Source: Sulfurimonas sp. HSL3-7
Lineage (GTDB): Bacteria; Campylobacterota; Campylobacteria; Campylobacterales; Sulfurimonadaceae
Assembly: GCF_039645985.1 (NCBI RefSeq)
Contig: NZ_CP147919.1
Coordinates: 992,001 to 1,056,000 of the forward strand
Direction of reading: 5' to 3'
Length of the DNA stretch: 64,000 bases
Of this stretch, positions 1-64,000 are shown in pieces. A program made the translations under genes and the position numbers. The first letter of the stretch is position 1, and each line of letters opens with the position of its first letter. The notes under the pieces are model-generated. The model searched no databases and was not told the origin of the DNA. It was given only the letters and a program-made list of their open reading frames with translations.

Positions 1-1073
1 ATGCGACAGAGCTTCTACATGACGGCATGGAGGTGAGTGTCTGCTGTGCGGAAGGAGAAGTGGGGTATGTGTATGAGGGAGAGATCGCTTTTGAAGTGGA
101 GTCGATCGATCTGAGCGATATGCAGGAGCCCAAAACAAAGCTCTTCATGAACGTCGGAAACCCGGAACAGGCATTCTCTCTGGCTCTCATCCCCAACCAG
201 GGTGTCGGGCTGGCACGCATGGAGTTTATCATCAATAACCATATCAAAGCACACCCGATGGCGCTTTACGACATGTATCAGGGCCGATTTGTAAAGGGCA
301 ATGAATCGATTGTCAAACTGATGGAGGGATTCAGCGATCCACGGACTTTTTTTGTCAATAAACTCTCTGAAGGGGTGGGGATGATCGCCGCCGCCTTTTA
401 TCCCAATCCGGTGATCGTGCGAACGAGTGATTTCAAATCGAACGAGTACAAGCATATGCTCGGGGGCGAAGCGTATGAGAAGGACGAGGAGAACCCGATG
501 ATCGGTTTTCGCGGGGCAAGCCGTTACTACTCCGATGCGTACAAAGAGGCTTTCAAATGGGAGTGCGAAGCCCTGAAAAAAGTGCGAGACGATATGGGAT
601 TGACCAACGTCAAGCTGATGCTCCCCTTTGTCAGGACGCCGGACGAGGGGCGCAAGGTGATCGCCATCATGAATGAGATGGGGCTGACCCAGGGCGAAAA
701 CGGTCTCGAGATCTATGCGATGTGCGAGATACCGAGCAACGTCATTTTCGCAGACGAGTTCCTGAAGGTCTTCGACGGCTACAGCATCGGCTCCAACGAC
801 CTGACCCAGCTCACCCTCGGTGTTGACCGTGACAGCACCTCGGTAGCACATATCTTCGACGAACGGAACGAAGCGGTCAAGCGGATGCTCAAGATGGCGA
901 TCGATGCCTGCAAGAAAGAGGGAAAATATGTCGGCATCTGCGGGCAGGCCCCGTCGGACTATCCGGAGATCACGGAGTTCCTGGTTCAAAACGGTATCAG
1001 CTCCATCTCGCTCAACCCGGACTCCGTGATGAAGATGCGTCAGGTGGTCGTCGAACTTGAAAAGCGTCTTTGA
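1..1073 (+). CDS. ppsA: Phosphoenolpyruvate synthase, C-terminal part (5' end outside window)
   Basis: PEP synthase converts pyruvate, ATP and water to PEP, AMP and phosphate, the gluconeogenic entry from pyruvate. The reading frame is open from the first bases of the window, so only about the last 355 residues are present. It starts in the end of the phosphohistidine swivel domain and continues through the PEP-utilising TIM barrel. Visible family signatures are [18 protein letters not shown], the [15 protein letters not shown] substrate loop and the catalytic cysteine in [10 protein letters not shown] downstream ATG inside the window is not the true start. The gene is followed by a roughly 110-bp gap before the hydrogenase operon. 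Confidence 0.95.
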
Positions 1074-1114
1074 GTGACCAAAAAGGGAAGATGGCTCGCG
1101 AATTTTTCAGATGC

Positions 1115-1143
1115 CTGTAATGGCAATAAAAGTGCGCTACAAT
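1115..1143 (+). promoter_or_regulatory. Candidate promoter of the hydrogenase operon
   Basis: A TACAAT -10-like hexamer at 1138-1143 lies 17 bp after CTGTAA at 1115-1120, about 40 bp before the start of the fused hydrogenase gene. The -35 match is weak, as is common in Campylobacterota. Inferred from sequence only. Confidence 0.35.
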
Positions 1144-1162
1144 AAGAGAATTTTCGAGAGAT

Positions 1163-1178
1163 AAAAAAAGGGGGGGGG
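1163..1178 (+). promoter_or_regulatory. A7-G9 homopolymer tract in the ribosome-binding region
   Basis: Seven A (1163-1169) are followed by nine G (1170-1178), three bases before the ATG at 1182. The G run takes the place of the Shine-Dalgarno sequence. Long G tracts are classic slippage sites in Campylobacterota. Here a length change would alter the strength and spacing of the ribosome-binding site rather than the reading frame. Confidence 0.6.
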
Positions 1179-1181
1179 TTT

Positions 1182-3629
1182 ATGCGTATCGTGATCGTCG
1201 GCGGCGGTATCGTCGCGGCCTATATGGCAAATGCATTGAAAGAGCAGGCTTCCGAGCATGAAGTGCTCATCGTTTCAAAAGAACCCTATCCTCCCTATGA
1301 CCGTATCCACCTCTGTTCCCTGGTCAACGGCAGCCAGAGTATCGAAGAGATCGCGTTACCGCTACCGTCCGGTGTCGGACTCGAGCTCAATGCCGAAGTC
1401 GTGCAGATCGACAGAACGGCCAAACGCATCTACACCGAATCTTCGGCTTTCGCCTACGACATCCTTGTTATTGCGACCGGCTCGAAGCCGCGCACGCTTT
1501 TCGGCATCAAAGGGATGAAAAACGCGGTCACTTTCAGAAGTGCCGATGACAGCGCCTGCATTGCAGAACGTGTGAAGGGGAAAAACGTCGTGATGCTGGG
1601 GGTCGGCCCCATCGGACTTGAGCTGCTGGATACCTTGTGTACGCTTGAAGGGCCGGAAAAGATCTACCTTGTGTCACGCGGCAAGCACCTTTATGACAAG
1701 GCGATGACGCCGGCTTCGATAGCCATGATGAAACGCATTTACGAAGAGGCCGACCCCAGAGTCGAGATACTGCTCGAAGAGGAGATCGTTGACAAGACAG
1801 TAGAGGGGGGCGAGATCACGAAGGTCGTCATGAAGTCGCGTACCATTGAGAACCCCTTTTTGATTTTCGGTGTCGGTATCACCCCTAGCGCAGACCTTGC
1901 CAAAGAGGTGCTTGACATGGACAGGGGGATTCTCGTCGATGAACATATGCGCAGCTGCGATCCATCTATCTATGCCGTCGGTGAAGTGGCACAGTTGCCC
2001 GACGGCTACATTGCGGGGAGGGTGAAAGAGTGCACCTTGGAAGCCGATGCCGCCATCGCTTCGATCCTGGGCAAAGCGGGTGAAGGGTTCAAGGAGTTCG
2101 TGACGATCGACGGGCTTAAAGTCGGCAGCTTCCTGCTCGCCGATGTGACATCGACCCGTTACAACCCGAAAGACAGCAATAACGAAGAGATCGTCATTAC
2201 ATCGAAAAAAGAGAGCCGTGTTGACCACTACATCACCAATGACGACCGCCTGGTCCGTTTCATCGGCATCAACACCAATATCGACGTCATGGCGCTGAAA
2301 CAGATGATGGAGTCGGGGGAGAAGGTCGACGCCGCCTATTTTTACGCCAACCGTCTTGTGAGCGAACGGGGCAAGCTGATCTGCAGCTGCGCCAGCGGTT
2401 ACGAGCAGGACCTGGTCGAGATCATCCAAACAAACTGTATCGAGAGCTTTGGCGATCTCAAACCTTTCAGCGAAGCAGGGCGGGTCTGCGGCCGCTGCAA
2501 GAAAGATGTGGCACAGCTGATCGCCGATACGCCGGTCGATCCGGAAGCAGCGGCGCGTATGAAGGCCGAGCGCGAAGAAGCGGCCAAGGCGGCCGAACTG
2601 GCGAAGGTACAGCATCGAATTGACAAGTTCAACACGCTGCATCCGAAAAACATGATTGCGAGTGAAAATCTTGAAGAGGCGATCAGCGCTTTTGATATGA
2701 ACAAAGAGTATAACCGCTGGGTCTCGATGATCACGGCAAATATGCACCTGCATCCCGACTATGAACCGCTGGTCAGTAAGGGTGTGGAGCAGCTTAACAA
2801 GATCCCGATCATCTGGCTGGAGCTGGCAGACTGTACCGGCAACTCTGAAGGCTTTATCAAGTCCGCCCATCCGAAGGTGGATGACCTGATTTTACGCTAT
2901 ATCTCCCTTGATTACCATGAACTGCTGATGGCAGCTTCCGGCGATCAGTCGGAGTCGGTGCTTGATAGCATTATCAAGAACGATGCCGGCCGATATATTC
3001 TGATGGTCGAAGGGGCGATCCCGATGGGGATGGACGGCAAGTTCCTGCGTATCGGGCCGAAGGGTGAAACGGGCTACAAGCTGTTAAAGCGTGTTGCTGA
3101 AAATGCGGCGGCGGTACTCTCCATCGGTTCATGCGCCTTTGACGGGGGTGTTGTTGCCGCAGAACCGAACCCGACGGGAGCCGTCGGTGTCGCCGAAGCC
3201 CTTGGACGAAATGATATCATCAACCTGCCGGGCTGCCCGGTCAACCCTATCAACATTGTCGGTACACTGCTGCACTACATCATGTTCGACGAACTGCCAA
3301 AGCTCGACGTAAAGAACCGTCCGGAGTGGGCCTACGGCTTCCGTGTCCATGACAACTGCGAACGCCGCGGCCACTACGACCTTGACGAGTTTGTTCTGGA
3401 GTGGGGCGATGAGGGGGCGAAAAAGGGGTGGTGCCTCTTTAAGATGGGGTGCAAGGGACCCTACGCCGATCTCAACTGCTCCCTGGTCAAGTTCAATGAA
3501 GGGACGAGCTGGCCGGTACAGGCGGGGCACGGCTGTTTCGCCTGCGGTGCCGGCAAGATCGCTTTCGATAAATATGCCAATCACAGACCGCTTGCGGAAG
3601 AGGACAAACCCGATGAAGAGAAGAGTTAA
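1182..3629 (+). CDS. Fused FAD/NAD(P) oxidoreductase - BFD-like [2Fe-2S] - [NiFe] hydrogenase small subunit
   Basis: An 815-residue fusion. Residues 1-395 are a rubredoxin/nitrite-reductase-type flavoprotein: FAD motif VGGGIVAAYMA, a second nucleotide motif GVGPIG near 141, and the late FAD motif IYAVGEVAQLP near 263. Residues 400-445 carry C401/C403 and C436/C439, like BFD [2Fe-2S] domains. An Ala/Glu-rich linker follows. Residues 540-800 are a hydrogenase small subunit with C651 (GSCAFDGG), C685 (GCP), H723/C726, C751/C757 and C766/C785/C788. The normal second proximal-cluster cysteine is replaced: the motif reads C551-T-G-N554. No Tat signal is present, so the enzyme should be cytoplasmic. 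By inference, electrons from H2 could pass to the flavin and NAD(P) or a soluble carrier. It is followed by the large subunit and the maturation protease. Confidence 0.9.
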   Translation: MRIVIVGGGIVAAYMANALKEQASEHEVLIVSKEPYPPYDRIHLCSLVNGSQSIEEIALPLPSGVGLELNAEVVQIDRTAKRIYTESSAFAYDILVIATGSKPRTLFGIKGMKNAVTFRSADDSACIAERVKGKNVVMLGVGPIGLELLDTLCTLEGPEKIYLVSRGKHLYDKAMTPASIAMMKRIYEEADPRVEILLEEEIVDKTVEGGEITKVVMKSRTIENPFLIFGVGITPSADLAKEVLDMDRGILVDEHMRSCDPSIYAVGEVAQLPDGYIAGRVKECTLEADAAIASILGKAGEGFKEFVTIDGLKVGSFLLADVTSTRYNPKDSNNEEIVITSKKESRVDHYITNDDRLVRFIGINTNIDVMALKQMMESGEKVDAAYFYANRLVSERGKLICSCASGYEQDLVEIIQTNCIESFGDLKPFSEAGRVCGRCKKDVAQLIADTPVDPEAAARMKAEREEAAKAAELAKVQHRIDKFNTLHPKNMIASENLEEAISAFDMNKEYNRWVSMITANMHLHPDYEPLVSKGVEQLNKIPIIWLELADCTGNSEGFIKSAHPKVDDLILRYISLDYHELLMAASGDQSESVLDSIIKNDAGRYILMVEGAIPMGMDGKFLRIGPKGETGYKLLKRVAENAAAVLSIGSCAFDGGVVAAEPNPTGAVGVAEALGRNDIINLPGCPVNPINIVGTLLHYIMFDELPKLDVKNRPEWAYGFRVHDNCERRGHYDLDEFVLEWGDEGAKKGWCLFKMGCKGPYADLNCSLVKFNEGTSWPVQAGHGCFACGAGKIAFDKYANHRPLAEEDKPDEEKS

Positions 3630-3654
3630 AATGCACGGTGTGGAGAGACTTTTA

Positions 3655-3764
3655 ATACCGAGTCGTATAAGAGCCAACAGCACAATACAGGGAGTCACTA
3701 AATGATGAATCGTGAAATGCCGAGTCGTATCAGGACCAACAGTCCAATGCAAGGGAGGCACTAA
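3655..3764 (+). repeat. Imperfect tandem copies of the large-subunit translation start region
   Basis: Copy 1 (3655-3703) and copy 2 (3717-3764) each begin with a version of the large subunit's first codons (A/T-CCGAGTCGTA) and end in a GGAG/GGGAGG site plus CACTAAATG. The true gene starts as a third partial copy at 3765. Copy 2 is a 15-codon mini-ORF beginning MPSR, with its own ATG; its TAA abuts the true ATG (TAAATG). Copy 1 has ATA instead of ATG. Confidence 0.85.
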
Positions 3765-5459
3765 ATGCCGAGTCGTAAGATCGTTATCGACCCGATCACA
3801 AGGATAGAGGGGCATCTGCGCATCGAAGTCGAAGTTGATGAGAACAACGTGGTCACTGAAGCCTGGGCTTCGGGACAGCTCTTTCGCGGTATCGAAATCA
3901 TTCTTAAAGGGCGAGATCCGCGTGATGCAGGGCTGATCGCCCAGCGTATCTGCGGGGTCTGTACGAATGTCCATTACCGTGCTTCCATCAGCGCCGTTGA
4001 AGACGCTTATAAGATCGGGTTGCCGAAAAATGCGGAGATCATCCGTAATCTGGTGACGCTTGCACTTTTCGTACAGGACCACATCGTCCACTACTATCAG
4101 CTGCATTCGCTCGATTATGTCGATGTCGTCAGCGCTCTTGAAGCCGATCCGGCCGATGCGGCGGAGACGGCAAAATCGTATCATGACCACCCTTATCGCA
4201 ACTCTACCGGGCATCTGAGTGCGGTCAAGGAGAAACTGAGCTCTTTTGTCAAAGCGGGACGTCTGGGGCTTTTTGCAAACGGCTACTGGGGCCACAGTGC
4301 CTACAGGTTCTCTCCTGAGGAGAATCTGGTGCATATGAACCACTACCTCGAAGCACTGCGTATCCAGCGCGAACTGAGCAAGGCGGTGGCGATCTTCGCC
4401 GGCAAGACTCCGCACCCGCAGAACCTTGTTGTCGGCGGGGTGACCAGTGTGGCGGATATGCTCAATCCGCAGCGTCTCAACGACTTTATGTTCATCATCA
4501 AAGAGGCCCGCGACTTTATTGAACGGGCCTACATCCCGGATATGAAGATGGCGGTAAAAGCCTACGGCGATGAGATCAAAGCGGGACAAGGACGCGGCAG
4601 CGGTAACTTCTTAGCTGTCGGCGGCTACCGTTTCGGCAAAGCAGAGCAGCTCTTCGAAGGGGGCGTTATTACCGCCCACGACTTTGATAAGATAGAGCCC
4701 TTTGACGAGATACATATTACCGAAGAGGCCTCACGTTCGTGGTACGCTGACGATGTGCCTACCTCGCCGTACGAGGAGACGACAGAACCGTTCTATACCG
4801 ATCTGAATGAAGACGGCACGCTCAAGACCGAAGGCAAATACAGCTGGGTCAAGGCGCCGCGATACAAAGGCAGACCGATGGAGGTTGGGCCGCTCGCACG
4901 GATGGTCATCGGCTACCTGAAAGAGTCAAAAGTCATCAGGCCCTATATGCAGCATTTTATGGATGCGACCGGACTGGATCTGATGGACTTTTCGACGACA
5001 CTGGGACGCAATGCGGCGCGTGCAGTAGAGGCGCAGATCTGCTGCGACTATATCTTCGACTTCTGTAGCGACCTTATCGAGAACATCAAGTACTACGACG
5101 AAGAGACCTGGACGAAGTACGTTTTCGAATCGCTTCCGAAAGAGGCAAAAGGGCGCGGGATATTTGAAGTGCCGCGCGGGGTGCTTTCGCACTTCGTCCG
5201 TATCGAAGAGGCAAAGATCGCCAACTACCAGGCGGTCGTTCCGACGACGTGGAACGCGTCGCCTAAAGACGCCAAGGGTGTTCGCGGTCCGTACGAAGAG
5301 TCGCTGGTCGGCATCAAGCTTTCGGATCTCTCGGCCCCGCTGGAAGTGCTGCGTGTGGTCCACTCCTTCGATCCGTGTCTGGCCTGTGCCGTGCATGTGA
5401 TCGATACCAAAGGGCGAGCGTTGGGCGTCTATAAAGTGGGCAGCAGTTGCAGTATTTAA
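3765..5459 (+). CDS. [NiFe] hydrogenase large subunit
   Basis: The 564-residue catalytic subunit binds the Ni-Fe(CN)2CO site that oxidises H2. The L1 motif is RICGVCTNVH (C63, C66) and the L2 motif is SFDPCLACAVH (C538, C541, H544), both complete. Twenty residues follow H544 and form the C-terminal extension normally removed by a maturation protease, which the next gene encodes. The start at 3765 is preceded by GGGAGG and lies directly after a tandem duplication of its own leader. The motifs resemble uptake (group 1/2-type) enzymes; the exact subgroup cannot be fixed without a tree. It pairs with the fused small subunit upstream. Confidence 0.95.
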   Translation: MPSRKIVIDPITRIEGHLRIEVEVDENNVVTEAWASGQLFRGIEIILKGRDPRDAGLIAQRICGVCTNVHYRASISAVEDAYKIGLPKNAEIIRNLVTLALFVQDHIVHYYQLHSLDYVDVVSALEADPADAAETAKSYHDHPYRNSTGHLSAVKEKLSSFVKAGRLGLFANGYWGHSAYRFSPEENLVHMNHYLEALRIQRELSKAVAIFAGKTPHPQNLVVGGVTSVADMLNPQRLNDFMFIIKEARDFIERAYIPDMKMAVKAYGDEIKAGQGRGSGNFLAVGGYRFGKAEQLFEGGVITAHDFDKIEPFDEIHITEEASRSWYADDVPTSPYEETTEPFYTDLNEDGTLKTEGKYSWVKAPRYKGRPMEVGPLARMVIGYLKESKVIRPYMQHFMDATGLDLMDFSTTLGRNAARAVEAQICCDYIFDFCSDLIENIKYYDEETWTKYVFESLPKEAKGRGIFEVPRGVLSHFVRIEEAKIANYQAVVPTTWNASPKDAKGVRGPYEESLVGIKLSDLSAPLEVLRVVHSFDPCLACAVHVIDTKGRALGVYKVGSSCSI

Positions 5460-5490
5460 GACAGGTGCACAGTAGCAACGGTTTCGAAGC

Positions 5491-6030
5491 ATGAAAATAG
5501 CGGTGATCGGTGTCGGCAATATTCTGTTCATGGATGAAGGTGTCGGCGTCTATGCGAGCAAGATGCTTAAAGAGAACTATGTTTTTAAACCCGAAATCGA
5601 GATCGTAGACGGAGGAACCCTCGGCTTTAAGCTGATGGACTATTTTGAAGATTACGACAAGGTGGTTATTCTCGATACGGTCTCTATAGATGATAATCCC
5701 GGTTCTGTCTACAACCTGCCGGCCGAAGCACTGATGGGCCTTGGCGACTACCGGAAAACCGTACATGAGGTCGAAGTGGTGGGCATGCTGGAGATCTGTT
5801 CGATGCTGGATAAGATGGCCGAAGTAAGTGTTATGGGTATTATTCCCGAAGATATCCTAACGGTGCAGATCAATCTGACTGAAACGGTGAAGCAGGGACT
5901 TCCTCTGTTACTCGAGAAGAGTGTCAATATCCTTCGGGCTGCCGGTATAGATGTCACGCCAAAACCGATGCAGCAAACTATCGAGACGATTCTTTCGTTT
6001 TACGATGACCCCGGCATGCGTTTACGTTGA
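5491..6030 (+). CDS. Hydrogenase maturation endopeptidase (HyaD/HupD family)
   Basis: A 179-residue protease that trims the C-terminal extension of the [NiFe] large subunit after nickel insertion. The N-terminus shows the family pattern GVGNILFMDEGVG with the nickel-sensing acidic residue, followed by VDGGTLGF and a VILDTV strand. It starts 31 bp after the large subunit, so it is very probably cotranscribed and specific for it. Its 3' end overlaps the convergent uspA-like gene by 9 bp. Confidence 0.93.
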   Translation: MKIAVIGVGNILFMDEGVGVYASKMLKENYVFKPEIEIVDGGTLGFKLMDYFEDYDKVVILDTVSIDDNPGSVYNLPAEALMGLGDYRKTVHEVEVVGMLEICSMLDKMAEVSVMGIIPEDILTVQINLTETVKQGLPLLLEKSVNILRAAGIDVTPKPMQQTIETILSFYDDPGMRLR

Positions 6031-6885
6031 AGAGGGGACATAGACCAGTATGTCAATAGATGCGCGCTGGACCAGATATGAAGCGGTTGAGCCAAAGACG
6101 AAAGAGTTCAGGTTGTCAATACCTTTCGACCCCAGTACAAGCAGATCTGCTCTCTCTTTTGTAATATAGGCCAGAAGATCTTCATTGATGGAGGCACCGT
6201 ATTCGATCAGCTCCATCTCTCCCTCCCCGACCTCTGTTACAAACTTCTTGAATGCTTCTGCGGCATCTTTCGTCTTGATCGCCCGCAATTTCATGGCCTC
6301 GTCATTACTGATCTGATAGGTCATTGCCTGGAGATCACTGATGGTTTCGAAAGCATAAAGATATTTTTTGTGCGATTGGGTAAAAAGTGCATTGGCAAAG
6401 CGTATGCTCTCTTTTGAATAATCAGAGAGGTTGGTCGGTGCGATCATCTCCTGATAGCTTCGCTCGACCTTGTTTTTGACAATAAGTACCGGAATATGGG
6501 TCCGTTGAATGAGTTTCAGTGTCGTGGATCCGAAATAGTTGCTTCTGATGTCCTCTTTGCCGTGGGATCCGACCACGAGCAGATCGACTTGCATCTTTTC
6601 TGCTTTGTGCCTGATAGTACCGGCCGCCGGCCCTGATTCAATGAAGAGCATATACTCGACATGCGTTTGAGAATTGAGCCGGTCGATCTCTTCGGTAATC
6701 TGTTGCCTGATATTATCTTTATCGACTGATTTTGCATAAGGGGCTTCCATGAAGAGGGGCTCTATAACATGCATGACAATCAGCTGCGCCCTGTTTTCCT
6801 CAGCTATGGAAATAGCACGTTGGAGTGCCTCTCCGGCCATAGCGGACCGATCAATAGCGACGAGAATCTGTTGAACTTTTCGCAT
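6022..6885 (-). CDS. Tandem universal stress protein (two UspA domains)
   Basis: 287 residues forming two UspA folds (about 1-150 and 155-287). Each ends in the ATP-binding pattern G-2x-G-9x-G-S/T: GSHGKEDIRSNYFGSTT in the first and GSKGIDNLNSFVFGSTAS in the second. Such double-domain Usp proteins are cytosolic and stress related; no exact role can be read here. An AGGAGT site precedes the ATG. The gene converges on the hydrogenase protease. Confidence 0.9.
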   Translation of the reverse strand: MRKVQQILVAIDRSAMAGEALQRAISIAEENRAQLIVMHVIEPLFMEAPYAKSVDKDNIRQQITEEIDRLNSQTHVEYMLFIESGPAAGTIRHKAEKMQVDLLVVGSHGKEDIRSNYFGSTTLKLIQRTHIPVLIVKNKVERSYQEMIAPTNLSDYSKESIRFANALFTQSHKKYLYAFETISDLQAMTYQISNDEAMKLRAIKTKDAAEAFKKFVTEVGEGEMELIEYGASINEDLLAYITKERADLLVLGSKGIDNLNSFVFGSTASYLVQRASIDILVYVPSST

Positions 6886-6993
6886 CAGTTACTCCTGCTT
6901 TTTGGATGAAGGGGTCAGTCTCCTTCCCTATGCAATCCATAGTAGCAAAAAACAGATTAAGAAGGGACCGGCGTGGACGAAGTGGCATAAGCG

Positions 6994-7737
6994 TCATAGA
7001 TTATCCGTGAATACACCGTTAACGCCCCATGCAAAAAGCTCTTTTTGACGAACAGGGTCATTGACCGTGTAGACGTTTACCGCGAAACCTGAAGCACGCA
7101 ACGCATGAACAGTATGCCGATCTGTTATCACATCATCGAGATGGCAGGCGTTTACATTGAGAGAGCGAAGGTAGTTGAGAAGATCTTTTTTTTTGTGCTC
7201 CAGTAAAGCTGCAGTCGGGATAACGGGCGAGATAGTCTTGCTAAGCTGCAGATAGGGGTGGTAAAAAGAGGAGAGCAGGACCAGGGATTCCGCACCATAT
7301 TTCTCTATGGCAGTGATGACGGTCTGCACCACCTCGGCATCATCGGCAAACGCTGACATATCTTTGATCTCGATGTTGAGGTATTGGTTCTCCTCTATAG
7401 CGAAGGCCAATGCCTGCTGAAGTGTCAGCAGCGGTTCGGACCTGCCGTTGAACCAGCTGCCGTAATCAAGGCTCTGCAGCTCTTCAAAGCTGAAGTCATT
7501 GACGTGCCACGGCTTTCTGTCTCGAAAGCGCTCTTTGGCATTGCTGGTGCGCCCCAGGGTCTCATCATGCATGATCACCGGCATGCGGTCACGGCTCAAC
7601 TGCACGTCGATCTCGATGAAATCGCATTTTCCGATACTCGATCGCAGTGCGGAAAGGGTGTTTTCCGGTTGACGGGAGCGGTCGCCGCGGTGGGCCGCGA
7701 CAAGATCGGGTTTTTCAAACAGTTTCAAAAAGTTCAT
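6994..7737 (-). CDS. Glycerophosphodiester phosphodiesterase
   Basis: A 247-residue GDPD-family TIM barrel that hydrolyses glycerophosphodiesters to glycerol-3-phosphate and an alcohol. The signature AAHRGDRSRQPENTLSAL is at the N-terminus, IEIDVQLSRD and MHDETLGRTS follow, and IEIKD supplies further metal ligands. No signal peptide is seen, so it is probably cytoplasmic. The start at 7737 was chosen because AGAGGAG lies just upstream; a longer frame reaches 7812 but overlaps the upstream gene. It lies 10 bp after the acyltransferase gene, suggesting a lipid-turnover operon. Confidence 0.92.
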   Translation of the reverse strand: MNFLKLFEKPDLVAAHRGDRSRQPENTLSALRSSIGKCDFIEIDVQLSRDRMPVIMHDETLGRTSNAKERFRDRKPWHVNDFSFEELQSLDYGSWFNGRSEPLLTLQQALAFAIEENQYLNIEIKDMSAFADDAEVVQTVITAIEKYGAESLVLLSSFYHPYLQLSKTISPVIPTAALLEHKKKDLLNYLRSLNVNACHLDDVITDRHTVHALRASGFAVNVYTVNDPVRQKELFAWGVNGVFTDNL

Positions 7738-7747
7738 ACTTTCTCCT

Positions 7748-8950
7748 CTATTGAGAGCTGCTCTCAAGTGCCTGGGCGATGGCTCTCTTGACGCGTTCGT
7801 TGATTTCGTCATAGGAGAGACCGTCGGGATAGATTGGCGGAAGATACTGCAGTCGCACCTTGGCCGGTCTAGGAAAGAGTTCTCCTGCCTTCATCGCTTC
7901 AAATGTGCCGTCGATCATGACCGGGACAACAGGCACGTTGAGTTCCTTGGAAAGAATGGCGTAATATCTTTTGAAAGGGAGCAGCTTCCCGTCACGCGAG
8001 CGCGCCCCTTCGGGAAAGATCACGACGTTCGCCCCTCTTTTCAGAGGTTCGGCTGTCCGCTGCATCGCTGTTTTCAGATCATGGTTGATGTCGATCATGA
8101 TCATCTGACTTATGCTTGAGAGCATGCCCAGAAACGAGCGCCCGAAGACCACCTCAAAGGCGAGGAAAAAGGTCTTTTTCAAGACGCCGTAGGGCAGAGA
8201 GGCTTCGACGACAAACCCGTCAAGCATGCTCTCATGCGACGGCGCGATGATGCAGGGCGCTTCGGGCAGGTTCTCTTTTCCGGTAACAGAAAGACGAAAG
8301 TAGAGCCGGAACAGCGGCAGCAGCGTGACCTTGTAGAGCAGCATTACGAAAGGGGCATAGGGAAGCGCATAATCGATGGGGTGATGGACGATCTCAGACC
8401 ATGCCACATGCTGTTTCTCGCTCTTTTGGCGGTTTTCGGCGATATAGTCGCAGAGGTCCTGCATTACCATCCTCTCCGCAAAGAGAGCTTCATCCAGATG
8501 AACCCCGAAATTTTTCTCAACAAAAGTAAAGAGCATGACGTAATCAAGCGAGTCAAGCCCGAGGTCAAGCTCAAGATGCGATGAGGGGGAAATAGCCTGC
8601 GTTGTTACACCCTGAAGGTAGGTTTTTAGTTGTCTGTAGACTTCGGTACCCGGCTCTTCTTCCTTTTTCTTGGTACTTTCGCCGGCTGAGGAGATGGGTT
8701 CTTTTAAAATTCTGTAGCCGTCAAGTCTGATCTTGTCGATGGGATGCATATTGTAGATTTCAACGGCGTACCATTTGACCTGATCTTCGATGTTGACGAT
8801 CTGCTGTTTTTTCAGCAGGTCAAAGTCGGGATAGATGAATGCTATATGCTTCCCGTCTATCTTTTGAACGGCGATCTCTTTAACGAAGTCTGCATCCTGC
8901 CTGACACGCTTTTCGATCTCGGATAAACGGATGCTCTCTTGTTCGCTCAC
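7748..8950 (-). CDS. Acyl carrier domain fused to PlsC-type acyltransferase, with a synthetase-like N-terminus
   Basis: About 400 residues in three parts. The first 90 resemble the C-terminal lobe of AMP-forming acyl-CoA synthetases (KIRLDGYRILKEP). Next is a phosphopantetheine carrier domain with attachment serine in LGLDSLDYV. The C-terminal half is a PlsC/LPLAT acyltransferase with the HX4D box HESMLD, the FPEGARSRDG box and VPVVPVMIDG. It probably transfers an acyl chain held on its own carrier arm to a (lyso)phospholipid-type acceptor. The GTG start at 8950 has an AAGGAG site 7 bp upstream; an ATG at 9007 is possible but lacks such a site. The adenylating core of a full synthetase is absent. 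Confidence 0.82.
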   Translation of the reverse strand: MSEQESIRLSEIEKRVRQDADFVKEIAVQKIDGKHIAFIYPDFDLLKKQQIVNIEDQVKWYAVEIYNMHPIDKIRLDGYRILKEPISSAGESTKKKEEEPGTEVYRQLKTYLQGVTTQAISPSSHLELDLGLDSLDYVMLFTFVEKNFGVHLDEALFAERMVMQDLCDYIAENRQKSEKQHVAWSEIVHHPIDYALPYAPFVMLLYKVTLLPLFRLYFRLSVTGKENLPEAPCIIAPSHESMLDGFVVEASLPYGVLKKTFFLAFEVVFGRSFLGMLSSISQMIMIDINHDLKTAMQRTAEPLKRGANVVIFPEGARSRDGKLLPFKRYYAILSKELNVPVVPVMIDGTFEAMKAGELFPRPAKVRLQYLPPIYPDGLSYDEINERVKRAIAQALESSSQ

Positions 8951-9110
8951 TACCTGCTCCTTCTTGATCTTTTTAATCATACCAAAAAGAGCTGCAATAG
9001 TGAGCATGAAGAGTATCTAAAATGGCATAGAGCTGTGGTCGGATAGCCGTATCAATGGGAATGTTATCGCCTGTTTACGAAGAGAGAAAATCAGCAGTTT
9101 GGAAAGGTCT

Positions 9111-10304
9111 TTATTCCAGCACAATGTTGCGTTCATCACCTTTAACGGGTTTTGCCAATAATTCTTTTACCTGTTCGCCCGGCTTGGTGAGTGTGATATT
9201 GACGTCATTTTTTTGAACATCTTCCGACGTTGTTACAGAAGGTTTTTCTGAAGTACTGTTTTGTGGTTTTTCAATCACTATTTCAGCCATATCGTATGTA
9301 CTGTTTTTCACTTCAGAGGTATTGGTCTCTGCGTTGTGCAGTTTTCTTGCTTTTTCCTGCATCTTTCGTGTTGCCTCAGCTGCTTTGGCTTCAAATGCTT
9401 TGCGTTTATCTTCACGTGCCTTCTCTTCAATGTCGTCAAAAATCTTCAGCTGTTTTTCGGCTTCTTTGACAAAAACGCTCTGCGGGTAGGCGTTGATAAA
9501 ATTTGCGATCTCTTTTCTCGATTGACTGTTTTTTATCTGGGCATAGGCAATCTCATCTTGTGTCGGAAGACGATCGGGAAGTTTGAAATAAAAGGGGCGC
9601 TTTTGTGTAAGGGTGATATAAGGCTGAGGTTGGTTGTGCTGTTTTCGCACATAGCTGAGACCTCTTTTTAGCTCCTGCAGCTCCAACCCCTTTTTGTCGG
9701 CAAGCGACAGGAAGTCTTTAGTAAATGTGTCGGAATTGTTGAGTCTGTCAGGATAGGTGGCAATGAATGTTGAGAAATCATCAGCGGCTTTAATCGGTGC
9801 GTATGATTCTTTTTCCAATGCAAAAAGGGAGCCAAAGGGTGCCTCTTTCGCCCCATCGAGAACGATGATATTGAGTCGGTTGTGCGCACGTCTCATTCCC
9901 GTATAGACGGAAGTCATAGCAATGCCCTGGCGCGGTATCATCGCCTCTTCTGTGATACCGCTGTCGATTGGAACAAGGTAGTTTTTTCTCTTGGTTTGAA
10001 CTAGGTGGCCGCTAAAGTAGAACAGAGCGACACCGCCGGGGTGCATTTTTTTGTTGAATTTTCTAAGCAGACGGATGAAATTGCGTTTATCGAGGTTCTC
10101 GCCGTAGTAGACATAAAAACCGTTTTGTTCCAGAAATTTACGTACGTTACGGGCATTTTGTATCGGTAATGTTAAGGCATGCTCATCATAGTTACCGTTG
10201 CCCACGACAATGGCGACACGGGCCTCTTTTTTCATCGTCTGCAGTGTCGGCGCTGCCCAAAGCGAAAGCATTAAAATTGAAAGAACCAAAGTAATACGCA
10301 TCAT
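9111..10304 (-). CDS. Secreted caspase-fold (peptidase C14-like) protein, probably inactive
   Basis: 397 residues: signal peptide (1-18), caspase p20-like domain (about 28-230) and a charged Ala/Lys/Glu-rich, probably coiled-coil C-terminal part. The fold is indicated by RVAIVVGNGNYD, ALFYFSGH and the LVPIDS strand. The His position is kept (H100, in SGHL rather than SGHG). Where active members read LDAC, this protein has LDGA (D150-G151-A152), so the catalytic cysteine is missing. It is likely periplasmic and non-proteolytic. It is monocistronic, with gaps on both sides. Confidence 0.8.
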   Translation of the reverse strand: MMRITLVLSILMLSLWAAPTLQTMKKEARVAIVVGNGNYDEHALTLPIQNARNVRKFLEQNGFYVYYGENLDKRNFIRLLRKFNKKMHPGGVALFYFSGHLVQTKRKNYLVPIDSGITEEAMIPRQGIAMTSVYTGMRRAHNRLNIIVLDGAKEAPFGSLFALEKESYAPIKAADDFSTFIATYPDRLNNSDTFTKDFLSLADKKGLELQELKRGLSYVRKQHNQPQPYITLTQKRPFYFKLPDRLPTQDEIAYAQIKNSQSRKEIANFINAYPQSVFVKEAEKQLKIFDDIEEKAREDKRKAFEAKAAEATRKMQEKARKLHNAETNTSEVKNSTYDMAEIVIEKPQNSTSEKPSVTTSEDVQKNDVNITLTKPGEQVKELLAKPVKGDERNIVLE

Positions 10305-10460
10305 AAAATCTAACCCTCTGAATGTAAATTGCGAATATTTTATCGGAGAATCCTTAAGATAAATCAGAAAAATTTATACCTATGTTTCAGAGGATTTTTT
10401 GATGTGAAATTATGATTGGAAATTTAGAAGAAGAGAAAGCGGCAATACGTCGCTTAGAGA

Positions 10461-10763
10461 CTACTGCTTGTTGTCGTCTTTGGTAAGATAGACCCAATAA
10501 TCTTTGTGTGATAGCCCCTGATTGAGAAAGTAAAACTGTAAGATACTTACACGATAAAGGGTGATCAACATCTTTGCAAAAGGAAGGATAAGCATCAGGA
10601 CCATCCATGACGGCTGTTTCTTATCCCCTTTTGAAAGCACCATCTCTTGAACACCGATATTAAGGCTGAGATACCAGCCAAAAAGGAATGAGAAGACGAA
10701 GTTTAAAATAATGCCGAAAAGTATGACGGCGACAAAGTCTTGCTCATAATATCCTGCGATCAT
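10461..10763 (-). CDS. Small integral membrane protein, unknown function
   Basis: 100 residues with hydrophobic segments around 12-35 and 52-70 and a charged C-terminus. No family was recognised. It follows ppa at a distance of about 15 bp on the same strand, so the two are probably cotranscribed. Confidence 0.65.
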   Translation of the reverse strand: MIAGYYEQDFVAVILFGIILNFVFSFLFGWYLSLNIGVQEMVLSKGDKKQPSWMVLMLILPFAKMLITLYRVSILQFYFLNQGLSHKDYWVYLTKDDNKQ

Positions 10764-10777
10764 TAAAATATCAGGCT

Positions 10778-11293
10778 TTAGGCGTTATCGATCGCGTCTT
10801 GAAGGATCTTTGTCGCTGAGGCTTTGTTTTCGAAACCTTTGACTTTTACCCATTTGTTTGGTTCAAGCATTTTGTAGGTCTCGAAAAAGTTTTTGATCTT
10901 GTCAAGCGTATGTTTAGGGATATCGTCGATATCTTTCATCGCATCATAGGTAGGGTCGATTTTGGAGGTCGGAACAGCCAGAAGTTTTTCATCGATACCG
11001 CTCTCATCTTCCATGATCAATACACCAAGAAGACGGCAGTTGACAACACAGCCGGCTTGCATCGGATATTCAGTCAGTACAAGGATGTCTGCAGGATCAC
11101 CGTCTTGAGAAAGTGTTTTATTGACAAAACCGTAGTTTGCAGGGTAGAACATAGCTGAGTGCATGACACGGTCAAGTACGACGGCACCGCTCTCTTTTTC
11201 AACTTCGTATTTGATGTTAGAACCGTAAGGGATCTCAATAATTGCTGTAACTTTTTCCGGGTTTTCACCATAACCGATTTTATCTAGGTTCAT
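10778..11293 (-). CDS. ppa: Inorganic pyrophosphatase (family I)
   Basis: 171 residues; hydrolyses pyrophosphate to drive biosynthesis. Family I markers are IEIPYGSNIKYEV, the MFYPANYGFV segment, and the metal-binding DGDPADILVLTEYP signature. The start at 11293 is chosen because GGAG lies 6 bp upstream; a start four codons earlier has none. Confidence 0.96.
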   Translation of the reverse strand: MNLDKIGYGENPEKVTAIIEIPYGSNIKYEVEKESGAVVLDRVMHSAMFYPANYGFVNKTLSQDGDPADILVLTEYPMQAGCVVNCRLLGVLIMEDESGIDEKLLAVPTSKIDPTYDAMKDIDDIPKHTLDKIKNFFETYKMLEPNKWVKVKGFENKASATKILQDAIDNA

Positions 11294-11476
11294 TAAGGGC
11301 TCCAATTTTTTAATGAGAGGATTTTAGCCAAAAGATGCTCAAAGAATTATTTAGAGCGGTGGAAAGTATGTGAAAAAGGTGGAGTTTATATACAACAACC
11401 TGCAGTCTGTCAAAGGCATCTTAGAGAGTGCTAGAAAGTAACATCATCGAAAATAGTAATTGCCTTTGTGACAACT

Positions 11477-11505
11477 TTGTAATGTTTTAAACTGCTTTGT
11501 ACTAA
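11477..11505 (+). promoter_or_regulatory. Candidate sigma-70 promoter of oadGAB
   Basis: TTGTAA (11477-11482) and TACTAA (11500-11505) are separated by 17 bp, about 30 bp upstream of oadG. The 230-bp gap between ppa and oadG is AT-rich and holds no gene. Confidence 0.4.
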
Positions 11506-11535
11506 TATAAGCAAAATTCAGTGAAAAGGCTACGT

Positions 11536-11766
11536 ATGGAAATGAATTCTGTATTTGAAGGCTTGAAAATCATGCTACTGGGTATGGGAACAGTCTTTGC
11601 TTTTCTCATCGTGATGATAGTAATGATGAATATCATGTCGAAAATTATCCACCGTTTTTTTCCTGAACCCAACGATGTTGAGAACAACGTAACGCCGGTT
11701 CAGAAAAACAATGCGAAGAAGATCGCCGCGATTACCGCTGCGATTATCCACCACAGAAGTAAGTAA
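11536..11766 (+). CDS. oadG: Oxaloacetate decarboxylase gamma chain (OadG-like)
   Basis: 76 residues: a short N-terminus, one membrane segment (LGMGTVFAFLIVMIVMMNIM) and a basic, flexible tail ending HHRSK. In the Na+-pumping decarboxylase, gamma anchors alpha to the membrane beta subunit and binds Zn. It was identified by size, topology and the position immediately before oadA and oadB. The ATG at 11536 has AAAAGG about 6 bp upstream; an in-frame GTG at 11521 is an alternative. Confidence 0.8.
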   Translation: MEMNSVFEGLKIMLLGMGTVFAFLIVMIVMMNIMSKIIHRFFPEPNDVENNVTPVQKNNAKKIAAITAAIIHHRSK

Positions 11767-11778
11767 ATAAGGAAAAGA

Positions 11779-13557
11779 ATGGCTAAGAAGTTTATAGATT
11801 TGATGGACACCACGTTCCGTGACGGATTCCAGTCCGTTTTCGGCGGACGCGTGCTTCTGAATGATTTTCTGCCTGCGGTAGAGGCAGCAAAAGCGGCAGG
11901 GATCACCCACTTTGAATTTGGAGGCGGTGCCCGCTTTCAGGTTCCTTTTTTCTACCTCAATGAAAACGCGTTCGACAATATGGACAAATTCCGTGAGCTG
12001 GTCGGTCCTGAAGCAAATCTTCAGACGCTGGCGCGGGGTGTCAATACGGTTATGCTCGATACGGGAAGCCGCGAGCTGATCGATCTGCATGCCAAAATGT
12101 TCAAAAAACACGGTACGACAACAATCCGTAACTTCGATGCGCTCAACGACATCAACAACCTGATCGACAGCGGACGCAGCATTGTCAACCACGGCCTCAA
12201 ACATGAGGTGGTTGTAACGATCATGGACCTGCCACCGGGATGCGAAGGTGCCCATACGGTGGAGTTCTACGAGAAGATTCTTCGTCAGATACTTGATGCC
12301 GAGATTCCTTACCACTCTGTCTGTTTCAAAGATGCTACAGGTACGGCAAATCCGCAGAAGATCTACGACACCGTGAAGATGGCAAAACGCCTTCTTCCTG
12401 AAGGAACGCATGTCCGCCTGCACACGCAGGAAACAGCAGGTCTGTCGGTGGCACAGAACCTTGCGGCGCTTGAAGCAGGTGCTGACGGTATCGATGCGGC
12501 GGCCTCTCCGGTATCGGGCGGAACAAGTCAGCCGGATATCCTGGTAATGATGCACGCCATCAAGGGTAAAAACTACGATTTCGGCTTTGATTTTGAAAAA
12601 GTGCTTAAATATGAGAGCACGCTCAAAGAGTGCCTGAACGACTACTTCATTCCGCCTGAAGCAACAATGGTAGAGCCGCTGATCCAGTTCTCTCCGATGC
12701 CGGGCGGTGCTTTGACGGCCAATACCCAGATGCTGCGCGACAACAACATGATGGAAAAATTCGGCGATGCGATCCTTGCGATGCGCGAAGTCGTGGAAAA
12801 AGGGGGCTACGGCACCTCTGTGACACCGGTATCGCAGTTCTATTTCCAGCAGGCACTGAACAACGTGATGCAGGGTCCGTGGAAAGCGATCGCTCCGGGT
12901 TACGGAAAGATGGTACTCGGCTACTTCGGTAAGACACCGGTCGCGCCGGACCCTGAGATCGTCAAGATCGCTTCAGAGAAGCTGGGACTTGAGCCGACAA
13001 CCGAAAATGCGGTCGATCTGGCAGATGCCGACGAGAGCAAATCTTTGGGACACTGGACAAAGCGTCTTGAAGAAGAGGGCATCGAGACGACAGAAGAGAA
13101 CATCTTCATCGCTGCGGCGTGTCAGGACAAGGGAATCGCTTTCTTGAAAGGCGAAGCAGAAGTAAACGTACGTAAAAATTCAGAGATTCAAAAAGAGGAG
13201 AGAACAACGATGGCAGCAGGTAACTATACCGTAGTAGTAGATGGTCAGAAATTCAGTGTACAGGTAGCAGAGGGGACTGGTGACGTTCAGGTCGTCGCAA
13301 CAGAGGGTGTAAGCGCTGCACCGGCAGATACGGGTTCAGGTGTCGGTATGGATATTAAAGCACTGCTTCCGGGTGCCGTTTGGAAGATCATTGCCAATCC
13401 GGGCCAGAGCGTTGCCGAGGGTGAGACGATCATGATCCTTGAGTCGATGAAAATGGAGATCGATGTTGTGGCGCCAAAAGGCGGTGTGATCAAATCAATC
13501 AATGTCGCGGTCAATGACAAAGTGGTTGAAGGTCAAGTCGTAGCAGTCATTGGATAA
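11779..13557 (+). CDS. oadA: Oxaloacetate decarboxylase alpha chain (biotin carboxyltransferase)
   Basis: 592 residues. The N-terminal carboxyltransferase TIM barrel contains [11 protein letters not shown], the CFKDATGT strand and [11 protein letters not shown] conserved C-terminal carboxylase region follows, then an alanine/proline-type linker, and a biotinyl domain with the ESMKMEI attachment motif near the C-terminus. It decarboxylates oxaloacetate onto biotin; the beta subunit then releases CO2. A similar polypeptide serves as pyruvate carboxylase subunit B in relatives, but the flanking oadG and oadB favour the decarboxylase. Confidence 0.93.
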
Positions 13558-13561
13558 TCAG

Positions 13562-14899
13562 ATGAAGTCGATTGTACTGAAATTTTTGGCCTTAATGGTC
13601 GTGAGCTTCTCGCTTCACGCCTCTGACGCGCATGTCGCGGCGGTAGACGAGGAGAGAGCGGCATCGAGCACACATAAAGAAGAGACCTACCAACCGAAAT
13701 CGCTTAGCGAGATGACAGCGGGTTTTTTCGCGTCGACAGGTATCAATGCGATTCTCAACCCCGATCCCAATGAAGTGAATGCTCATGGTGAAGCGATGAG
13801 TGATTTCCACAAATCATGGGGTCGAGTTGTCATGATTCTGGTCACTTTCCTGCTCTTCTACCTGGCGATCGCCAAAGGATATGAACCGCTTCTGCTGCTG
13901 CCTATCGCATTCGGGGGCCTTCTGGCCAATATCCCTGTTGCCAATATCGCCGGGCCCCACGGCTTCCTCGGTGTCATCTACAACATGGGTCTGGCCAACG
14001 AGATGTTCCCGATCATCATCTTTATGGGTGTCGGGGCGATGACCGATTTCGGTCCATTGCTCTCGAATCCTAAGACGGCACTGCTTGGCGGTGCGGCACA
14101 GTTCGGTATCTTTGGTACACTGGTCGGTGCGGTTGCCCTGTCACAGTACACCGATGTCTTCGATTTTACGCTGCAGCAGGCGTCTGCAATCTCGATCATC
14201 GGGGGTGCGGACGGCCCGACGTCTATCTTTATTGCGACGAAACTGGCACCTGAGCTTCTGGGCGCTATCGCGGTCGCATCTTACTCATATATGGCACTGG
14301 TCCCGATCATCCAGCCGCCGATCATGAAAGCACTGACAACAAAAGCGGAGCGTCAGATCAAGATGTCGACACTGCGCCATGTATCGCGTCTTGAAAAGCT
14401 TGTTTTCCCGATCATGGTTCTGAGCCTTGCGATCCTGATCCTGCCGGATTCGACACCGCTTATCGGTGCCTTCATGTTCGGTAACTTCCTGAAAGAGTCG
14501 GGTGTCGTTGAGCGACTGAACGATACGCTTCAGAACGCGCTGATCAACATTGTGACGATTTTCCTGGGACTGGGTGTCGGTTCCAAGCTGGCGGCAGATC
14601 AGTTCCTGGTCGTCGATACACTGGCAATCCTGATCCTTGGTCTTATCGCCTTCTCTGTCGGTACGGCAGCAGGTGTTATCATGGCGAAGATCATGAATCT
14701 CTTTCCGGGAACAAAGGTCAACCCGCTTATCGGTTCGGCAGGTGTTTCGGCTGTTCCTATGGCGGCGCGTGTCTCCAACAAAGTCGGTATGGAATATGAC
14801 CGTTCGAACATGCTGTTGATGCATGCGATGGGCCCTAACGTTGCCGGTGTTATCGGTTCTGCCGTTGCCGCGGGTGTTATGATCTCCATCTTCGGATAA
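13562..14899 (+). CDS. oadB: Oxaloacetate decarboxylase beta chain, Na+-pumping membrane subunit
   Basis: About 445 residues with a cleavable-looking N-terminal signal, a hydrophilic stretch of roughly 60 residues and nine or so membrane segments. The [10 protein letters not shown] motif contains the aspartate essential for Na+ translocation in the family, and [18 protein letters not shown] is the second conserved helix. It couples decarboxylation of carboxybiotin to Na+ export. The start is ambiguous: the ATG at 13562 lies 4 bp after oadA, while an in-frame TTG at 13550 would overlap it. Confidence 0.93.
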
Positions 14900-15079
14900 T
14901 TTTTTATAGTGGTGGGGACCCCCGCCATCTTCGCTTCTGTTTTTTCCTTTTTTACCCTTTTTTATAAGATATTCGATAAGTTTTTATAAACTTAAGTGAT
15001 TAATGGATTATTTTATATTATGATGAAGCCAATTTCAACGGATTGTTGCCCATAAAGCAATGATGAATGGGAGCTGTTA

Positions 15080-16252
15080 ATGTTTTGGTTTGTTTTTATT
15101 TCGATAATTCTTTTTATTATTTTCCTTATCGTTATCCTTGTCTCAAGCAAAAGCTCGAATGACAAGACATTAAAACGTTTGAAAGAGGAACTTGAAGCCA
15201 AGAACAGAGGCTATGAAAAGCAAAAAACGCCTGAAAAAATAAAACCGAAACAAGCAAAACCGCTTCGTCCGCGTGAAGAACCGAAGGTCAAAGAGGCGCT
15301 TACTGCGGCAGCAGCAGCAGAAGCGCTTGCGTCTGTTGAAGAGACCGCTCTTCATGGCACTGAACAAGAGACATTGGCAGCAGGCGAGATAGCTGACGCT
15401 GAAGTGTCCATCGAGACTGATACGCCGCCTATCGCGTCAGCCGAAGAGGCATTTATACAAGAGGAAGAACCTTCTGTTGCAGAGGAAGCGGTAGTTCAAG
15501 ATGAAGTAGCCGCCGGTATCATTGAAGAAGTTGCCGAAGAAAACAACGAAGTTGTCTCTACAGAAATTCCTTCGCTTTCAGAAGATATTGAAGAGAGCAG
15601 TGACGCTGTCGAAGTCTCTATTCAAGAGAGCGTGGAAGAACCCGAAGATCTTTCTACCGAAGAGTTGACGTCTACCGTTGAACCTGTTGCGGAAGAGAGA
15701 GCTGTTGAAGAAGTGTTTGCAGAAGCACAAACTGCTGAAACAAATGAGCCGAGTACCTCTTTTGCAGAATCTTTTATTACGGAAGAGGAAGAGTCTCAGC
15801 CAACTGCCGAAGTGTTCATTGAAGAAGAGGCGGCGGCTGAAGCTGAAGAAGAGCTCCTTCCGAAAGAGCCTTTCAGCGAAGAACCCGAATCAATGCCGGA
15901 AGAAATTGCTGAAGATACGTACAACTACCCGCCTTTTGACAACACTCGGGCGATGGAAGAGTTTGGCCTGCCTAAAGAAGATGCGGATGAATTCATTGTT
16001 GATCTGATTCAACAGATTGAAGAGGAGATGCCGGCTCTTGAAGTGGCCGTTCAGGCACAAGACAATAAACAGATCGAGAATATATCGCATATGATCAAAG
16101 GATCGGCGACCAATTTAGGTACGGGCGGTGCTGCCGATGTTTTGATTGATTTCAACACGTATATGAAGACCGGGAACGATCCTTTGGTCATAGCAGGGCA
16201 TATGCGCAACCTTCACCGTTCGCTTGCCGAGTTGAAAGAGCAGTTTCAATAA
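15080..16252 (+). CDS. Membrane-anchored Hpt (histidine phosphotransfer) protein with acidic repeat region
   Basis: 390 residues: an N-terminal membrane helix (1-23), a basic juxtamembrane stretch, about 200 residues dominated by Glu/Ala/Ser/Val that are probably disordered, and a C-terminal Hpt domain (about 300-390) with the phosphorylatable histidine in HMIKGSATNLG. Hpt domains relay phosphate between hybrid kinases and response regulators. No kinase lies next to it, so the partner is unknown. A 180-bp AT-rich gap precedes it. Confidence 0.8.
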   Translation: MFWFVFISIILFIIFLIVILVSSKSSNDKTLKRLKEELEAKNRGYEKQKTPEKIKPKQAKPLRPREEPKVKEALTAAAAAEALASVEETALHGTEQETLAAGEIADAEVSIETDTPPIASAEEAFIQEEEPSVAEEAVVQDEVAAGIIEEVAEENNEVVSTEIPSLSEDIEESSDAVEVSIQESVEEPEDLSTEELTSTVEPVAEERAVEEVFAEAQTAETNEPSTSFAESFITEEEESQPTAEVFIEEEAAAEAEEELLPKEPFSEEPESMPEEIAEDTYNYPPFDNTRAMEEFGLPKEDADEFIVDLIQQIEEEMPALEVAVQAQDNKQIENISHMIKGSATNLGTGGAADVLIDFNTYMKTGNDPLVIAGHMRNLHRSLAELKEQFQ

Positions 16253-16350
16253 GCCCCGCCTTTTTGCAGACCTGTTATGTACGCCCCTTCTTACATCGAT
16301 CAGACAGTATTTTTGATGCCGAAGAGAGATCTCCTGGCAGGTGAAAAGTA

Positions 16351-16665
16351 ATGCCGACACCGTTTCAGAATGAAGTGTATAAGGCAATTGAAAAGATACC
16401 TAAAGGTCGCGTGACCACCTACGGTGCCATCGCGTGTTACCTCAATACCAATGCCATACGGGCGGTCGGAACGGCGGTCGGTAAAAACCCCTATGCACCG
16501 AAAGTACCCTGTCACCGTGTTGTACTTGCAAACGGCAGTATCGGCAGCTATTCGGGTGAGGGCGGTGTAGAGCGGAAGATCGAACTGCTGCGCCAGGAAG
16601 GTGTGGCTGTCGAAAAGGGGAAAATCATCGATTTTGAAAAGCGGCTTTTTGATTACACAGGTTAA
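16351..16665 (+). CDS. Short MGMT-family (O6-alkylguanine methyltransferase-like) protein
   Basis: 104 residues, only the C-terminal DNA-binding/active-site domain of Ogt/Ada-type repair proteins. The helix-turn-helix region (VTTYGAIACYLN...RAVGTAV) and the VPCHRVV active-site motif with its acceptor cysteine are present. Alkyltransferase-like (Atl) proteins have Trp instead of Cys here, so this short form could still accept alkyl groups. It stands alone on the + strand. Confidence 0.88.
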   Translation: MPTPFQNEVYKAIEKIPKGRVTTYGAIACYLNTNAIRAVGTAVGKNPYAPKVPCHRVVLANGSIGSYSGEGGVERKIELLRQEGVAVEKGKIIDFEKRLFDYTG

Positions 16666-16819
16666 TGGTAAGATAAATGATGATGCAGCAAGAAAGATAC
16701 TCTTCAATTTGCGACCCACATTCTAAATAGTTGCTAAAATGGTGTTCAAGACGTCCGCTGCTTAACGATAAGTTAACGTTCATCAGCTACAATCAGCAAT
16801 TATTTTAACCGGGAACCCA

Positions 16820-19800
16820 ATGACAAAAATCATCAAATATTTCATCAATAACACCTCGTTGAACCATATGCTGCTGACGGTCTTGCTGCTGACAGGGGTG
16901 CTGGCATATATCAAGATCCCGAAAGAGATCTTTCCCGATGTCACCCTTAACATGATCATGGTCTCGGGGGGCTATTCCGGGGCAAGTGCCAACACGCTTG
17001 ACAAGATGGTCGTGCGCGATATCGAAGATGATGTCAGCAGCATCAGCGGTATCAGTAAAATAGAGAGTGTGATCCGGCCCGGGGTATTTTCGGTCGTTCT
17101 GACGCTTGACGATGATGCGGACAGCTACATCGTCCTCAATAAAGTCAAGGACAAGCTCGCCAATATCCGCCAAAACATACCTGCCGATATGAACGAACCG
17201 GTGGCAGCCGTTCTGGACAAGAACCGTGACCTTGTCCGGCTCTCGATTGCTTCGAAGGATGCGGATTTCGAGAGGCTGCTGGAACAGGCCAAACGTATCA
17301 AAAGCAAACTCAGCAAGATCCCGCATATATCGGAAGTGGTCATCTACGGTGATTCGGAGCAGAAGCTGGAGATCAAGATCGATGAGGAGGCGATTGACGC
17401 CTATCGGTTGAGTGCCGCTGATGTGCTTACGGCGATCCAGAACCTCTCCTATATCTATCCGATAGGCGATATCGACGACAAAGAGAACTTTATCTATGTC
17501 TCTACCGCCAACGGAAAAGCCGATATCAATGAGTGGGAGAACACGCTTGTCGAGATCGGTTCAAAACGGCTCTACCTCAAAGACATTGCGGCGATCCGCC
17601 TTTACCATCCGCAGGATGTCACCTTGTCGACCTTTAACGGCGAATACAACCTTGTGCTGAAGATATCCAAAGATACGCAGGGCAATTCGATCGCCCTCTC
17701 CAGAGAGCTGCGCGAGTTTGTCGACACGGAGATCAAACCGCAATACCCCGATTTGACCTTCAACTTTTTTCACGACTCCTCGGAGCCTATCGAGGAGCGC
17801 CTGAGCATCATCATCGCAAACCTGACATTCGGTCTTATCCTGATCTTTTTTACGATGTACACGCTGATCAACCGCAACACCGCCATAGTCGTGACGATGG
17901 GGGTCCCTTTCGCCTTTATCATCGGCCTGATCTTTATCTACATGGGCGGCTACTCGCTTAACATGGTCTCGCTGATCGGTGCACTGCTGGTCGTCGGTAT
18001 CGCCGTTGACGATGCAGTGGTGGTCTCTGAGAATATCCAGCGCCACATCGATGAAGGGATGGCGCCCGCCGAAGCGGCGATCGCGGGTGTTAAAGAGGTG
18101 ATACTGCCGATCACGATGGCGACACTGACGACCGTCGCTGCATTTCTGCCGATGTTCATGCTGACGGGGGAGATGGGTCTCTTTATCAAACTGATACCGA
18201 TCGTCGTGGTCATGGTCCTCTTCGGTTCGCTGATAGAGAGCTTCTTCTTTCTGCCGCTGCATTCGAAAGAGTTCCTCAAAAAAGGGACGAAGTCGCTTGA
18301 CTGGTCGCCGGTGACGAGCCGCTATGAAAAAGTGCTCCACATCCTGATCCACTATAAAAAGTCAACGCTGGCGCTCTTTTTTATTGTCGTGCCGCTTCTG
18401 ACGGTCCTGACGCTAAAGTCGCTGCATTTCCAGCTCTTCCCGGCGTTTGACGGGCGTACGATGAACATCTCGGGCAAGATGAACATCAACACCGACCTTG
18501 AGTCGACCTACAAGATCGCCAATGCGATCGAGAAGACGATCCTGGCGCACAAAGAGGAGCTCTTTGTCAAAAGCGTCTCAATGATCAGCGGCATGCGACG
18601 GACCTTTGCAAACTCCTGGGACACGGGGACAAATCTTTTCTACATCTCGTTGGAACTCGAAGAGCAGGTACCGCAGAACTGGGTCAACCACTATGTCAAC
18701 CCTATCCTGGACTTCTCGTTCGAATTCAATCCGCCCGAAAAGATCCGCACGATCCCTTCGACAGAGGTCGCCAACCGTCTCCGCCGGCTGATCGCGCCGC
18801 TGCAACAGCAGTACGGCATCGACGAGCTCTCCGTACTGGAGCAGCGGGCGGGGATCGTCAAAACCGACATCAAGCTCAATCTTATCAGCAACGACGATGC
18901 GAAGATGAAAGAGGCGATTGCCATGCTCGAGTCCGAACTTAGTCAGATAGCGGGGGTTGAAGATGTCATTGACAATATCCGGTACGGCAAGATGGAGTAC
19001 AAGATCAAGATCAACGCCTACGGCGAACAGCTCGGACTCTCTGAAGGCGCTGTCGCGCAGGTGCTTAGCGGCTATTTTCTCGAAAGCCGAAAAGCGCAGA
19101 CCTTCGGCTCCGAAGGGGTCATAGATATTACGACCGAGTATGCGCAAAAAGACCGCCTTGAGACCCTGAACGAGTTTGAAGTACCGCTTCGAGACGGTCG
19201 TTACGTCAAACTCGAAGAGGTGGCCGATTTTATCAAGATACAGGATTACGAGAGCATTGAGAAAGAGGACGGCGATATCGTCAAAACGGTCAGTGCCAAC
19301 GTCGACAAGAAGGTCATCACCGCATCCGAAGTGCTGAACCGTCTGGCAGGGCGTATCGATGCGATCGAGAAAGAGGGGATCCGTGTGGAGATGCTGGGTG
19401 AACGAGAGAAGAACGAGCAGCTCAAAAACGACATGTTGACTGCTGCGGTCTTTGCACTGTTTATCATGCTGATCCTGCTGCTGCTGATCTTTCCGAAGAT
19501 AAAATATGCCCTGATGATCCTGTCTGTGATCCCGTTCTCCATTTTCGGCGCACTGCTGGGACATGTCATCATGGGGATGAACATGACGATGCCCTCCGTT
19601 ATAGGCATTTTGGGACTTGCCGGTGTTGTGATCAACGACGGGATCATCATGCTCGACTTTTTGCACGGTACCCATGAACCTGCGAAATTCTACTACCGCG
19701 CCAAACTGCGCCTGCGCCCGATCGTCATCACGTCGGTGACGACATTCGTCGGACTTTCGACACTGATGTTCTATGCGACAGGCCAGGCGGCGATCATGCA

Positions 19801-19945
19801 GCCGCTGGCGATCTCTCTGGGCTTCGGTCTGCTCTGGGGTACGGTGATGAACCTTTTTTACCTTCCGACGCTTTACGCGATGGTCAACAGGATAAAAGAG
19901 GAGCCGTCCGGGCCTGTGAAAGAGGGCGTGACACCAAGGGGCTAG
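16820..19945 (+). CDS. RND-family efflux transporter (AcrB/MMPL-like inner-membrane pump)
   Basis: 1041 residues with the HAE-RND layout: helix 1, a periplasmic porter domain, helices 2-6, a second porter domain and helices 8-12. Conserved motifs include FPDVTLNMIMVSGGYSGAS in the first porter domain, GIAVDDAVVVSENIQRH in helix 4 with the paired aspartates of the proton relay, and GVVINDGIIMLDF in the second half. It probably uses the proton gradient to expel lipophilic substrates. It heads an operon with an adaptor (20062) and a TolC-like outer membrane protein (23706). Confidence 0.93.
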   Translation: MTKIIKYFINNTSLNHMLLTVLLLTGVLAYIKIPKEIFPDVTLNMIMVSGGYSGASANTLDKMVVRDIEDDVSSISGISKIESVIRPGVFSVVLTLDDDADSYIVLNKVKDKLANIRQNIPADMNEPVAAVLDKNRDLVRLSIASKDADFERLLEQAKRIKSKLSKIPHISEVVIYGDSEQKLEIKIDEEAIDAYRLSAADVLTAIQNLSYIYPIGDIDDKENFIYVSTANGKADINEWENTLVEIGSKRLYLKDIAAIRLYHPQDVTLSTFNGEYNLVLKISKDTQGNSIALSRELREFVDTEIKPQYPDLTFNFFHDSSEPIEERLSIIIANLTFGLILIFFTMYTLINRNTAIVVTMGVPFAFIIGLIFIYMGGYSLNMVSLIGALLVVGIAVDDAVVVSENIQRHIDEGMAPAEAAIAGVKEVILPITMATLTTVAAFLPMFMLTGEMGLFIKLIPIVVVMVLFGSLIESFFFLPLHSKEFLKKGTKSLDWSPVTSRYEKVLHILIHYKKSTLALFFIVVPLLTVLTLKSLHFQLFPAFDGRTMNISGKMNINTDLESTYKIANAIEKTILAHKEELFVKSVSMISGMRRTFANSWDTGTNLFYISLELEEQVPQNWVNHYVNPILDFSFEFNPPEKIRTIPSTEVANRLRRLIAPLQQQYGIDELSVLEQRAGIVKTDIKLNLISNDDAKMKEAIAMLESELSQIAGVEDVIDNIRYGKMEYKIKINAYGEQLGLSEGAVAQVLSGYFLESRKAQTFGSEGVIDITTEYAQKDRLETLNEFEVPLRDGRYVKLEEVADFIKIQDYESIEKEDGDIVKTVSANVDKKVITASEVLNRLAGRIDAIEKEGIRVEMLGEREKNEQLKNDMLTAAVFALFIMLILLLLIFPKIKYALMILSVIPFSIFGALLGHVIMGMNMTMPSVIGILGLAGVVINDGIIMLDFLHGTHEPAKFYYRAKLRLRPIVITSVTTFVGLSTLMFYATGQAAIMQPLAISLGFGLLWGTVMNLFYLPTLYAMVNRIKEEPSGPVKEGVTPRG

Positions 19946-20061
19946 GCGCCGGGCCGGAAATATTTGTGCCGTTCTGCGGACGGACGCGAAAACAACGGGA
20001 ACAATGGCCGCTATTTATCCAAGTTGGATAAAATAAGAACTTCAAAAAGAGGGTTAAAAAG

Positions 20062-20856
20062 ATGAAAAGAATGTTTGCACTACTGCTGTTATCAGCTGCG
20101 GCACTGTTTGCCAAAGAGTACTATTCCAAAGTCGAACCGTACGAGGTCCTGACAATCGCATCCAATGTGTCGGGGCAGGTCACTTTTGCAGATGAGAAAC
20201 GAGAGGGGAAAAAGCTTGACGGCAAGGCTTATATCAAGATCGATGACAAACTCGATCGCATCGAGCTGGAGAATGTCCGCAAGAAGATCACCCTGCTGCG
20301 AAACACGCTAAAGCTGAACGAGGCGATGCAGAAAAACTACGAAGAGATACTCGCAAAAAAAGAGACCAACTACGACAATATCAGAGAACTGAAGACAAAG
20401 TCGCTGATCGAAAAAGACAAAGAGTTCTATGATCTCGTCACAACGCAGAATCAGCTGATCTCTACGGAGAAAGAGGTTGACAACCTCAAGGTTCAGATCA
20501 ATGATCTGAACCTTCGTGCAGAGCAGCTGCAAAAGAGCATTGACGACAAATCACTTTCGGCCACAGGGAAGGTCCTCTACCAGCTCAGCGTCAAAGAGGG
20601 GCAGGTGGTCAACCCCGGGATGGAACTTGCCAAGGTGGCCGACATTTCCAGGGCGAAACTGACTATCTTTCTGAATGCCGATGATATGAAAAATGCCAAA
20701 AGCAGGGTACTCTACCTCAATGGCGAAAAGAGCCGCTACAAGATCAGCCGCGTGTGGGCGATCGCCGACTCGACACATCTCTCAAGCTACAAGGCCGAGA
20801 TCATCATCGATGCGCCGAAATATTTCTCGGAGCTGATGAAGGTGGAACTGAGATGA
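20062..20856 (+). CDS. Periplasmic membrane-fusion (HlyD/MFP-like) protein
   Basis: 264 residues: signal peptide (1-17), a lipoyl-like half motif, a long coiled coil (about 70-165) and a beta-barrel part with GKVLYQLSVKEGQVVNPGMELAKVAD. It lacks a long membrane-proximal domain, so it is short for the family. It lies 116 bp after the RND pump and is the likely adaptor joining pump and TolC. Its stop overlaps the ATG of the molybdopterin oxidoreductase. Confidence 0.85.
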   Translation: MKRMFALLLLSAAALFAKEYYSKVEPYEVLTIASNVSGQVTFADEKREGKKLDGKAYIKIDDKLDRIELENVRKKITLLRNTLKLNEAMQKNYEEILAKKETNYDNIRELKTKSLIEKDKEFYDLVTTQNQLISTEKEVDNLKVQINDLNLRAEQLQKSIDDKSLSATGKVLYQLSVKEGQVVNPGMELAKVADISRAKLTIFLNADDMKNAKSRVLYLNGEKSRYKISRVWAIADSTHLSSYKAEIIIDAPKYFSELMKVELR

Positions 20857-22595
20857 GTCTGACGACAGCCTGCCCCCTGGACTGTTACGACGCCTGCAGT
20901 ATCGACGTCGTCGACGGAAAGCTCCGCGGCAGCAAAGATACCTATACGCACGGCTATCTCTGCCCGCATCTGAACCACTACGGCAACCATGAGCGCATCA
21001 GCACACCGCGCTACGAAGGCAAAGAGATCACGATGGAGCAGGCCCTGCATCTCCTTGAAGAGAAGATCGCGAGAGTCTCCGACCCTTCCCAGATACTGCA
21101 CTACCGCGGGCGCGGCAACTTTGGTCTGATGCAGCAGGTGAGCGACCACTTTTTCGCCTCATACGGTGCGACCCTGACAGAAGGATCGCTCTGCGACGGT
21201 GCCGGCGAAGCCGGTGTCATAGAAGGGCGGGGCTCCAACCGGCTGCTTCCGCCGGAGCAGATCGAAAAAGCGGAGGTTGTGATCGTCTGGGGACGCAATA
21301 TCCACACGACCAATTCGCATCTGCTCCCCTTTTTGAAAGATAAGAAGGTCATCGTCATCGACCCGGTCCGGACGAAGCTGGCCGAAAGTGCAGATTTCCA
21401 TCTGCAGATCAAACCCAGGGGCGATCTCTACCTGGCACTGCTGCTGAGCCGATTCGTGATGATCAACTCGATGGAGGATACAGCGTTCCTGAAGGCATAT
21501 GCCCCGGAATATGAGGATTTCTACGAGCTGACCCAGACGGTACGTATCAAAGCGGTCCTGGAGAGCATCGATGTCACGCTGGGGGATATCGGTAAGATAC
21601 TGGATCTTGTCCAGGGACGACGTACGGTGATCCTTGTCGGCGTCGGGATCCAGAAATACCGCAACGGTGCAGAGGCAATGCGCGCCATCGACGGTTTGGG
21701 CGCACTGCTGGGGCTCTTTGGCAAAGAGGGGTGCGGCGTCAACTTTCTGGGCAATTCGGCAGAGGGGATAAGATCGCCTTTCAACCAGAGCTCAAAAGCA
21801 AAGAGCGTGGCTCTCGGCAATGTCGAGTTCGGCCGTTTCGAGCTGGCCTTCATCCAGGGGTCAAACCCGCTCAACCAGATGCCCGATACCAACAGGGTAC
21901 GCGAATCGATCGCCAAAACTCCTTTTACGGTCTATTTCGGTCTCTATGAGAACGAGACGTCCGAGATCGCGGACCTGGTCATACCGGCGAAGAGCTTTTT
22001 GGAAAAAGATGATATCCGCAGTTCATACGGACATCCCGGGCTGCTTGATATGCCGAAGATCGCCGAGAGCGCGACGGGTATCAGCGAGTATGATCTGACT
22101 GAAAAGTTGTGCAAGGCCTTTGACATAGACATTGAAAGCGAACTGAGTTACCTCGAACACTTTCAGACCTTTGCTGAGGATACAGCGTACGGACAGATGG
22201 TGAAAGGGCGCGAAACACTCCCCTACACCGAAGGATTTGACACCGATGACGGCGAGTTTTGTTTCCTGGAGGAGTACGAATCTGATGCCGATCTTGAAAA
22301 TGATCTGTTTTTATTGACGATCAAAAGCGAACATAGTCTAAACTCTCAATTCAAAAGAGAGAAGTGCGTCCATCTCAACAGTTCGCACGGACTTAATGAG
22401 GGTGACAGGGTCCGGATATCTTCGGACAACGGCAAGTTGGAACTTGAGGTCGCGCTTGATGAGCGGCTGAGAGATGACTGTCTCCTGATCTATTCCGGAA
22501 CACCTGGGGTCAACCTCCTAAGTGATTCCAAGCTCAGTTATGAAGGCAAAAATGCCGCGTATCAAGAAAAAAAAGTAAAGGTAGAAAAATGCTAG
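20853..22595 (+). CDS. Molybdopterin oxidoreductase (DMSO reductase family)
   Basis: 580 residues. The N-terminus has a four-cysteine [4Fe-4S] pattern (CPLDCYDAC and the later YLCPH), then Mo-bis-MGD binding segments such as VVIVWGRNIHTTNSH, and a C-terminal molydopterin-dinucleotide-binding barrel (SSHGLNEGDRVRI). There is no Tat signal, so it should be cytoplasmic. The substrate is not evident; formate dehydrogenase- or thiosulfate reductase-like activity cannot be separated by eye. The ATG at 20853 overlaps the adaptor stop (ATGA). It sits inside an efflux operon, which is odd. Confidence 0.88.
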   Translation: MSLTTACPLDCYDACSIDVVDGKLRGSKDTYTHGYLCPHLNHYGNHERISTPRYEGKEITMEQALHLLEEKIARVSDPSQILHYRGRGNFGLMQQVSDHFFASYGATLTEGSLCDGAGEAGVIEGRGSNRLLPPEQIEKAEVVIVWGRNIHTTNSHLLPFLKDKKVIVIDPVRTKLAESADFHLQIKPRGDLYLALLLSRFVMINSMEDTAFLKAYAPEYEDFYELTQTVRIKAVLESIDVTLGDIGKILDLVQGRRTVILVGVGIQKYRNGAEAMRAIDGLGALLGLFGKEGCGVNFLGNSAEGIRSPFNQSSKAKSVALGNVEFGRFELAFIQGSNPLNQMPDTNRVRESIAKTPFTVYFGLYENETSEIADLVIPAKSFLEKDDIRSSYGHPGLLDMPKIAESATGISEYDLTEKLCKAFDIDIESELSYLEHFQTFAEDTAYGQMVKGRETLPYTEGFDTDDGEFCFLEEYESDADLENDLFLLTIKSEHSLNSQFKREKCVHLNSSHGLNEGDRVRISSDNGKLELEVALDERLRDDCLLIYSGTPGVNLLSDSKLSYEGKNAAYQEKKVKVEKC

Positions 22596-23758
22596 AAAAA
22601 TCTTATGTATTACCAACTTATGCCCGGGCAGACATTTCATTCGTCTCAGGCCAGAATGCGACGCTGACCGACAGCGAAGGCAAGGAGTATATCGATTTCA
22701 CCTCGGGTATCGGTGTTGTGAGTGTCGGCCACGGTGACAACGCCCTTTCGCAGGCGCTCTGCGAACAGGCAAAAAAGATCATCCATATCTCGAACCTCTA
22801 TCAGATAGCACCGCAGGAAGAGGCGGCGAAGAAGATCGTCCTTGAGAGCGGTTACGACATGCAGTGTTTCTTCGGCAACTCGGGAGCCGAAGCCAATGAA
22901 GGGGCGATCAAGATCGCCCGAAAATACGGCGAGGTCGACGGACAGCCGAAACGCTACAAGATCATCACGCTCAAGCATTCGTTTCACGGCCGTACCATCA
23001 CGACGGTCAAAGCGACGGGACAGGCATCGATGCACAACTATTTCGGGCCGTTTCCGGACGGATTCGTCTATGCCGACGATATCGACCAGATCGCATCGCT
23101 GGTCGATGACCACACGGTCGGCGTGATGATCGAACTGATCCAGGGCGAGGGCGGCGTTCAGCCTATTGACAAGGAAAAGGTACAGAAGCTTGCCGCCTTT
23201 TTGAAAGAGAAGGATGTCCTGCTGATTGTCGACGAGGTACAGACCGGTGTCTACCGTACGGGCGAGTTCCTGGCGTCGAATGTCTATGATATCGAACCCG
23301 ACATCATCACGCTGGCCAAAGGGCTCGGTGGCGGCGTGCCGATCGGTGTGGTGATGACGGGCAAAAAAGATGTTCTGGGAGCCGGCGATCACGGTTCGAC
23401 TTTCGGGGGTAACTACCTTGCCAGCACAGCTGCAAGCACGGTGGTCGATCTCCTGAGCGCCTATAAGCAGAGCGGTGCGCTCGATGAGGCGATCATCGCC
23501 TTTGCCCAGAAACTTGAGGCATTGCAAAAAGCGCACAGCGACATCTTCACCGAAGCGGTCGGTTTCGGCCTGATGCGCGGGTTGCGTGTTGTCGATGCCG
23601 ACACGCTGGCAGCCATTATCACTGCCGCGCGTACACACGGGGTGATGGTGCTGCGTGCAGGGCGCAATACGCTGCGTTTTCTGCCGCCGTTAACGATTAC
23701 AAAGGATGAGATGGATGAGGGTTTTGCACGACTTGAAAAAGCTATCGGTACTCTGTAG
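22589..23758 (+). CDS. argD: Acetylornithine/succinyldiaminopimelate aminotransferase
   Basis: 389 residues, class III PLP-dependent aminotransferase. The family pattern includes DFTSGIGVVSVGHG, FFGNSGAEANEGAIK, LKHSFHGRT, the cofactor aspartate in VDEVQTGVYRTG, and the PLP lysine in ITLAKGLGGGVPIG. It is the arginine (and lysine) biosynthesis step. It overlaps the molybdoenzyme by 7 bp and is translationally coupled within the operon. Confidence 0.92.
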   Translation: MLEKSYVLPTYARADISFVSGQNATLTDSEGKEYIDFTSGIGVVSVGHGDNALSQALCEQAKKIIHISNLYQIAPQEEAAKKIVLESGYDMQCFFGNSGAEANEGAIKIARKYGEVDGQPKRYKIITLKHSFHGRTITTVKATGQASMHNYFGPFPDGFVYADDIDQIASLVDDHTVGVMIELIQGEGGVQPIDKEKVQKLAAFLKEKDVLLIVDEVQTGVYRTGEFLASNVYDIEPDIITLAKGLGGGVPIGVVMTGKKDVLGAGDHGSTFGGNYLASTAASTVVDLLSAYKQSGALDEAIIAFAQKLEALQKAHSDIFTEAVGFGLMRGLRVVDADTLAAIITAARTHGVMVLRAGRNTLRFLPPLTITKDEMDEGFARLEKAIGTL

Positions 23759-25046
23759 TCTTCTTCTGGCTACCGCTGTAACGGCAAGCGGTGCAGAAAC
23801 AGGCAGCGACCAGAACGCGACACTGCTCTTCGAGACCCAGCAGATGAGTGCCGATGAGCAGAAGGGGGCGGCTGCCTCCCTGGAGGAATACCTCTCCGAG
23901 CTTAAACGCCGACAGTTCGGCTACGAGTATGAAAAAGCGGACCAGGAGAGCTCAAAACTGCGCGACTCCTGGATCCAGCCGGTCAAGATCAGCTACAGCA
24001 TTACGCGTCAGAACCCCTATAATGAGCAGGGGCGCGAAGAAGTTGAGAACCAGAATGGCGCGATTGCCATCGACCAGCCGATATTTCAGAGCGGCGGGAT
24101 CATCTACGGTATCAAGTTCGCCAATGCATCGCGTGAGTATGCCAATTACAGTATCGACCAGCAGAAACGCATTATGATCAAACAGGCTGTCGACCTGTTG
24201 ATGCAGATCAAGCAGTCGGAGCTGAGTATCGCAAAACAGCAGCTTCAGATCGCCAATTCCGAGATTAACCTTGAACAGAAACGCGAACAGTATCTTAACG
24301 GCCAGCTTGATTCGGGATTTCTGAACAATGCCATTCTCGAGAAAAACATCGCGGTGCAGGCACTGTATGACCTTGAGACGGGTAATGAACAGCTGATAGC
24401 ACAGTTCAAAAAGATCAGCGACCTCGACCCCAAAAGAGCAAAGATTCCTTTTCTTGCACTGCTGGACGAAGGGACATTCCTGGCGCGGAACATCGACCTT
24501 AAACTGGCCGAAAGCGAGAGCGAGAAGAACCGTTACAACAAAAACGTGACACTGATGAAATATCTCCCTGCAGTGAACCTGCAGGCATCCTACAATTGGC
24601 AAAAGCAGCAGTCCAACTTTGTACTGCCTACCGGACCGACCACGATCCAGTCACCGGAAACGATCTACTATCGCTACGGACTGAGTGCTTCAATGCCCTT
24701 GGATATCAACAGCTACAATGACTTTGAAGCGGCAAAAGTCGAGTACCTGAAATCGCAAGTCGTCATTGATGACAAGAAACGCGAATTGAAACTGCTCTAC
24801 GAGCAGGTGATGCAGAATCTGAAGAAGTACGACAAAAAGATCGCGCTGGCCGATGATAACCGGAACCTTTATGAAGCGCTGCTTGACGAGACCAGGGGAC
24901 TTTTCAAAGCGGGATACAAAACGCAGTACGATGTCGACACCCTCTCGAACTCATTGGAGATCGAAGGGATTAATAAGAAGATCTACGAGATCGACAAACA
25001 GCTCGAACTTTTGAGCCTGTATGAAAAGGTGAGCAGTGACCTTTAG
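23706..25046 (+). CDS. TolC-like outer membrane efflux protein
   Basis: About 446 residues: signal peptide ending near ASG, then two long alpha-helical halves typical of outer-membrane factors (heptad-rich SELSIAKQQLQIANSE and YEQVMQNLKKYDKKIAL). It probably completes the tripartite pump with the RND transporter and adaptor. The start overlaps argD by about 50 bp; the ATG at 23715 is an equally good alternative. Confidence 0.85.
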   Translation: MRWMRVLHDLKKLSVLCSLLLATAVTASGAETGSDQNATLLFETQQMSADEQKGAAASLEEYLSELKRRQFGYEYEKADQESSKLRDSWIQPVKISYSITRQNPYNEQGREEVENQNGAIAIDQPIFQSGGIIYGIKFANASREYANYSIDQQKRIMIKQAVDLLMQIKQSELSIAKQQLQIANSEINLEQKREQYLNGQLDSGFLNNAILEKNIAVQALYDLETGNEQLIAQFKKISDLDPKRAKIPFLALLDEGTFLARNIDLKLAESESEKNRYNKNVTLMKYLPAVNLQASYNWQKQQSNFVLPTGPTTIQSPETIYYRYGLSASMPLDINSYNDFEAAKVEYLKSQVVIDDKKRELKLLYEQVMQNLKKYDKKIALADDNRNLYEALLDETRGLFKAGYKTQYDVDTLSNSLEIEGINKKIYEIDKQLELLSLYEKVSSDL

Positions 25047-26031
25047 TAACTATATGACGCAGTGGCTCTATGGCGAACAGGGATACTATGCGACCTACCG
25101 CGCGATCGGTAAAGAAGGGGACTTCTATACGGCGGTCTCCGCCTCGAAGTTTTTCGGGGGCACCATTGCCAAGCATATTATTTCGCTGGTGGATGAGGGA
25201 TTCCTGGCGAATGATGCCACTATCTGCGAGATCGGGGCGCACCACGGCTACTTCATTGCGGATGTGATCGAGTTCCTCTATACCCTCCGTCCCGAATTGC
25301 TTAAAAGTTTCAGCTTCGTCATCGTCGAGCGTTTTGATGCCCTGCAGGAGCAGCAGCGAAACTATCTTAACACCTCGTTCGGCGATGCGATCAGCCTTTC
25401 CCATGTCAAGAGCCTGAGTGAGCTGCATGTCGAGAATGCCTTTTTCATCGCCAATGAGATCTTCGATGCCTTTCCCTGCGAGCTCTTTTTCAAGGGAAAG
25501 ACGGCGCGTGTCGAAGAGGACGGCAATGTCGAATTCGATGTGGATGACGAATGGGTCAGTGCAAAAGCCGCCAAATACCATAAAGACCGCGGTGAGATCG
25601 CGGTGGGCTATGAAGAGTTTGCCAGTGAGATGGCCTCTGCCGCCAAGACGTTTGAGTTTATGAGCTTCGACTACGGCGAGATGATGGCACGCCCCGACTT
25701 CTCGCTGCGCGTCTATGACAAGCATAAGGTCTACCCCTTCTTTGACGAGGAATTGAACCGCAAGGAGGCTTTCGGATCGACGGACATCACCTACGATGTC
25801 ACCTTCGAGCATGTCAAGGATGCTTACGAAGAGGCGGGCGTGACCTTCATCGAACTCAAGGCGCAGATGACGGCGCTGGTCAACATGGGAATTCTGGAGC
25901 TGTTGGAGATGCTGCAGAAGAATGCGGATGAGAAGATCTACAAACAGGAGCTTGAAAAGGTCAAGATGCTTATTATGCCGGACTTCCTGGGTGAACGTTT
26001 CAAGATGATCCGTTTTAGAAAAGAGCGCTAA
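25036..26031 (+). CDS. SAM-dependent methyltransferase, MidA/NDUFAF7 family
   Basis: 331 residues with the family's N-terminal DFYTAVSASKFFGGTIA, the SAM-binding loop ICEIGAHHGYF and the IANEIFDAFPCELF motif. In mitochondria the homologue methylates an arginine of complex I subunit NDUFS2; the bacterial role is less clear. GTG start at 25036, overlapping the TolC-like gene, so it is the last gene of this operon. Confidence 0.88.
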   Translation: MTFSNYMTQWLYGEQGYYATYRAIGKEGDFYTAVSASKFFGGTIAKHIISLVDEGFLANDATICEIGAHHGYFIADVIEFLYTLRPELLKSFSFVIVERFDALQEQQRNYLNTSFGDAISLSHVKSLSELHVENAFFIANEIFDAFPCELFFKGKTARVEEDGNVEFDVDDEWVSAKAAKYHKDRGEIAVGYEEFASEMASAAKTFEFMSFDYGEMMARPDFSLRVYDKHKVYPFFDEELNRKEAFGSTDITYDVTFEHVKDAYEEAGVTFIELKAQMTALVNMGILELLEMLQKNADEKIYKQELEKVKMLIMPDFLGERFKMIRFRKER

Positions 26032-26120
26032 TCCTTGCGTAATCGAAGTGATGGAATTTTCTTAGTTAGTAATAAATCTCTGAGCGATACAATAACAAAA
26101 ATAAAAAAGAAGGTGTAGAT

Positions 26121-26663
26121 ATGCGTTCGATCCTGATGCTGTTTATCGTTACTGTTTTGCTCTACGGTGACAAAGTAGACGGGCGTACGCCTCTTCACAA
26201 CTCGGTTTATTATGAAGATGAACCGTTAACCCGTTCTCTGATCGAAAAGGGGGCTGATGTCAATGCTGAAAATGCAGCGGGTCTGACGCCGCTGCATATC
26301 GCCATAAAAAAGCGTGACCTGAAGATGGCCCGGATATTAATGGAGAACGGTGCCGATATCGATGCACAGGACAACAGAGGCAACACAGTGTTGATCCTGG
26401 CGATCAAAAAACATAATCTTGAACTGGTGCGTTTTGTTGTTGTCAACGGTGCCGATGTCAACCTGGCCAATGATGACACGGTCACACCGTTGCACCAGGC
26501 AGCATTCACCGGGGATGTAAAAGTGGTGGACTTTCTACTCAAAACAGGTGCTGATCCTTTTGTGAAAAATGCAGACGGTTACACACCGCTTGATTTTGCT
26601 GAATACAAAAAGAACAAAGCGGTGGCGAATGAATTAAAAAACTATATGGGAAAAAAAAGATGA
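26121..26663 (+). CDS. Ankyrin-repeat protein
   Basis: 180 residues: a hydrophobic N-terminus (about 1-15, possible signal peptide) and four to five ankyrin repeats of about 33 residues, each with TPLH/TVLILA and GADVN/GADID turns. A protein-interaction scaffold, probably periplasmic; the partner is unknown. It overlaps thiS by 4 bp. Confidence 0.88.
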   Translation: MRSILMLFIVTVLLYGDKVDGRTPLHNSVYYEDEPLTRSLIEKGADVNAENAAGLTPLHIAIKKRDLKMARILMENGADIDAQDNRGNTVLILAIKKHNLELVRFVVVNGADVNLANDDTVTPLHQAAFTGDVKVVDFLLKTGADPFVKNADGYTPLDFAEYKKNKAVANELKNYMGKKR

Positions 26664-26860
26664 CGATCATTGTAAACGGGCAAGAGAGAACGATAGAAGA
26701 GGGTGCGACACTGTTGGAACTTTTGAAAAAACTTGACCTTGAGGAAAAGGTGATGGCTGCCGCTGTCAATATGCAGATCGTCAAACAGGACCAATGGGGT
26801 GAGCATCGCCTCAACGACAGTGATAAACTGGAACTTTTGGACTTTGTCGGCGGCGGTTAA
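26660..26860 (+). CDS. thiS: Sulfur carrier protein ThiS
   Basis: 66 residues with a ubiquitin-like fold ending in the diglycine FVGGG tail that is adenylated and thiocarboxylated to supply sulfur for the thiazole of thiamine. ATGA overlap with the ankyrin gene. It converges on acpS with a 4-bp overlap. No other thi gene is adjacent. Confidence 0.93.
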   Translation: MTIIVNGQERTIEEGATLLELLKKLDLEEKVMAAAVNMQIVKQDQWGEHRLNDSDKLELLDFVGGG

Positions 26861-27207
26861 CGCTTTTCATGGGTGACGACGGCAATGGCATAGTCGCCGT
26901 CATGGGTAATAGAGAGGGCAGAGGCCCGAATGCTGAATTGCTCTTTGACCTTATCGGAAAGTTCCAGAACAGGGGCCCCTTTGGCGGTTTTGGAGATCGT
27001 GATGTCGTGAAAACCGCATTCGGCTCCGATACCGCAGCCCAGGGCTTTTGAAGCTGCCTCTTTTGCAGCCCAGAACCCGGCGGCAGTCCGGTGGTTTTTT
27101 ACCAGAATGATCTCTTGAGGCGATAAGAACTTATCCAAAATTTTATGGTCATATTTTTCGATCAGCTTTTTCATGCGATCGATTTTTATAAGATCGATTC
27201 CTATCAT
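26857..27207 (-). CDS. acpS: Holo-[acyl-carrier-protein] synthase
   Basis: 116 residues; transfers phosphopantetheine from CoA to acyl carrier proteins. Family signatures are IGIDLIKIDR with the Mg-binding aspartate and AAGFWAAKEAASKALG. It could also modify the carrier domain of the ACP-PlsC protein at 7748-8950. Confidence 0.94.
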   Translation of the reverse strand: MIGIDLIKIDRMKKLIEKYDHKILDKFLSPQEIILVKNHRTAAGFWAAKEAASKALGCGIGAECGFHDITISKTAKGAPVLELSDKVKEQFSIRASALSITHDGDYAIAVVTHEKR

Positions 27208-27233
27208 GCTACTCGCTTATAAGAAGTACACAA

Positions 27234-27509
27234 CTAGTTTTGGCACTCTTTGATGTCCAGTTTCTTCATCAGTTTTTCAAGGATCTTGCCGCCTTCGCGA
27301 TCATAGTCATCATGAAATTCGACAACAATGACCTTGCGTCCGTTTGCAATATCGCTCGTATAGCTGTTGTAATCCAGAGTACACTCTTTCAACACACTGT
27401 CCAAAGCCGTATTGATCTCTACACGCTGTTCATCGTTTGAATACGCTAACGATATTTTGGTGTAGCGCTCTTCGCCTTTATACTCTGCATCAATACATGG
27501 AACTGACAT
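27234..27509 (-). CDS. Conserved-looking small protein, unknown function
   Basis: 91 residues, acidic, without signal or membrane helix. No family recognised. It is probably cotranscribed with acpS (26 bp apart). Confidence 0.6.
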   Translation of the reverse strand: MSVPCIDAEYKGEERYTKISLAYSNDEQRVEINTALDSVLKECTLDYNSYTSDIANGRKVIVVEFHDDYDREGGKILEKLMKKLDIKECQN

Positions 27510-27673
27510 ATATAAACCTCTTCTTGATATTGGTCAGATTATACAACAGAAAGATTTTAGATATTCTTGAAGCTATCCATATTGCAAATCTCTTCTCTGC
27601 ATCTCCGTGCGTTGAGTTAAAACAGAAGCGAAGCAGTCGGTTTTTTGAAAGAGAACATGAGCTGCTGATTAGC

Positions 27674-29566
27674 TCATATATTGCGCTGGTTCAACATCTC
27701 TTCGGTCTCTTGCGAGGTTCTTGCCATGTAAAAGTCTGTAAAAGCTTCATCGCTCAGCGGTTTGGAGAAATAGTAGCCCTGGAAAAGATGGCAATGGTTC
27801 TGTTGAAGAAACGAGAGCTGTTGGGCTGTCTCCACCCCCTCGGCTACGACTTTGAGTTTAAATATTTTGGCCATATTCAGGATCGTAACGACCATGGCCT
27901 GATCCGAACTCTCTTTATAGAGATTGGAGATAAAACTGCGGTCGATCTTCAGTTCGGAGATCGGCATAGCGGAAAGATAGCTCAATGAAGAGTAACCGGT
28001 GCCAAAGTCATCCATTGAGAAGTGTATATTGCGAAGGGAAAGACGTTTCATGATGGCGACCACTCTATCGATATCTTCGACCAAGACGGTTTCGGTGATC
28101 TCAAAGACAAGCTTGCCGGTAAGCTCCGGTGTCAGATATGTGTCTGTCAGTCTCTCCACCCCTTCGATAAAAGTGCTGTGAAAGAGCTGACGTACGCTGA
28201 TATTAATGGAAAACTGCTCAAGGTGCATGCCTTTTTTTGTCCATGAAGCAAGCGTTTTAAAAGACTCTTCCAAAATGTAGGTGCCCAATTCAACGATAAG
28301 CCCGGTTTTTTCCGCAATCGGGATGAACTTATCGGGCGGAATTGTGCCCAGAGTGTCGTTATGCCAACGCGACAACACTTCACAGCCGATCACTTTCTCC
28401 TGCGCATTGAATTGGGGTTGATACAGAAGCGTGATTTCACCGTGCTGCAGGGCGAAGTGGAGCTGGCGTTCGATCTGCAGATGCATTTCGATCCTTTTGG
28501 CAAGAGCATCATTGAAGATGATGACACCATCGCGTCCCTGCGCTTTGACCTCATACATGGCGATGTCCGCCTCTTTGATAAGACGATTGGCGCTCGATGA
28601 ACTCTTGTCTACAACCTCTACGCCGATACTGGCACTGATGTAGAGATGATGAAGGTCAATAATATAGGGCTCTTTCAGAAGGGTCAACAGTGCTTTTGCA
28701 AGAAACATTGCTTCATTAAGGGCCTCTTCTCTGCTTTCGAACTCCTGTGAAACGATCACAAACTCGTCCCCGCCCAACCGGGCAACGATCTGATCGGCAG
28801 CGATAAGGCGTTCCATACGTGAAGCAACAACTTTCAGGAGCTTGTCACCGACATCATGCCCGAGTGAATCGTTGATGGTCTTGAAATGGTCCAGGTCGAT
28901 CAGCATCATAAACGAGTAGCGTTGGGAGTGGTAGAGGTTTTTGACTTTCTGCGTTAGACAGTCGATAAAGTAACGACGGTTGTAAAGGCCGGTCAGGTGA
29001 TCATGTGCGGCTTGAAAACTGCTGGTTTCTAAAAGCAGGTAGCTGGTATATGAGGAGTAATAGAGAACCCCGAGCAAGATGAGTGAAAAGAGTGCGAGAA
29101 TATAGCCATACAGCTCACCGATAAGCGAAAAATAGATCGACAAGGGGATTAGAAGAAACATCAGTGTCAATGCAAAGAGCCGTTTGTCAGAAGTGAGGAG
29201 CGTCGAGGCAACCACCGAGGCCCCGATCTGCGTAAATATCGCGATATAGTTGAGATGCCCGCGCTCTTCTGTCACATAAAGTACAAAGATCAGGGTCCAA
29301 AGCGAAAAGATGACGAGAAAAAAGATCGAGACCTTGTTGTACCACTGCTTGGTCTCATTTGCATTCATCCTGTTTGGGATGTAGGCTTTATAGAGGCGGT
29401 ACCCCCAGAATGAGACCAGCAGCGTCAATATATACCAGAACAGTGCAGGTTCGGCAATACCATTGATCCAGCCTAAAAAAATATATCCCAGTCCTGGGAA
29501 AAGCGAAAGCGCGATCAATAATAGGATCTGCTTACGAAGAAAAGTATATGATTCAGTGGTCTTCAT
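27674..29566 (-). CDS. Membrane GGDEF-EAL cyclic-di-GMP protein
   Basis: 630 residues: five to six N-terminal membrane helices (about 10-180), a GGDEF domain with intact RLGGDEFVIV, and an EAL domain whose signature reads EVLSRW with conserved EITETVLVED and DDFGTGYSSLSYL. Key catalytic residues of both domains are present, so either c-di-GMP synthesis or hydrolysis is possible. The signal sensed by the membrane part is unknown. Confidence 0.92.
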   Translation of the reverse strand: MKTTESYTFLRKQILLLIALSLFPGLGYIFLGWINGIAEPALFWYILTLLVSFWGYRLYKAYIPNRMNANETKQWYNKVSIFFLVIFSLWTLIFVLYVTEERGHLNYIAIFTQIGASVVASTLLTSDKRLFALTLMFLLIPLSIYFSLIGELYGYILALFSLILLGVLYYSSYTSYLLLETSSFQAAHDHLTGLYNRRYFIDCLTQKVKNLYHSQRYSFMMLIDLDHFKTINDSLGHDVGDKLLKVVASRMERLIAADQIVARLGGDEFVIVSQEFESREEALNEAMFLAKALLTLLKEPYIIDLHHLYISASIGVEVVDKSSSSANRLIKEADIAMYEVKAQGRDGVIIFNDALAKRIEMHLQIERQLHFALQHGEITLLYQPQFNAQEKVIGCEVLSRWHNDTLGTIPPDKFIPIAEKTGLIVELGTYILEESFKTLASWTKKGMHLEQFSINISVRQLFHSTFIEGVERLTDTYLTPELTGKLVFEITETVLVEDIDRVVAIMKRLSLRNIHFSMDDFGTGYSSLSYLSAMPISELKIDRSFISNLYKESSDQAMVVTILNMAKIFKLKVVAEGVETAQQLSFLQQNHCHLFQGYYFSKPLSDEAFTDFYMARTSQETEEMLNQRNI

Positions 29567-29836
29567 AAAACAATCTTATAGACTATTCGTTTTGATTACT
29601 CTTAATGTTTTCAAAGTCATCAGGAATGAAGATGCTCTTAATAGCAGGATTCAAACAGATATATATTCTGTTTTACTCGCGAGATCGTGCGGGCAGGGGT
29701 GATATGATTTGTGGTTTATCGAGAAAAAAAGCTTCGGTTCTCAATTGATGTTCAAGTTGCCGTCGGTAAGTGTAAACTATTCATATTACTTTATCCAAAG
29801 AAAATATCCATTACAGGATATCTCTCTTTGGCATAT
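29567..29836. other. Non-coding gap between the GGDEF-EAL gene and the terminator repeats
   Basis: No convincing gene. AT-rich; it probably contains the promoter of the GGDEF-EAL gene, but no clear -35/-10 pair was chosen. Confidence 0.4.
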
Positions 29837-29895
29837 CATCGACTCTGGTTTCGCACGAAAATTGTGAAAAGACAATATATTGTCTTTTTTTATTG
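29837..29895. terminator. Terminator-like repeat element, copy 1
   Basis: Begins with CATCGACTCTGGTTTCGC and continues to an AAAAGACAATATATTGTCTTTTTTT hairpin near 29870-29890 with a T run on the + strand and an A run, hence also T run, on the - strand. It resembles copy 2 immediately to the right. Confidence 0.55.
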
Positions 29896-29920
29896 ATCTC
29901 CAAGCCGACGTCGGTACTTC

Positions 29921-29982
29921 GTACATCGACTCTGGTTTCGCTCGCCGAAAAGCCAAGCAGTTGGCTTTTCTCATTGGCGAGC
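29921..29982 (-). terminator. radA terminator and repeat element copy 2
   Basis: The same CATCGACTCTGGTTTCGC start is followed by nested inverted repeats: outer GCTCGCC (29940-29946) with GGCGAGC (29976-29982), and a perfect 10-bp inner stem GAAAAGCCAA / TTGGCTTTTC around GCAG. It abuts the radA stop codon, so it is a likely terminator for radA. Confidence 0.65.
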
Positions 29983-31329
29983 TCACATCCAATCGATCAG
30001 TTTTGTTACTTCGTCGACGGCATAGCATTTGACGCCGTGGGTCTCTTTGGGCTTTTTGGCCAGAAGGACCTTGCTGATGTTGTGCATCTGCAGTTCGCGC
30101 AGCCGGGTGTCGACCTGAAAGACCTCCCGTATGTCACCGACAAGGGAGACCTCGCCGATGAAGACGGTCTCCTTGGAGATGGTGCGGTCTCTGAAAGAGC
30201 TGATGATGGCGGCGAGGACGGCGAGGTCGGCGGAGGTCTCATTGATCTTGATACCGCCGGCGATGTTGATAAAGACATCGTAGCCGTTGAGCGGGATCTC
30301 AAGCTTGCGCTCCAGCAGGGCAAGGAGCATGTTGAGACGGTTGTTGTCGAAACCGGTCGCCTGGCGTTTGGCGTTGGGCGCGTGCGAATCACTGACAAGG
30401 GCCTGCACCTCCAGGATGAGCGGGCGGGAGCCCTCCATCACGACGGTGAGGGCGGAGCCGGGCTGGGCCTTGCTCTGGTTGAAAAAGCGCGAGGAGATGT
30501 CTTTTGCCGAGACCAGCCCTTCGTTGCGCATCTCAAAGACACCGATCTCGTTGGTCGGCCCGAAACGGTTCTTGAAACCGCGGAGGATACGCAGCTCCTG
30601 GGAGCTGTCGCCTTCGAAATAGAGCACGGTGTCGACCATATGTTCCAGTACGCGCGGCCCGGCGATGGAACCCTCTTTGGTGATATGGCCGATGATGAAG
30701 ATGGCGATGCCCCGCTCTTTGGCGATGCGCATCAGATCAAAGGTGATCTGGCGCACCTGGGTCACCGAACCCGGTGCGGAGGTGATGTTCTCGGAGTACA
30801 TGGTCTGGATGGAGTCGATGATCAGAAACTCGTAGTCGCGCTGTTCGAGTTCAAAAAGGACCTGCTCGAGTCTGATCTCGCTGAGAAGGTAGAGGTTCTC
30901 GGCCGTGGCGTTGAGACGGTCCGCTCTGAGCTTGACCTGGCCTTCGGACTCCTCCCCGGTGACGTAGAGGGTGTTTTTCCCCGAATTGGCGATGTTCGCG
31001 CCGATCTTTAGGAGGAGCGTCGACTTGCCGACACCGGGGCTGCCGCCGATGAGCGTCAGCGAACCGGGGACGACACCGCCGCCGAGAACAAGGTCGAGTT
31101 CGATGTCGTTGCTGGAGTAGCGGGTGATCTCGGTATTGGTCACCTCGACAATGGCCTGGGCCTTGCTTTTGCCTGTCGGCGAAGAGGAGGTGAGCTTGAC
31201 GATCTCCTGCTGCTGCTCGGTGAGCTCGACCAACGAGTCCCAGGCGCCGCAGTTGGTGCACTTGCCCATCCATTTCGGCGAGGTCATCCCGCAGTGCTGG
31301 CATTCAAAAAGTACTTTTTTCTTAGCCAT
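29983..31329 (-). CDS. radA: DNA repair protein RadA (Sms)
   Basis: 448 residues. A zinc finger (C10, C13, C27, C30 in CQHCGMTSPKW...CTNCGAW) is followed by a RecA-like ATPase with Walker A GGSPGVGKST, the RadA KNRFG motif (RGFKNRFGPTNEIGV) and a Lon-type C-terminal domain. It acts in branch migration during recombination. It flanks the distal end of the integron array. Confidence 0.96.
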   Translation of the reverse strand: MAKKKVLFECQHCGMTSPKWMGKCTNCGAWDSLVELTEQQQEIVKLTSSSPTGKSKAQAIVEVTNTEITRYSSNDIELDLVLGGGVVPGSLTLIGGSPGVGKSTLLLKIGANIANSGKNTLYVTGEESEGQVKLRADRLNATAENLYLLSEIRLEQVLFELEQRDYEFLIIDSIQTMYSENITSAPGSVTQVRQITFDLMRIAKERGIAIFIIGHITKEGSIAGPRVLEHMVDTVLYFEGDSSQELRILRGFKNRFGPTNEIGVFEMRNEGLVSAKDISSRFFNQSKAQPGSALTVVMEGSRPLILEVQALVSDSHAPNAKRQATGFDNNRLNMLLALLERKLEIPLNGYDVFINIAGGIKINETSADLAVLAAIISSFRDRTISKETVFIGEVSLVGDIREVFQVDTRLRELQMHNISKVLLAKKPKETHGVKCYAVDEVTKLIDWM

Positions 31330-31461
31330 TTGATATCTCTGATGTGTTGCTTGATTTTCGGGTGAAAAATCTATTCAATATTTTGCCTTGATGAAATGTT
31401 TTATGATTGTAGCAAAGAGTGGAATAAGATGCGATATATCTGTCAGAATGTGTTCTTATTA

Positions 31462-31534
31462 CGTTAACGCATGAAATGAGCAGCCAAAAAGTCGCCAATG
31501 GGGTTTTGCTCGGTTTAAACAGGTTGTTGTCTGT
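31462..31534 (-). repeat. attC of cassette C25 (degenerate, end of array)
   Basis: ACGTTAACGCATGAAATGAGCAGCC resembles the left half of the array's main attC, and GGTTTTGCTCGG the right half, but the end boxes are mutated. The C25 gene ends inside it. Confidence 0.6.
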
Positions 31535-31964
31535 CTTCCCCCTCAGCCCTCATTTTTAATGCGTTATTCATTGATTCAAAACCTGTTTTAGTGTTTTTCT
31601 CCATGCTTTTCCAGATCAAAGGCACCAGTAGTCCTTTGAAAATCTCTTTTTGAATTAGAAAAGCGCCGTTTTCATTTCCCTTTATGATAAAGATATGTTC
31701 ACCATCAAATATACCTGGAAACAAAAAATGCCCCAGCCATCTGAACTCGGCATTGGCTTTGACAGTCAAAACAGTAGGTTTGAAACACATTTCCTTTCCA
31801 TCCGGCGGTGCTATACAAACGTTTAGCTTTTCACCTTCAATAACTTTCCCCCGTGCGCTTTTAATAAACGGATTCCACTGCGGATATTTATCGAGTTCGG
31901 TCAATATTGTCCAGATGCGTTCCGGTGTTGCGTTGATCTGTATTTTGGTTTCTATGCGTTTCAC
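31515..31964 (-). CDS. C25: SRPBCC-family (polyketide cyclase/START-like) protein
   Basis: 149 residues with the START/Bet-v1-like pattern: KIQINATPERIWTILTELDKYPQWNPFI at the start and a long C-terminal helix. Such proteins bind hydrophobic ligands. GTG start with a perfect GGAGGT site. The 3' end runs into the last attC. Confidence 0.82.
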   Translation of the reverse strand: MKRIETKIQINATPERIWTILTELDKYPQWNPFIKSARGKVIEGEKLNVCIAPPDGKEMCFKPTVLTVKANAEFRWLGHFLFPGIFDGEHIFIIKGNENGAFLIQKEIFKGLLVPLIWKSMEKNTKTGFESMNNALKMRAEGEDRQQPV

Positions 31965-32196
31965 TTTTCCACCTCCGTTGTAAAAGTAACCATTTAAAAT
32001 CTAAACATTATAGTAAAAACTGAAACGGTTTAATTGTATTGCTCAAAATAAAATCTTTTTCTGGCCCGTGCGGCTTTGTTTTGCCCTGGCGTAGAAGCAA
32101 AAGGGAGGAACAAGAGCAGAGACGGTGTCGCCTCACTTCGTTGCGAAGTTCCCTTCGGGCAGAAGGTGTAGGAAAAGCAGCCTCTCCCTTTACTCT

Positions 32197-32847
32197 CTAC
32201 TCTTTACGATCCTGTACATCTTTCGCCATCGCGCACATAAAAGCAAGACTGATCAAGGCTGTCGTTGCCAGCAAAAAGAGAAATACGATATGTAGTATCG
32301 TGTCGGGGTCACGCAGACCGGGAATGTAGCCAAAAACGCCAAGATACATAACCGCCAGCCATGAAAAACAAGCAGCGATCAGAAAAACCGCCCAGAGCTT
32401 ACTTAGGATCAAACGAACTCTCTCAGGCATCTTTTTTCCGTACCAGTCAAGCGGAGCATGAATACGTGTCGCAAAGGCCCAGGTGGGCAAGGAAACGATA
32501 AGATGCCCAAGCCCCCCGCCAAAGAGGGTTAACCCGATGAAAAATGCGAGCAGGATGCCCGCCCCCTTCGGTACGGAGAGGTACTTAAAGGCAAAGATGA
32601 TCAACGCAAGGCTGATCGCGACAATAATGATGCCGGTAATAAGGAAATTGGGCACAAGCGTGAAAGCGCCCTCGGTGCCGTAAGACCAGAAACGGTCCTC
32701 CATGCTGATGGCCTCGATAAATAGACCGTCAGTAGCCGTAAAACCCTGTCGTATTTCAAAAATACCGTGATTGAGCATGGCGGCCAGGCCCAGCAAAACA
32801 CTCATGGCCGATGCAGTCAGATGGACGTGACGGTTATAGGGTCTCAT
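32197..32847 (-). CDS. C24, gene 2: integral membrane protein
   Basis: 216 residues with about five to six hydrophobic helices; no family was recognised. It starts inside the stop of the preceding SRPBCC gene (4-bp overlap), so the two form one translationally coupled unit. No readable attC lies between it and C25, and the 230 bp downstream hold a small hairpin (CTTCGTTGCGAAG) but no gene. Confidence 0.7.
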   Translation of the reverse strand: MRPYNRHVHLTASAMSVLLGLAAMLNHGIFEIRQGFTATDGLFIEAISMEDRFWSYGTEGAFTLVPNFLITGIIIVAISLALIIFAFKYLSVPKGAGILLAFFIGLTLFGGGLGHLIVSLPTWAFATRIHAPLDWYGKKMPERVRLILSKLWAVFLIAACFSWLAVMYLGVFGYIPGLRDPDTILHIVFLFLLATTALISLAFMCAMAKDVQDRKE

Positions 32848-33464
32848 TGTCTCTCGATTATCGGTTTAAAATTGACAAGTTCATCACGAAACTGCCTGGC
32901 CCACTCGCCCCTGTTTCCGGTTACAAAGGCCAGAACATCGATCAGCGACTTATAGAATGGATTGAGCATATCGATGACAATCGTCTGCTGAAGCCGTGTT
33001 GTCCCGCGGTCCGTTTCGGCGAAGTCAAAATAGACGTACACGTTCATCTGCGCCATCTCTGTTTTGGTCTTTCTGTCACAGACGATCGTAGGCGTCGACT
33101 CAAATTGGATTAGCGTATTCGCCACGACCTTTGTCACGATATAATGGTTGTATACAATGTCATGCTTATCACCTTCGAGGCACCTGATCTCAGCGCCCTT
33201 CTCAAGTCTCTGCGCATTAAGGATCGTAAACTCGGTATGCATGTCGGTCAGCTCTTGGTAGATTTCAGGCAGGCGGTACTGGATAAAGTGAAATACCTCT
33301 GAAACGGGCCGGTCGATCTCAATACTATTGTGAATATAGTATGAATTGGCCCGGTCACGGGGGTTGGACGCATCATAGTTTAGAGAAGATAGGATAAGCG
33401 TAGAAAAAACGACCAGCAAAAAACCGAAAAGTACCCCTGCAATCCATATGATTTTCTTTTTCAT
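32844..33464 (-). CDS. C24, gene 1: membrane-anchored SRPBCC-like protein
   Basis: 206 residues: an N-terminal membrane anchor (about 5-27), then a START-like domain (IEIDRPVSEVFHFIQYRLPEI; long C-terminal helix). It probably binds a lipid or other hydrophobic ligand on the outer face of the inner membrane. Coupled to the membrane protein downstream. Confidence 0.7.
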   Translation of the reverse strand: MKKKIIWIAGVLFGFLLVVFSTLILSSLNYDASNPRDRANSYYIHNSIEIDRPVSEVFHFIQYRLPEIYQELTDMHTEFTILNAQRLEKGAEIRCLEGDKHDIVYNHYIVTKVVANTLIQFESTPTIVCDRKTKTEMAQMNVYVYFDFAETDRGTTRLQQTIVIDMLNPFYKSLIDVLAFVTGNRGEWARQFRDELVNFKPIIERQ

Positions 33465-33471
33465 ATTCTTA

Positions 33472-33543
33472 CCTCCCGGTTTACAATGCGCAATAAAAAA
33501 GCCGTCCGTCGGTTTTCGATCGGTCTCCTTTGGTCTGTTAGCT
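33472..33543 (-). repeat. attC of cassette C23
   Basis: The main attC type with a mutated left box (CCTCCCG in place of CCTAACG) and altered arms. Right box GTTAGCT contains the stop codon of the GNAT gene. Confidence 0.75.
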
Positions 33544-33951
33544 TATTTTATCGTCTTGTCCGAGAACCCAGCATCGCGGATTGTTCGAGTAGCCGATATG
33601 GCCGTAATAGGTGTGGGCATCCGGTGCGGCCACCAGCACCAGTTTGCATTTTTCACCCAGCTGTTTCTGGGTAATCCTCTGCAGCTCTTTTCCTATCCCT
33701 TTTTTCTGATATTCCCGACGGACCGCGAGATCGCAAAGGTAGCAGGCATAATGGAAATCCGTCATTGAACGGGCGACACCGACGAGGATATCCCCGTCCC
33801 ATGCCGTGACCATGAGATTACTGTTGGTTACCATACCTTCCATACAGGTCACATCGTCAGTAGGACGTCGCTGTGCAAGTGTGGACTCTTCAAGAAGATC
33901 AATGAACTGCTGCGCCGAAATAGGGTGATTCACCTTGTAAGAGATATCCAT
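33538..33951 (-). CDS. C23: GNAT-family acetyltransferase
   Basis: About 137 residues with the acetyl-CoA-binding motif LAVRREYQKKGIGKELQR and a C-terminal YYGHIGY. The substrate is unknown. The start at 33951 follows AAAGGAT; an ATG five codons earlier is possible. Confidence 0.88.
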   Translation of the reverse strand: MDISYKVNHPISAQQFIDLLEESTLAQRRPTDDVTCMEGMVTNSNLMVTAWDGDILVGVARSMTDFHYACYLCDLAVRREYQKKGIGKELQRITQKQLGEKCKLVLVAAPDAHTYYGHIGYSNNPRCWVLGQDDKIS

Positions 33952-34055
33952 TATTATCCTTTCCAATCAGGCCGCGGCCGTAAGGGGTGTATTGCCTGCA
34001 GTGAATGGCTGGCCGATGATAGAGATATGGCGCCACGGCCAACACGGTGCGGCTT

Positions 34056-34541
34056 TTACTCCGTATCGATCATCAACGAAACAGAGCCAAAGCCGCCGTG
34101 GTGCATTACCTCTCGCAGAACAACCAGACCCAGTGCGACGTGGGCCGGGGACGCGGCTTGATGCCAGGCGATGGGAGAACCTCCGGCATGATCTGCAAGC
34201 TGGTTGAACAGGCTCTCAACCGACGCAATGGGTACGACGGTGTTATCGGTTGCAGACAACATATGAAAGATCTCGACCAGCTCCAAACCGGAGACCCTGA
34301 GTTCTGTGCTCGCAGGCAGGGAACGAAGGATTGGCATGATCAGGTCTTCGACTTGATTGATGGCGTCCTCAACCCTTGCTCCAGTCAGTTTCCCCTGCTC
34401 AAGAGCGTTTCTGATACGGGAAACTGAGGCATGGATACTTTGCGCTGGACCGCTGCCTGTTGAGGCAATGAAGCGCAGTTGGTCGCCTTCGAGCTGTAAC
34501 TGCATATATTTGTTTTGTTCAAGCGCTGATTCGTTATGCAT
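34056..34541 (-). CDS. C22: protein of unknown function
   Basis: 161 residues, soluble, no motif recognised. It lies between the C21 attC and the GNAT cassette. No readable attC follows it, so it may be in a decayed or fused cassette. Confidence 0.6.
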   Translation of the reverse strand: MHNESALEQNKYMQLQLEGDQLRFIASTGSGPAQSIHASVSRIRNALEQGKLTGARVEDAINQVEDLIMPILRSLPASTELRVSGLELVEIFHMLSATDNTVVPIASVESLFNQLADHAGGSPIAWHQAASPAHVALGLVVLREVMHHGGFGSVSLMIDTE

Positions 34542-34587
34542 AACCTATCCGTCTGTTTGAAATATCATAGCACGACTTTGCTTTGGC

Positions 34588-34650
34588 GGGTAACGTTCAG
34601 AATGAGCACTCAAAAAGCCGCTTTCGCTTTTTGGTTGGTCGCCGATGGGG
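34588..34650 (-). repeat. attC of cassette C21 (degenerate right half)
   Basis: Left half GGGTAACGTTCAGAATGAGC and arm CAAAAAGCCGC match the main type. The right arm is altered after TTTTTGGTTGGTC, and a possible right box GTTAATG lies farther right, at about 34679-34685. Confidence 0.7.
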
Positions 34651-34656
34651 CGCTAT

Positions 34657-34854
34657 CTATTTTATTGCTTCTTTATCTGTTAATGCTCTACCAACCCACA
34701 CCTTTGCCTCTCTGGAACCAGCACTTAACGCAATTTCCCGCAATACTTTTTCTTCTACTTCGGATGCTTTTCTATCAATCATCTCTAGTGGGTGCATTAC
34801 GGCTATAGGACGCACTAGGCTTTTCGGAAGAGATTTGTCATACCCCAGAGTCAC
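34657..34854 (-). CDS. C21, gene 2: small protein of unknown function
   Basis: 65 residues, GTG start overlapping the stop of the lipoprotein gene (GTGA), so coupled translation is likely. Basic, without membrane helix; no family known. Its 3' end meets the attC, as in typical cassettes. Confidence 0.5.
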   Translation of the reverse strand: MTLGYDKSLPKSLVRPIAVMHPLEMIDRKASEVEEKVLREIALSAGSREAKVWVGRALTDKEAIK

Positions 34855-35414
34855 AATTTCTTTTCAGGCAATTTCTCAAAAATGAGTTTCAATATATGGG
34901 CATCACTTGAACTACTGGTGACCTTTCCACCCAGTGAAAGGCTGGAAATCTTGATTTCTATGCCACCTGATTTATCAGTCGATACATTAAATCCTGTTTC
35001 AACAACCAACTTTTGCAGTTCTAGGTAATTGTCATGTTCAATCGCTCTGACTGCAGCCACCACATATTGTGCGAGCTGCAGACCGGTACCAGGCCGTACA
35101 CTTTTTGTTTGAGAAGTATTCGGGGTCAGAACAAGGGTTAAAGTGTTTGATTCAGCATTACTTTTAGTGCCGTCAGCTGATAAGACAAGTGATGCGGAGC
35201 CTTCATTTTTCATCTCGGCTTTAGTTGATAAAACAATTTCTGCTTGTTTAAAAGGCGGCAAAGCAGTTCCGGTTGTTTGCGTGTTGATTTCATTGATCGC
35301 TATTTGAATTTCATTCAATAATGAACTTACAGCAATATTCGTTTCCTTTGGACTTTGTAAACCTGCACATCCGGTTAGGAGTATGATCATAAGTGCAACG
35401 AGTAATGATCTCAT
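34851..35414 (-). CDS. C21, gene 1: lipoprotein of unknown function
   Basis: 187 residues. Lipobox LLTGC at about residues 13-17, after a short hydrophobic signal, predicts a membrane-anchored lipoprotein. The rest is soluble and mixed alpha/beta; no domain was recognised. Confidence 0.75.
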   Translation of the reverse strand: MRSLLVALMIILLTGCAGLQSPKETNIAVSSLLNEIQIAINEINTQTTGTALPPFKQAEIVLSTKAEMKNEGSASLVLSADGTKSNAESNTLTLVLTPNTSQTKSVRPGTGLQLAQYVVAAVRAIEHDNYLELQKLVVETGFNVSTDKSGGIEIKISSLSLGGKVTSSSSDAHILKLIFEKLPEKKL

Positions 35415-35510
35415 TATTGTGTTCCTTTCATTGTAAGCTATTAAGTAGCATACATTCTATAGTTCTAAAACTGAATTTTCAGAATATTTGAAAACATTTT
35501 TTATAGCTAT

Positions 35511-35594
35511 ATTTAACAAAATATATTGAAGTGATGGAAAAGCCATGCCGTTTGCCGGCATGCTTATGTGTGAAAGAGGAGGGGTTTGTTATGT
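35511..35594 (-). repeat. Candidate attC of cassette C20 (different type)
   Basis: ATTTAAC at 35511 fits RYYYAAC and GTTATGT at 35588 is close to GTTRRRY. They enclose an inverted repeat around CATGCCGTTTGCCGGCATG. It sits exactly between C20 and C21, as an attC should, but its arms are unrelated to the main type. Confidence 0.5.
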
Positions 35595-35649
35595 GACAGC
35601 GTCGACTGTATTCGCCCGTATGATACGCTATCAACTCTTATGCTGAAAA

Positions 35650-36024
35650 TTATTGCTGCTGCGCCGCTTGTTGTTCCTCGATCTCTTTGCGTACCTTATC
35701 CATGTCGAGTGCCTGCACTTGTCCCACGATATCGACCAAAGCCTCTTCAGATAGAACACCGGCCTGGTTAAAAACGATGATCTGCTCTTTTAGAATCACG
35801 GTCGTCGGAATGGAACGGATCTGAAAATGACCGGCCAGTCCCTGCTGCTCTTCCGTATTGACTTTTCCAAAGATGATGTCTGGAAACTGTTCGGAAGTTT
35901 TTTCAAAAATTGGTCCGAAAGATTTACAAGGCCCGCACCACGGTGCCCAAAAATCGATAATTACGATGTCATTGTCTGTAACGGTTTTTTCGAAGTTCTC
36001 TTCTGTAAGTGTAACGAGTGCCAC
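35650..36024 (-). CDS. C20: thioredoxin
   Basis: 124 residues with the redox motif FWAPWCGPCKSF and cis-proline segment RSIPTTVIL, ending in a Glu/Gln/Ala-rich tail that is longer than in ordinary TrxA. A cytosolic disulfide reductase. Its position between attC C19 and the candidate attC at 35511 makes it a cassette rather than the host trxA. Confidence 0.9.
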   Translation of the reverse strand: MALVTLTEENFEKTVTDNDIVIIDFWAPWCGPCKSFGPIFEKTSEQFPDIIFGKVNTEEQQGLAGHFQIRSIPTTVILKEQIIVFNQAGVLSEEALVDIVGQVQALDMDKVRKEIEEQQAAQQQ

Positions 36025-36075
36025 GGTTTATCCTTTGTTGTTGGGCGGCATTATGACATATTAGATTGAAACTGG

Positions 36076-36147
36076 GTATAACGTTTAAAATGGGCAATCA
36101 AAAATCTACCCGTGGGTTATTGATTGTTCTTCACTGGCTTGTTATTT
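36076..36147 (-). repeat. attC of cassette C19
   Basis: GTATAAC left box; main-type arms in mutated form (GGGCAATCAAAAATCTACCC); right box GTTATTT. Confidence 0.8.
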
Positions 36148-36249
36148 GTTCTCCTTGATATGTTTCATAAGGTCTTTTATTTCTTCAAGTTCACGTTGAA
36201 TGTTTTTTGATGATACACTTGCATTATATGCCATAATGATAAGTTTCAT
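36142..36249 (-). CDS. C19: remnant or very small cassette ORF
   Basis: A possible 35-codon end ending ...LMKHIKENK just inside the attC, as genuine cassette genes do. It has no visible ribosome-binding site. Upstream it runs into antisense of the selO fragment, so it is probably the 3' remnant of a broken cassette gene. Confidence 0.3.
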   Translation of the reverse strand: MKLIIMAYNASVSSKNIQRELEEIKDLMKHIKENK

Positions 36250-36598
36250 GGAAACCAAAAAAACACCTGCGTCCAACAATGAGAAACTGCTCAAACGCTG
36301 GTCACAGTGGCTGGAGAAATGGCACTCCTGCATCGATGTAACGACAGCCGAGTCCCGCCAGAAACTATCGGAACAGATGAAGCAGGTGAACCCAAAATAC
36401 ACCCTGCGGGAGTGGTTCCTCGTCCCTGCCTATCAAGCCGCCGAAAAAGGTGACTATACGATCATCAAAGAGCTGCAGGAAGTGATGACAAAGCCCTATG
36501 ATGAGCAGTCAAAAGAGACAGAAGCAAAATACTACGCGAAAAAGCCTTCGCAGTTCTTCGATATCGCCGGGATATCCCACGTGAGCTGTTCGTCGTAA
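36248..36598 (+). pseudogene. selO: 3' fragment of selO (protein adenylyltransferase SelO/YdiU), inverted
   Basis: About 117 codons matching only the C-terminus of the SelO/UPF0061 family: NPKYTLREWFLVPAYQAAE, GDYTIIKELQEVM, PYDEQSKE and the terminal SCSS with the redox cysteine. The kinase-like AMPylation domain (the first three quarters) is missing, so the fragment cannot be an active enzyme. It is opposite in direction to nearly every other array gene. Confidence 0.85.
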
Positions 36599-36656
36599 GT
36601 TTCATCTGAATTACACCAGTCGAGATTTTAAGAGAAATCAACACTTTACGCATACA

Positions 36657-36727
36657 TTTTAGGTTTAGGAGTGGAAATTCAACCCCTGGGGTATATTTTT
36701 GATTGGTCTGCTTTGGAAATGTGTACG
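36657..36727 (-). repeat. attC of cassette C18 (strongly decayed)
   Basis: Only the right arm TATTTTTGATTGGTCTGCTTTGG is well kept; the left arm and both end boxes are eroded. Confidence 0.55.
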
Positions 36728-36784
36728 CGCAGAGGATCATAAGTTCGGGCGGCAGCAACTGCCCTTGTGATAACCACCTGATCT

Positions 36785-38290
36785 TTAAATTTTTGTATAA
36801 GTGTATCCACCCCACGTAAGCGTGCTCCCGCTGATACTGTATGCAACATCGGTATAGGAGTTCCCGGATACCTGCGTTGTTGTCCCGGAAGAGTCTTCGT
36901 AGACCATTTTTGAAATGGTGTAATCCATACTGCTGCCATTGGCAGTGACATTGGTGAGATACGTTGTAAGTGTTGCATCATAGCCATTGATGGATTCCTG
37001 GAAGATCGTCGCGGTACAGAACTGGGTAAATGTCACAGAGACCTTGTCCGCGCTCGGTCGGACCCATGTTCCCAGCAGGTTTGCATCGCCGCAGTTGCTG
37101 GGTTGGATGACCGTTACCGGGGGGTCATAACTCACCTGAACCTTATTGTTGGCATCAACAAAGAGTGAATTGTCCCCGCCTGTTCCCAAGGCAGAGACAC
37201 CGGACAAATCCGGGACTTTCAACGCGTTGAAGAGTTCCGGCTTGTCGCTGCTGGTAAAGCCCAACCTGTTTTCGATGGAGTTCAGGCCCGAACTGTATAC
37301 GTCTCCGCCGTTGGTCAGGAACAGGCTGTACCGGTCACCCGCCGAAACAGATTTGAGATCGGATACTGCCGTGATCTCGATAGGATCACTCTGTTCATCC
37401 GTCGCATAATTTCCGAGGCTCAGCTCGCCGTTTATACCGTTACCGAAGCCGAATAATTTATTGTCAATGTCCAGGAGCAGGGTATGCTCATACCCGACCG
37501 AAACCTGTTTGATATTGGCAAGTGTATTGATCTTTTGAGGGATAACGCTGTTCGCCGTTCCCCCCTGACCCAGTCGGCCGTTTTTGCCAAAACCGAAACT
37601 GTACACGTCACCATTGTTATCCATGGCAACGCTAAAGCCTTTTCCGGAATCAACATTTTTGATATTGCTTAGCGAGACGATTTGAATGGGCGTATCGAAG
37701 TACTGCGAATCATTGTTATCATAGAACCCTAATTGCGTTTCATCGTAAGTACAGTCATATTCATAAGTATCACACCCTGCGTCGCCGAAACTGTATACAT
37801 TACCGTTACTGTCCACCACGACAGAAAAATTGTTTCCTGCGGATATATCTATGATATTCGACAGTTGGGTTAATTGCTGAGCAGAAGTGAGAAAGGGGTA
37901 AACGTCTCTATCCAGTGCCAATTGGCCCATATAGTTGCTTCCATAACCATAAACATTGCCGTTTGTATCCAGCGCTAGCAGATGATCATTGCCCGCAGAA
38001 ATTTTTGTGATATTGGAGAGTCCGCTCAGGAGGTTGAGCGTGACCGTATCATCGTTGTTCAAATCCGACGTATCCAGGACGTAAACATAACCGACGGAGG
38101 TTAGAAGAAAGGTTTTGCCGGACGTATCATAATAACTTTCGACCTGTATCACATCAGCCAGTTCAACTTCTTTATAGATCCCTTCAGAGGATGTTGAAGT
38201 ACCATCAGTACCTCCGCCTCCGCCGCAAGCACTTAAAAAGACCAGAGCAACTATGCCCATTAGAAATTGAAGTGGTTTCATCCTATCCAT
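36785..38290 (-). CDS. C18: lipoprotein with RCC1-like repeats
   Basis: 501 residues. Lipobox FLSAC (C22), then a glycine/serine linker and about six RCC1-type blades, each with a pattern such as HLLALDTNGNVYGYGSNYMGQL or FSVAMDNNGDVYSFGFGKNGRL. A C-terminal domain of about 100 residues carries CGDANLLGTWV. It is probably a surface or periplasmic beta-propeller binding protein. It is the longest cassette product. Confidence 0.82.
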   Translation of the reverse strand: MDRMKPLQFLMGIVALVFLSACGGGGGTDGTSTSSEGIYKEVELADVIQVESYYDTSGKTFLLTSVGYVYVLDTSDLNNDDTVTLNLLSGLSNITKISAGNDHLLALDTNGNVYGYGSNYMGQLALDRDVYPFLTSAQQLTQLSNIIDISAGNNFSVVVDSNGNVYSFGDAGCDTYEYDCTYDETQLGFYDNNDSQYFDTPIQIVSLSNIKNVDSGKGFSVAMDNNGDVYSFGFGKNGRLGQGGTANSVIPQKINTLANIKQVSVGYEHTLLLDIDNKLFGFGNGINGELSLGNYATDEQSDPIEITAVSDLKSVSAGDRYSLFLTNGGDVYSSGLNSIENRLGFTSSDKPELFNALKVPDLSGVSALGTGGDNSLFVDANNKVQVSYDPPVTVIQPSNCGDANLLGTWVRPSADKVSVTFTQFCTATIFQESINGYDATLTTYLTNVTANGSSMDYTISKMVYEDSSGTTTQVSGNSYTDVAYSISGSTLTWGGYTYTKI

Positions 38291-38414
38291 CCTGTTTTTT
38301 GCATTGATGATAACATTATAATCTTATATTCAACAGTGTACTGTCGCTGAAAAACCAGACAACGAGTAGACGGGATTCAGCCTGTGTCCCGTCATTTCGG
38401 ATGCGTGACGCCTG

Positions 38415-38486
38415 AGATAACGTCTGAAAGGGGCACTCAAAAAGCCGCCTGCGGGTTTTTGAGTGGTCTCCTTTGTTTTGTTATCT
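38415..38486 (-). repeat. attC of cassette C17
   Basis: Main type: AGATAAC ... GTTATCT, arms CACTCAAAAAGCCGCC / GGGTTTTTGAGTGG. The C17 stop lies in the right box; its 5' core is also GTTATCT. Confidence 0.9.
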
Positions 38487-39047
38487 ATATTGACTTTCCA
38501 TTTTTTCGAGAATTTGGTCTCTACTTTTTGTACTCGTATCCACGCCACCGAATATATTGAATGAGACCAATTTCATGCCGCAGAATTCTATTATTTGTTC
38601 TTTCCACATATTTTTCAGTCTTCTGTGCGCTCCAGTAATCATGTAGAGAAACCACGGTGCACCGGTCGTGGTAAAGATTTTCACTGTCTTACCATGAAGC
38701 AAACCTTTTGGTCTGGAGTTGACATATTCAAATGCAAAACCTTTGGAGAGATTCCAGTCAATGAAATTTTTCATGATTGCAGGCATACCGCCCCACCAAT
38801 AGGGAAATATAAATATAAGTTCGTCCGCACGGGAGATTTTATCTTGGAAATAGTGCATGGCATTTGTCGTTGTCAATGTATTGGGATCGTTAAAAGTAAA
38901 AAATGGTTGTTGATGTTCACATCGGTACAGATCGAGGAGATCAACCTGATGTCCTTTCTTGATCGATAGCCCTTTATACTTTTCTGCCATGGCAAATGAA
39001 AGGCTCTCTTGTTTGGGGTGTGCGACGATGATTAAAATATTTTTCAT
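38481..39047 (-). CDS. C17: flavodoxin-fold NAD(P)H (quinone) oxidoreductase
   Basis: About 188 residues, similar to KefF/MdaB-type enzymes: ILIIVAHPKQESLSFAM at the FMN-binding loop, IFIFPYWWGGMPAIMKNFIDWN and KTVKIFTTTGAPWFLY. It probably reduces quinones with NAD(P)H. The second of two ATG codons, at 39047, fits the AAGGAT site. Confidence 0.88.
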   Translation of the reverse strand: MKNILIIVAHPKQESLSFAMAEKYKGLSIKKGHQVDLLDLYRCEHQQPFFTFNDPNTLTTTNAMHYFQDKISRADELIFIFPYWWGGMPAIMKNFIDWNLSKGFAFEYVNSRPKGLLHGKTVKIFTTTGAPWFLYMITGAHRRLKNMWKEQIIEFCGMKLVSFNIFGGVDTSTKSRDQILEKMESQYR

Positions 39048-39068
39048 CATAATCCTTTTTGTGGGGTA

Positions 39069-39128
39069 AGATAACGTTAACCATCAGCCGCGCCGTATTT
39101 TGGCGTCGGCAGGATGGGCTTGTTAGCC
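39069..39128 (-). repeat. attC of cassette C16 (different type, 60 bp)
   Basis: AGATAAC and GTTAGCC end boxes enclose GCCGCGCCGTATTTTGGCGTCGGC, unrelated to the main attC type. Confidence 0.85.
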
Positions 39129-39138
39129 ATCGCTCACG

Positions 39139-40314
39139 TCAATCGCGAATAAACCAAAGGTGGTTGCCTTTTTTGTCTATGACTTCTTGAAGCATTCGGG
39201 AGTTTGGCGGCGCCCCATATCTTAATGAAAGATGCATGTCTGATACAAGGCTTCGATAATTTGCATAAAATGAGTGGCCAAAAAATTGATGGGATATTTC
39301 CTGCCTTGTATCTACCGTATCCATTCCATCAATAACAAAAAACTCTTTCGATGAGTCCCCTAGGCGAGCTTGGGCAGTACCTTCTATAAAGTAGTTGACT
39401 ATTTGTGACGAATCTAGGACGTGGTCATTCGCGGCAGAGTATAAAGTTATATTTTCTGCCATATTTTGAAAATTGTGTTTCGAAAAGCTCTGATAGTAGT
39501 CGTCTTTGGCAATGTCGGGTGCTGCAAGAATAATTTGTGCAAATATTTTTCCGTTATTTCGACTTCTTCTAAAAGAAAGAATATGGTCGTCTTTCGACAT
39601 GCGATCATCCAGTATCGCCAATGAATTCATTAATATATATGTGCCCATACTATGGGCGACAATGTGTATTTTCTTATCTGTTTTGCCGGCTATGTCTTGC
39701 AGGAAATTGGCGAAAAATACGAAATTTTCTCTCGCGCGATCTTTGTCCTTTGAATACGTTGCAGGATTTTCTTTGGAAGGCCAACTATAGAATATGGCCT
39801 CCCCATTAAAATTTGTATCGTGAGCGAGTTGAGCGCAACGAATTGCAGCATTCGAAAAAGAGGTATTGAAGCCATGTATGAATATTAATAAATCTCTTTC
39901 GGTTAACTCAGAAATAAACTTCTCCCAACCAATGTCATAGTCTAACGAAGACAGAGACATTCCGGATGTCCCGCCAACTTTTTTAATATAGGGTATCTTG
40001 ACTTTGGCTCTGCCATATTTAATGACTTGTGCGCTTTCACTATTTCCAGTATTTAATCGTAAAGGATCTTTCGCGCATTCAGTGTAATCAGCGAGACGGC
40101 CTTGACCTTCTGCATGGCCCAGATATTTCTGACATTTATCAGGTCTTGTTGTTCCAAAATGCACAGTCTTTTCATAAAAACTGTCTTTTGCTATCCAACC
40201 ATCACCGTCCAATTCCGTTGTTTGAGCCGGCTCATATCTTGTGCTGCACCCATAGATGGCCAAAACCAAGAGCAATACTGTTGCTTTATAAATATTTACA
40301 TAGAACTTCTGCAT
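39139..40314 (-). CDS. C16: lipoprotein alpha/beta-hydrolase (DUF900-like)
   Basis: 391 residues. Lipobox IYGCS (C23). The hydrolase core shows LIFIHGFNTSFSNAA, FYSWPSKENPATY, and the nucleophile elbow HIVAHSMGTYILMN (serine in AHSMG), all seen in DUF900 proteins. It is probably an exported esterase- or lipase-like enzyme; the substrate is unknown. Confidence 0.85.
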   Translation of the reverse strand: MQKFYVNIYKATVLLLVLAIYGCSTRYEPAQTTELDGDGWIAKDSFYEKTVHFGTTRPDKCQKYLGHAEGQGRLADYTECAKDPLRLNTGNSESAQVIKYGRAKVKIPYIKKVGGTSGMSLSSLDYDIGWEKFISELTERDLLIFIHGFNTSFSNAAIRCAQLAHDTNFNGEAIFYSWPSKENPATYSKDKDRARENFVFFANFLQDIAGKTDKKIHIVAHSMGTYILMNSLAILDDRMSKDDHILSFRRSRNNGKIFAQIILAAPDIAKDDYYQSFSKHNFQNMAENITLYSAANDHVLDSSQIVNYFIEGTAQARLGDSSKEFFVIDGMDTVDTRQEISHQFFGHSFYANYRSLVSDMHLSLRYGAPPNSRMLQEVIDKKGNHLWFIRD

Positions 40315-40332
40315 GTCATGTTTCCCTTCAAT

Positions 40333-40404
40333 AGCTAACGTTTACAATGTGCAATCAAAAAGCCGCCCGCGGGTTTGTGATTGGTCTCCACTTATTGGTT
40401 GGTT
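40333..40404 (-). repeat. attC of cassette C15
   Basis: Main type: AGCTAAC ... GTTGGTT. Its R'' partner does not match the 5' core of C15 (GTTAACG). Confidence 0.88.
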
Positions 40405-40417
40405 TCTTCCACCTTAA

Positions 40418-41071
40418 TCAAGAACGTTTTCCGTCAAGCCAATGGGCCACACCCGCAAGAAGGAAGTACATAACAAGCGCCGATATTGCCAGGGATGTTT
40501 TACTTTCTCCAAAAGGTGGCCCAAATATATTTACGGCATTGACTAGGAGCAGGATGATTACAAAGACACTCATGCCGTATTTCCCAATGGAGGATGTCGC
40601 TGTCGTAGCGCTCAGGTAGAGCCACAGCCCCCCGCCCAGGAGTGCCGCTTCAAGTGCGTATGTTGCAATCGCATTGTTCCATAAACCAAATCCCAGTTTG
40701 GTGGAGTCATCGTTCCAAAGCGGCAGATCCGGGGTATGAACGATCAGGTCTAGAAACCAATGCGACAGTACGGCAATTCCCATTACCAGTGCGATGGACC
40801 TGTTTCTCGGAGGAACGATGCGATAGATAACATAGATGAACCCCGCTAACAAGAAGGATGCAAGCAGGCTGTGCGTATAGGGCATGTACTCCAGCTCAAA
40901 GTGAGTCGACGGAGTGAAATTCTCGATAATATTTATTCTTTCTATCCCCAGAAGTACGAGCGGAAAGAAAAGAATGTCGATGAACTGAACTGCTAGAAAC
41001 AACATCCCGAGTGATGCTTTCTTCTCGACTTTTTTCAGAGCAAGACATGCTGCGTAGTGTCCAACAAACAT
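40418..41071 (-). CDS. C15: membrane-bound metal-dependent hydrolase-like protein
   Basis: 217 residues, five to six membrane segments with histidine/aspartate motifs GHYAACL, PYTHSLLAS and LSHWFLDLIVHTPD, as in the YdjM/DUF457 family of predicted membrane hydrolases. Function unknown. Confidence 0.75.
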   Translation of the reverse strand: MFVGHYAACLALKKVEKKASLGMLFLAVQFIDILFFPLVLLGIERINIIENFTPSTHFELEYMPYTHSLLASFLLAGFIYVIYRIVPPRNRSIALVMGIAVLSHWFLDLIVHTPDLPLWNDDSTKLGFGLWNNAIATYALEAALLGGGLWLYLSATTATSSIGKYGMSVFVIILLLVNAVNIFGPPFGESKTSLAISALVMYFLLAGVAHWLDGKRS

Positions 41072-41090
41072 CAGTCTGCTTCTCCTTTCG

Positions 41091-41162
41091 CGTTAACGTT
41101 TAAAATGAGCAATCAAAAAACAGCCTACAGGTTTTTGATTGGTCTCCTTTGAGTTGTTAGGC
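41091..41162 (-). repeat. attC of cassette C14
   Basis: CGTTAAC ... GTTAGGC, main type with a variant loop (AACAGCCTACAGG). Right box equals the 5' core of C14; it holds the gene's stop. Confidence 0.92.
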
Positions 41163-41852
41163 ATTTTTCAGCCTCAGCACCATCATTTTACTATGTAATT
41201 CTTTTTTTGATCTCCCCGCAGCCAATGCAGCTTCGACTTCTTTCTTGATCTCAGACGGGATGTTGCCTTTGGCCCAATTCGGCAGGTCGTCGTCAATTTC
41301 AAACGTTTCATCCGTGAAACCGAGTTTCCTATATGTCGTCCACGGCAGCCCTCCTGCCATTACAGAGAATGAAAAAAGACCATCAAGAGTTCCGGGGGCG
41401 ATCACGGCTTCGTAGTCATGCTCTTTCGCCCATTGAACAGACGCCTGGGCCAGAGCAGTACCGATTCCCCGACTGAAATAGCGCGAATCCGGGTCGTCGG
41501 AATGTGCAAAACTCTCGATAGAACGACCAACGTGAAAACAGGCATGGCACCAAACCGGACCGGAGATACCCAGGCGGCCATCAAGCAGACCGTCTACAAA
41601 GGAAGGGCGGTTCCAGGCCGGCCAGAGATCGGTGGACCCATGGGGAAGGATCAAACGGTAACAATGCAACTGGGCGATGCATTTGTCACCGTCCCACGCA
41701 CCGAACCCGATAACCTCTTGCGTCTTGAACAGCATCTCGATTCGGTAGCCGTCGGGTAGGCAGCGCATTAACACCTTGGCAAGGTCTTCACGTCGGATGG
41801 GCGACACATTAATTAAATTTCCGTTTGGTGATTTGGGGGTAATAATTTTCAT
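41157..41852 (-). CDS. C14: GNAT-like acetyltransferase
   Basis: 231 residues. DSRYFSRGIGTALAQASVQWAKEHDYEAVIAPG and a later YRKLGF fit the GNAT acetyl-CoA fold with extra N- and C-terminal parts. The substrate is unknown. The TAA stop is within the attC right box. Confidence 0.72.
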   Translation of the reverse strand: MKIITPKSPNGNLINVSPIRREDLAKVLMRCLPDGYRIEMLFKTQEVIGFGAWDGDKCIAQLHCYRLILPHGSTDLWPAWNRPSFVDGLLDGRLGISGPVWCHACFHVGRSIESFAHSDDPDSRYFSRGIGTALAQASVQWAKEHDYEAVIAPGTLDGLFSFSVMAGGLPWTTYRKLGFTDETFEIDDDLPNWAKGNIPSEIKKEVEAALAAGRSKKELHSKMMVLRLKNA

Positions 41853-41859
41853 GACTGAT

Positions 41860-41925
41860 GCCTAACGTCTGAGTTAACTTGACGGCGCGTTTTTTGCGCC
41901 GATCCGGTTTAATGATTTGTTATGT
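41860..41925 (-). repeat. attC of cassette C13 (different type)
   Basis: GCCTAAC ... GTTATGT enclosing GGCGCGTTTTTTGCGCC. Right box equals the 5' core of C13 exactly. Confidence 0.88.
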
Positions 41926-41971
41926 TCGTCTCGTATCCAAAAGCATATAAGGCTACTAGTCCAGACACTAG

Positions 41972-43306
41972 TTAACCTCCAAATGGATATTGTAAATTAA
42001 TTTCATAATTTAAGTTAACTGGATATTGAGATGTATGTCTCTGAAACCAACAAGACGCAGGATTGTACGGGTGATTGATATATTGGCCAGTTATTAACCA
42101 CCAGTACCCTCCTTGAACTTGTAAATCAGCGGTTCCTATATAATTCCCATCATCATTCAAAACGGTATTAATTGTTATAAAATGCTCAGGTAAATCAAAA
42201 AAATCAGTTTCTGATAAGCCCTTAAGAATATTAATAGTAATTATTGGTGGCGATGGTACTTGCTCTCCCATGGGATATACTCCTACATTTACTGTAATAA
42301 CAATACTATCTGGAATTGGTGGGAACTTTATAGGGCAATTCACTGAGTTTGTAGTTAATAGAGGAAAACTCTGTCCACTCAACGAAGAGCATGGTGCAGG
42401 TTTATCTTGGACAGCAGATAAAGACCAGCCTGATATCCTTTCGAACCTTCGTATAAAAACATGTTGCCCATTTGTATTTAATGCAGAAGTGAATTCTTGA
42501 TTCATCAATCCAGAATAAAGTGAATTGTTTTTTAGCCTTATTAATCTTGCTGGAGTAGGTATATCGTCATGGTTAGAAAATGCAAATGTAACTTCCGTAG
42601 TAGGTTCTTTTAAATCGAACAAGATGATTTTATTATGAAAATTATCGATCAATTTCTTATCTGCTGCTCTCTGCGGCATTCCAGGTAAAAACTCATTATC
42701 GGATATGACATTAACAATGCATTCCTCTGCTTTAAGAAGATGGAATATAAATGGTTCATCACCATTATGATTTCTTTCAATATAACCTTCATCGGTTTTA
42801 TTTTCTAGGTTATTATTTTCAGGCCAAGAACTAGACTTGAAGAAGCCAAACAATGAATTCGGTATCATTTTTGTTTTATTTATTTTTACACTAAATCTTG
42901 CGGGAACAATTTCATTATCAACAAATGTAGGTTGATCAAACACCCAATATTTAGATAACACTGTGATCTGTACTGGTTCACGAAGATCAATCGTATAACT
43001 TGCTGATTTTAAATATCCTGTGAATAGCCTAAAAACATCAACTTCTTTTTTATAATCACTAACACTGTCGATCCCAGTTTTTGCAATATAAATACTCCAC
43101 TTTGTATATGTGCTGAGGTGTAATATCGCTGTGGCGGTATCACCTGAAGTGTCTGGAACGGCTTCAACCGTAATTTTTTTTGCATTAGAAGGCAATGAGA
43201 TTTGAGGGAGCAAATCAGATTCGGCGATAGCAATTATTTTAAAAGTCTCATGCTTATAGGTACCAATTACTTTTATGGTGTTTGTCTTAAATTTATGTTT
43301 TATCAT
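41972..43306 (-). CDS. C13: large protein of unknown function
   Basis: 444 residues, rich in Ser/Thr/Asn/Pro and predicted mainly beta, without signal peptide. No domain recognised. AAAGGAAATT ribosome-binding site. An AT-rich gene. Confidence 0.7.
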   Translation of the reverse strand: MIKHKFKTNTIKVIGTYKHETFKIIAIAESDLLPQISLPSNAKKITVEAVPDTSGDTATAILHLSTYTKWSIYIAKTGIDSVSDYKKEVDVFRLFTGYLKSASYTIDLREPVQITVLSKYWVFDQPTFVDNEIVPARFSVKINKTKMIPNSLFGFFKSSSWPENNNLENKTDEGYIERNHNGDEPFIFHLLKAEECIVNVISDNEFLPGMPQRAADKKLIDNFHNKIILFDLKEPTTEVTFAFSNHDDIPTPARLIRLKNNSLYSGLMNQEFTSALNTNGQHVFIRRFERISGWSLSAVQDKPAPCSSLSGQSFPLLTTNSVNCPIKFPPIPDSIVITVNVGVYPMGEQVPSPPIITINILKGLSETDFFDLPEHFITINTVLNDDGNYIGTADLQVQGGYWWLITGQYINHPYNPASCWFQRHTSQYPVNLNYEINLQYPFGG

Positions 43307-43335
43307 CTTTAATTTCCTTTTCTGTTTTGATATCT

Positions 43336-43406
43336 ACATAACGTTTAAAATGAGCAATCAAAAAGCCGCCCGCGGGTTTTTGATTGGCTCCGCAGATTTG
43401 TTAGCA
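43336..43406 (-). repeat. attC of cassette C12
   Basis: Main type: ACATAAC ... GTTAGCA, arms intact, right half slightly altered (GGCTCCGCAGATTT). Right box does not fit the 5' core of C12 (GTTAGGC). Confidence 0.9.
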
Positions 43407-43769
43407 CCGTCAGCGCGGGCCCGGGACCAACCTCCAACTAACTGCGCTCTTTGTGTACCCATTTTTGACTTTTTAGACGTGCAGTTATTTAAGAGGCTAT
43501 ATGCCACCTATTCACCTTCGACAATCGGTTTTTAACTTGCGAAAAACCACTGCTGAGTTCACTTCAACATACAGGTTTCTCATTTTGGAGTAATATGTTG
43601 TTTAACTTGAATAACATATATAAACATAATAATAATTGTATTGTTAATATGACCTTATAATATAATGTTATATTTTACAGGTGATGTGAAGTTAGGATAG
43701 TCGCTAGAAATCGTTATAGTCTAATTTATATGATGTGTTTATTAAGGAGTTGGATTGTCCAATGGGGAG
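43407..43769. other. C12: cassette without an evident gene
   Basis: About 360 bp between two attC sites with no ORF of normal size on either strand. The left third is GC-rich (CAGCGCGGGCCCGGG); the rest is very AT-rich. It could carry a small RNA, a very short ORF or a deleted gene. Confidence 0.6.
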
Positions 43770-43841
43770 GCCTAACGTTTAAAATGAGCAATCAAAAAGC
43801 CGCTCGCGGGTTTTTGATTGGTCTCCTTTGGGTTGTTAGCA
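43770..43841 (-). repeat. attC of cassette C11
   Basis: Main type: GCCTAAC ... GTTAGCA. Right box equals the 5' core of C11 exactly. Confidence 0.95.
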
Positions 43842-43853
43842 TTGTTGCGATCA

Positions 43854-45002
43854 TTAGTAGTTGTCAAATTCAAAGTCATCAATAAAAAACTCGAGATTGT
43901 TTAAATAATCAAAATAAAAACCTCTGCCAATTTTATGATTAGCATTTGGATTCAAATAAGCGAAAGCTTTAATATTTTGATCTTTTGGTTCAGAAGAGGT
44001 GATTGATTGGTCTTCTAAAAATAAAACCCCTGATAATTGCTTTGTAATGTCAAAAATAGATTCTTGACCAGAATATTTTTTATAAATCACTTGTGCTTTT
44101 GTTGATTTTGAGGAGTAGTCACAAAAAAAACGCCGAGCAAAAGATCGATAAAATTTTTCATTTGAACTGTCCAAGTTTGAATTCAAAGCCCTCTCACTAA
44201 ACCATGGAAAAACAACAAAGACAATAAGACTTGGATTAACTCTTGAAAACTTTTTAGCGTGTTTAAAAAGTAATTTATAATGGTTCTTTGCATGTAAATA
44301 GGGATTATACGTACTTTCTGTCTTTGACATTCCAGTTCGCCATATGATTGCATATTTAAGATCAGAGACTATCATGCTCTTAATAAATACTGGCTCTTGT
44401 TGATTGTCAAGTTTAGTTAGTAATTCTTCGAGAAGCTTTTTTCTATTCTGTTCGAAAACTTCATAGTCTAGATCCAAAGGGTATTCTGGTGAAATTAAAA
44501 AATCAGTACGCCCCAACTTTTGTTGAACCTCTTTGAATATGCCTGATAAAATTTGGTCTGTTTTATCTGATAATATCTTTACATCAAAGTAAATGTTGAA
44601 GTCTTGATATTTACCGTCAAAATTTGCATGTTGATATCCAAGGTTTTGGGCGACTGTATCTGATGCTGGAACTGTTGTCTCAAGATCTATTGGTTCACTC
44701 ATTAAATTAGTATCTGAATTAAGAAAATCATATGCTACGAGTTCAGCATATGCGCCTTCCCAATTCTTTTGATCAGCAACTTGATTAATGGTATTTAGTA
44801 AATCTTGGAAGTTTTTATGTGACGAATAAAGGGTATTTAGCCTTTTTAATCGTTCTGTAAAAGAACTTGTAAAAGGGGTGAAGTTTGAACTATTTAAAGC
44901 ACCAATTACTTTATTTGTTGAGTTGTCTGTAATATCGAAAGTGCACGTACCTTGCCCGAAAATGCTTTCGACCAAGAGTTTATAGTTTTCCGTATCATTC
45001 AT
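43854..45002 (-). CDS. C11: PD-(D/E)XK-like nuclease, predicted
   Basis: 382 residues. WEGAYAELVAYDFL places E87 in a helix, and FNIYFDVKIL places D140-V-K142 on a following strand, the usual E...D-x-K pattern of restriction-like nucleases. The rest is unrecognised. By inference a defence or DNA-processing enzyme; the family could not be named. Confidence 0.6.
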   Translation of the reverse strand: MNDTENYKLLVESIFGQGTCTFDITDNSTNKVIGALNSSNFTPFTSSFTERLKRLNTLYSSHKNFQDLLNTINQVADQKNWEGAYAELVAYDFLNSDTNLMSEPIDLETTVPASDTVAQNLGYQHANFDGKYQDFNIYFDVKILSDKTDQILSGIFKEVQQKLGRTDFLISPEYPLDLDYEVFEQNRKKLLEELLTKLDNQQEPVFIKSMIVSDLKYAIIWRTGMSKTESTYNPYLHAKNHYKLLFKHAKKFSRVNPSLIVFVVFPWFSERALNSNLDSSNEKFYRSFARRFFCDYSSKSTKAQVIYKKYSGQESIFDITKQLSGVLFLEDQSITSSEPKDQNIKAFAYLNPNANHKIGRGFYFDYLNNLEFFIDDFEFDNY

Positions 45003-45016
45003 ATATTACCTTTAAT

Positions 45017-45088
45017 TGCTAACGTTTGAAATGAGCAATCAAAAAGCCGCCTGCGGGTTTTTGATTGGTCTCCTCTGATTTGTTATCA
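45017..45088 (-). repeat. attC of cassette C10
   Basis: Main type: TGCTAAC ... GTTATCA. Right box equals the 5' core of C10 exactly. Confidence 0.95.
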
Positions 45089-45499
45089 ATCTTGTACATT
45101 GCACAATTTTTTCATGTTGACAATGCCTTTGTCAATATTTATAGGCACACTTTTGAGTGATTCATCAATTGGACCATACCTCTTTTCGTTTATTTCATGA
45201 TATTTTTCTATTATTTCAAAAAGTTCTTTATCAAAAACGATGCATAAGGATTTATATTTATCAGTTTGTCCTGTCTTGCCTGCATCATGGAGAATGCCAT
45301 CTATATTGTCTCCTGTCATAGAAAGATCTAAAAAATTAGTGTCATTGTGGTCATATGCTATCAAGTTGTAGGCATCTAATTTCACTTGCGGTATCAATGC
45401 TTTCATACTTGCATAATCATATGTCAGCTTGTATGTAATGGCATTGGATGCCAGGAATAGAAAGAGAATTAAAGAGGTCAACTTTTTATTGAGCTTCAT
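45086..45499 (-). CDS. C10: small membrane-anchored or secreted protein
   Basis: 137 residues with an N-terminal hydrophobic segment (about 5-24), then a soluble, charged domain. No family recognised. ATG at 45499 follows GGAG; a longer frame would begin inside the neighbouring attC. Confidence 0.7.
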   Translation of the reverse strand: MKLNKKLTSLILFLFLASNAITYKLTYDYASMKALIPQVKLDAYNLIAYDHNDTNFLDLSMTGDNIDGILHDAGKTGQTDKYKSLCIVFDKELFEIIEKYHEINEKRYGPIDESLKSVPINIDKGIVNMKKLCNVQD

Positions 45500-45519
45500 A
45501 ATACTTGGTACTCCTTCAT

Positions 45520-45591
45520 TGATAACGTTTAAAATGAGCAATCAAAAAGCCGCCCGCGGGTTTTTGATTGGTCTCCTTTGCTTTGTTAGAC
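45520..45591 (-). repeat. attC of cassette C9
   Basis: Main type: TGATAAC ... GTTAGAC. Right box equals the 5' core of C9 exactly. Confidence 0.95.
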
Positions 45592-45594
45592 ATT

Positions 45595-46374
45595 TTACTC
45601 AATGCAACAATAGCCAATACCATGATCTTCTTTTCCATTTTCACTTAAAATAGGAAACATAAACCAGTCTCTTTCTGTTGTGTCTTCATCAACCACATAA
45701 TCAATTAGATTCGATATAAAGTATGAAAATGACAAATCATTGAGCTGATATATATTGAAAAATTTATTGCTAGTGCAATTATGATTATCATCCAGAGGGT
45801 GGTTTTCATCCCAGTATTTGATGAAAATATTACTGCCTAATGAAATGTGATTTATTTTACCGTTGCTGTTCTCTAACGCCCTTTTGATTGGAAGGCTTAC
45901 TGCATCATTGTGAACCAAAATGTTTTCATTATAGTTATACGAGAAAATGCCATTAAATATATTCGGATTCCCGATTAGATTCATATTGTTTTTTGATTTA
46001 ACTATGTAGTCGTTTAATTCACTATTTCTGATCGTAGTTTTAACTTCAATTATTGCTTTGACATTTTTTGGAGTGGTTATTATGAAATCACCTTCGTTAA
46101 ATAGAAGTGGATAGTTATTGTCATACAAGATAATGTCAATTTGTGTAGTCCGAGAATAAGTATTCTGGCCAGTTTCCGTAACAATAAAACCTGTACCGAT
46201 TGATATGTTTTTTGGCAAAAACCTTTTTATGATTTTTCTTAAAATTGCCTCTTTGTATGCACCATTTTCTCCATGGTGATTTGCATCTATATCTATTAGG
46301 TTGTCAACCCGATCTTTAATCAGTTCAAATTCTTTGTTTATAGATTCTTGGAATCTTAATGGATCGAATGGCAA
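45595..46374 (-). CDS. C9: DUF6602-like, PD-(D/E)XK-type protein
   Basis: 259 residues. NGAYKEAIL (E42), TTQIDIILYD (D80) and KAIIEVKTT (E110-V-K112) give a complete PD-(D/E)XK pattern; SIGTGFIV and GDFIITTPKNV match DUF6602-type proteins as I remember them. It is probably a nuclease-fold protein with a possible defence role. Confidence 0.68.
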   Translation of the reverse strand: MPFDPLRFQESINKEFELIKDRVDNLIDIDANHHGENGAYKEAILRKIIKRFLPKNISIGTGFIVTETGQNTYSRTTQIDIILYDNNYPLLFNEGDFIITTPKNVKAIIEVKTTIRNSELNDYIVKSKNNMNLIGNPNIFNGIFSYNYNENILVHNDAVSLPIKRALENSNGKINHISLGSNIFIKYWDENHPLDDNHNCTSNKFFNIYQLNDLSFSYFISNLIDYVVDEDTTERDWFMFPILSENGKEDHGIGYCCIE

Positions 46375-46396
46375 CTTTGTTCCTTTTACATAATGT

Positions 46397-46468
46397 GTCT
46401 AACGTCTAAAATGAGCAATCAAAAAGCCGCCCGCGGGTTTTTGATTGGTCTCCTTTGGTTTGTTAGCA
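46397..46468 (-). repeat. attC of cassette C8
   Basis: Main type: GTCTAAC ... GTTAGCA. Right box equals the 5' core at the other end of the two-gene cassette exactly. Confidence 0.95.
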
Positions 46469-46469
46469 T

Positions 46470-47195
46470 TTATAGCAATTGTTGCCATATAGTCACAATA
46501 GCAAAGATTAATACCGTAAAACCAAAGAATGCTTTTTTTGGCCAGACAATATGGATTAATCGTGCTAGCAAAACTGGAATAGCTATAACTACTGTTGATG
46601 CAAATGCGATAGCAGTAGTAAGCATCCAAGTGATTAAATAATAAATGGCGAATACTGATACGAAAAGCAAAGTGACCATAAAGCTAAATACAATTGGATT
46701 CATATCTTGTGTGATTTCGTATCCGAATGGGAGCGAAGTATTAGCTAAAGACTTAGTCAAAATAGGAATAAATGATGTGCCAAAAATAAAATCAAATGCA
46801 CCCATAAGTAATGGACTAAATACAAATAAAGCTGCTTGGGGCCCTATTTCAGAAATCGTTTTTTTATGCTCAGTAACCCATTTAATTGAAAACCAACTCA
46901 AGCAACTCCCGATCAGAAAAAGTGAAAATATATAAGCAAGTTCAGGATTTCGTATAGACAGGGCCCCCATAGAAAAAATCATCACTAAAGATACAAAGGC
47001 AAACCATCCATAAAATTTACGTAACACTATTAATCCATTGGATATAGTAGTCTCTTGCAGATTTTGATTAAATGATTGATAACCTTTTTCTAATTGTGCA
47101 ACAAAATCATCAACTTTTTTATTTTGTCGTGCTACTTCTCCTGCCCAATAAATTCCTATGAGCATTTGAATAATGTTTAAGATCAATTTCGTCAT
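46470..47195 (-). CDS. C8, gene 2: polytopic membrane protein
   Basis: 241 residues: a short hydrophobic N-terminus, a coiled-coil-like stretch, then about five to six membrane helices (between 50 and 241). No family recognised. It lies 22 bp after the HEPN gene with no full attC between them, so it probably functions with it. Confidence 0.7.
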   Translation of the reverse strand: MTKLILNIIQMLIGIYWAGEVARQNKKVDDFVAQLEKGYQSFNQNLQETTISNGLIVLRKFYGWFAFVSLVMIFSMGALSIRNPELAYIFSLFLIGSCLSWFSIKWVTEHKKTISEIGPQAALFVFSPLLMGAFDFIFGTSFIPILTKSLANTSLPFGYEITQDMNPIVFSFMVTLLFVSVFAIYYLITWMLTTAIAFASTVVIAIPVLLARLIHIVWPKKAFFGFTVLIFAIVTIWQQLL

Positions 47196-47210
47196 TTTTC
47201 ACTTCCAGTC

Positions 47211-47223
47211 TTATTTGTTAGCT
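47211..47223 (-). repeat. attC remnant between the two C8 genes
   Basis: TATTTGTTAGCTT is identical in form to the right end of a normal attC, with the HEPN gene's stop in the GTTAGCT box. The rest of the site is missing. Confidence 0.5.
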
Positions 47224-48471
47224 TCTTTCTGCTGTATCTTTTTCTATTACTTTGACAGCTAGCCAATGCATTAACCAAAATTCATGTCTTAAAATTTCTT
47301 CTTCTTTTGATGTGGGGACAAATCTTGGTGTTAAGCTACCTTTTCTGGTTTTTTTAGAGTGCATGCAAGCATTTCTTATTTCATAGACTCTATTTGAAAC
47401 TTCTGTACTGATGTCTGTAGAATTTAAATCGATTCCCTCAATCGTAATGCCGCTGGTCGTAATTTGTTCAGATGTAAGCGCACCCAAGATGCTAGGTGAT
47501 AGACTGGTGAGAAATGACAGAAGTTCGGAATCATCAATTGACCAAGCAAAGACAGCCTTAATCATCTCACGTTCAAATTTAGCATTAACTCCAATTTTTT
47601 GGGGGGCATCTTCAAAAAAGAATTCTAAAACATTATAGAGATTTCTAAACTGCGTTATCGGAGATTTATCACGTAATGCTGAGAAGAAGTATGCCAAGAG
47701 TTCTTTATCATGGTACTTCGTGGCTTCAATAACTTCTTGTTCTACTCGAAAATTATCTTTACTTGTTATTCCTCTATTAACAGCATAATAATTTTGATCT
47801 TCATTAAAATCTCTTGTGCTTACTACGTCGAACATCTGAGCCTGATGGAACGTCAGAACAGTTGGGTTAGCTTCGACCAAGGGTAAGCTGAACTTTCCAG
47901 TTCCTAGTGCACGGTGGTCTTCAACTTCAACTTCCACTGTTTTTGTAAATAGCTTTTTGAGGTCGCTAATATATTCTTCGAAGCTCCATTCTTTGTAGTT
48001 TTTTAATAAAAACCAATCATCAAAGCCCATGCCTGATTCTGAATCTCGACAACTGATGATGGATGAATCGTTTAAAGTGTCTAATGCTAAATACCTAACA
48101 TTCATTCGATCACAGAAAAAATATGGTTCATTGAGATCGTTTTTCCAATATGAGTAGTTCGTGATTTTACTGGTTATTTTTGATTCTGGATACTGCTTAG
48201 AATATTCAAATAGATAATTATCGATTAAATTTTCGATGAAATCATTGAGCTCTTCAGTAGTTTGAAATTCAGGCATGTCATCACGAGGATTTTCAAAACG
48301 AATTTTCATCACACAGTCCATTTCGTTTAGAAAGTAAAAGGGTTGAGCTGTAAAAACAGGTTCCCCTAATATAGAAGGAGTGAGAACCATTGGATGGCTT
48401 AATCCCTTAAAGAGAATGATTTTGCCTATACCTTTTGCATTTGTAAGTGTTGAGTCGAATGTGAGTGCCAT
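47218..48471 (-). CDS. C8, gene 1: HEPN-domain protein, predicted RNase-like
   Basis: 417 residues: an unknown N-terminal domain (1-260) and a C-terminal helical domain with NLYNVLEFF and the R366-N-x-x-x-H371 motif (IRNACMH), the HEPN signature of metal-independent RNases, as in ApeA-like proteins. Inferred to cleave or bind RNA. The downstream membrane protein is its likely partner. Confidence 0.65.
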   Translation of the reverse strand: MALTFDSTLTNAKGIGKIILFKGLSHPMVLTPSILGEPVFTAQPFYFLNEMDCVMKIRFENPRDDMPEFQTTEELNDFIENLIDNYLFEYSKQYPESKITSKITNYSYWKNDLNEPYFFCDRMNVRYLALDTLNDSSIISCRDSESGMGFDDWFLLKNYKEWSFEEYISDLKKLFTKTVEVEVEDHRALGTGKFSLPLVEANPTVLTFHQAQMFDVVSTRDFNEDQNYYAVNRGITSKDNFRVEQEVIEATKYHDKELLAYFFSALRDKSPITQFRNLYNVLEFFFEDAPQKIGVNAKFEREMIKAVFAWSIDDSELLSFLTSLSPSILGALTSEQITTSGITIEGIDLNSTDISTEVSNRVYEIRNACMHSKKTRKGSLTPRFVPTSKEEEILRHEFWLMHWLAVKVIEKDTAERS

Positions 48472-48505
48472 ATTTTTTCATCTTTTCTTGTCAAGTGGAT
48501 TGTAA

Positions 48506-48577
48506 TGCTAACATTTGAAATGAGCAATCAAAAAGCCGCTCGCGGGTTTTTGATTAGTCTCCTTTAGTTTGTTGGGC
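48506..48577 (-). repeat. attC of cassette C7
   Basis: Main type: TGCTAAC ... GTTGGGC. Right box differs from the 5' core of C7 (GTTAGGC) by one base. Confidence 0.95.
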
Positions 48578-48589
48578 AACTTCTGTTCT

Positions 48590-49330
48590 TTACTTATGGG
48601 CGACAACTATCAGTCGTCGACTTGTATTTTTGTCGTATGGTGCGAAGTCGAGGTCTCCAAGATAGTGGATATCTGAAAATCCCACATCGGAAAGAATCCT
48701 GTCCCAGTCATCTTTCAGGCGAATTGCAACATTTACGGTAGTATGGTTAAATTCACATTTATCTTCAGTGTGAACAAAATCGAAAATTTTGACCTGCATT
48801 ACGTTAGCTGAGTATTCCAATACGAATAAACGAGAGAAATCCCGATTATTGATGACAGGATCGTATCTCGGTGGATTCTTCATTGTTGCGTCGGACTGTC
48901 CTTGATCAAATACAAGAATACCACCCGGACGCAGTATAGCTTTCATGCTTTCAAGTGCGCGACGAACCTCTGACTCGTCAAGAACTTCGTTAATAGAATT
49001 AGTGAGACATACGACAGCGTCAAACTGTGTTTTGAAGTGTTTCTCAAGTTCTCGAAAGTCACTGTTGATCAGAGGTAAATCCAGACTAGCCTCTTTCAAA
49101 TTTTCATGAGCTTTTCTAAGCATTGCATTGGATAAATCCGAACCAATAACGCTATAGCCAAGCGAATGAAACATGATGAGGTCTTTGCCAGTTCCACATG
49201 CACAGTCAAGTACATCGGAGACGTTGTTCTTTTTAAAGAGTGTTTTAAAGAACACTTCTCGGGCCGGATCATGAATATTCATCCAATCATAGCGGTCGGC
49301 AAAGTCTTCGTACATATCGTTTTCGCTCAT
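48590..49330 (-). CDS. C7: class I SAM-dependent methyltransferase
   Basis: 246 residues with SAM motif I VLDCACGTGKDL, the acidic GSDLSNAML strand end, DAVVCLTNSINEV and LRPGGILVFDQG. Small-molecule type, resembling glycine/sarcosine N-methyltransferases; substrate unknown. It ends with the conserved basic RRLIVVAHK. Confidence 0.9.
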   Translation of the reverse strand: MSENDMYEDFADRYDWMNIHDPAREVFFKTLFKKNNVSDVLDCACGTGKDLIMFHSLGYSVIGSDLSNAMLRKAHENLKEASLDLPLINSDFRELEKHFKTQFDAVVCLTNSINEVLDESEVRRALESMKAILRPGGILVFDQGQSDATMKNPPRYDPVINNRDFSRLFVLEYSANVMQVKIFDFVHTEDKCEFNHTTVNVAIRLKDDWDRILSDVGFSDIHYLGDLDFAPYDKNTSRRLIVVAHK

Positions 49331-49342
49331 TTGTTCCTTTCT

Positions 49343-49411
49343 GCCTAACGTTTGTCGTGAGCAATATGAAGCCGTTTAGGATTCATATTGCGCTCCTCGT
49401 ACTTGTTAGAG
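49343..49411 (-). repeat. attC of cassette C6 (related subtype)
   Basis: GCCTAAC ... GTTAGAG; arms GAGCAATATGAAGCC / ATTCATATTGCGCTC. It shares GTCGTGAGCAAT and CTCCTCGTACTTGTTA with the C5 site. Right box equals the 5' core of C6. Confidence 0.92.
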
Positions 49412-49430
49412 GTCTATTTAGGTATATCAT

Positions 49431-49799
49431 TTATTTTGACCATATAAACAATTTTCTTTTTTCTTTTATCTCTTCATCTTCAGTAGAATATACCTTTTCG
49501 TATACATACAAGGCTATAAAAAGAACAACAGCAAATATGTGGGCTACAAGACCAAATAATGCCCATAGAATATTTTTTTGATTTAACTGTTTGGCTAAAG
49601 AGTATAGCCAAATGGCAATAACAATATTATCAATATTCTTAGCTAATATTCCAATTGGAATAGCAACATATGAAACTATCCAAGTAGGGTCTTCAATATT
49701 TCTTGCATATGTTGCAAATGCCATACCAATTGTAACAGTAAAAATATATGCTGGCATATACCAATAGATAAGTTTTTCTATCTCTTTACGTAAGTTCAT
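49431..49799 (-). CDS. C6: small membrane protein of unknown function
   Basis: 122 residues with about four hydrophobic helices and a basic, Glu-rich C-terminal tail (EEIKEKRKLF). No family recognised. Confidence 0.7.
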   Translation of the reverse strand: MNLRKEIEKLIYWYMPAYIFTVTIGMAFATYARNIEDPTWIVSYVAIPIGILAKNIDNIVIAIWLYSLAKQLNQKNILWALFGLVAHIFAVVLFIALYVYEKVYSTEDEEIKEKRKLFIWSK

Positions 49800-49806
49800 T
49801 ATGTTC

Positions 49807-49876
49807 CTCTAACGGTTGTCGTGAGCAATAATTTTCCTGCTAGGGTAAATTATTGGTCTCCTCGTACTTGTTATGT
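49807..49876 (-). repeat. attC of cassette C5 (related subtype)
   Basis: CTCTAAC ... GTTATGT; arms CAATAATTTTCC / TAAATTATTGG. Right box equals the 5' core of C5 exactly. Confidence 0.9.
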
Positions 49877-50143
49877 GTTTTTAACACCACTTTCAAATGT
49901 GTACCAAGATTGTTGAACATAAGACTCTGCCTCTAATTTGTTCATTACTCTTCCTGAAGCTTCTTCTGCGTATATTATTACTTCATCTAGTTTGTTTTTT
50001 AAATACGGATCATTAATATGGGCTTTAATTTGGGAAGCTTGAAACTTTAAACGACTTACTAAAGGTTGTGCTTCTTTTTTTGTGGGTGCATTTATAACTT
50101 CTTCGATAGATTTCCAAAGGTTAGCTAGTTCATCGGTGTTCAT
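49871..50143 (-). CDS. C5: small soluble protein of unknown function
   Basis: 90 residues, helical, charged. No family recognised. It ends within its attC. Confidence 0.65.
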   Translation of the reverse strand: MNTDELANLWKSIEEVINAPTKKEAQPLVSRLKFQASQIKAHINDPYLKNKLDEVIIYAEEASGRVMNKLEAESYVQQSWYTFESGVKNT

Positions 50144-50164
50144 TTATTTTATCTCCATTTGTAT

Positions 50165-50236
50165 ACATAACGTTTAAAATGAGCAATCAAAAAGCCGCTC
50201 GCGGGTTTTTGATTGGTCTCCTTTTGTTTGTTAGGT
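50165..50236 (-). repeat. attC of cassette C4
   Basis: Main type: ACATAAC ... GTTAGGT. Right box differs from the 5' core of C4 (GTTAGGC) by one base. Confidence 0.95.
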
Positions 50237-50254
50237 GAATTGTAACGCAACCCA

Positions 50255-50650
50255 TCATTGGGTATTCTCAATCCGAGTTTCCGGTGTTACCCAGCCAATC
50301 TCCGCACCGCCAGGATCGCGAATCCAAACGACACGACCAACACCGGGGACCACCCAGGGTGCTTTAAGTACTTGGCCTCCCAAACTTTCAATTCGACTAA
50401 TCGCTTTATCTAGGTCGTCAATGTGCACGTACGTCACCCAGCGGTCAGTATCACGAGAGTCATCAGTACCTTCTAGCTCGAGCACGCCACAAACAGGTTT
50501 CTCAGCTGATAAGCCAATCCAATAAGTACCTCCCGATGGCATTCTCTCCGCGCGGAACTCCCATCCAATGGTTTCATGATAGAAACGAATAACTTTATCT
50601 ACATGGTGCGTTTGAAGTTCATTCCAGTTGAATTCTCCATGCTTGGACAT
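50255..50650 (-). CDS. C4: VOC/glyoxalase-fold protein
   Basis: 131 residues with paired beta-alpha-beta-beta modules: WNELQTHHVDKVIRFYHETIGW and YVHIDDLDKAISRIESLGGQV, then VVWIRDPGGAEIGWV. Resembles glyoxalase/bleomycin-resistance-type proteins, a frequent cassette product. Substrate unknown. Confidence 0.9.
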   Translation of the reverse strand: MSKHGEFNWNELQTHHVDKVIRFYHETIGWEFRAERMPSGGTYWIGLSAEKPVCGVLELEGTDDSRDTDRWVTYVHIDDLDKAISRIESLGGQVLKAPWVVPGVGRVVWIRDPGGAEIGWVTPETRIENTQ

Positions 50651-50663
50651 GATTCTCTCCTTC

Positions 50664-50735
50664 GCCTAACGTTTAAAATGAGCAATCAAAAAGCCGCCCG
50701 CGGGTTTTTGATTGGTCTCCTTTGGTTTGTTATAC
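50664..50735 (-). repeat. attC of cassette C3
   Basis: Main type: GCCTAAC ... GTTATAC. Right box equals the 5' core of the two-gene cassette C3 exactly. Confidence 0.95.
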
Positions 50736-50739
50736 ACAA

Positions 50740-51168
50740 TTAACCTTCGTATACTAATTTTTTTACAGGTTTACGTTTACCTGCAATATATAAATTTAAA
50801 TACAAGCGTTTACCACCAAGTGCTTTATGTCCCCATGCAAAGTACTTAGGGCCACTAAAATTTAATTTTATGCTTGAATGTCCAGCAATGTAAATATCAC
50901 TAGTACCGTCTGCTGGATTTTCATTTCTATAAGGCACCCATTTAAAAGCTTTTTTTTCACAAAACAATAATTCCCAGTAAGTTACGGTCATTGGCTTATC
51001 GGAGAGGTTCCTGATGATTATGTCGTTTCCAATTTCAGGTAGTCCTACAAAGTTATAACTTACTTCGATACGACGTCTTGAAGACCAAAGTTCCCATATT
51101 TTAATCAAGGCCAACAGGGTGGAAAGCCCTGCACCCCATATTGCAATTAACTCTTTAAAGATTTCCAT
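50740..51168 (-). CDS. C3, gene 2: membrane-anchored protein of unknown function
   Basis: 142 residues: an N-terminal hydrophobic helix (about 7-25) and a beta-rich soluble domain (DIIIRNLSDKPMTVTYWELL). No family recognised. It is in the same cassette as the gene at 51205. Confidence 0.65.
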   Translation of the reverse strand: MEIFKELIAIWGAGLSTLLALIKIWELWSSRRRIEVSYNFVGLPEIGNDIIIRNLSDKPMTVTYWELLFCEKKAFKWVPYRNENPADGTSDIYIAGHSSIKLNFSGPKYFAWGHKALGGKRLYLNLYIAGKRKPVKKLVYEG

Positions 51169-51204
51169 AATTGAAGATTTCTACCTTTAATTTGATACAT
51201 TTTA

Positions 51205-51657
51205 TTAAGACTGAAAATATGGAACTTCTCTTACACCATAAAAGGGAAGTTTTGCCATGAAAATCGCTACATATTTATTTCTAATAAAATCAACTTTTGC
51301 TTCTATTGTTTGTTCGGAAGGTTTTTTGTCATATCTGTTTAATCTAATTTCAATACCTTCATATTTTGTATCCATTCTAGGAATGGCGGTGACATGGAAT
51401 CCAAACTTGTCATAGACAAATACCCAGTCTTTTGCTTTTGGAATCTGAAAATATAGAGTTCCATCTTCAGCAACTTCATAGCTCGCCTTGTTAGAACCAA
51501 GCTCATATTCAACTTGATTTTTTCGTAAATCTCTAAATTTAATATCAACTAATGTTCCTACTACTGATTTTAACTCCGAAGTGATTTTAAAACCTTCATA
51601 GATTTTATAAAACACATACGCTACTACTATCGCTCCAATAAATGCGAAAAACTCCAT
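51205..51657 (-). CDS. C3, gene 1: membrane-anchored protein of unknown function
   Basis: 150 residues with an N-terminal membrane helix (about 1-20) and a soluble mixed domain. No family recognised. The 36 bp to the next gene contain no attC. Confidence 0.65.
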   Translation of the reverse strand: MEFFAFIGAIVVAYVFYKIYEGFKITSELKSVVGTLVDIKFRDLRKNQVEYELGSNKASYEVAEDGTLYFQIPKAKDWVFVYDKFGFHVTAIPRMDTKYEGIEIRLNRYDKKPSEQTIEAKVDFIRNKYVAIFMAKLPFYGVREVPYFQS

Positions 51658-51672
51658 TAGCTTCCTTCTTGT

Positions 51673-51745
51673 GTATAACGTTTGAACGCACCAATAAGAA
51701 ACCTGCTCGCAGGTTTCTTATTGGTAGTGCCGTGATTTGTTAAAC
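51673..51745 (-). repeat. attC of cassette C2 (different type)
   Basis: GTATAAC ... GTTAAAC; long perfect arms CCAATAAGAAACCTGC / GCAGGTTTCTTATTGG. Right box equals the 5' core of C2 exactly. Confidence 0.93.
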
Positions 51746-51754
51746 ACCTAAAAC

Positions 51755-52057
51755 TTATTCTATTCCCCAATATTTTTTGTCTTGAGGCGATAATGTGGAA
51801 TACACATCATTTAAGACGTTGCTCAGTTCAGAACTGACATTGCCGAAACTACGATAATTTGTAAGAATATATCTTCTCACTGTATTAGGCCATTTTCCTA
51901 GTGCGTGTGCAGTTGAAATAATTCCTTTTGCATCGTGATAACTGGTATTTTTCCTAATTTCACTAAGCCTATTTTCAAAATGACCATAAGTCCATTCATC
52001 TGTTCTTTGTTCAAACTCATTTAGCAGACGTTCTTTGTATTGCGCAAGTTTTGGCAT
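51755..52057 (-). CDS. C2: small protein of unknown function
   Basis: 100 residues, charged, no membrane helix, mainly helical with a WTYGHFENRL segment. No family recognised. Confidence 0.65.
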   Translation of the reverse strand: MPKLAQYKERLLNEFEQRTDEWTYGHFENRLSEIRKNTSYHDAKGIISTAHALGKWPNTVRRYILTNYRSFGNVSSELSNVLNDVYSTLSPQDKKYWGIE

Positions 52058-52073
52058 GATCTTTTTCCTTTAT

Positions 52074-52145
52074 GTTTAACGTTTAAAATGAGCAATAAAA
52101 AAGCCGCCTGCGGGTTTTTGATTGGTCTCCAGAGTATTGTTATAC
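52074..52145 (-). repeat. attC of cassette C1
   Basis: Main type: GTTTAAC ... GTTATAC with one changed arm base (AATAAAAAAGCC). Right box equals the attI-side core exactly. Confidence 0.95.
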
Positions 52146-52197
52146 TTACCAAAATTTAAATGATTTTACTGATTGAAGTTGAGAAAGTGTTGAGTAT

Positions 52198-52536
52198 TTA
52201 AATCTTTGCAACTGCATAAACAGTCAACGACACTCTTGATTCACAATGTCTTCTTCTATCCGGCCAATCATCTTGCCATTTAGAAACTTGCCAGTACATT
52301 TGTGTACACCCTGCATGTAGAGTATTTTCTTTTCCGTATCTTTCCTCTGTTGTTTTTCTTAATTGATCGATTAGCCCATTACGTAGTTGTATACACCTGT
52401 TTTTATCACAGCCTGTAACTCCACTCGAGCTCAAAGTGTCACTTAGATATTCTATTTTAAGTGACTCCCCCTGTGAGATTCGTGCTTTAAACTCAGTTAA
52501 TTGATTCTCTTCTACCGGATATGTTTCTAATTGCAT
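52198..52536 (-). CDS. C1: small cysteine-containing protein of unknown function
   Basis: 112 residues, the cassette nearest intI and hence probably the last acquired. It holds CDKNRC plus two later cysteines (AGCTQM and RRRHCES), suggesting disulfides or metal binding. No family recognised. GGAG lies just before the ATG. Confidence 0.65.
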   Translation of the reverse strand: MQLETYPVEENQLTEFKARISQGESLKIEYLSDTLSSSGVTGCDKNRCIQLRNGLIDQLRKTTEERYGKENTLHAGCTQMYWQVSKWQDDWPDRRRHCESRVSLTVYAVAKI

Positions 52537-52559
52537 TAGTTTGTCTCCTTCTATATGCA

Positions 52560-52625
52560 GTATAACTATTTATTGGTGCACATTTTATACAACTAATGCT
52601 TAAATACGAACTTAGTAAAACTTAT
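52560..52625 (-). other. Predicted attI recombination site
   Basis: On the - strand GTTATAC (52560-52566) marks the 5' edge of cassette C1 and equals C1's own R'' partner in its attC. This fixes the crossover point of attI; how far attI extends toward intI is inferred. Confidence 0.6.
52584..52612 (-). promoter_or_regulatory. Candidate cassette promoter (Pc)
   Basis: A TATAAAAT -10-like element at 52582-52589 (- strand) directs transcription into cassette C1; the -35 region is weak. Pc is normally in attI or intI; inference from position and sequence. Confidence 0.35.
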
Positions 52626-52788
52626 GAAATATTGTAAAAAACTGTTATTTTGTTACAGAATGTCATATTTGTATGCTTTTCAGTCTAAAAAGGCGTACAT
52701 TAGCTCTTAGATGAAGTGTACTAAGTAATGAAAATGGACTTAGTTGAACACTTTTGCAGTACTAAGTTCAGATTTAGGACTTAGGTGA
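52609..52788. promoter_or_regulatory. Cluster of ACTTAG/ACTAAG repeats between attI and intI
   Basis: ACTTAG or its partner form GTACTAAG occurs at 52610, 52718, 52739, 52759 and 52780, in mixed orientation and close spacing. This fits either integrase-binding direct repeats of attI or binding sites for an intI regulator. No LexA-type box was seen. Confidence 0.4.
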
Positions 52789-52805
52789 CATTCAGGAGAG
52801 TGATT

Positions 52806-53768
52806 ATGAAGAAAAAGCTACTTGACATTACACGCGATAAGATCAGACTGAAACACTACAGTATGAAAACGGAACAGAGTTATGTAGGCTGGATAAAGCA
52901 GTACATCTTTTTTCATAACAAACGCCATCCTATAGAGATGGGGAAAAGTGAGATAGAGCAGTTTTTAACACATCTTGCAGTCAATAGAAAAGTTTCGCCT
53001 ACGACACAGAATCAAGCCTTTTATGCCATTGTGTTTTTGTATGGAGAGGTGCTTGGTGTTGACATGAAAAGTCAGAATATTCAAGCGCTTCGGGCGCAGG
53101 AACGCAAACATATCCCTGCTGTTTTGACCAAAGAAGAAGTCGCATTGATCCTGGCAAATCTAAACGGTATATATGAGCTGATGGTCTCATTGATGTATGG
53201 TTGTGGGCTGAGAATGCAGGAAGCATTAAACCTCCGTGTAAAAGACATCGATTTCGGTTTTGACAAGATATATGTCTTTAATTCCAAGTCAATGACAGAC
53301 AGAACACTGCCCCTGCCACAAAAGCTGAAAGAGCGGTTGAAACGGCAAGTTGAAAAAGTAGAGCAACTGCACAGAGGTGACAGTGAAGCAGGGTATGGAT
53401 CGGTCTATCTGCCGCATGCACTGGAAAAGAAGTTTCCAAAAGCAAAGTACGAGACAAAATGGCAATATCTGTTTCCCGCCCGTAATATAGCCAACGATCC
53501 CAGAAGCGGTGTCGCTCGCCGTCATCATCTTCATGCGCAAACATTGGGACGGGCCATCAAGGTCGCAGCGCAAAAAGCCAATATACATAAACGTGTGACA
53601 TCGCACATCTTCCGACACTCCTACGCGACGCATCTGTTGCAGGCAGGCATAGACCTGCGTTCCATACAGGAGCTGCTTGGGCACAAAAGCGTTGAAACGA
53701 CAATGATCTATACGCATATTGTGGCGGAGATGAACAAAGGCAGGGTGGCCAGTCCGCTGGATATGTAG
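52806..53768 (+). CDS. intI: Integron integrase (IntI)
   Basis: 320-residue tyrosine recombinase that inserts and excises cassettes at attI and attC. Catalytic residues: R in [19 protein letters not shown]-x-x-R in [14 protein letters not shown] in [15 protein letters not shown] and the nucleophile Y in the last motif. The IntI-specific patch is present ([23 protein letters not shown]), which separates it from XerC/D and phage integrases. The ATG at 52806 has AGGAG 7 bp upstream. It diverges from the cassettes as in all integrons, and appears full length and intact. Confidence 0.96.
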
Positions 53769-53808
53769 TTGCAGGGAGCAGGGACGAGGCAGAGCCTCAT
53801 AAAGTAGT

Positions 53809-54936
53809 TTAGAGAAGCAGGTCGGCTTTGTAGGCTTTGATCACCTTGTCGTTGCGGTCGACGATCTCCATAGCGTAGGTCTCTTCATTCGCGATCAGTT
53901 TGTACTCGTTCCAGCTGCTTTTTTCACGTACGAAGTGTCTGGAGAGGACTTCGTAACCGTCTTCATTCAGAAGGGCGTTGAGCTTTTGGCGCTGCTCATT
54001 GGTGAGGTTGGAGAGCTCGATCAGTGAACCCGAACCTTTGGCAGCCGTTGTTTCGCTCTCTTCGTCGATGGTAAAAAGCGGATCGAGGAAGTTGTCGATA
54101 AAGGCGTATTTGTCGAACTTGACCAGGTCTTCGGGCTGTTCGCCGACGCCCACATACAAGATGGGGATGCGCATGGCGTGGGCGATAGAGAAGATCGAAC
54201 CACCCTTGGCGGTACCGTCGAGTTTTGTGATGATGATGCCGTCGATGTCGATCATCTCGTTAAAGGCTTTGGCCTGGGCGATGGCGGAGTTGCCCTGCGT
54301 ACCATCGAGCACCAGAATCTTGCGGTGCGGTGCTCCCGGATGGGCCTTGTCGCTGATGCGGACGATCTTTTTAAGTTCGTTGGCCAGGTTGGTCTGCGTG
54401 TGGAGGCGGCCGGCCGTGTCGATGATGACACGGTCAAAGCCTTTGGCTTTGGCGGACTCGATGGCGTCGTAGCAGACGGCTGACGGATCATGCCCCTGGC
54501 GTGATGAGACAATGGGGACATCGAGTTTGTCCGCCCAGCGGGTCAGCTGTTCGATGGCCGCTGCACGAAAGGTGTCGGCAGCGCCCAGCATAACGCGCTC
54601 TCCCCGGTCTTTGCACTGCTTGGCCAGTTTGGCGATGGTGGTCGTCTTGCCGGCGCCGTTGACACCGATGATCAGTTCGACAAAGGGTTTTGTGAATTCG
54701 GGCTCTTCATAGTTCGCCCACGCCATCGTCGCCAGCAGTTTTGATTCGAGCTGCTCTTTGGTGACCTCGTCCTGGTAGAGTTCACGGAGGATGATCTCAA
54801 TAAGATCGTATTCGACGTCGGCTTCGAGCAGGATCTCTTCGAGCTCCTCTTTCGGAATGCGCACCCGTTTTTTGGGGGCGACGACCTTCATCGCTTCGGT
54901 AGTCTTGGCCAGACCCTTTTTGAAAAAACTAAACAT
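53809..54936 (-). CDS. ftsY: Signal recognition particle receptor FtsY
   Basis: 375 residues: N-terminal charged region, then the NG GTPase domain with GVNGAGKTTTIAKLA, DTFRAAAIEQL, IDTAGRLH and TKLDGTAKGG. It docks SRP-bound ribosomes on the inner membrane. Its start overlaps the stop of the TlpA-like gene, so both are cotranscribed. Confidence 0.95.
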   Translation of the reverse strand: MFSFFKKGLAKTTEAMKVVAPKKRVRIPKEELEEILLEADVEYDLIEIILRELYQDEVTKEQLESKLLATMAWANYEEPEFTKPFVELIIGVNGAGKTTTIAKLAKQCKDRGERVMLGAADTFRAAAIEQLTRWADKLDVPIVSSRQGHDPSAVCYDAIESAKAKGFDRVIIDTAGRLHTQTNLANELKKIVRISDKAHPGAPHRKILVLDGTQGNSAIAQAKAFNEMIDIDGIIITKLDGTAKGGSIFSIAHAMRIPILYVGVGEQPEDLVKFDKYAFIDNFLDPLFTIDEESETTAAKGSGSLIELSNLTNEQRQKLNALLNEDGYEVLSRHFVREKSSWNEYKLIANEETYAMEIVDRNDKVIKAYKADLLL

Positions 54937-55487
54937 TATTTACCCAACGCCTTTTTGATGTCGCTCTCGATCATCTCTTCGGGCGTCTGGCCGACATAAT
55001 GGGTGATGTACTGACCGTCTTTGTACATCACCATAAACGGGATAGGAAAACGCTGGCCCGCTTTGGTCGCTGAGGCGATGGCACGGTAGAGTTTTTCATT
55101 GTCCTTGGAGTTGACAATGGCATACTCGGCGCCGTATTTCTCTTTGAAGGCATCCAGATCGGCATTGGCAATGCCGTCTTCGATCGTCACGCCCAAGATG
55201 AGAAACTCTTCATTGTATTTTTTTTGCAGGTGGCTGAGGTTGGGTGCTTCGGCACGGCACGGCGGGCACCAGGTGGCAAAGATGTCGAACATGACGACTT
55301 TGCCGTCATGGCCTTTGACGTAAAAGTTCAGACCCTCTTTGGTGACGTTATAGTCGACACCGTTCGTATCGACAAGATGAAAGGTGCTTGAAGCCACCAT
55401 GCTCTCTTCTTCGTCGGAGTTACTGCTGCATCCCAAAAAGAGCAGGGGTAGTGCAATAGAGAGTGAAATAAGTGTCTTTTTAAACAT
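54936..55487 (-). CDS. TlpA/ResA-like thioredoxin lipoprotein
   Basis: About 183 residues. Lipobox LLFLGC after an N-terminal signal predicts a lipoprotein; the thioredoxin fold has ATWCPPCRAEAPNL. It probably reduces disulfides in the periplasm, for example during cytochrome c maturation. The ATG at 55487 follows AAAAAGG. Confidence 0.88.
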   Translation of the reverse strand: MFKKTLISLSIALPLLFLGCSSNSDEEESMVASSTFHLVDTNGVDYNVTKEGLNFYVKGHDGKVVMFDIFATWCPPCRAEAPNLSHLQKKYNEEFLILGVTIEDGIANADLDAFKEKYGAEYAIVNSKDNEKLYRAIASATKAGQRFPIPFMVMYKDGQYITHYVGQTPEEMIESDIKKALGK

Positions 55488-55582
55488 CGAAAGCCTTTTT
55501 GTGAGCACATAACACATCCTTAGGGGATACTGGGTGCCCTTTAGATAAAATTATCGTGATTATAACCAATCTAAGGTGCAAA

Positions 55583-56188
55583 ATGTCTGTGACAAAAGTG
55601 ACTTTACGAAAAAAATGTCTTCAAACGCTGCAAATGCTAAGCCCCCACAACAGCGCTTATCGTAACGCAAAGATTACGGCCAAGCTGCTGATGCACCCTA
55701 AAGTAAGAGATGCTGAAAGTGTGCTGGCCTTCTGGCCTCTGGGGATGGAACCGGATATCCGCAGCGGTATTGCGGCCTTAAGACGCAACAAAAAAGTATA
55801 TATGCCGTTTATGGAAGACGACAGTTTCAAGATGGTACCATTTAGACTCCCTCTGACTCAAAAACAGTTTGGAATTTATGAGCCCGGGAATTCGAATTTA
55901 AAAATAAAAAAAATTGATGTAGCAATAGTACCAGCAGTGGGTGTCGACGGTGAAGGACGCCGTATAGGTTTCGGTAAAGGAATGTACGACCGCTTTTTTG
56001 CAAGACTAAAACACAAACCATATATCATATTTGTTCAATCAAAACTCTGTAATACTTCTAAATATATATGCGACGAGTATGATATAAAGGCAGACTTACT
56101 GATTACCCCTGAGGCGTATTATGCAGCAGCAAAGGGTACTAAAAATGATAAACGAAATACTCTTAGGAGGTGGCATAGCCACACTTAG
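55583..56188 (+). CDS. 5-formyltetrahydrofolate cyclo-ligase
   Basis: 201 residues. Converts 5-formyl-THF to 5,10-methenyl-THF with ATP. Family elements are VLAFWPLGMEPDI, and the loop VPAVGVDGEGRRIGFGKGMYDRF. The ATG at 55583 has AAGG upstream. Its 3' end overlaps the start of rny by about 44 bp in another frame. Confidence 0.9.
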   Translation: MSVTKVTLRKKCLQTLQMLSPHNSAYRNAKITAKLLMHPKVRDAESVLAFWPLGMEPDIRSGIAALRRNKKVYMPFMEDDSFKMVPFRLPLTQKQFGIYEPGNSNLKIKKIDVAIVPAVGVDGEGRRIGFGKGMYDRFFARLKHKPYIIFVQSKLCNTSKYICDEYDIKADLLITPEAYYAAAKGTKNDKRNTLRRWHSHT

Positions 56189-57713
56189 CGGACTGCTTGG
56201 ATTTTTTATCTGTAAAAAAATCAGCAGTGCACAATTTGACATCTATGTACAACAGGCCAAAGCAAAGGCCGCTGCGATTGACAGTGAAGCCGAACTGTTG
56301 CTTGAACGATCAAATATCAAAGCCAGAGAGATCGAACTTCAGGCCGAGAAGCAGTACAATGAGGCAAGCGAACGTGCCCTTAAAGAGCTCTCCGGACGCG
56401 AAGCGGCCATAGCAGGCAGGGAAAAAGATCTCGAGGCCGAGGTCAAAGAAAAGCAGAGAGAACTGGAGAATGAACGCGGCATTGTTACAAGCCTGAAACT
56501 AAATGTTGAACGCCAATCACGGAGTCTGGACAAGCTTAAAAAAGAGTATGAACAGAGTCTGGACAAAGCGATCAATGCCGTAGAAAACGCTGCGGGAATG
56601 ACAAAAGAAGAGGCCAAAGAGCTTCTGTTGAAGCAGGTTGAAGAGCGTTCTCGTGCCGATGTCGCCCATATTGTCCGTCGTTATGAAAACGAAGCCAAAC
56701 AAGAGGGCGAACGTAAGGCAAACTACATCCTGGCACAGGCGACGTCGAGGTTTGCCGGTGAATTTGCCCATGAACGTCTGATGAATACGGTGCAGTTGAG
56801 CGATGACGAGCTCAAAGGGCGTATTATCGGCCGTGAGGGCCGAAACATCAAGACCCTTGAGGCACTGATGGGTGTGGATATCATCATCGACGATACCCCG
56901 AATGCGATCATCGTAAGCAGCTTCAACATGTACCGCCGGGCGATCGCCACACGTACCTTGGAGCTTCTGGTCGAAGACGGGCGCATCCAGCCGGCGCGTA
57001 TAGAAGAGATCTACAACAAAGTCTGCGCGCAGTTCGAAGAGAAGATCATTGAAGACGGCGAGAACGTTGTCTTTGAACTGGGGCTCAGCGGACTGCATCC
57101 GGAACTGATCAAACTGATAGGGCGTCTGCGCTATCGGGCAAGTTACGGTCAAAATGCCTTGGCGCATACACTCGAAGTTGCCAACCTTGCGGGGATCATG
57201 GCAGCGGAGATGGGCGGTGATGCAAAGTTGGCTAAACGGGCGGGCGTTTTGCATGATATCGGCAAGGCGTTGACCCACGACTTTGAAGGCTCCCATGTCG
57301 ATCTGGGTGCGGAGGTCTGTCGACGCTACAATGAAGATCCGGTGGTCATCAATGCCATCTATGCCCACCATGGACTGCAGGATATAGAGACCATAGAATG
57401 TGCGGCGGTCTGTGCGGCAGACACCCTTTCTGCTGCACGCCCGGGAGCACGCAGGGAAGTTCTGGAAAGCTTTTTGAAACGGGTTACTGCGATCGAAGAG
57501 ATCGCGACCTCCAAAACAGGGGTGAAACAGGCCTACGCCATCAATGCCGGGCGTGAAGTACGTGTTATGGTCAGTGCGGAACTGGTGAGTGACGATGAGG
57601 CGTCTCTGCTGGCTAAAGAGATTGCCGAAGAGATCGAATCCAAGGTGAGCTATCCCGGCAATATCAAAGTCAACGTGATCCGTGAAAGCCGCGCTGTAGA
57701 GTATGCTAAGTAG
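56145..57713 (+). CDS. rny: Ribonuclease Y
   Basis: 522 residues. N-terminal membrane anchor (about 5-22), a long coiled coil (25-180), a KH domain with GRIIGREGRNIKTLEALMG and an HD domain with GVLHDIGKAL and the metal residues. An endonuclease that initiates mRNA decay at the membrane. The ATG at 56145 is preferred to one eight codons earlier. Confidence 0.94.
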   Translation: MINEILLGGGIATLSGLLGFFICKKISSAQFDIYVQQAKAKAAAIDSEAELLLERSNIKAREIELQAEKQYNEASERALKELSGREAAIAGREKDLEAEVKEKQRELENERGIVTSLKLNVERQSRSLDKLKKEYEQSLDKAINAVENAAGMTKEEAKELLLKQVEERSRADVAHIVRRYENEAKQEGERKANYILAQATSRFAGEFAHERLMNTVQLSDDELKGRIIGREGRNIKTLEALMGVDIIIDDTPNAIIVSSFNMYRRAIATRTLELLVEDGRIQPARIEEIYNKVCAQFEEKIIEDGENVVFELGLSGLHPELIKLIGRLRYRASYGQNALAHTLEVANLAGIMAAEMGGDAKLAKRAGVLHDIGKALTHDFEGSHVDLGAEVCRRYNEDPVVINAIYAHHGLQDIETIECAAVCAADTLSAARPGARREVLESFLKRVTAIEEIATSKTGVKQAYAINAGREVRVMVSAELVSDDEASLLAKEIAEEIESKVSYPGNIKVNVIRESRAVEYAK

Positions 57714-57727
57714 GCTTATAGGCCTAC
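57710..57727 (+). other. Inverted repeat after rny
   Basis: GTAGGC / GCCTAC with a six-base loop overlapping the rny stop; no T run follows, so a terminator role is uncertain. Confidence 0.35.
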
Positions 57728-57850
57728 GCTGAAAAGTCCATAAAGAGATAGTGTATTATAATTTATTGTAATATAACGTGACAAGTATGTGATAATATTA
57801 AGTTATACTATTTTAAGAGTGGAGTGCTGAGCACTTTTCAAGGTATAGCG

Positions 57851-58336
57851 ATGGATGCAACTCAAATAGCACATAACATACGTCTCGCAAAAGCGGATAA
57901 TGCCCGGTGGCTGGATTGTGCACAGCGTATGATGATGGGTGAGCAAGTGGGTAAAGCGTGTATACCAAGCCATCAAAACAGTTCTCCGCCATACAGCTGG
58001 CTGTATGAACACAGTAGTGAACTCAACCAGCTTTACAACGGATATGACAATAAATTAGAAGTCGATCTATTCCATTTTGAGATCATTGAACAGATCGAGA
58101 TGCTTCGTTTTACCATGGATGAAAATTGTCTCAAAATATACAAGCTCTGTTTCCCGCAGCGCAAGAACTCTTTTTTCTTCAATCTTTTTCATCGTAACAA
58201 AAAGATTACAAAGTTTGAAGCTGCCGAGGCACAACGATATTTTCAGAACATGCAGCAGGCAGTCGAAGCGTTGGATGCGATGCTTGATCATTTAGAACAG
58301 TCTTTCGGCCAATTGTGCAAATTGACTATTTCGTAA
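57851..58336 (+). CDS. Degenerate CZB-like (chemoreceptor zinc-binding type) protein
   Basis: About 161 residues, helical; a sequence and layout similar to the next gene (same order of NARWLDCAQRMMMGE, LFHFEIIEQIEMLRF and a basic stretch). The Cys of the zinc site is lost (the CTECKFGQW region here reads SSPPYSWLYEH), and the first His of the site is replaced by Asn. It probably no longer binds zinc. The ATG at 57851 follows AAGG. Confidence 0.65.
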   Translation: MDATQIAHNIRLAKADNARWLDCAQRMMMGEQVGKACIPSHQNSSPPYSWLYEHSSELNQLYNGYDNKLEVDLFHFEIIEQIEMLRFTMDENCLKIYKLCFPQRKNSFFFNLFHRNKKITKFEAAEAQRYFQNMQQAVEALDAMLDHLEQSFGQLCKLTIS

Positions 58337-58550
58337 ATGCTGCTTTTCATTCATATGCAAGATAGTCATATATCTTGTCACACTCTGCCGGACAGGGCAG
58401 GATCATTGGATAAAAAGCTATCTTCGTATAATTAAAATAAACTGCAATTTCTGTTTTAATCTTTCATATTTATAATTTTTTGTGATAATAATGTAATAAT
58501 ATAGATATAAAATACTCTTATAAATAATTTCGTAGATAATGGAGATGGTC

Positions 58551-59012
58551 ATGAATAAAGCAGAAACGTTAGAGCAACTGCATAATGCCAAAAAAGCACA
58601 TGTTAAATGGGTGCAGCGTGCAAAAGCTTTGATAGAAGGCTTACCGGTAGAAAAAGATGCCATTCCTGTTGATTGTACCGAATGTAAATTTGGTCAATGG
58701 TTTTATGGAGACGGGCAGAATCTCAATGCAATTCCGGGCATGGATTGTCTGCATGAGATCGAAACCCTGCACTTTAATCTGCATGATATGTATATGAAGA
58801 TCTTTAAGGTCTATTTTGGCGATATGAACCGTTCTTTTTTCTCCAAACTTTTTAATATGAAGAAGAAGATATCAGACAGCGATAAAGATGTCGCTAAAAA
58901 GTATTATGATCAACTGTTGGATATTTCGCATCAACTGATCGCGGTGATCGATCGACTTGAACGTCGGTTGCATGCGATGTCGGCAGATGCCTTTAAAGAG
59001 ACTGTTTCTTAG
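58551..59012 (+). CDS. CZB-domain protein
   Basis: 153 residues with a complete CZB zinc site: H and W in AHVKW, the cysteine in CTECKFGQWFYGDG and a later His in LHFNLHDMY. CZB domains sense zinc or oxidants and tune chemotaxis or c-di-GMP enzymes. Stand-alone, so it may act in trans on a chemoreceptor or cyclase. ATG at 58551 after GGAG. Confidence 0.8.
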   Translation: MNKAETLEQLHNAKKAHVKWVQRAKALIEGLPVEKDAIPVDCTECKFGQWFYGDGQNLNAIPGMDCLHEIETLHFNLHDMYMKIFKVYFGDMNRSFFSKLFNMKKKISDSDKDVAKKYYDQLLDISHQLIAVIDRLERRLHAMSADAFKETVS

Positions 59013-59144
59013 ACCATGTGACGCTTTCCGGTTCGCCGGCGTTCATCCGATCATTTCCAATAGACGGTAAATGAACGTTCTGTAAATAGCGAAACGAAAA
59101 GCATTGCTGGTTTGATATCAGGGGTTGGGGCCCCTTGCAAACAG

Positions 59145-59717
59145 CTATTTTTTGATTGTTACGACAATCGTGCCGCGAAGGTCACCAAATTTATAGCCGG
59201 TCGCTTTGTCATTCGGATAGGTTTTTTCAAAAAACTGTGACAGTTTCCGGTCCCCACTGATATCGCCATGACACTTCAGACAGACCTGCTTGTTGATCAG
59301 AAGCGGTTTGTAGTATTTGTAGGTCTCTTTGTTGACACGTTCTACAAGATACGCTGGCAGAACGACACCGTTTTGTTGCAGCGTTTCGAGAGACTGCAGG
59401 ATCGCTTTCTCTTTGCCTTCGGCCAGGTTGGCGGGGTTGCGCTCTTTAAGCGAGATACGTTTTACATGGACATCCTGCCCAAACTGCTCATCGACATCTG
59501 CCGTCAGCGCGTAGGCCTTCGTGCTGCAAAACTCTGCCGCGCCGACCGGTCCTTCCGCCTTCATATGCTGTTGGAGGTTTTTGCCCAGCGTTTTGAGCAG
59601 TGCCGAGGAGACCTCCTGTCCCGTTTTGACCACAGAGGCAAGCTCCTCTTTATTGCTTTCGTAAGGGTTGGCGAGTAAAGCGGCAGCAGAGAGTGCAGTG
59701 AATAGGATTTTTTTCAT
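59145..59717 (-). CDS. Periplasmic c-type haem protein, Tll0287/DUF3365-like
   Basis: 190 residues with a signal peptide (1-16) and a single haem motif CLKCHG near residue 145, within the layout typical of DUF3365 (Tll0287-like) proteins (FCSTKAYAL and the YYKPLLIN segment). Probably a periplasmic redox or sensor protein. The gene downstream of it is on the other side of a gap. Confidence 0.85.
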   Translation of the reverse strand: MKKILFTALSAAALLANPYESNKEELASVVKTGQEVSSALLKTLGKNLQQHMKAEGPVGAAEFCSTKAYALTADVDEQFGQDVHVKRISLKERNPANLAEGKEKAILQSLETLQQNGVVLPAYLVERVNKETYKYYKPLLINKQVCLKCHGDISGDRKLSQFFEKTYPNDKATGYKFGDLRGTIVVTIKK

Positions 59718-59750
59718 CTTGATTCCTTTTTTATAGGTTTAGTGTATGCA

Positions 59751-60647
59751 TCAGGTGTATTCCAGATACTCCTCATTGGCGTCTGAATCATCGTAGGGGT
59801 CCATGTGGATGATGGAGTGTACACGCTCATCTTCGAAGAGCTCTTCCAGTTCCGCTTCGATCTTGTCGCTGATGCGGTGCGCGTCGAAGAGCGAGACGCT
59901 GACATTGAAGACCACGTGTACGGTGATAAAGATATCGGAGCCCGAACGTCTTGTGGTCAGGTGATGATGGCCGTTGATGTCCTGGACACTGTCCAAATAA
60001 CGGTTGATCTTTTCGATCTCTTCATCTTCAAGGGCGATATCCATGAGCATCAAGATCCCCTCTTTGATGATAGGAAAGGCGGAATAGATCATGTAAACAG
60101 TGATGGCGATGCCCAAAAGCGGATCGATGATCTCGAAATCGGTGTAGTGAATGACAGCGAGCGCAAGCAGTATCGCGCCGTTGGTGTAGAGGTCCGTCTG
60201 GTAGTGCAGTGCATCGGCACGAATGACAAGGTTTCCCGTCTTTTTGGCAATATGAACAAGAAAGAGCACGAGAAACGTCGTAATGAAAATAGAGATCACC
60301 ATCACAATCAGAGAGAGCTCCATATAATCGATCTCTCTTGGCTGAAGCAGTTTCATAACGGCATTGTAGAGGATGAAAATGGCTGAGATCGAGATGATCG
60401 TGCCTTCCATAACGGCGGCAATGGCCTCGAGTTTACCACGCCCGAAGTTGAACTTTTTATCGGCTTTTTTCTCGGACTGGTGCAGGGCAAAATAGTTGAA
60501 AAGTGAGACCATGAGATCCAAGAAAGAGTCGATAGCCGAAGCCAGGATGGCGACGGAACCGCTCATTACACCGATGACCATCTTGATGGTGACCAAAAGT
60601 GCCGCAGTACTGGAGGAGACGATGGTTGCTTTCTGTTCTATGCGCAT
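59751..60647 (-). CDS. Cation diffusion facilitator (FieF/CzcD-type)
   Basis: 298 residues with six membrane helices and a C-terminal metal-sensing cytoplasmic domain. DSFLDLMVSL and ADALHYQTD hold the transport-site aspartates and histidine. Exports Zn2+, Fe2+ or similar ions in exchange for protons. It lies upstream of the haem protein on the same strand (33 bp). Confidence 0.93.
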   Translation of the reverse strand: MRIEQKATIVSSSTAALLVTIKMVIGVMSGSVAILASAIDSFLDLMVSLFNYFALHQSEKKADKKFNFGRGKLEAIAAVMEGTIISISAIFILYNAVMKLLQPREIDYMELSLIVMVISIFITTFLVLFLVHIAKKTGNLVIRADALHYQTDLYTNGAILLALAVIHYTDFEIIDPLLGIAITVYMIYSAFPIIKEGILMLMDIALEDEEIEKINRYLDSVQDINGHHHLTTRRSGSDIFITVHVVFNVSVSLFDAHRISDKIEAELEELFEDERVHSIIHMDPYDDSDANEEYLEYT

Positions 60648-60705
60648 GAAAAGAATTTTAACAAGCTTTAGCTAAAATACAGCTACCTAGAACTAAGAGA
60701 TATAT

Positions 60706-61611
60706 ATGGATTTGAATGCCCTGCGCGTGGAACGTGAAAAATGGATGACATGGAAGAATATCAAGCCTTTGCGCGAAGCGCTCGACTCGCTGCCTGACAT
60801 AGACGCCGCACTTTTACTCGGTGATACCGTTGCCCTGCAAACGGATGATGCTGTCGATCATGAACAGATCGAATCGGTTGCCCGCATGATGATGCCGTGG
60901 CGAAAAGGGCCGTTTGACCTTTTCGGTCTCTTTATCGATACCGAGTGGCAGAGCTTTATGAAGTACAATCTGTTACGTCCGCACTTCAATCTTACGGACA
61001 AACGTGTTGCCGACATCGGCTGCAACAACGGCTACTATCTTTTCCGTATGCAGGAGGACAAGCCCGCCTCCCTGGTCGGGTTCGATCCTTCGGCGCTCTA
61101 CAAGACCCAGTTTGATTTTATCAACCGCTTTGCAAAGACCGCTATCAAATACGAGCTTTTGGGTGTCGAACATCTCCCCTATTATGAAGAGAAGTTTGAC
61201 ACGATCTTCTGTCTGGGCGTGCTCTACCACCGCAGCGATCCGGTTGCGATGTTGAAGCAGCTCTACAAAGGGCTCAACAGCGTGGGAGAAGTGATCCTTG
61301 ATACCTTTATGATCGACGGCGATGAGGAGATGGCATTATGTCCAAAGGGGAGCTACTCAAAGATCCCGAACATCTATTTTGTCCCGACCATTCCGGCTCT
61401 AAAGAACTGGTGCCTGCGTGCGGGTTTCAGTGACTTTGAGGTGCTGGAGACCTCAGTCACCTCGGCTGAAGAGCAGCGCAAGACGGAGTGGATAGAGGGG
61501 CAGAGCCTCGAAGACTTTCTGGATCCCGAAGATGAGACGAAAACAGTGGAGGGGTACAGCGCACCGAAACGTGTTTATGTCCGTTTGACGAAAAAGCCAA
61601 AGGAGAAGTGA
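60706..61611 (+). CDS. cmoB: tRNA U34 carboxymethyltransferase CmoB
   Basis: 301 residues. Makes 5-carboxymethoxyuridine in tRNA from carboxy-SAM. Matches include [50 protein letters not shown] and the C-terminal [11 protein letters not shown]. The cmoA partner is not in the window. Confidence 0.94.
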
Positions 61612-62006
61612 TGCAGCAAAACACCCATATGAAGATCGACAGTTCGCTCTGCGGCGAGGTGGTAGAGATCGGAGAGGGACGCGCGAGGGTCTCTCTGCTG
61701 ACCACGGCGCAGATGTCGGCAGACGAAGAAGGGTTGGTACACGGTGGATTTATTTTCGGTGCGGCCGATTTTGCAGCGATGTGCGCAGTGAATGAACCCA
61801 ACGTTGTGCTTGCCGGCAGTGAATGCCGTTTCCTGGCGCCGAGCGTGGTCGGTGATACGATCGATTTCGAGGCCACTGTCGTAAAGCGCGAGGGAGCCAA
61901 AGCTCTTGTCGAAGTGCAGGCTGTCAGCAAAGGAAAATCTCTCTTTAACGGGAACTTCAAAACAGTTGTCACAAAAGAACATGTACTGAAAAAGCAACAA
62001 GGATGA
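61611..62006 (+). CDS. Hotdog-fold thioesterase
   Basis: 131 residues, PaaI/YiiD-like hotdog: GLVHGGFIFGAADFAAMCAVNEPNVVLAG then a strand-rich C-terminal half. It may hydrolyse acyl-CoA; the substrate is not evident. The start overlaps the cmoB stop (TGATG) and it overlaps cti by 4 bp. Confidence 0.85.
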   Translation: MQQNTHMKIDSSLCGEVVEIGEGRARVSLLTTAQMSADEEGLVHGGFIFGAADFAAMCAVNEPNVVLAGSECRFLAPSVVGDTIDFEATVVKREGAKALVEVQAVSKGKSLFNGNFKTVVTKEHVLKKQQG

Positions 62007-64000
62007 AAAATCTCCTGTTGATCGCGGTATCGGCCACTTTTTTCTTTGCCGGTTGTTCGTATGACCCGCCGGCGCCGATCCAGGTCAAACGCATGGACAG
62101 AGAGATTGATTACCTTGCCGATGTCAAGCCGATCCTGGACCGACGCTGCGTCGTCTGCCACTCCTGTTATAACTCCCCCTGTCAGCTGAAACTGAGCTCT
62201 TACGAAGGGGCCGATCGCGGTGCGAGCAAAGAGCTCGTCTACAAGGCAGAGCGCCTTCGTGCGCAGCCGCCGACCCGGCTTTTTATGGATGCCGAGACGA
62301 CGGCGGAGTGGCGTAAAAAGAGTTTTTTCAGTGTGACCGGAAATACGGCGCCGGAGGGGTTCAACAACACGACGATGGCCCACCTGTTGCGGGCGAAAAT
62401 GCGCAGTCCGCTCTCACCGGGCGAATACCGGCCGGAGACTGATCTCTTGAGCTGTCCCAAAAACGGTGAGGAGGTGGCTGAATTCATCGACAACCATCCT
62501 GAACGCGGTATGCCCTACGGCTTTCCGGCGTTGACGACGAAAGAGTATGAGACACTTCTGCACTGGCTTCAGCAGGGGGCGCACGGGCCAAACGAAGCAG
62601 AGCAGAAGAAGCTTGTCTCGCCGAGTCCTGCAGCCCTCGAAGAGATCGGGAAGTGGGAAAACCTCCTGAACCGCGAAGAGCCGAAATACCGCCTGACGGC
62701 ACGATACCTCTACGAACATCTCTTTATCGCGCATCTCCATTTTCCGTCTGCACCGAATGCGTTCTATGAGCTCGTCCGCTCCAAAACACCGTCGCCGGAG
62801 AAGATCGAGGTGATCGCTACCGTCCGCCCCTTTGACGACCCCGGTGTTGAGAAATTTTACTACCGCATCCGCAAGATACATTCGACGATCGTTCATAAAA
62901 CGCACATCGTCTTCGAGATGGATGACGAACAATATGAACAGATCACCCGTCTCTTTATCGGAACGCCCTGGCTTGAAGAGCCGCACCTGATGGATTATGA
63001 CGAAGTGCGCAGCGCCAACCCTTTCCTGACCTATGCGCAGATTCCTCCGGAATCACGTTACCGCTTTTTGCTCCATAACAGCGAGTATATAACCAGAACC
63101 TTCATTCGCGGTCCCGTCTGCAAAGGGCAGATCGCGCTCAATGTTATCAACGACCACTTCTGGACCATGTTTCTGGATCCGAAATCCGATTTGAGCGTTC
63201 AACACCCGGAATTCCTGATCCGCGAGGCGAAAAATCTCAGTATGCCGATAGAGAAGGGGAGCTCGATGGGTGTCTTCAGCACCTTCAGTGACCGGTACCG
63301 CGAACGCTACCTGGCTTATATGAGAGATAAAGGGGAATTCTATCAGCGCTTCGGCGTCGGTACCAGCCTGAAAGATATATGGCGGGGTACACAAGCCGAT
63401 GATGCCCCGGTTCTGACCGTTTACCGCCACTTTGACAGCGCCACCGTACGCAAAGGTGTACTGGGACAGCTGCCGAAGACGATGTGGGTGATGGACTACC
63501 CGCAGTTTGAACGTCTTTACTATGCGCTGGTCGCCGGTTTCGATGTCTTCGGGAACCTGTCGCACCAGACCAATGTCCGCCGGTATATGGACTTTCTGCG
63601 TATCGAAGGCGAGGCCACTTTCCTGACTTTTCTGCCGCAAAAAGAGCGGGTCAAGACATTCCGCTCCTGGTACATCGGCGATGACGCTGCGGAAGATATC
63701 AAAGGGATCGCCCCGAACTATGTTTCGAATATCCGTTACAGCGGCCCCCATTATAAACAGGAATTTATCGAGCAGGTCGTCGATAAGCATCTTCTCAAAG
63801 AGACCGCGATCGCATTCGACCACAACTACCTGCATCTGGGTGAAAAAGTACCCGACGTACTGCCGGAACATTATGACAGTGAAGCCGATTACCTGCAGGC
63901 TTTACGCGTCGTTGCAAGACCGGGCACGGCGTTTATGAAGGTGATTAACGGCTACAATGCCAATTTGGCACTTGTACGTGTGGTGCGAAAAGAGGGGGCG
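62003..64000 (+). CDS. cti: Fatty acid cis/trans isomerase, N-terminal part (runs off window)
   Basis: At least 666 residues; the 3' end lies outside the window. Signal with a lipobox (FFAGC, C18), then a c-type haem motif (C49-V-V-C52-H53) and SCYNSPCQLKLSSYEGADRG, matching Cti. This periplasmic haem enzyme turns cis unsaturated fatty acyl chains of phospholipids into trans forms under membrane stress. ATGA overlap with the thioesterase, which may share a lipid-related role. Confidence 0.88.
   Translation, partial: MKNLLLIAVSATFFFAGCSYDPPAPIQVKRMDREIDYLADVKPILDRRCVVCHSCYNSPCQLKLSSYEGADRGASKELVYKAERLRAQPPTRLFMDAETTAEWRKKSFFSVTGNTAPEGFNNTTMAHLLRAKMRSPLSPGEYRPETDLLSCPKNGEEVAEFIDNHPERGMPYGFPALTTKEYETLLHWLQQGAHGPNEAEQKKLVSPSPAALEEIGKWENLLNREEPKYRLTARYLYEHLFIAHLHFPSAPNAFYELVRSKTPSPEKIEVIATVRPFDDPGVEKFYYRIRKIHSTIVHKTHIVFEMDDEQYEQITRLFIGTPWLEEPHLMDYDEVRSANPFLTYAQIPPESRYRFLLHNSEYITRTFIRGPVCKGQIALNVINDHFWTMFLDPKSDLSVQHPEFLIREAKNLSMPIEKGSSMGVFSTFSDRYRERYLAYMRDKGEFYQRFGVGTSLKDIWRGTQADDAPVLTVYRHFDSATVRKGVLGQLPKTMWVMDYPQFERLYYALVAGFDVFGNLSHQTNVRRYMDFLRIEGEATFLTFLPQKERVKTFRSWYIGDDAAEDIKGIAPNYVSNIRYSGPHYKQEFIEQVVDKHLLKETAIAFDHNYLHLGEKVPDVLPEHYDSEADYLQALRVVARPGTAFMKVINGYNANLALVRVVRKEGA

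Follow-up and report, generated by a model that had tools for sequence, protein, structure and literature searches.

This locus raises the question whether the core boxes between gene cassettes record, cassette by cassette, where a former circle was opened. The window, a 64,000-nucleotide stretch of the complete 2.87 Mb genome of Sulfurimonas sp. HSL3-7, contains an integron integrase gene (intI, 52785..53768, plus strand; TIGR02249 match), which is the sole full intI match in the genome. Its likely start is the ATG at 52806, after AGGAGAG, and the frame is intact (327 aa). The product scores 408.9 bits against TIGR02249 (cut-off 265). Among solved structures its best relative is VchIntIA/IntI4 (2a3v, E 3e-82), to which the IntI-specific insertion aligns, as befits a tyrosine recombinase that carries this IntI-specific domain. 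Its relatives are from Campylobacterota, for example Sulfurovum and Sulfurimonas.

The adjoining attI site (52560..52630, minus strand) has the core GTATAAC at 52560-52566 and the conserved motif AACTATTTATT-N6-CATTNTA. Conservation extends to the relatives: in most of their loci the motif precedes intI by about 240 bp, with a spacer of five to seven bases (AACTATTTATT-N(5-7)-CATTNTA), and of the 71 related loci whose upstream sequence is long enough, 64 have the AACTATTTAT core. The attI core forms the right-hand boundary of the first cassette, whose R'' matches it exactly. Leftwards, 17 attC sites were located from the sequence and aligned (38419-52145). They carry R'' and R' boxes, have a folding bottom strand and share their sequence, many being 97-100% identical to a single consensus, with largely intact cores. 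The cassette ORFs all lie on one strand, opposite to intI, and point away from attI. The region is a cassette array belonging to a chromosomal integron of a Campylobacterota bacterium. A search of the whole window against Rfam at gathering thresholds gave no match.

Cassettes were numbered from the attI end, with C1 adjoining attI and C17 leftmost, all on the minus strand. Over seven bases, 12 of the 17 have a 5' core that agrees exactly with their own R'': C1 (52080..52565; ORF 52198-52536; attC 52074-52145), C2 (51679..52079; ORF 51755-52057), C3 (50670..51678; two ORFs, 50740-51168 and 51205-51657; agreement to 11 bases), C5 (49813..50170; ORF 49871-50143), C6 (49349..49812; ORF 49431-49799), C8 (46403..48511; two ORFs, 46470-47195 and 47218-48471; exact over 9 bases), C9 (45526..46402; DUF6602 ORF 45595-46374, PF20247), C10 (45023..45525; ORF 45086-45541 as listed; exact over 9 bases), C11 (43776..45022; ORF 43854-45002), C13 (41866..43341; ORF 41972-43306), C14 (41097..41865; GNAT-like ORF 41157-41852; exact over 9 bases) and C17 (38421..39074; flavodoxin-like ORF 38481-39050, PF02525). 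One base is off in C4 (50171..50669; glyoxalase-like ORF 50255-50650, PF00903), C7 (48512..49348; methyltransferase ORF 48590-49330, PF13649) and C16 (39075..40338; DUF900 hydrolase ORF 39139-40314, PF05990), which brings the cassettes within one base to 15 of 17. Core matching does not support the boundaries of C12 (43342..43775; about 430 bp, no clear ORF), two bases off, and C15 (40339..41096; ORF 40418-41071), four off; both probably have broken or fused ends. The two genes of C8 behave as one unit, since their cassette is exact over 9 bases. A GTTAGC at 47217-47222 overlaps the stop codon of the second C8 ORF; it could be a remnant R'' or have arisen by chance.

This tally is the one given by an earlier sequence-only reading, which had also proposed shuffled pairings as a check. 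In 100,000 shuffles the mean was 1.36 exact pairs and the maximum 7, so none reached the observed 12, and the true pairs had 9 mismatches in total, whereas shuffled ones averaged 34.8 and had at least 18. Since G-T-T is constant and base 4 mostly so, the signal lies in bases 5, 6 and 7, which agree in 94, 88 and 76% of true pairs versus 41, 28 and 28% in other pairings; base 8 still agrees in 71% versus 33%, and base 9 weakly. That all boxes of one array are merely alike (GTTAGNN, GTTATNN), without any relation to the cassette's own circle, has in its favor that nearly all of them share G-T-T, mostly with A as the fourth base, but it is refuted, and left with practically no chance, by shuffles that keep composition and still average 1.36 exact pairs rather than 12. 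In integrons, R'' reportedly matches the cassette's own 5' end (Hall, Stokes and colleagues).

A second possibility is that R'' is selected to pair with the neighboring R' in the array and not with the cassette's own 5' end. In its favor, IntI is established to use the folded attC in the array for excision. However, the in-array R' partner was exact in only 1 of 17 cases, no better than shuffled. Folding of the bottom-strand attC gave the same answer, with a mean of -17.4 kcal/mol with the cassette's own core against -14.7 kcal/mol both with the in-array core and with other cores, chosen at random. The observed gain of own over other cores was 2.6 kcal/mol, with better folding in 15 of 17 cassettes, and the own core ranked first or second among 18 cores in 15 of 17, the exceptions being C12 and C15 (each rank 7 of 18). 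Selection on the circular form predicts just such an advantage, and we consider selection for in-array pairing very unlikely. Where the attC stem has changes on both sides, pairing is kept in 7 of 10 pairs.

In matching the cassettes' own 5' ends and not the in-array R', the boxes fit circular cassettes cut at G/TT, as the earlier reading had claimed. Established integron biology supplies the circles and the enzymology of the following scheme. Each cassette would once have been a circle whose attC bottom strand folds as a hairpin, with R'' paired to an R' formed by the cassette's own first bases. IntI would cut this R' at G/TT and join the circle to attI. Insertion would then open the circle at G/TT, so that the first seven bases stay the reverse complement of the R'' near the other end. 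We hold it to be nearly certain that the array is a chromosomal integron and that the match between own core and R'' stems from circular cassettes opened in this manner. Core matching would then record past circular forms, present mobility being a separate matter.

The same reading had stated that the boxes prove individual boundaries, which is too strong: matching supports them for most cassettes and fails to do so for C12 and C15. In the fetched loci of relatives, no homologous stretch longer than 110 bp was found that could be a second copy of a window cassette, so it is the cores by themselves that mark the boundaries in the window. The given range, C1 to C17, stops short of the array's end. 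To the left follows C18 (36082..38420, minus strand; RCC1-repeat ORF 36785-38290; attC 36076-36147), whose attC scores 64.6 bits with an attC covariance model and whose R'' GTTATTT is one base off its own core GTTATCT. Beyond it the array decays, with two attC remnants on the minus strand (33478-33543 and 34588-34658) that match the model weakly and have lost the R' or R'' triplet. Also near the distal end, a 330-bp stretch (36273-36602) is 88% identical to a stretch near the distal end of another array of the genome (array D, L003 8317-8646).

A covariance model built from the 17 window attC was used to search the whole genome. In addition to the window array (array A), attC were found in five further places, namely arrays B (1307 kb, L001), C (1446 kb, L002), D (1522 kb, L003), E (1852 kb, L004) and F (1564 kb, L005). 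A single weak attC-like site (L006, G000:C1:1116970-1117041, 37.5 bits) lies away from all arrays. The genome therefore has six cassette arrays and one intI, located at array A, and each of arrays B to F has at least two attC without intI nearby. All six arrays are nevertheless headed by an attI-type site (AACTATTTATT-N6-CATTNTA with 0-2 mismatches), and none of B to F has a head unlike attI. Arrays A, B and F have no mismatch, C and D have one, in the AAC/GTT core, and E has two; the assignment in E draws also on its position at the array head, because a search with three mismatches allowed gives chance hits (9 in the reversed control). In array F, similarity to the spacer between attI and intI extends beyond attI (228 bp, 73%), as does the mutual similarity of arrays B and C. 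Beside the five intI-less attI sites of the genome, no intI remnants were found. Next to the attI of array B lies a fumarylacetoacetate-hydrolase-like ORF (L001 7032-7460) whose C terminus appears to have been cut off, as would result from insertion of the platform at this point; visual inspection of the sequence past the array did not reveal the lost portion.

Across the six arrays, 20 of 34 cassettes were exact against 1.9 expected, a count for which the array F pairs were read from the sequence and two repeat copies of a 182-bp cassette were omitted. In a small set of relatives' cassettes, 6 of 20 were exact versus 3.9%, with a crude attC finder that gave 83 hits versus 23 in reversed sequence.

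The 182-bp cassette, which has no ORF, occurs three times in array F (L005 4604-4785, 8272-8453 and 10490-10671). The copies are identical throughout their 182 bases, which run from the TT that follows G up to the last G, and are flanked by unrelated sequence on the left and by different cassette starts on the right. The identity stops exactly at G/TT, which is direct proof of the boundary, and this triplicated cassette alone shows the G/TT boundary directly. It has a strong 5' hairpin, and its own core pairs with an R'' only about 20 bases away. The nearest copy in the same genus is 92% identical. Relatives have similar cassettes; of 110 distinct attI heads, 16 have one immediately at attI, versus 0.5% with swapped cores. 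A function as promoter, terminator or spacer is conceivable.

The alternative that survives best is that the array is a relic whose boxes are fossils of old integration, the other five arrays being decayed integrons. It would account for the attI mutations in arrays C, D and E, which in C and D affect the GTT core, for the low share of exact cassettes there (2 of 9), and for the decayed left end of the window array. Against it stand the intact IntI frame, the near identity of many window attC to one consensus with their cores largely preserved, and the three identical cassettes in array F, compared with 92% in the nearest congener copy. On balance we consider a relic unlikely, and retain a chromosomal integron with cassettes derived from circles as the preferred reading.

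The arrays with intact attI contained 18 exact cassettes out of 25 versus 2 of 9 in those with mutated attI (Fisher p 0.017), a comparison chosen after seeing the data; with B and F alone it was 6 of 8 versus 2 of 9 (p 0.057). This contrast, together with the identical triplicate in array F, hints that the attI sites of B and F may still be acted on in trans by the single IntI. The pattern in B and F could also stem from recent loss of intI or from gene conversion. More generally, one IntI might load cassettes in trans into intI-less platforms at recurrent loci, most of which would have lost intI and kept attI, in genomes of the Sulfurimonas/Sulfurovum type. We put this forward tentatively, as a possible but somewhat doubtful extension. 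If true, these platforms would together make up a single dispersed integron of the genome, having several cassette heads and several local contexts.

In 151 genomes of the family, a stricter attI pattern gave 114 sites versus 1 in the reversed control. Beside them, intI was intact in 16 cases, broken in 7 and not detected in 91, the last number being inflated by contig ends and by the threshold of the intI list. Among 59 intI-less attI regions that were fetched, 25 had an attC whose R'' was exactly the one predicted, whereas swapped cores gave 4%, and seven intI-less attI loci of relatives held intI fragments. The neighbors of three arrays in the genome under study are informative about origin: dnaJ, acnB and truD adjoin arrays F, D and E, and in relatives (L020, L038 and L031, respectively) a complete intI lies 20, 102 and 91 bp from these genes. 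Identity to those relatives is 70% for DnaJ and AcnB and 41% for TruD, and in the case of array D the relative has the attI as well. These neighborhoods suggest that the intI copies of F, D and E were probably lost in place, and the three arrays are most simply old integron platforms; the evidence favors such loss over off-target insertion. A distant match to ygjP, the gene beside array C, next to an intI (L103, 32% identity) was in the other orientation and was not counted. Certain genes neighbor intI repeatedly among the relatives' intI loci (L010-L108), giving groups of 19, 13 and 5 loci (some of them the same genome fetched twice), which suggests fixed integron platforms in the family.

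Multiple and broken intI per genome are already known (PMC2426708). Integrons are likewise known in Campylobacterota, which PMC8618304 lists; as summarized in that paper, Cury et al. proposed three routes to CALIN, among them intI loss. Our literature search, which covered few subscription journals, found nothing on the attI of these bacteria, nor on a single IntI that serves several attI. The core-box rule is textbook knowledge, so its recovery confirms rather than surprises; the interest lies in intI-less platforms that keep attI, as these sites bear on how integrase-less cassette clusters arise. The rule is also a practical tool: given the bases next to any attI, one can predict which R'' has to follow, and in unannotated genomes such predictions locate cassettes ten times as often as the background.

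Among known systems, the window integron resembles the sedentary chromosomal integrons (Vibrio-type, TIGR02249) in its intI, in cassettes pointing away from attI, in RYYYAAC and GTTRRRY boxes, which are cut between the first and second base of R' (PMC12901181), in ORFs of one direction and in R'' matching the own 5' core. Unlike the Vibrio type, the host belongs to the Campylobacterota, attI has the motif described above, and R-box agreement often extends over 8-9 bases, not 7. The five further attC clusters are like CALIN in lacking intI nearby, but they keep an attI-type head, whose GTT core is mutated in two of them, and three of the clusters lie where relatives carry intI. Cassettes away from intI also recall insertion at attG, the non-classical genomic sites; however, attG diverges from classical sites (PMC12901181), whereas the heads found here are attI-like. 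Finally, attI-derived sequence away from intI is shared with the Delta-attI cassettes of class 1 and 2 integrons (PMC12901181), but there attI remnants end a cassette, whereas here attI heads the array, with the upstream region kept in several cases.
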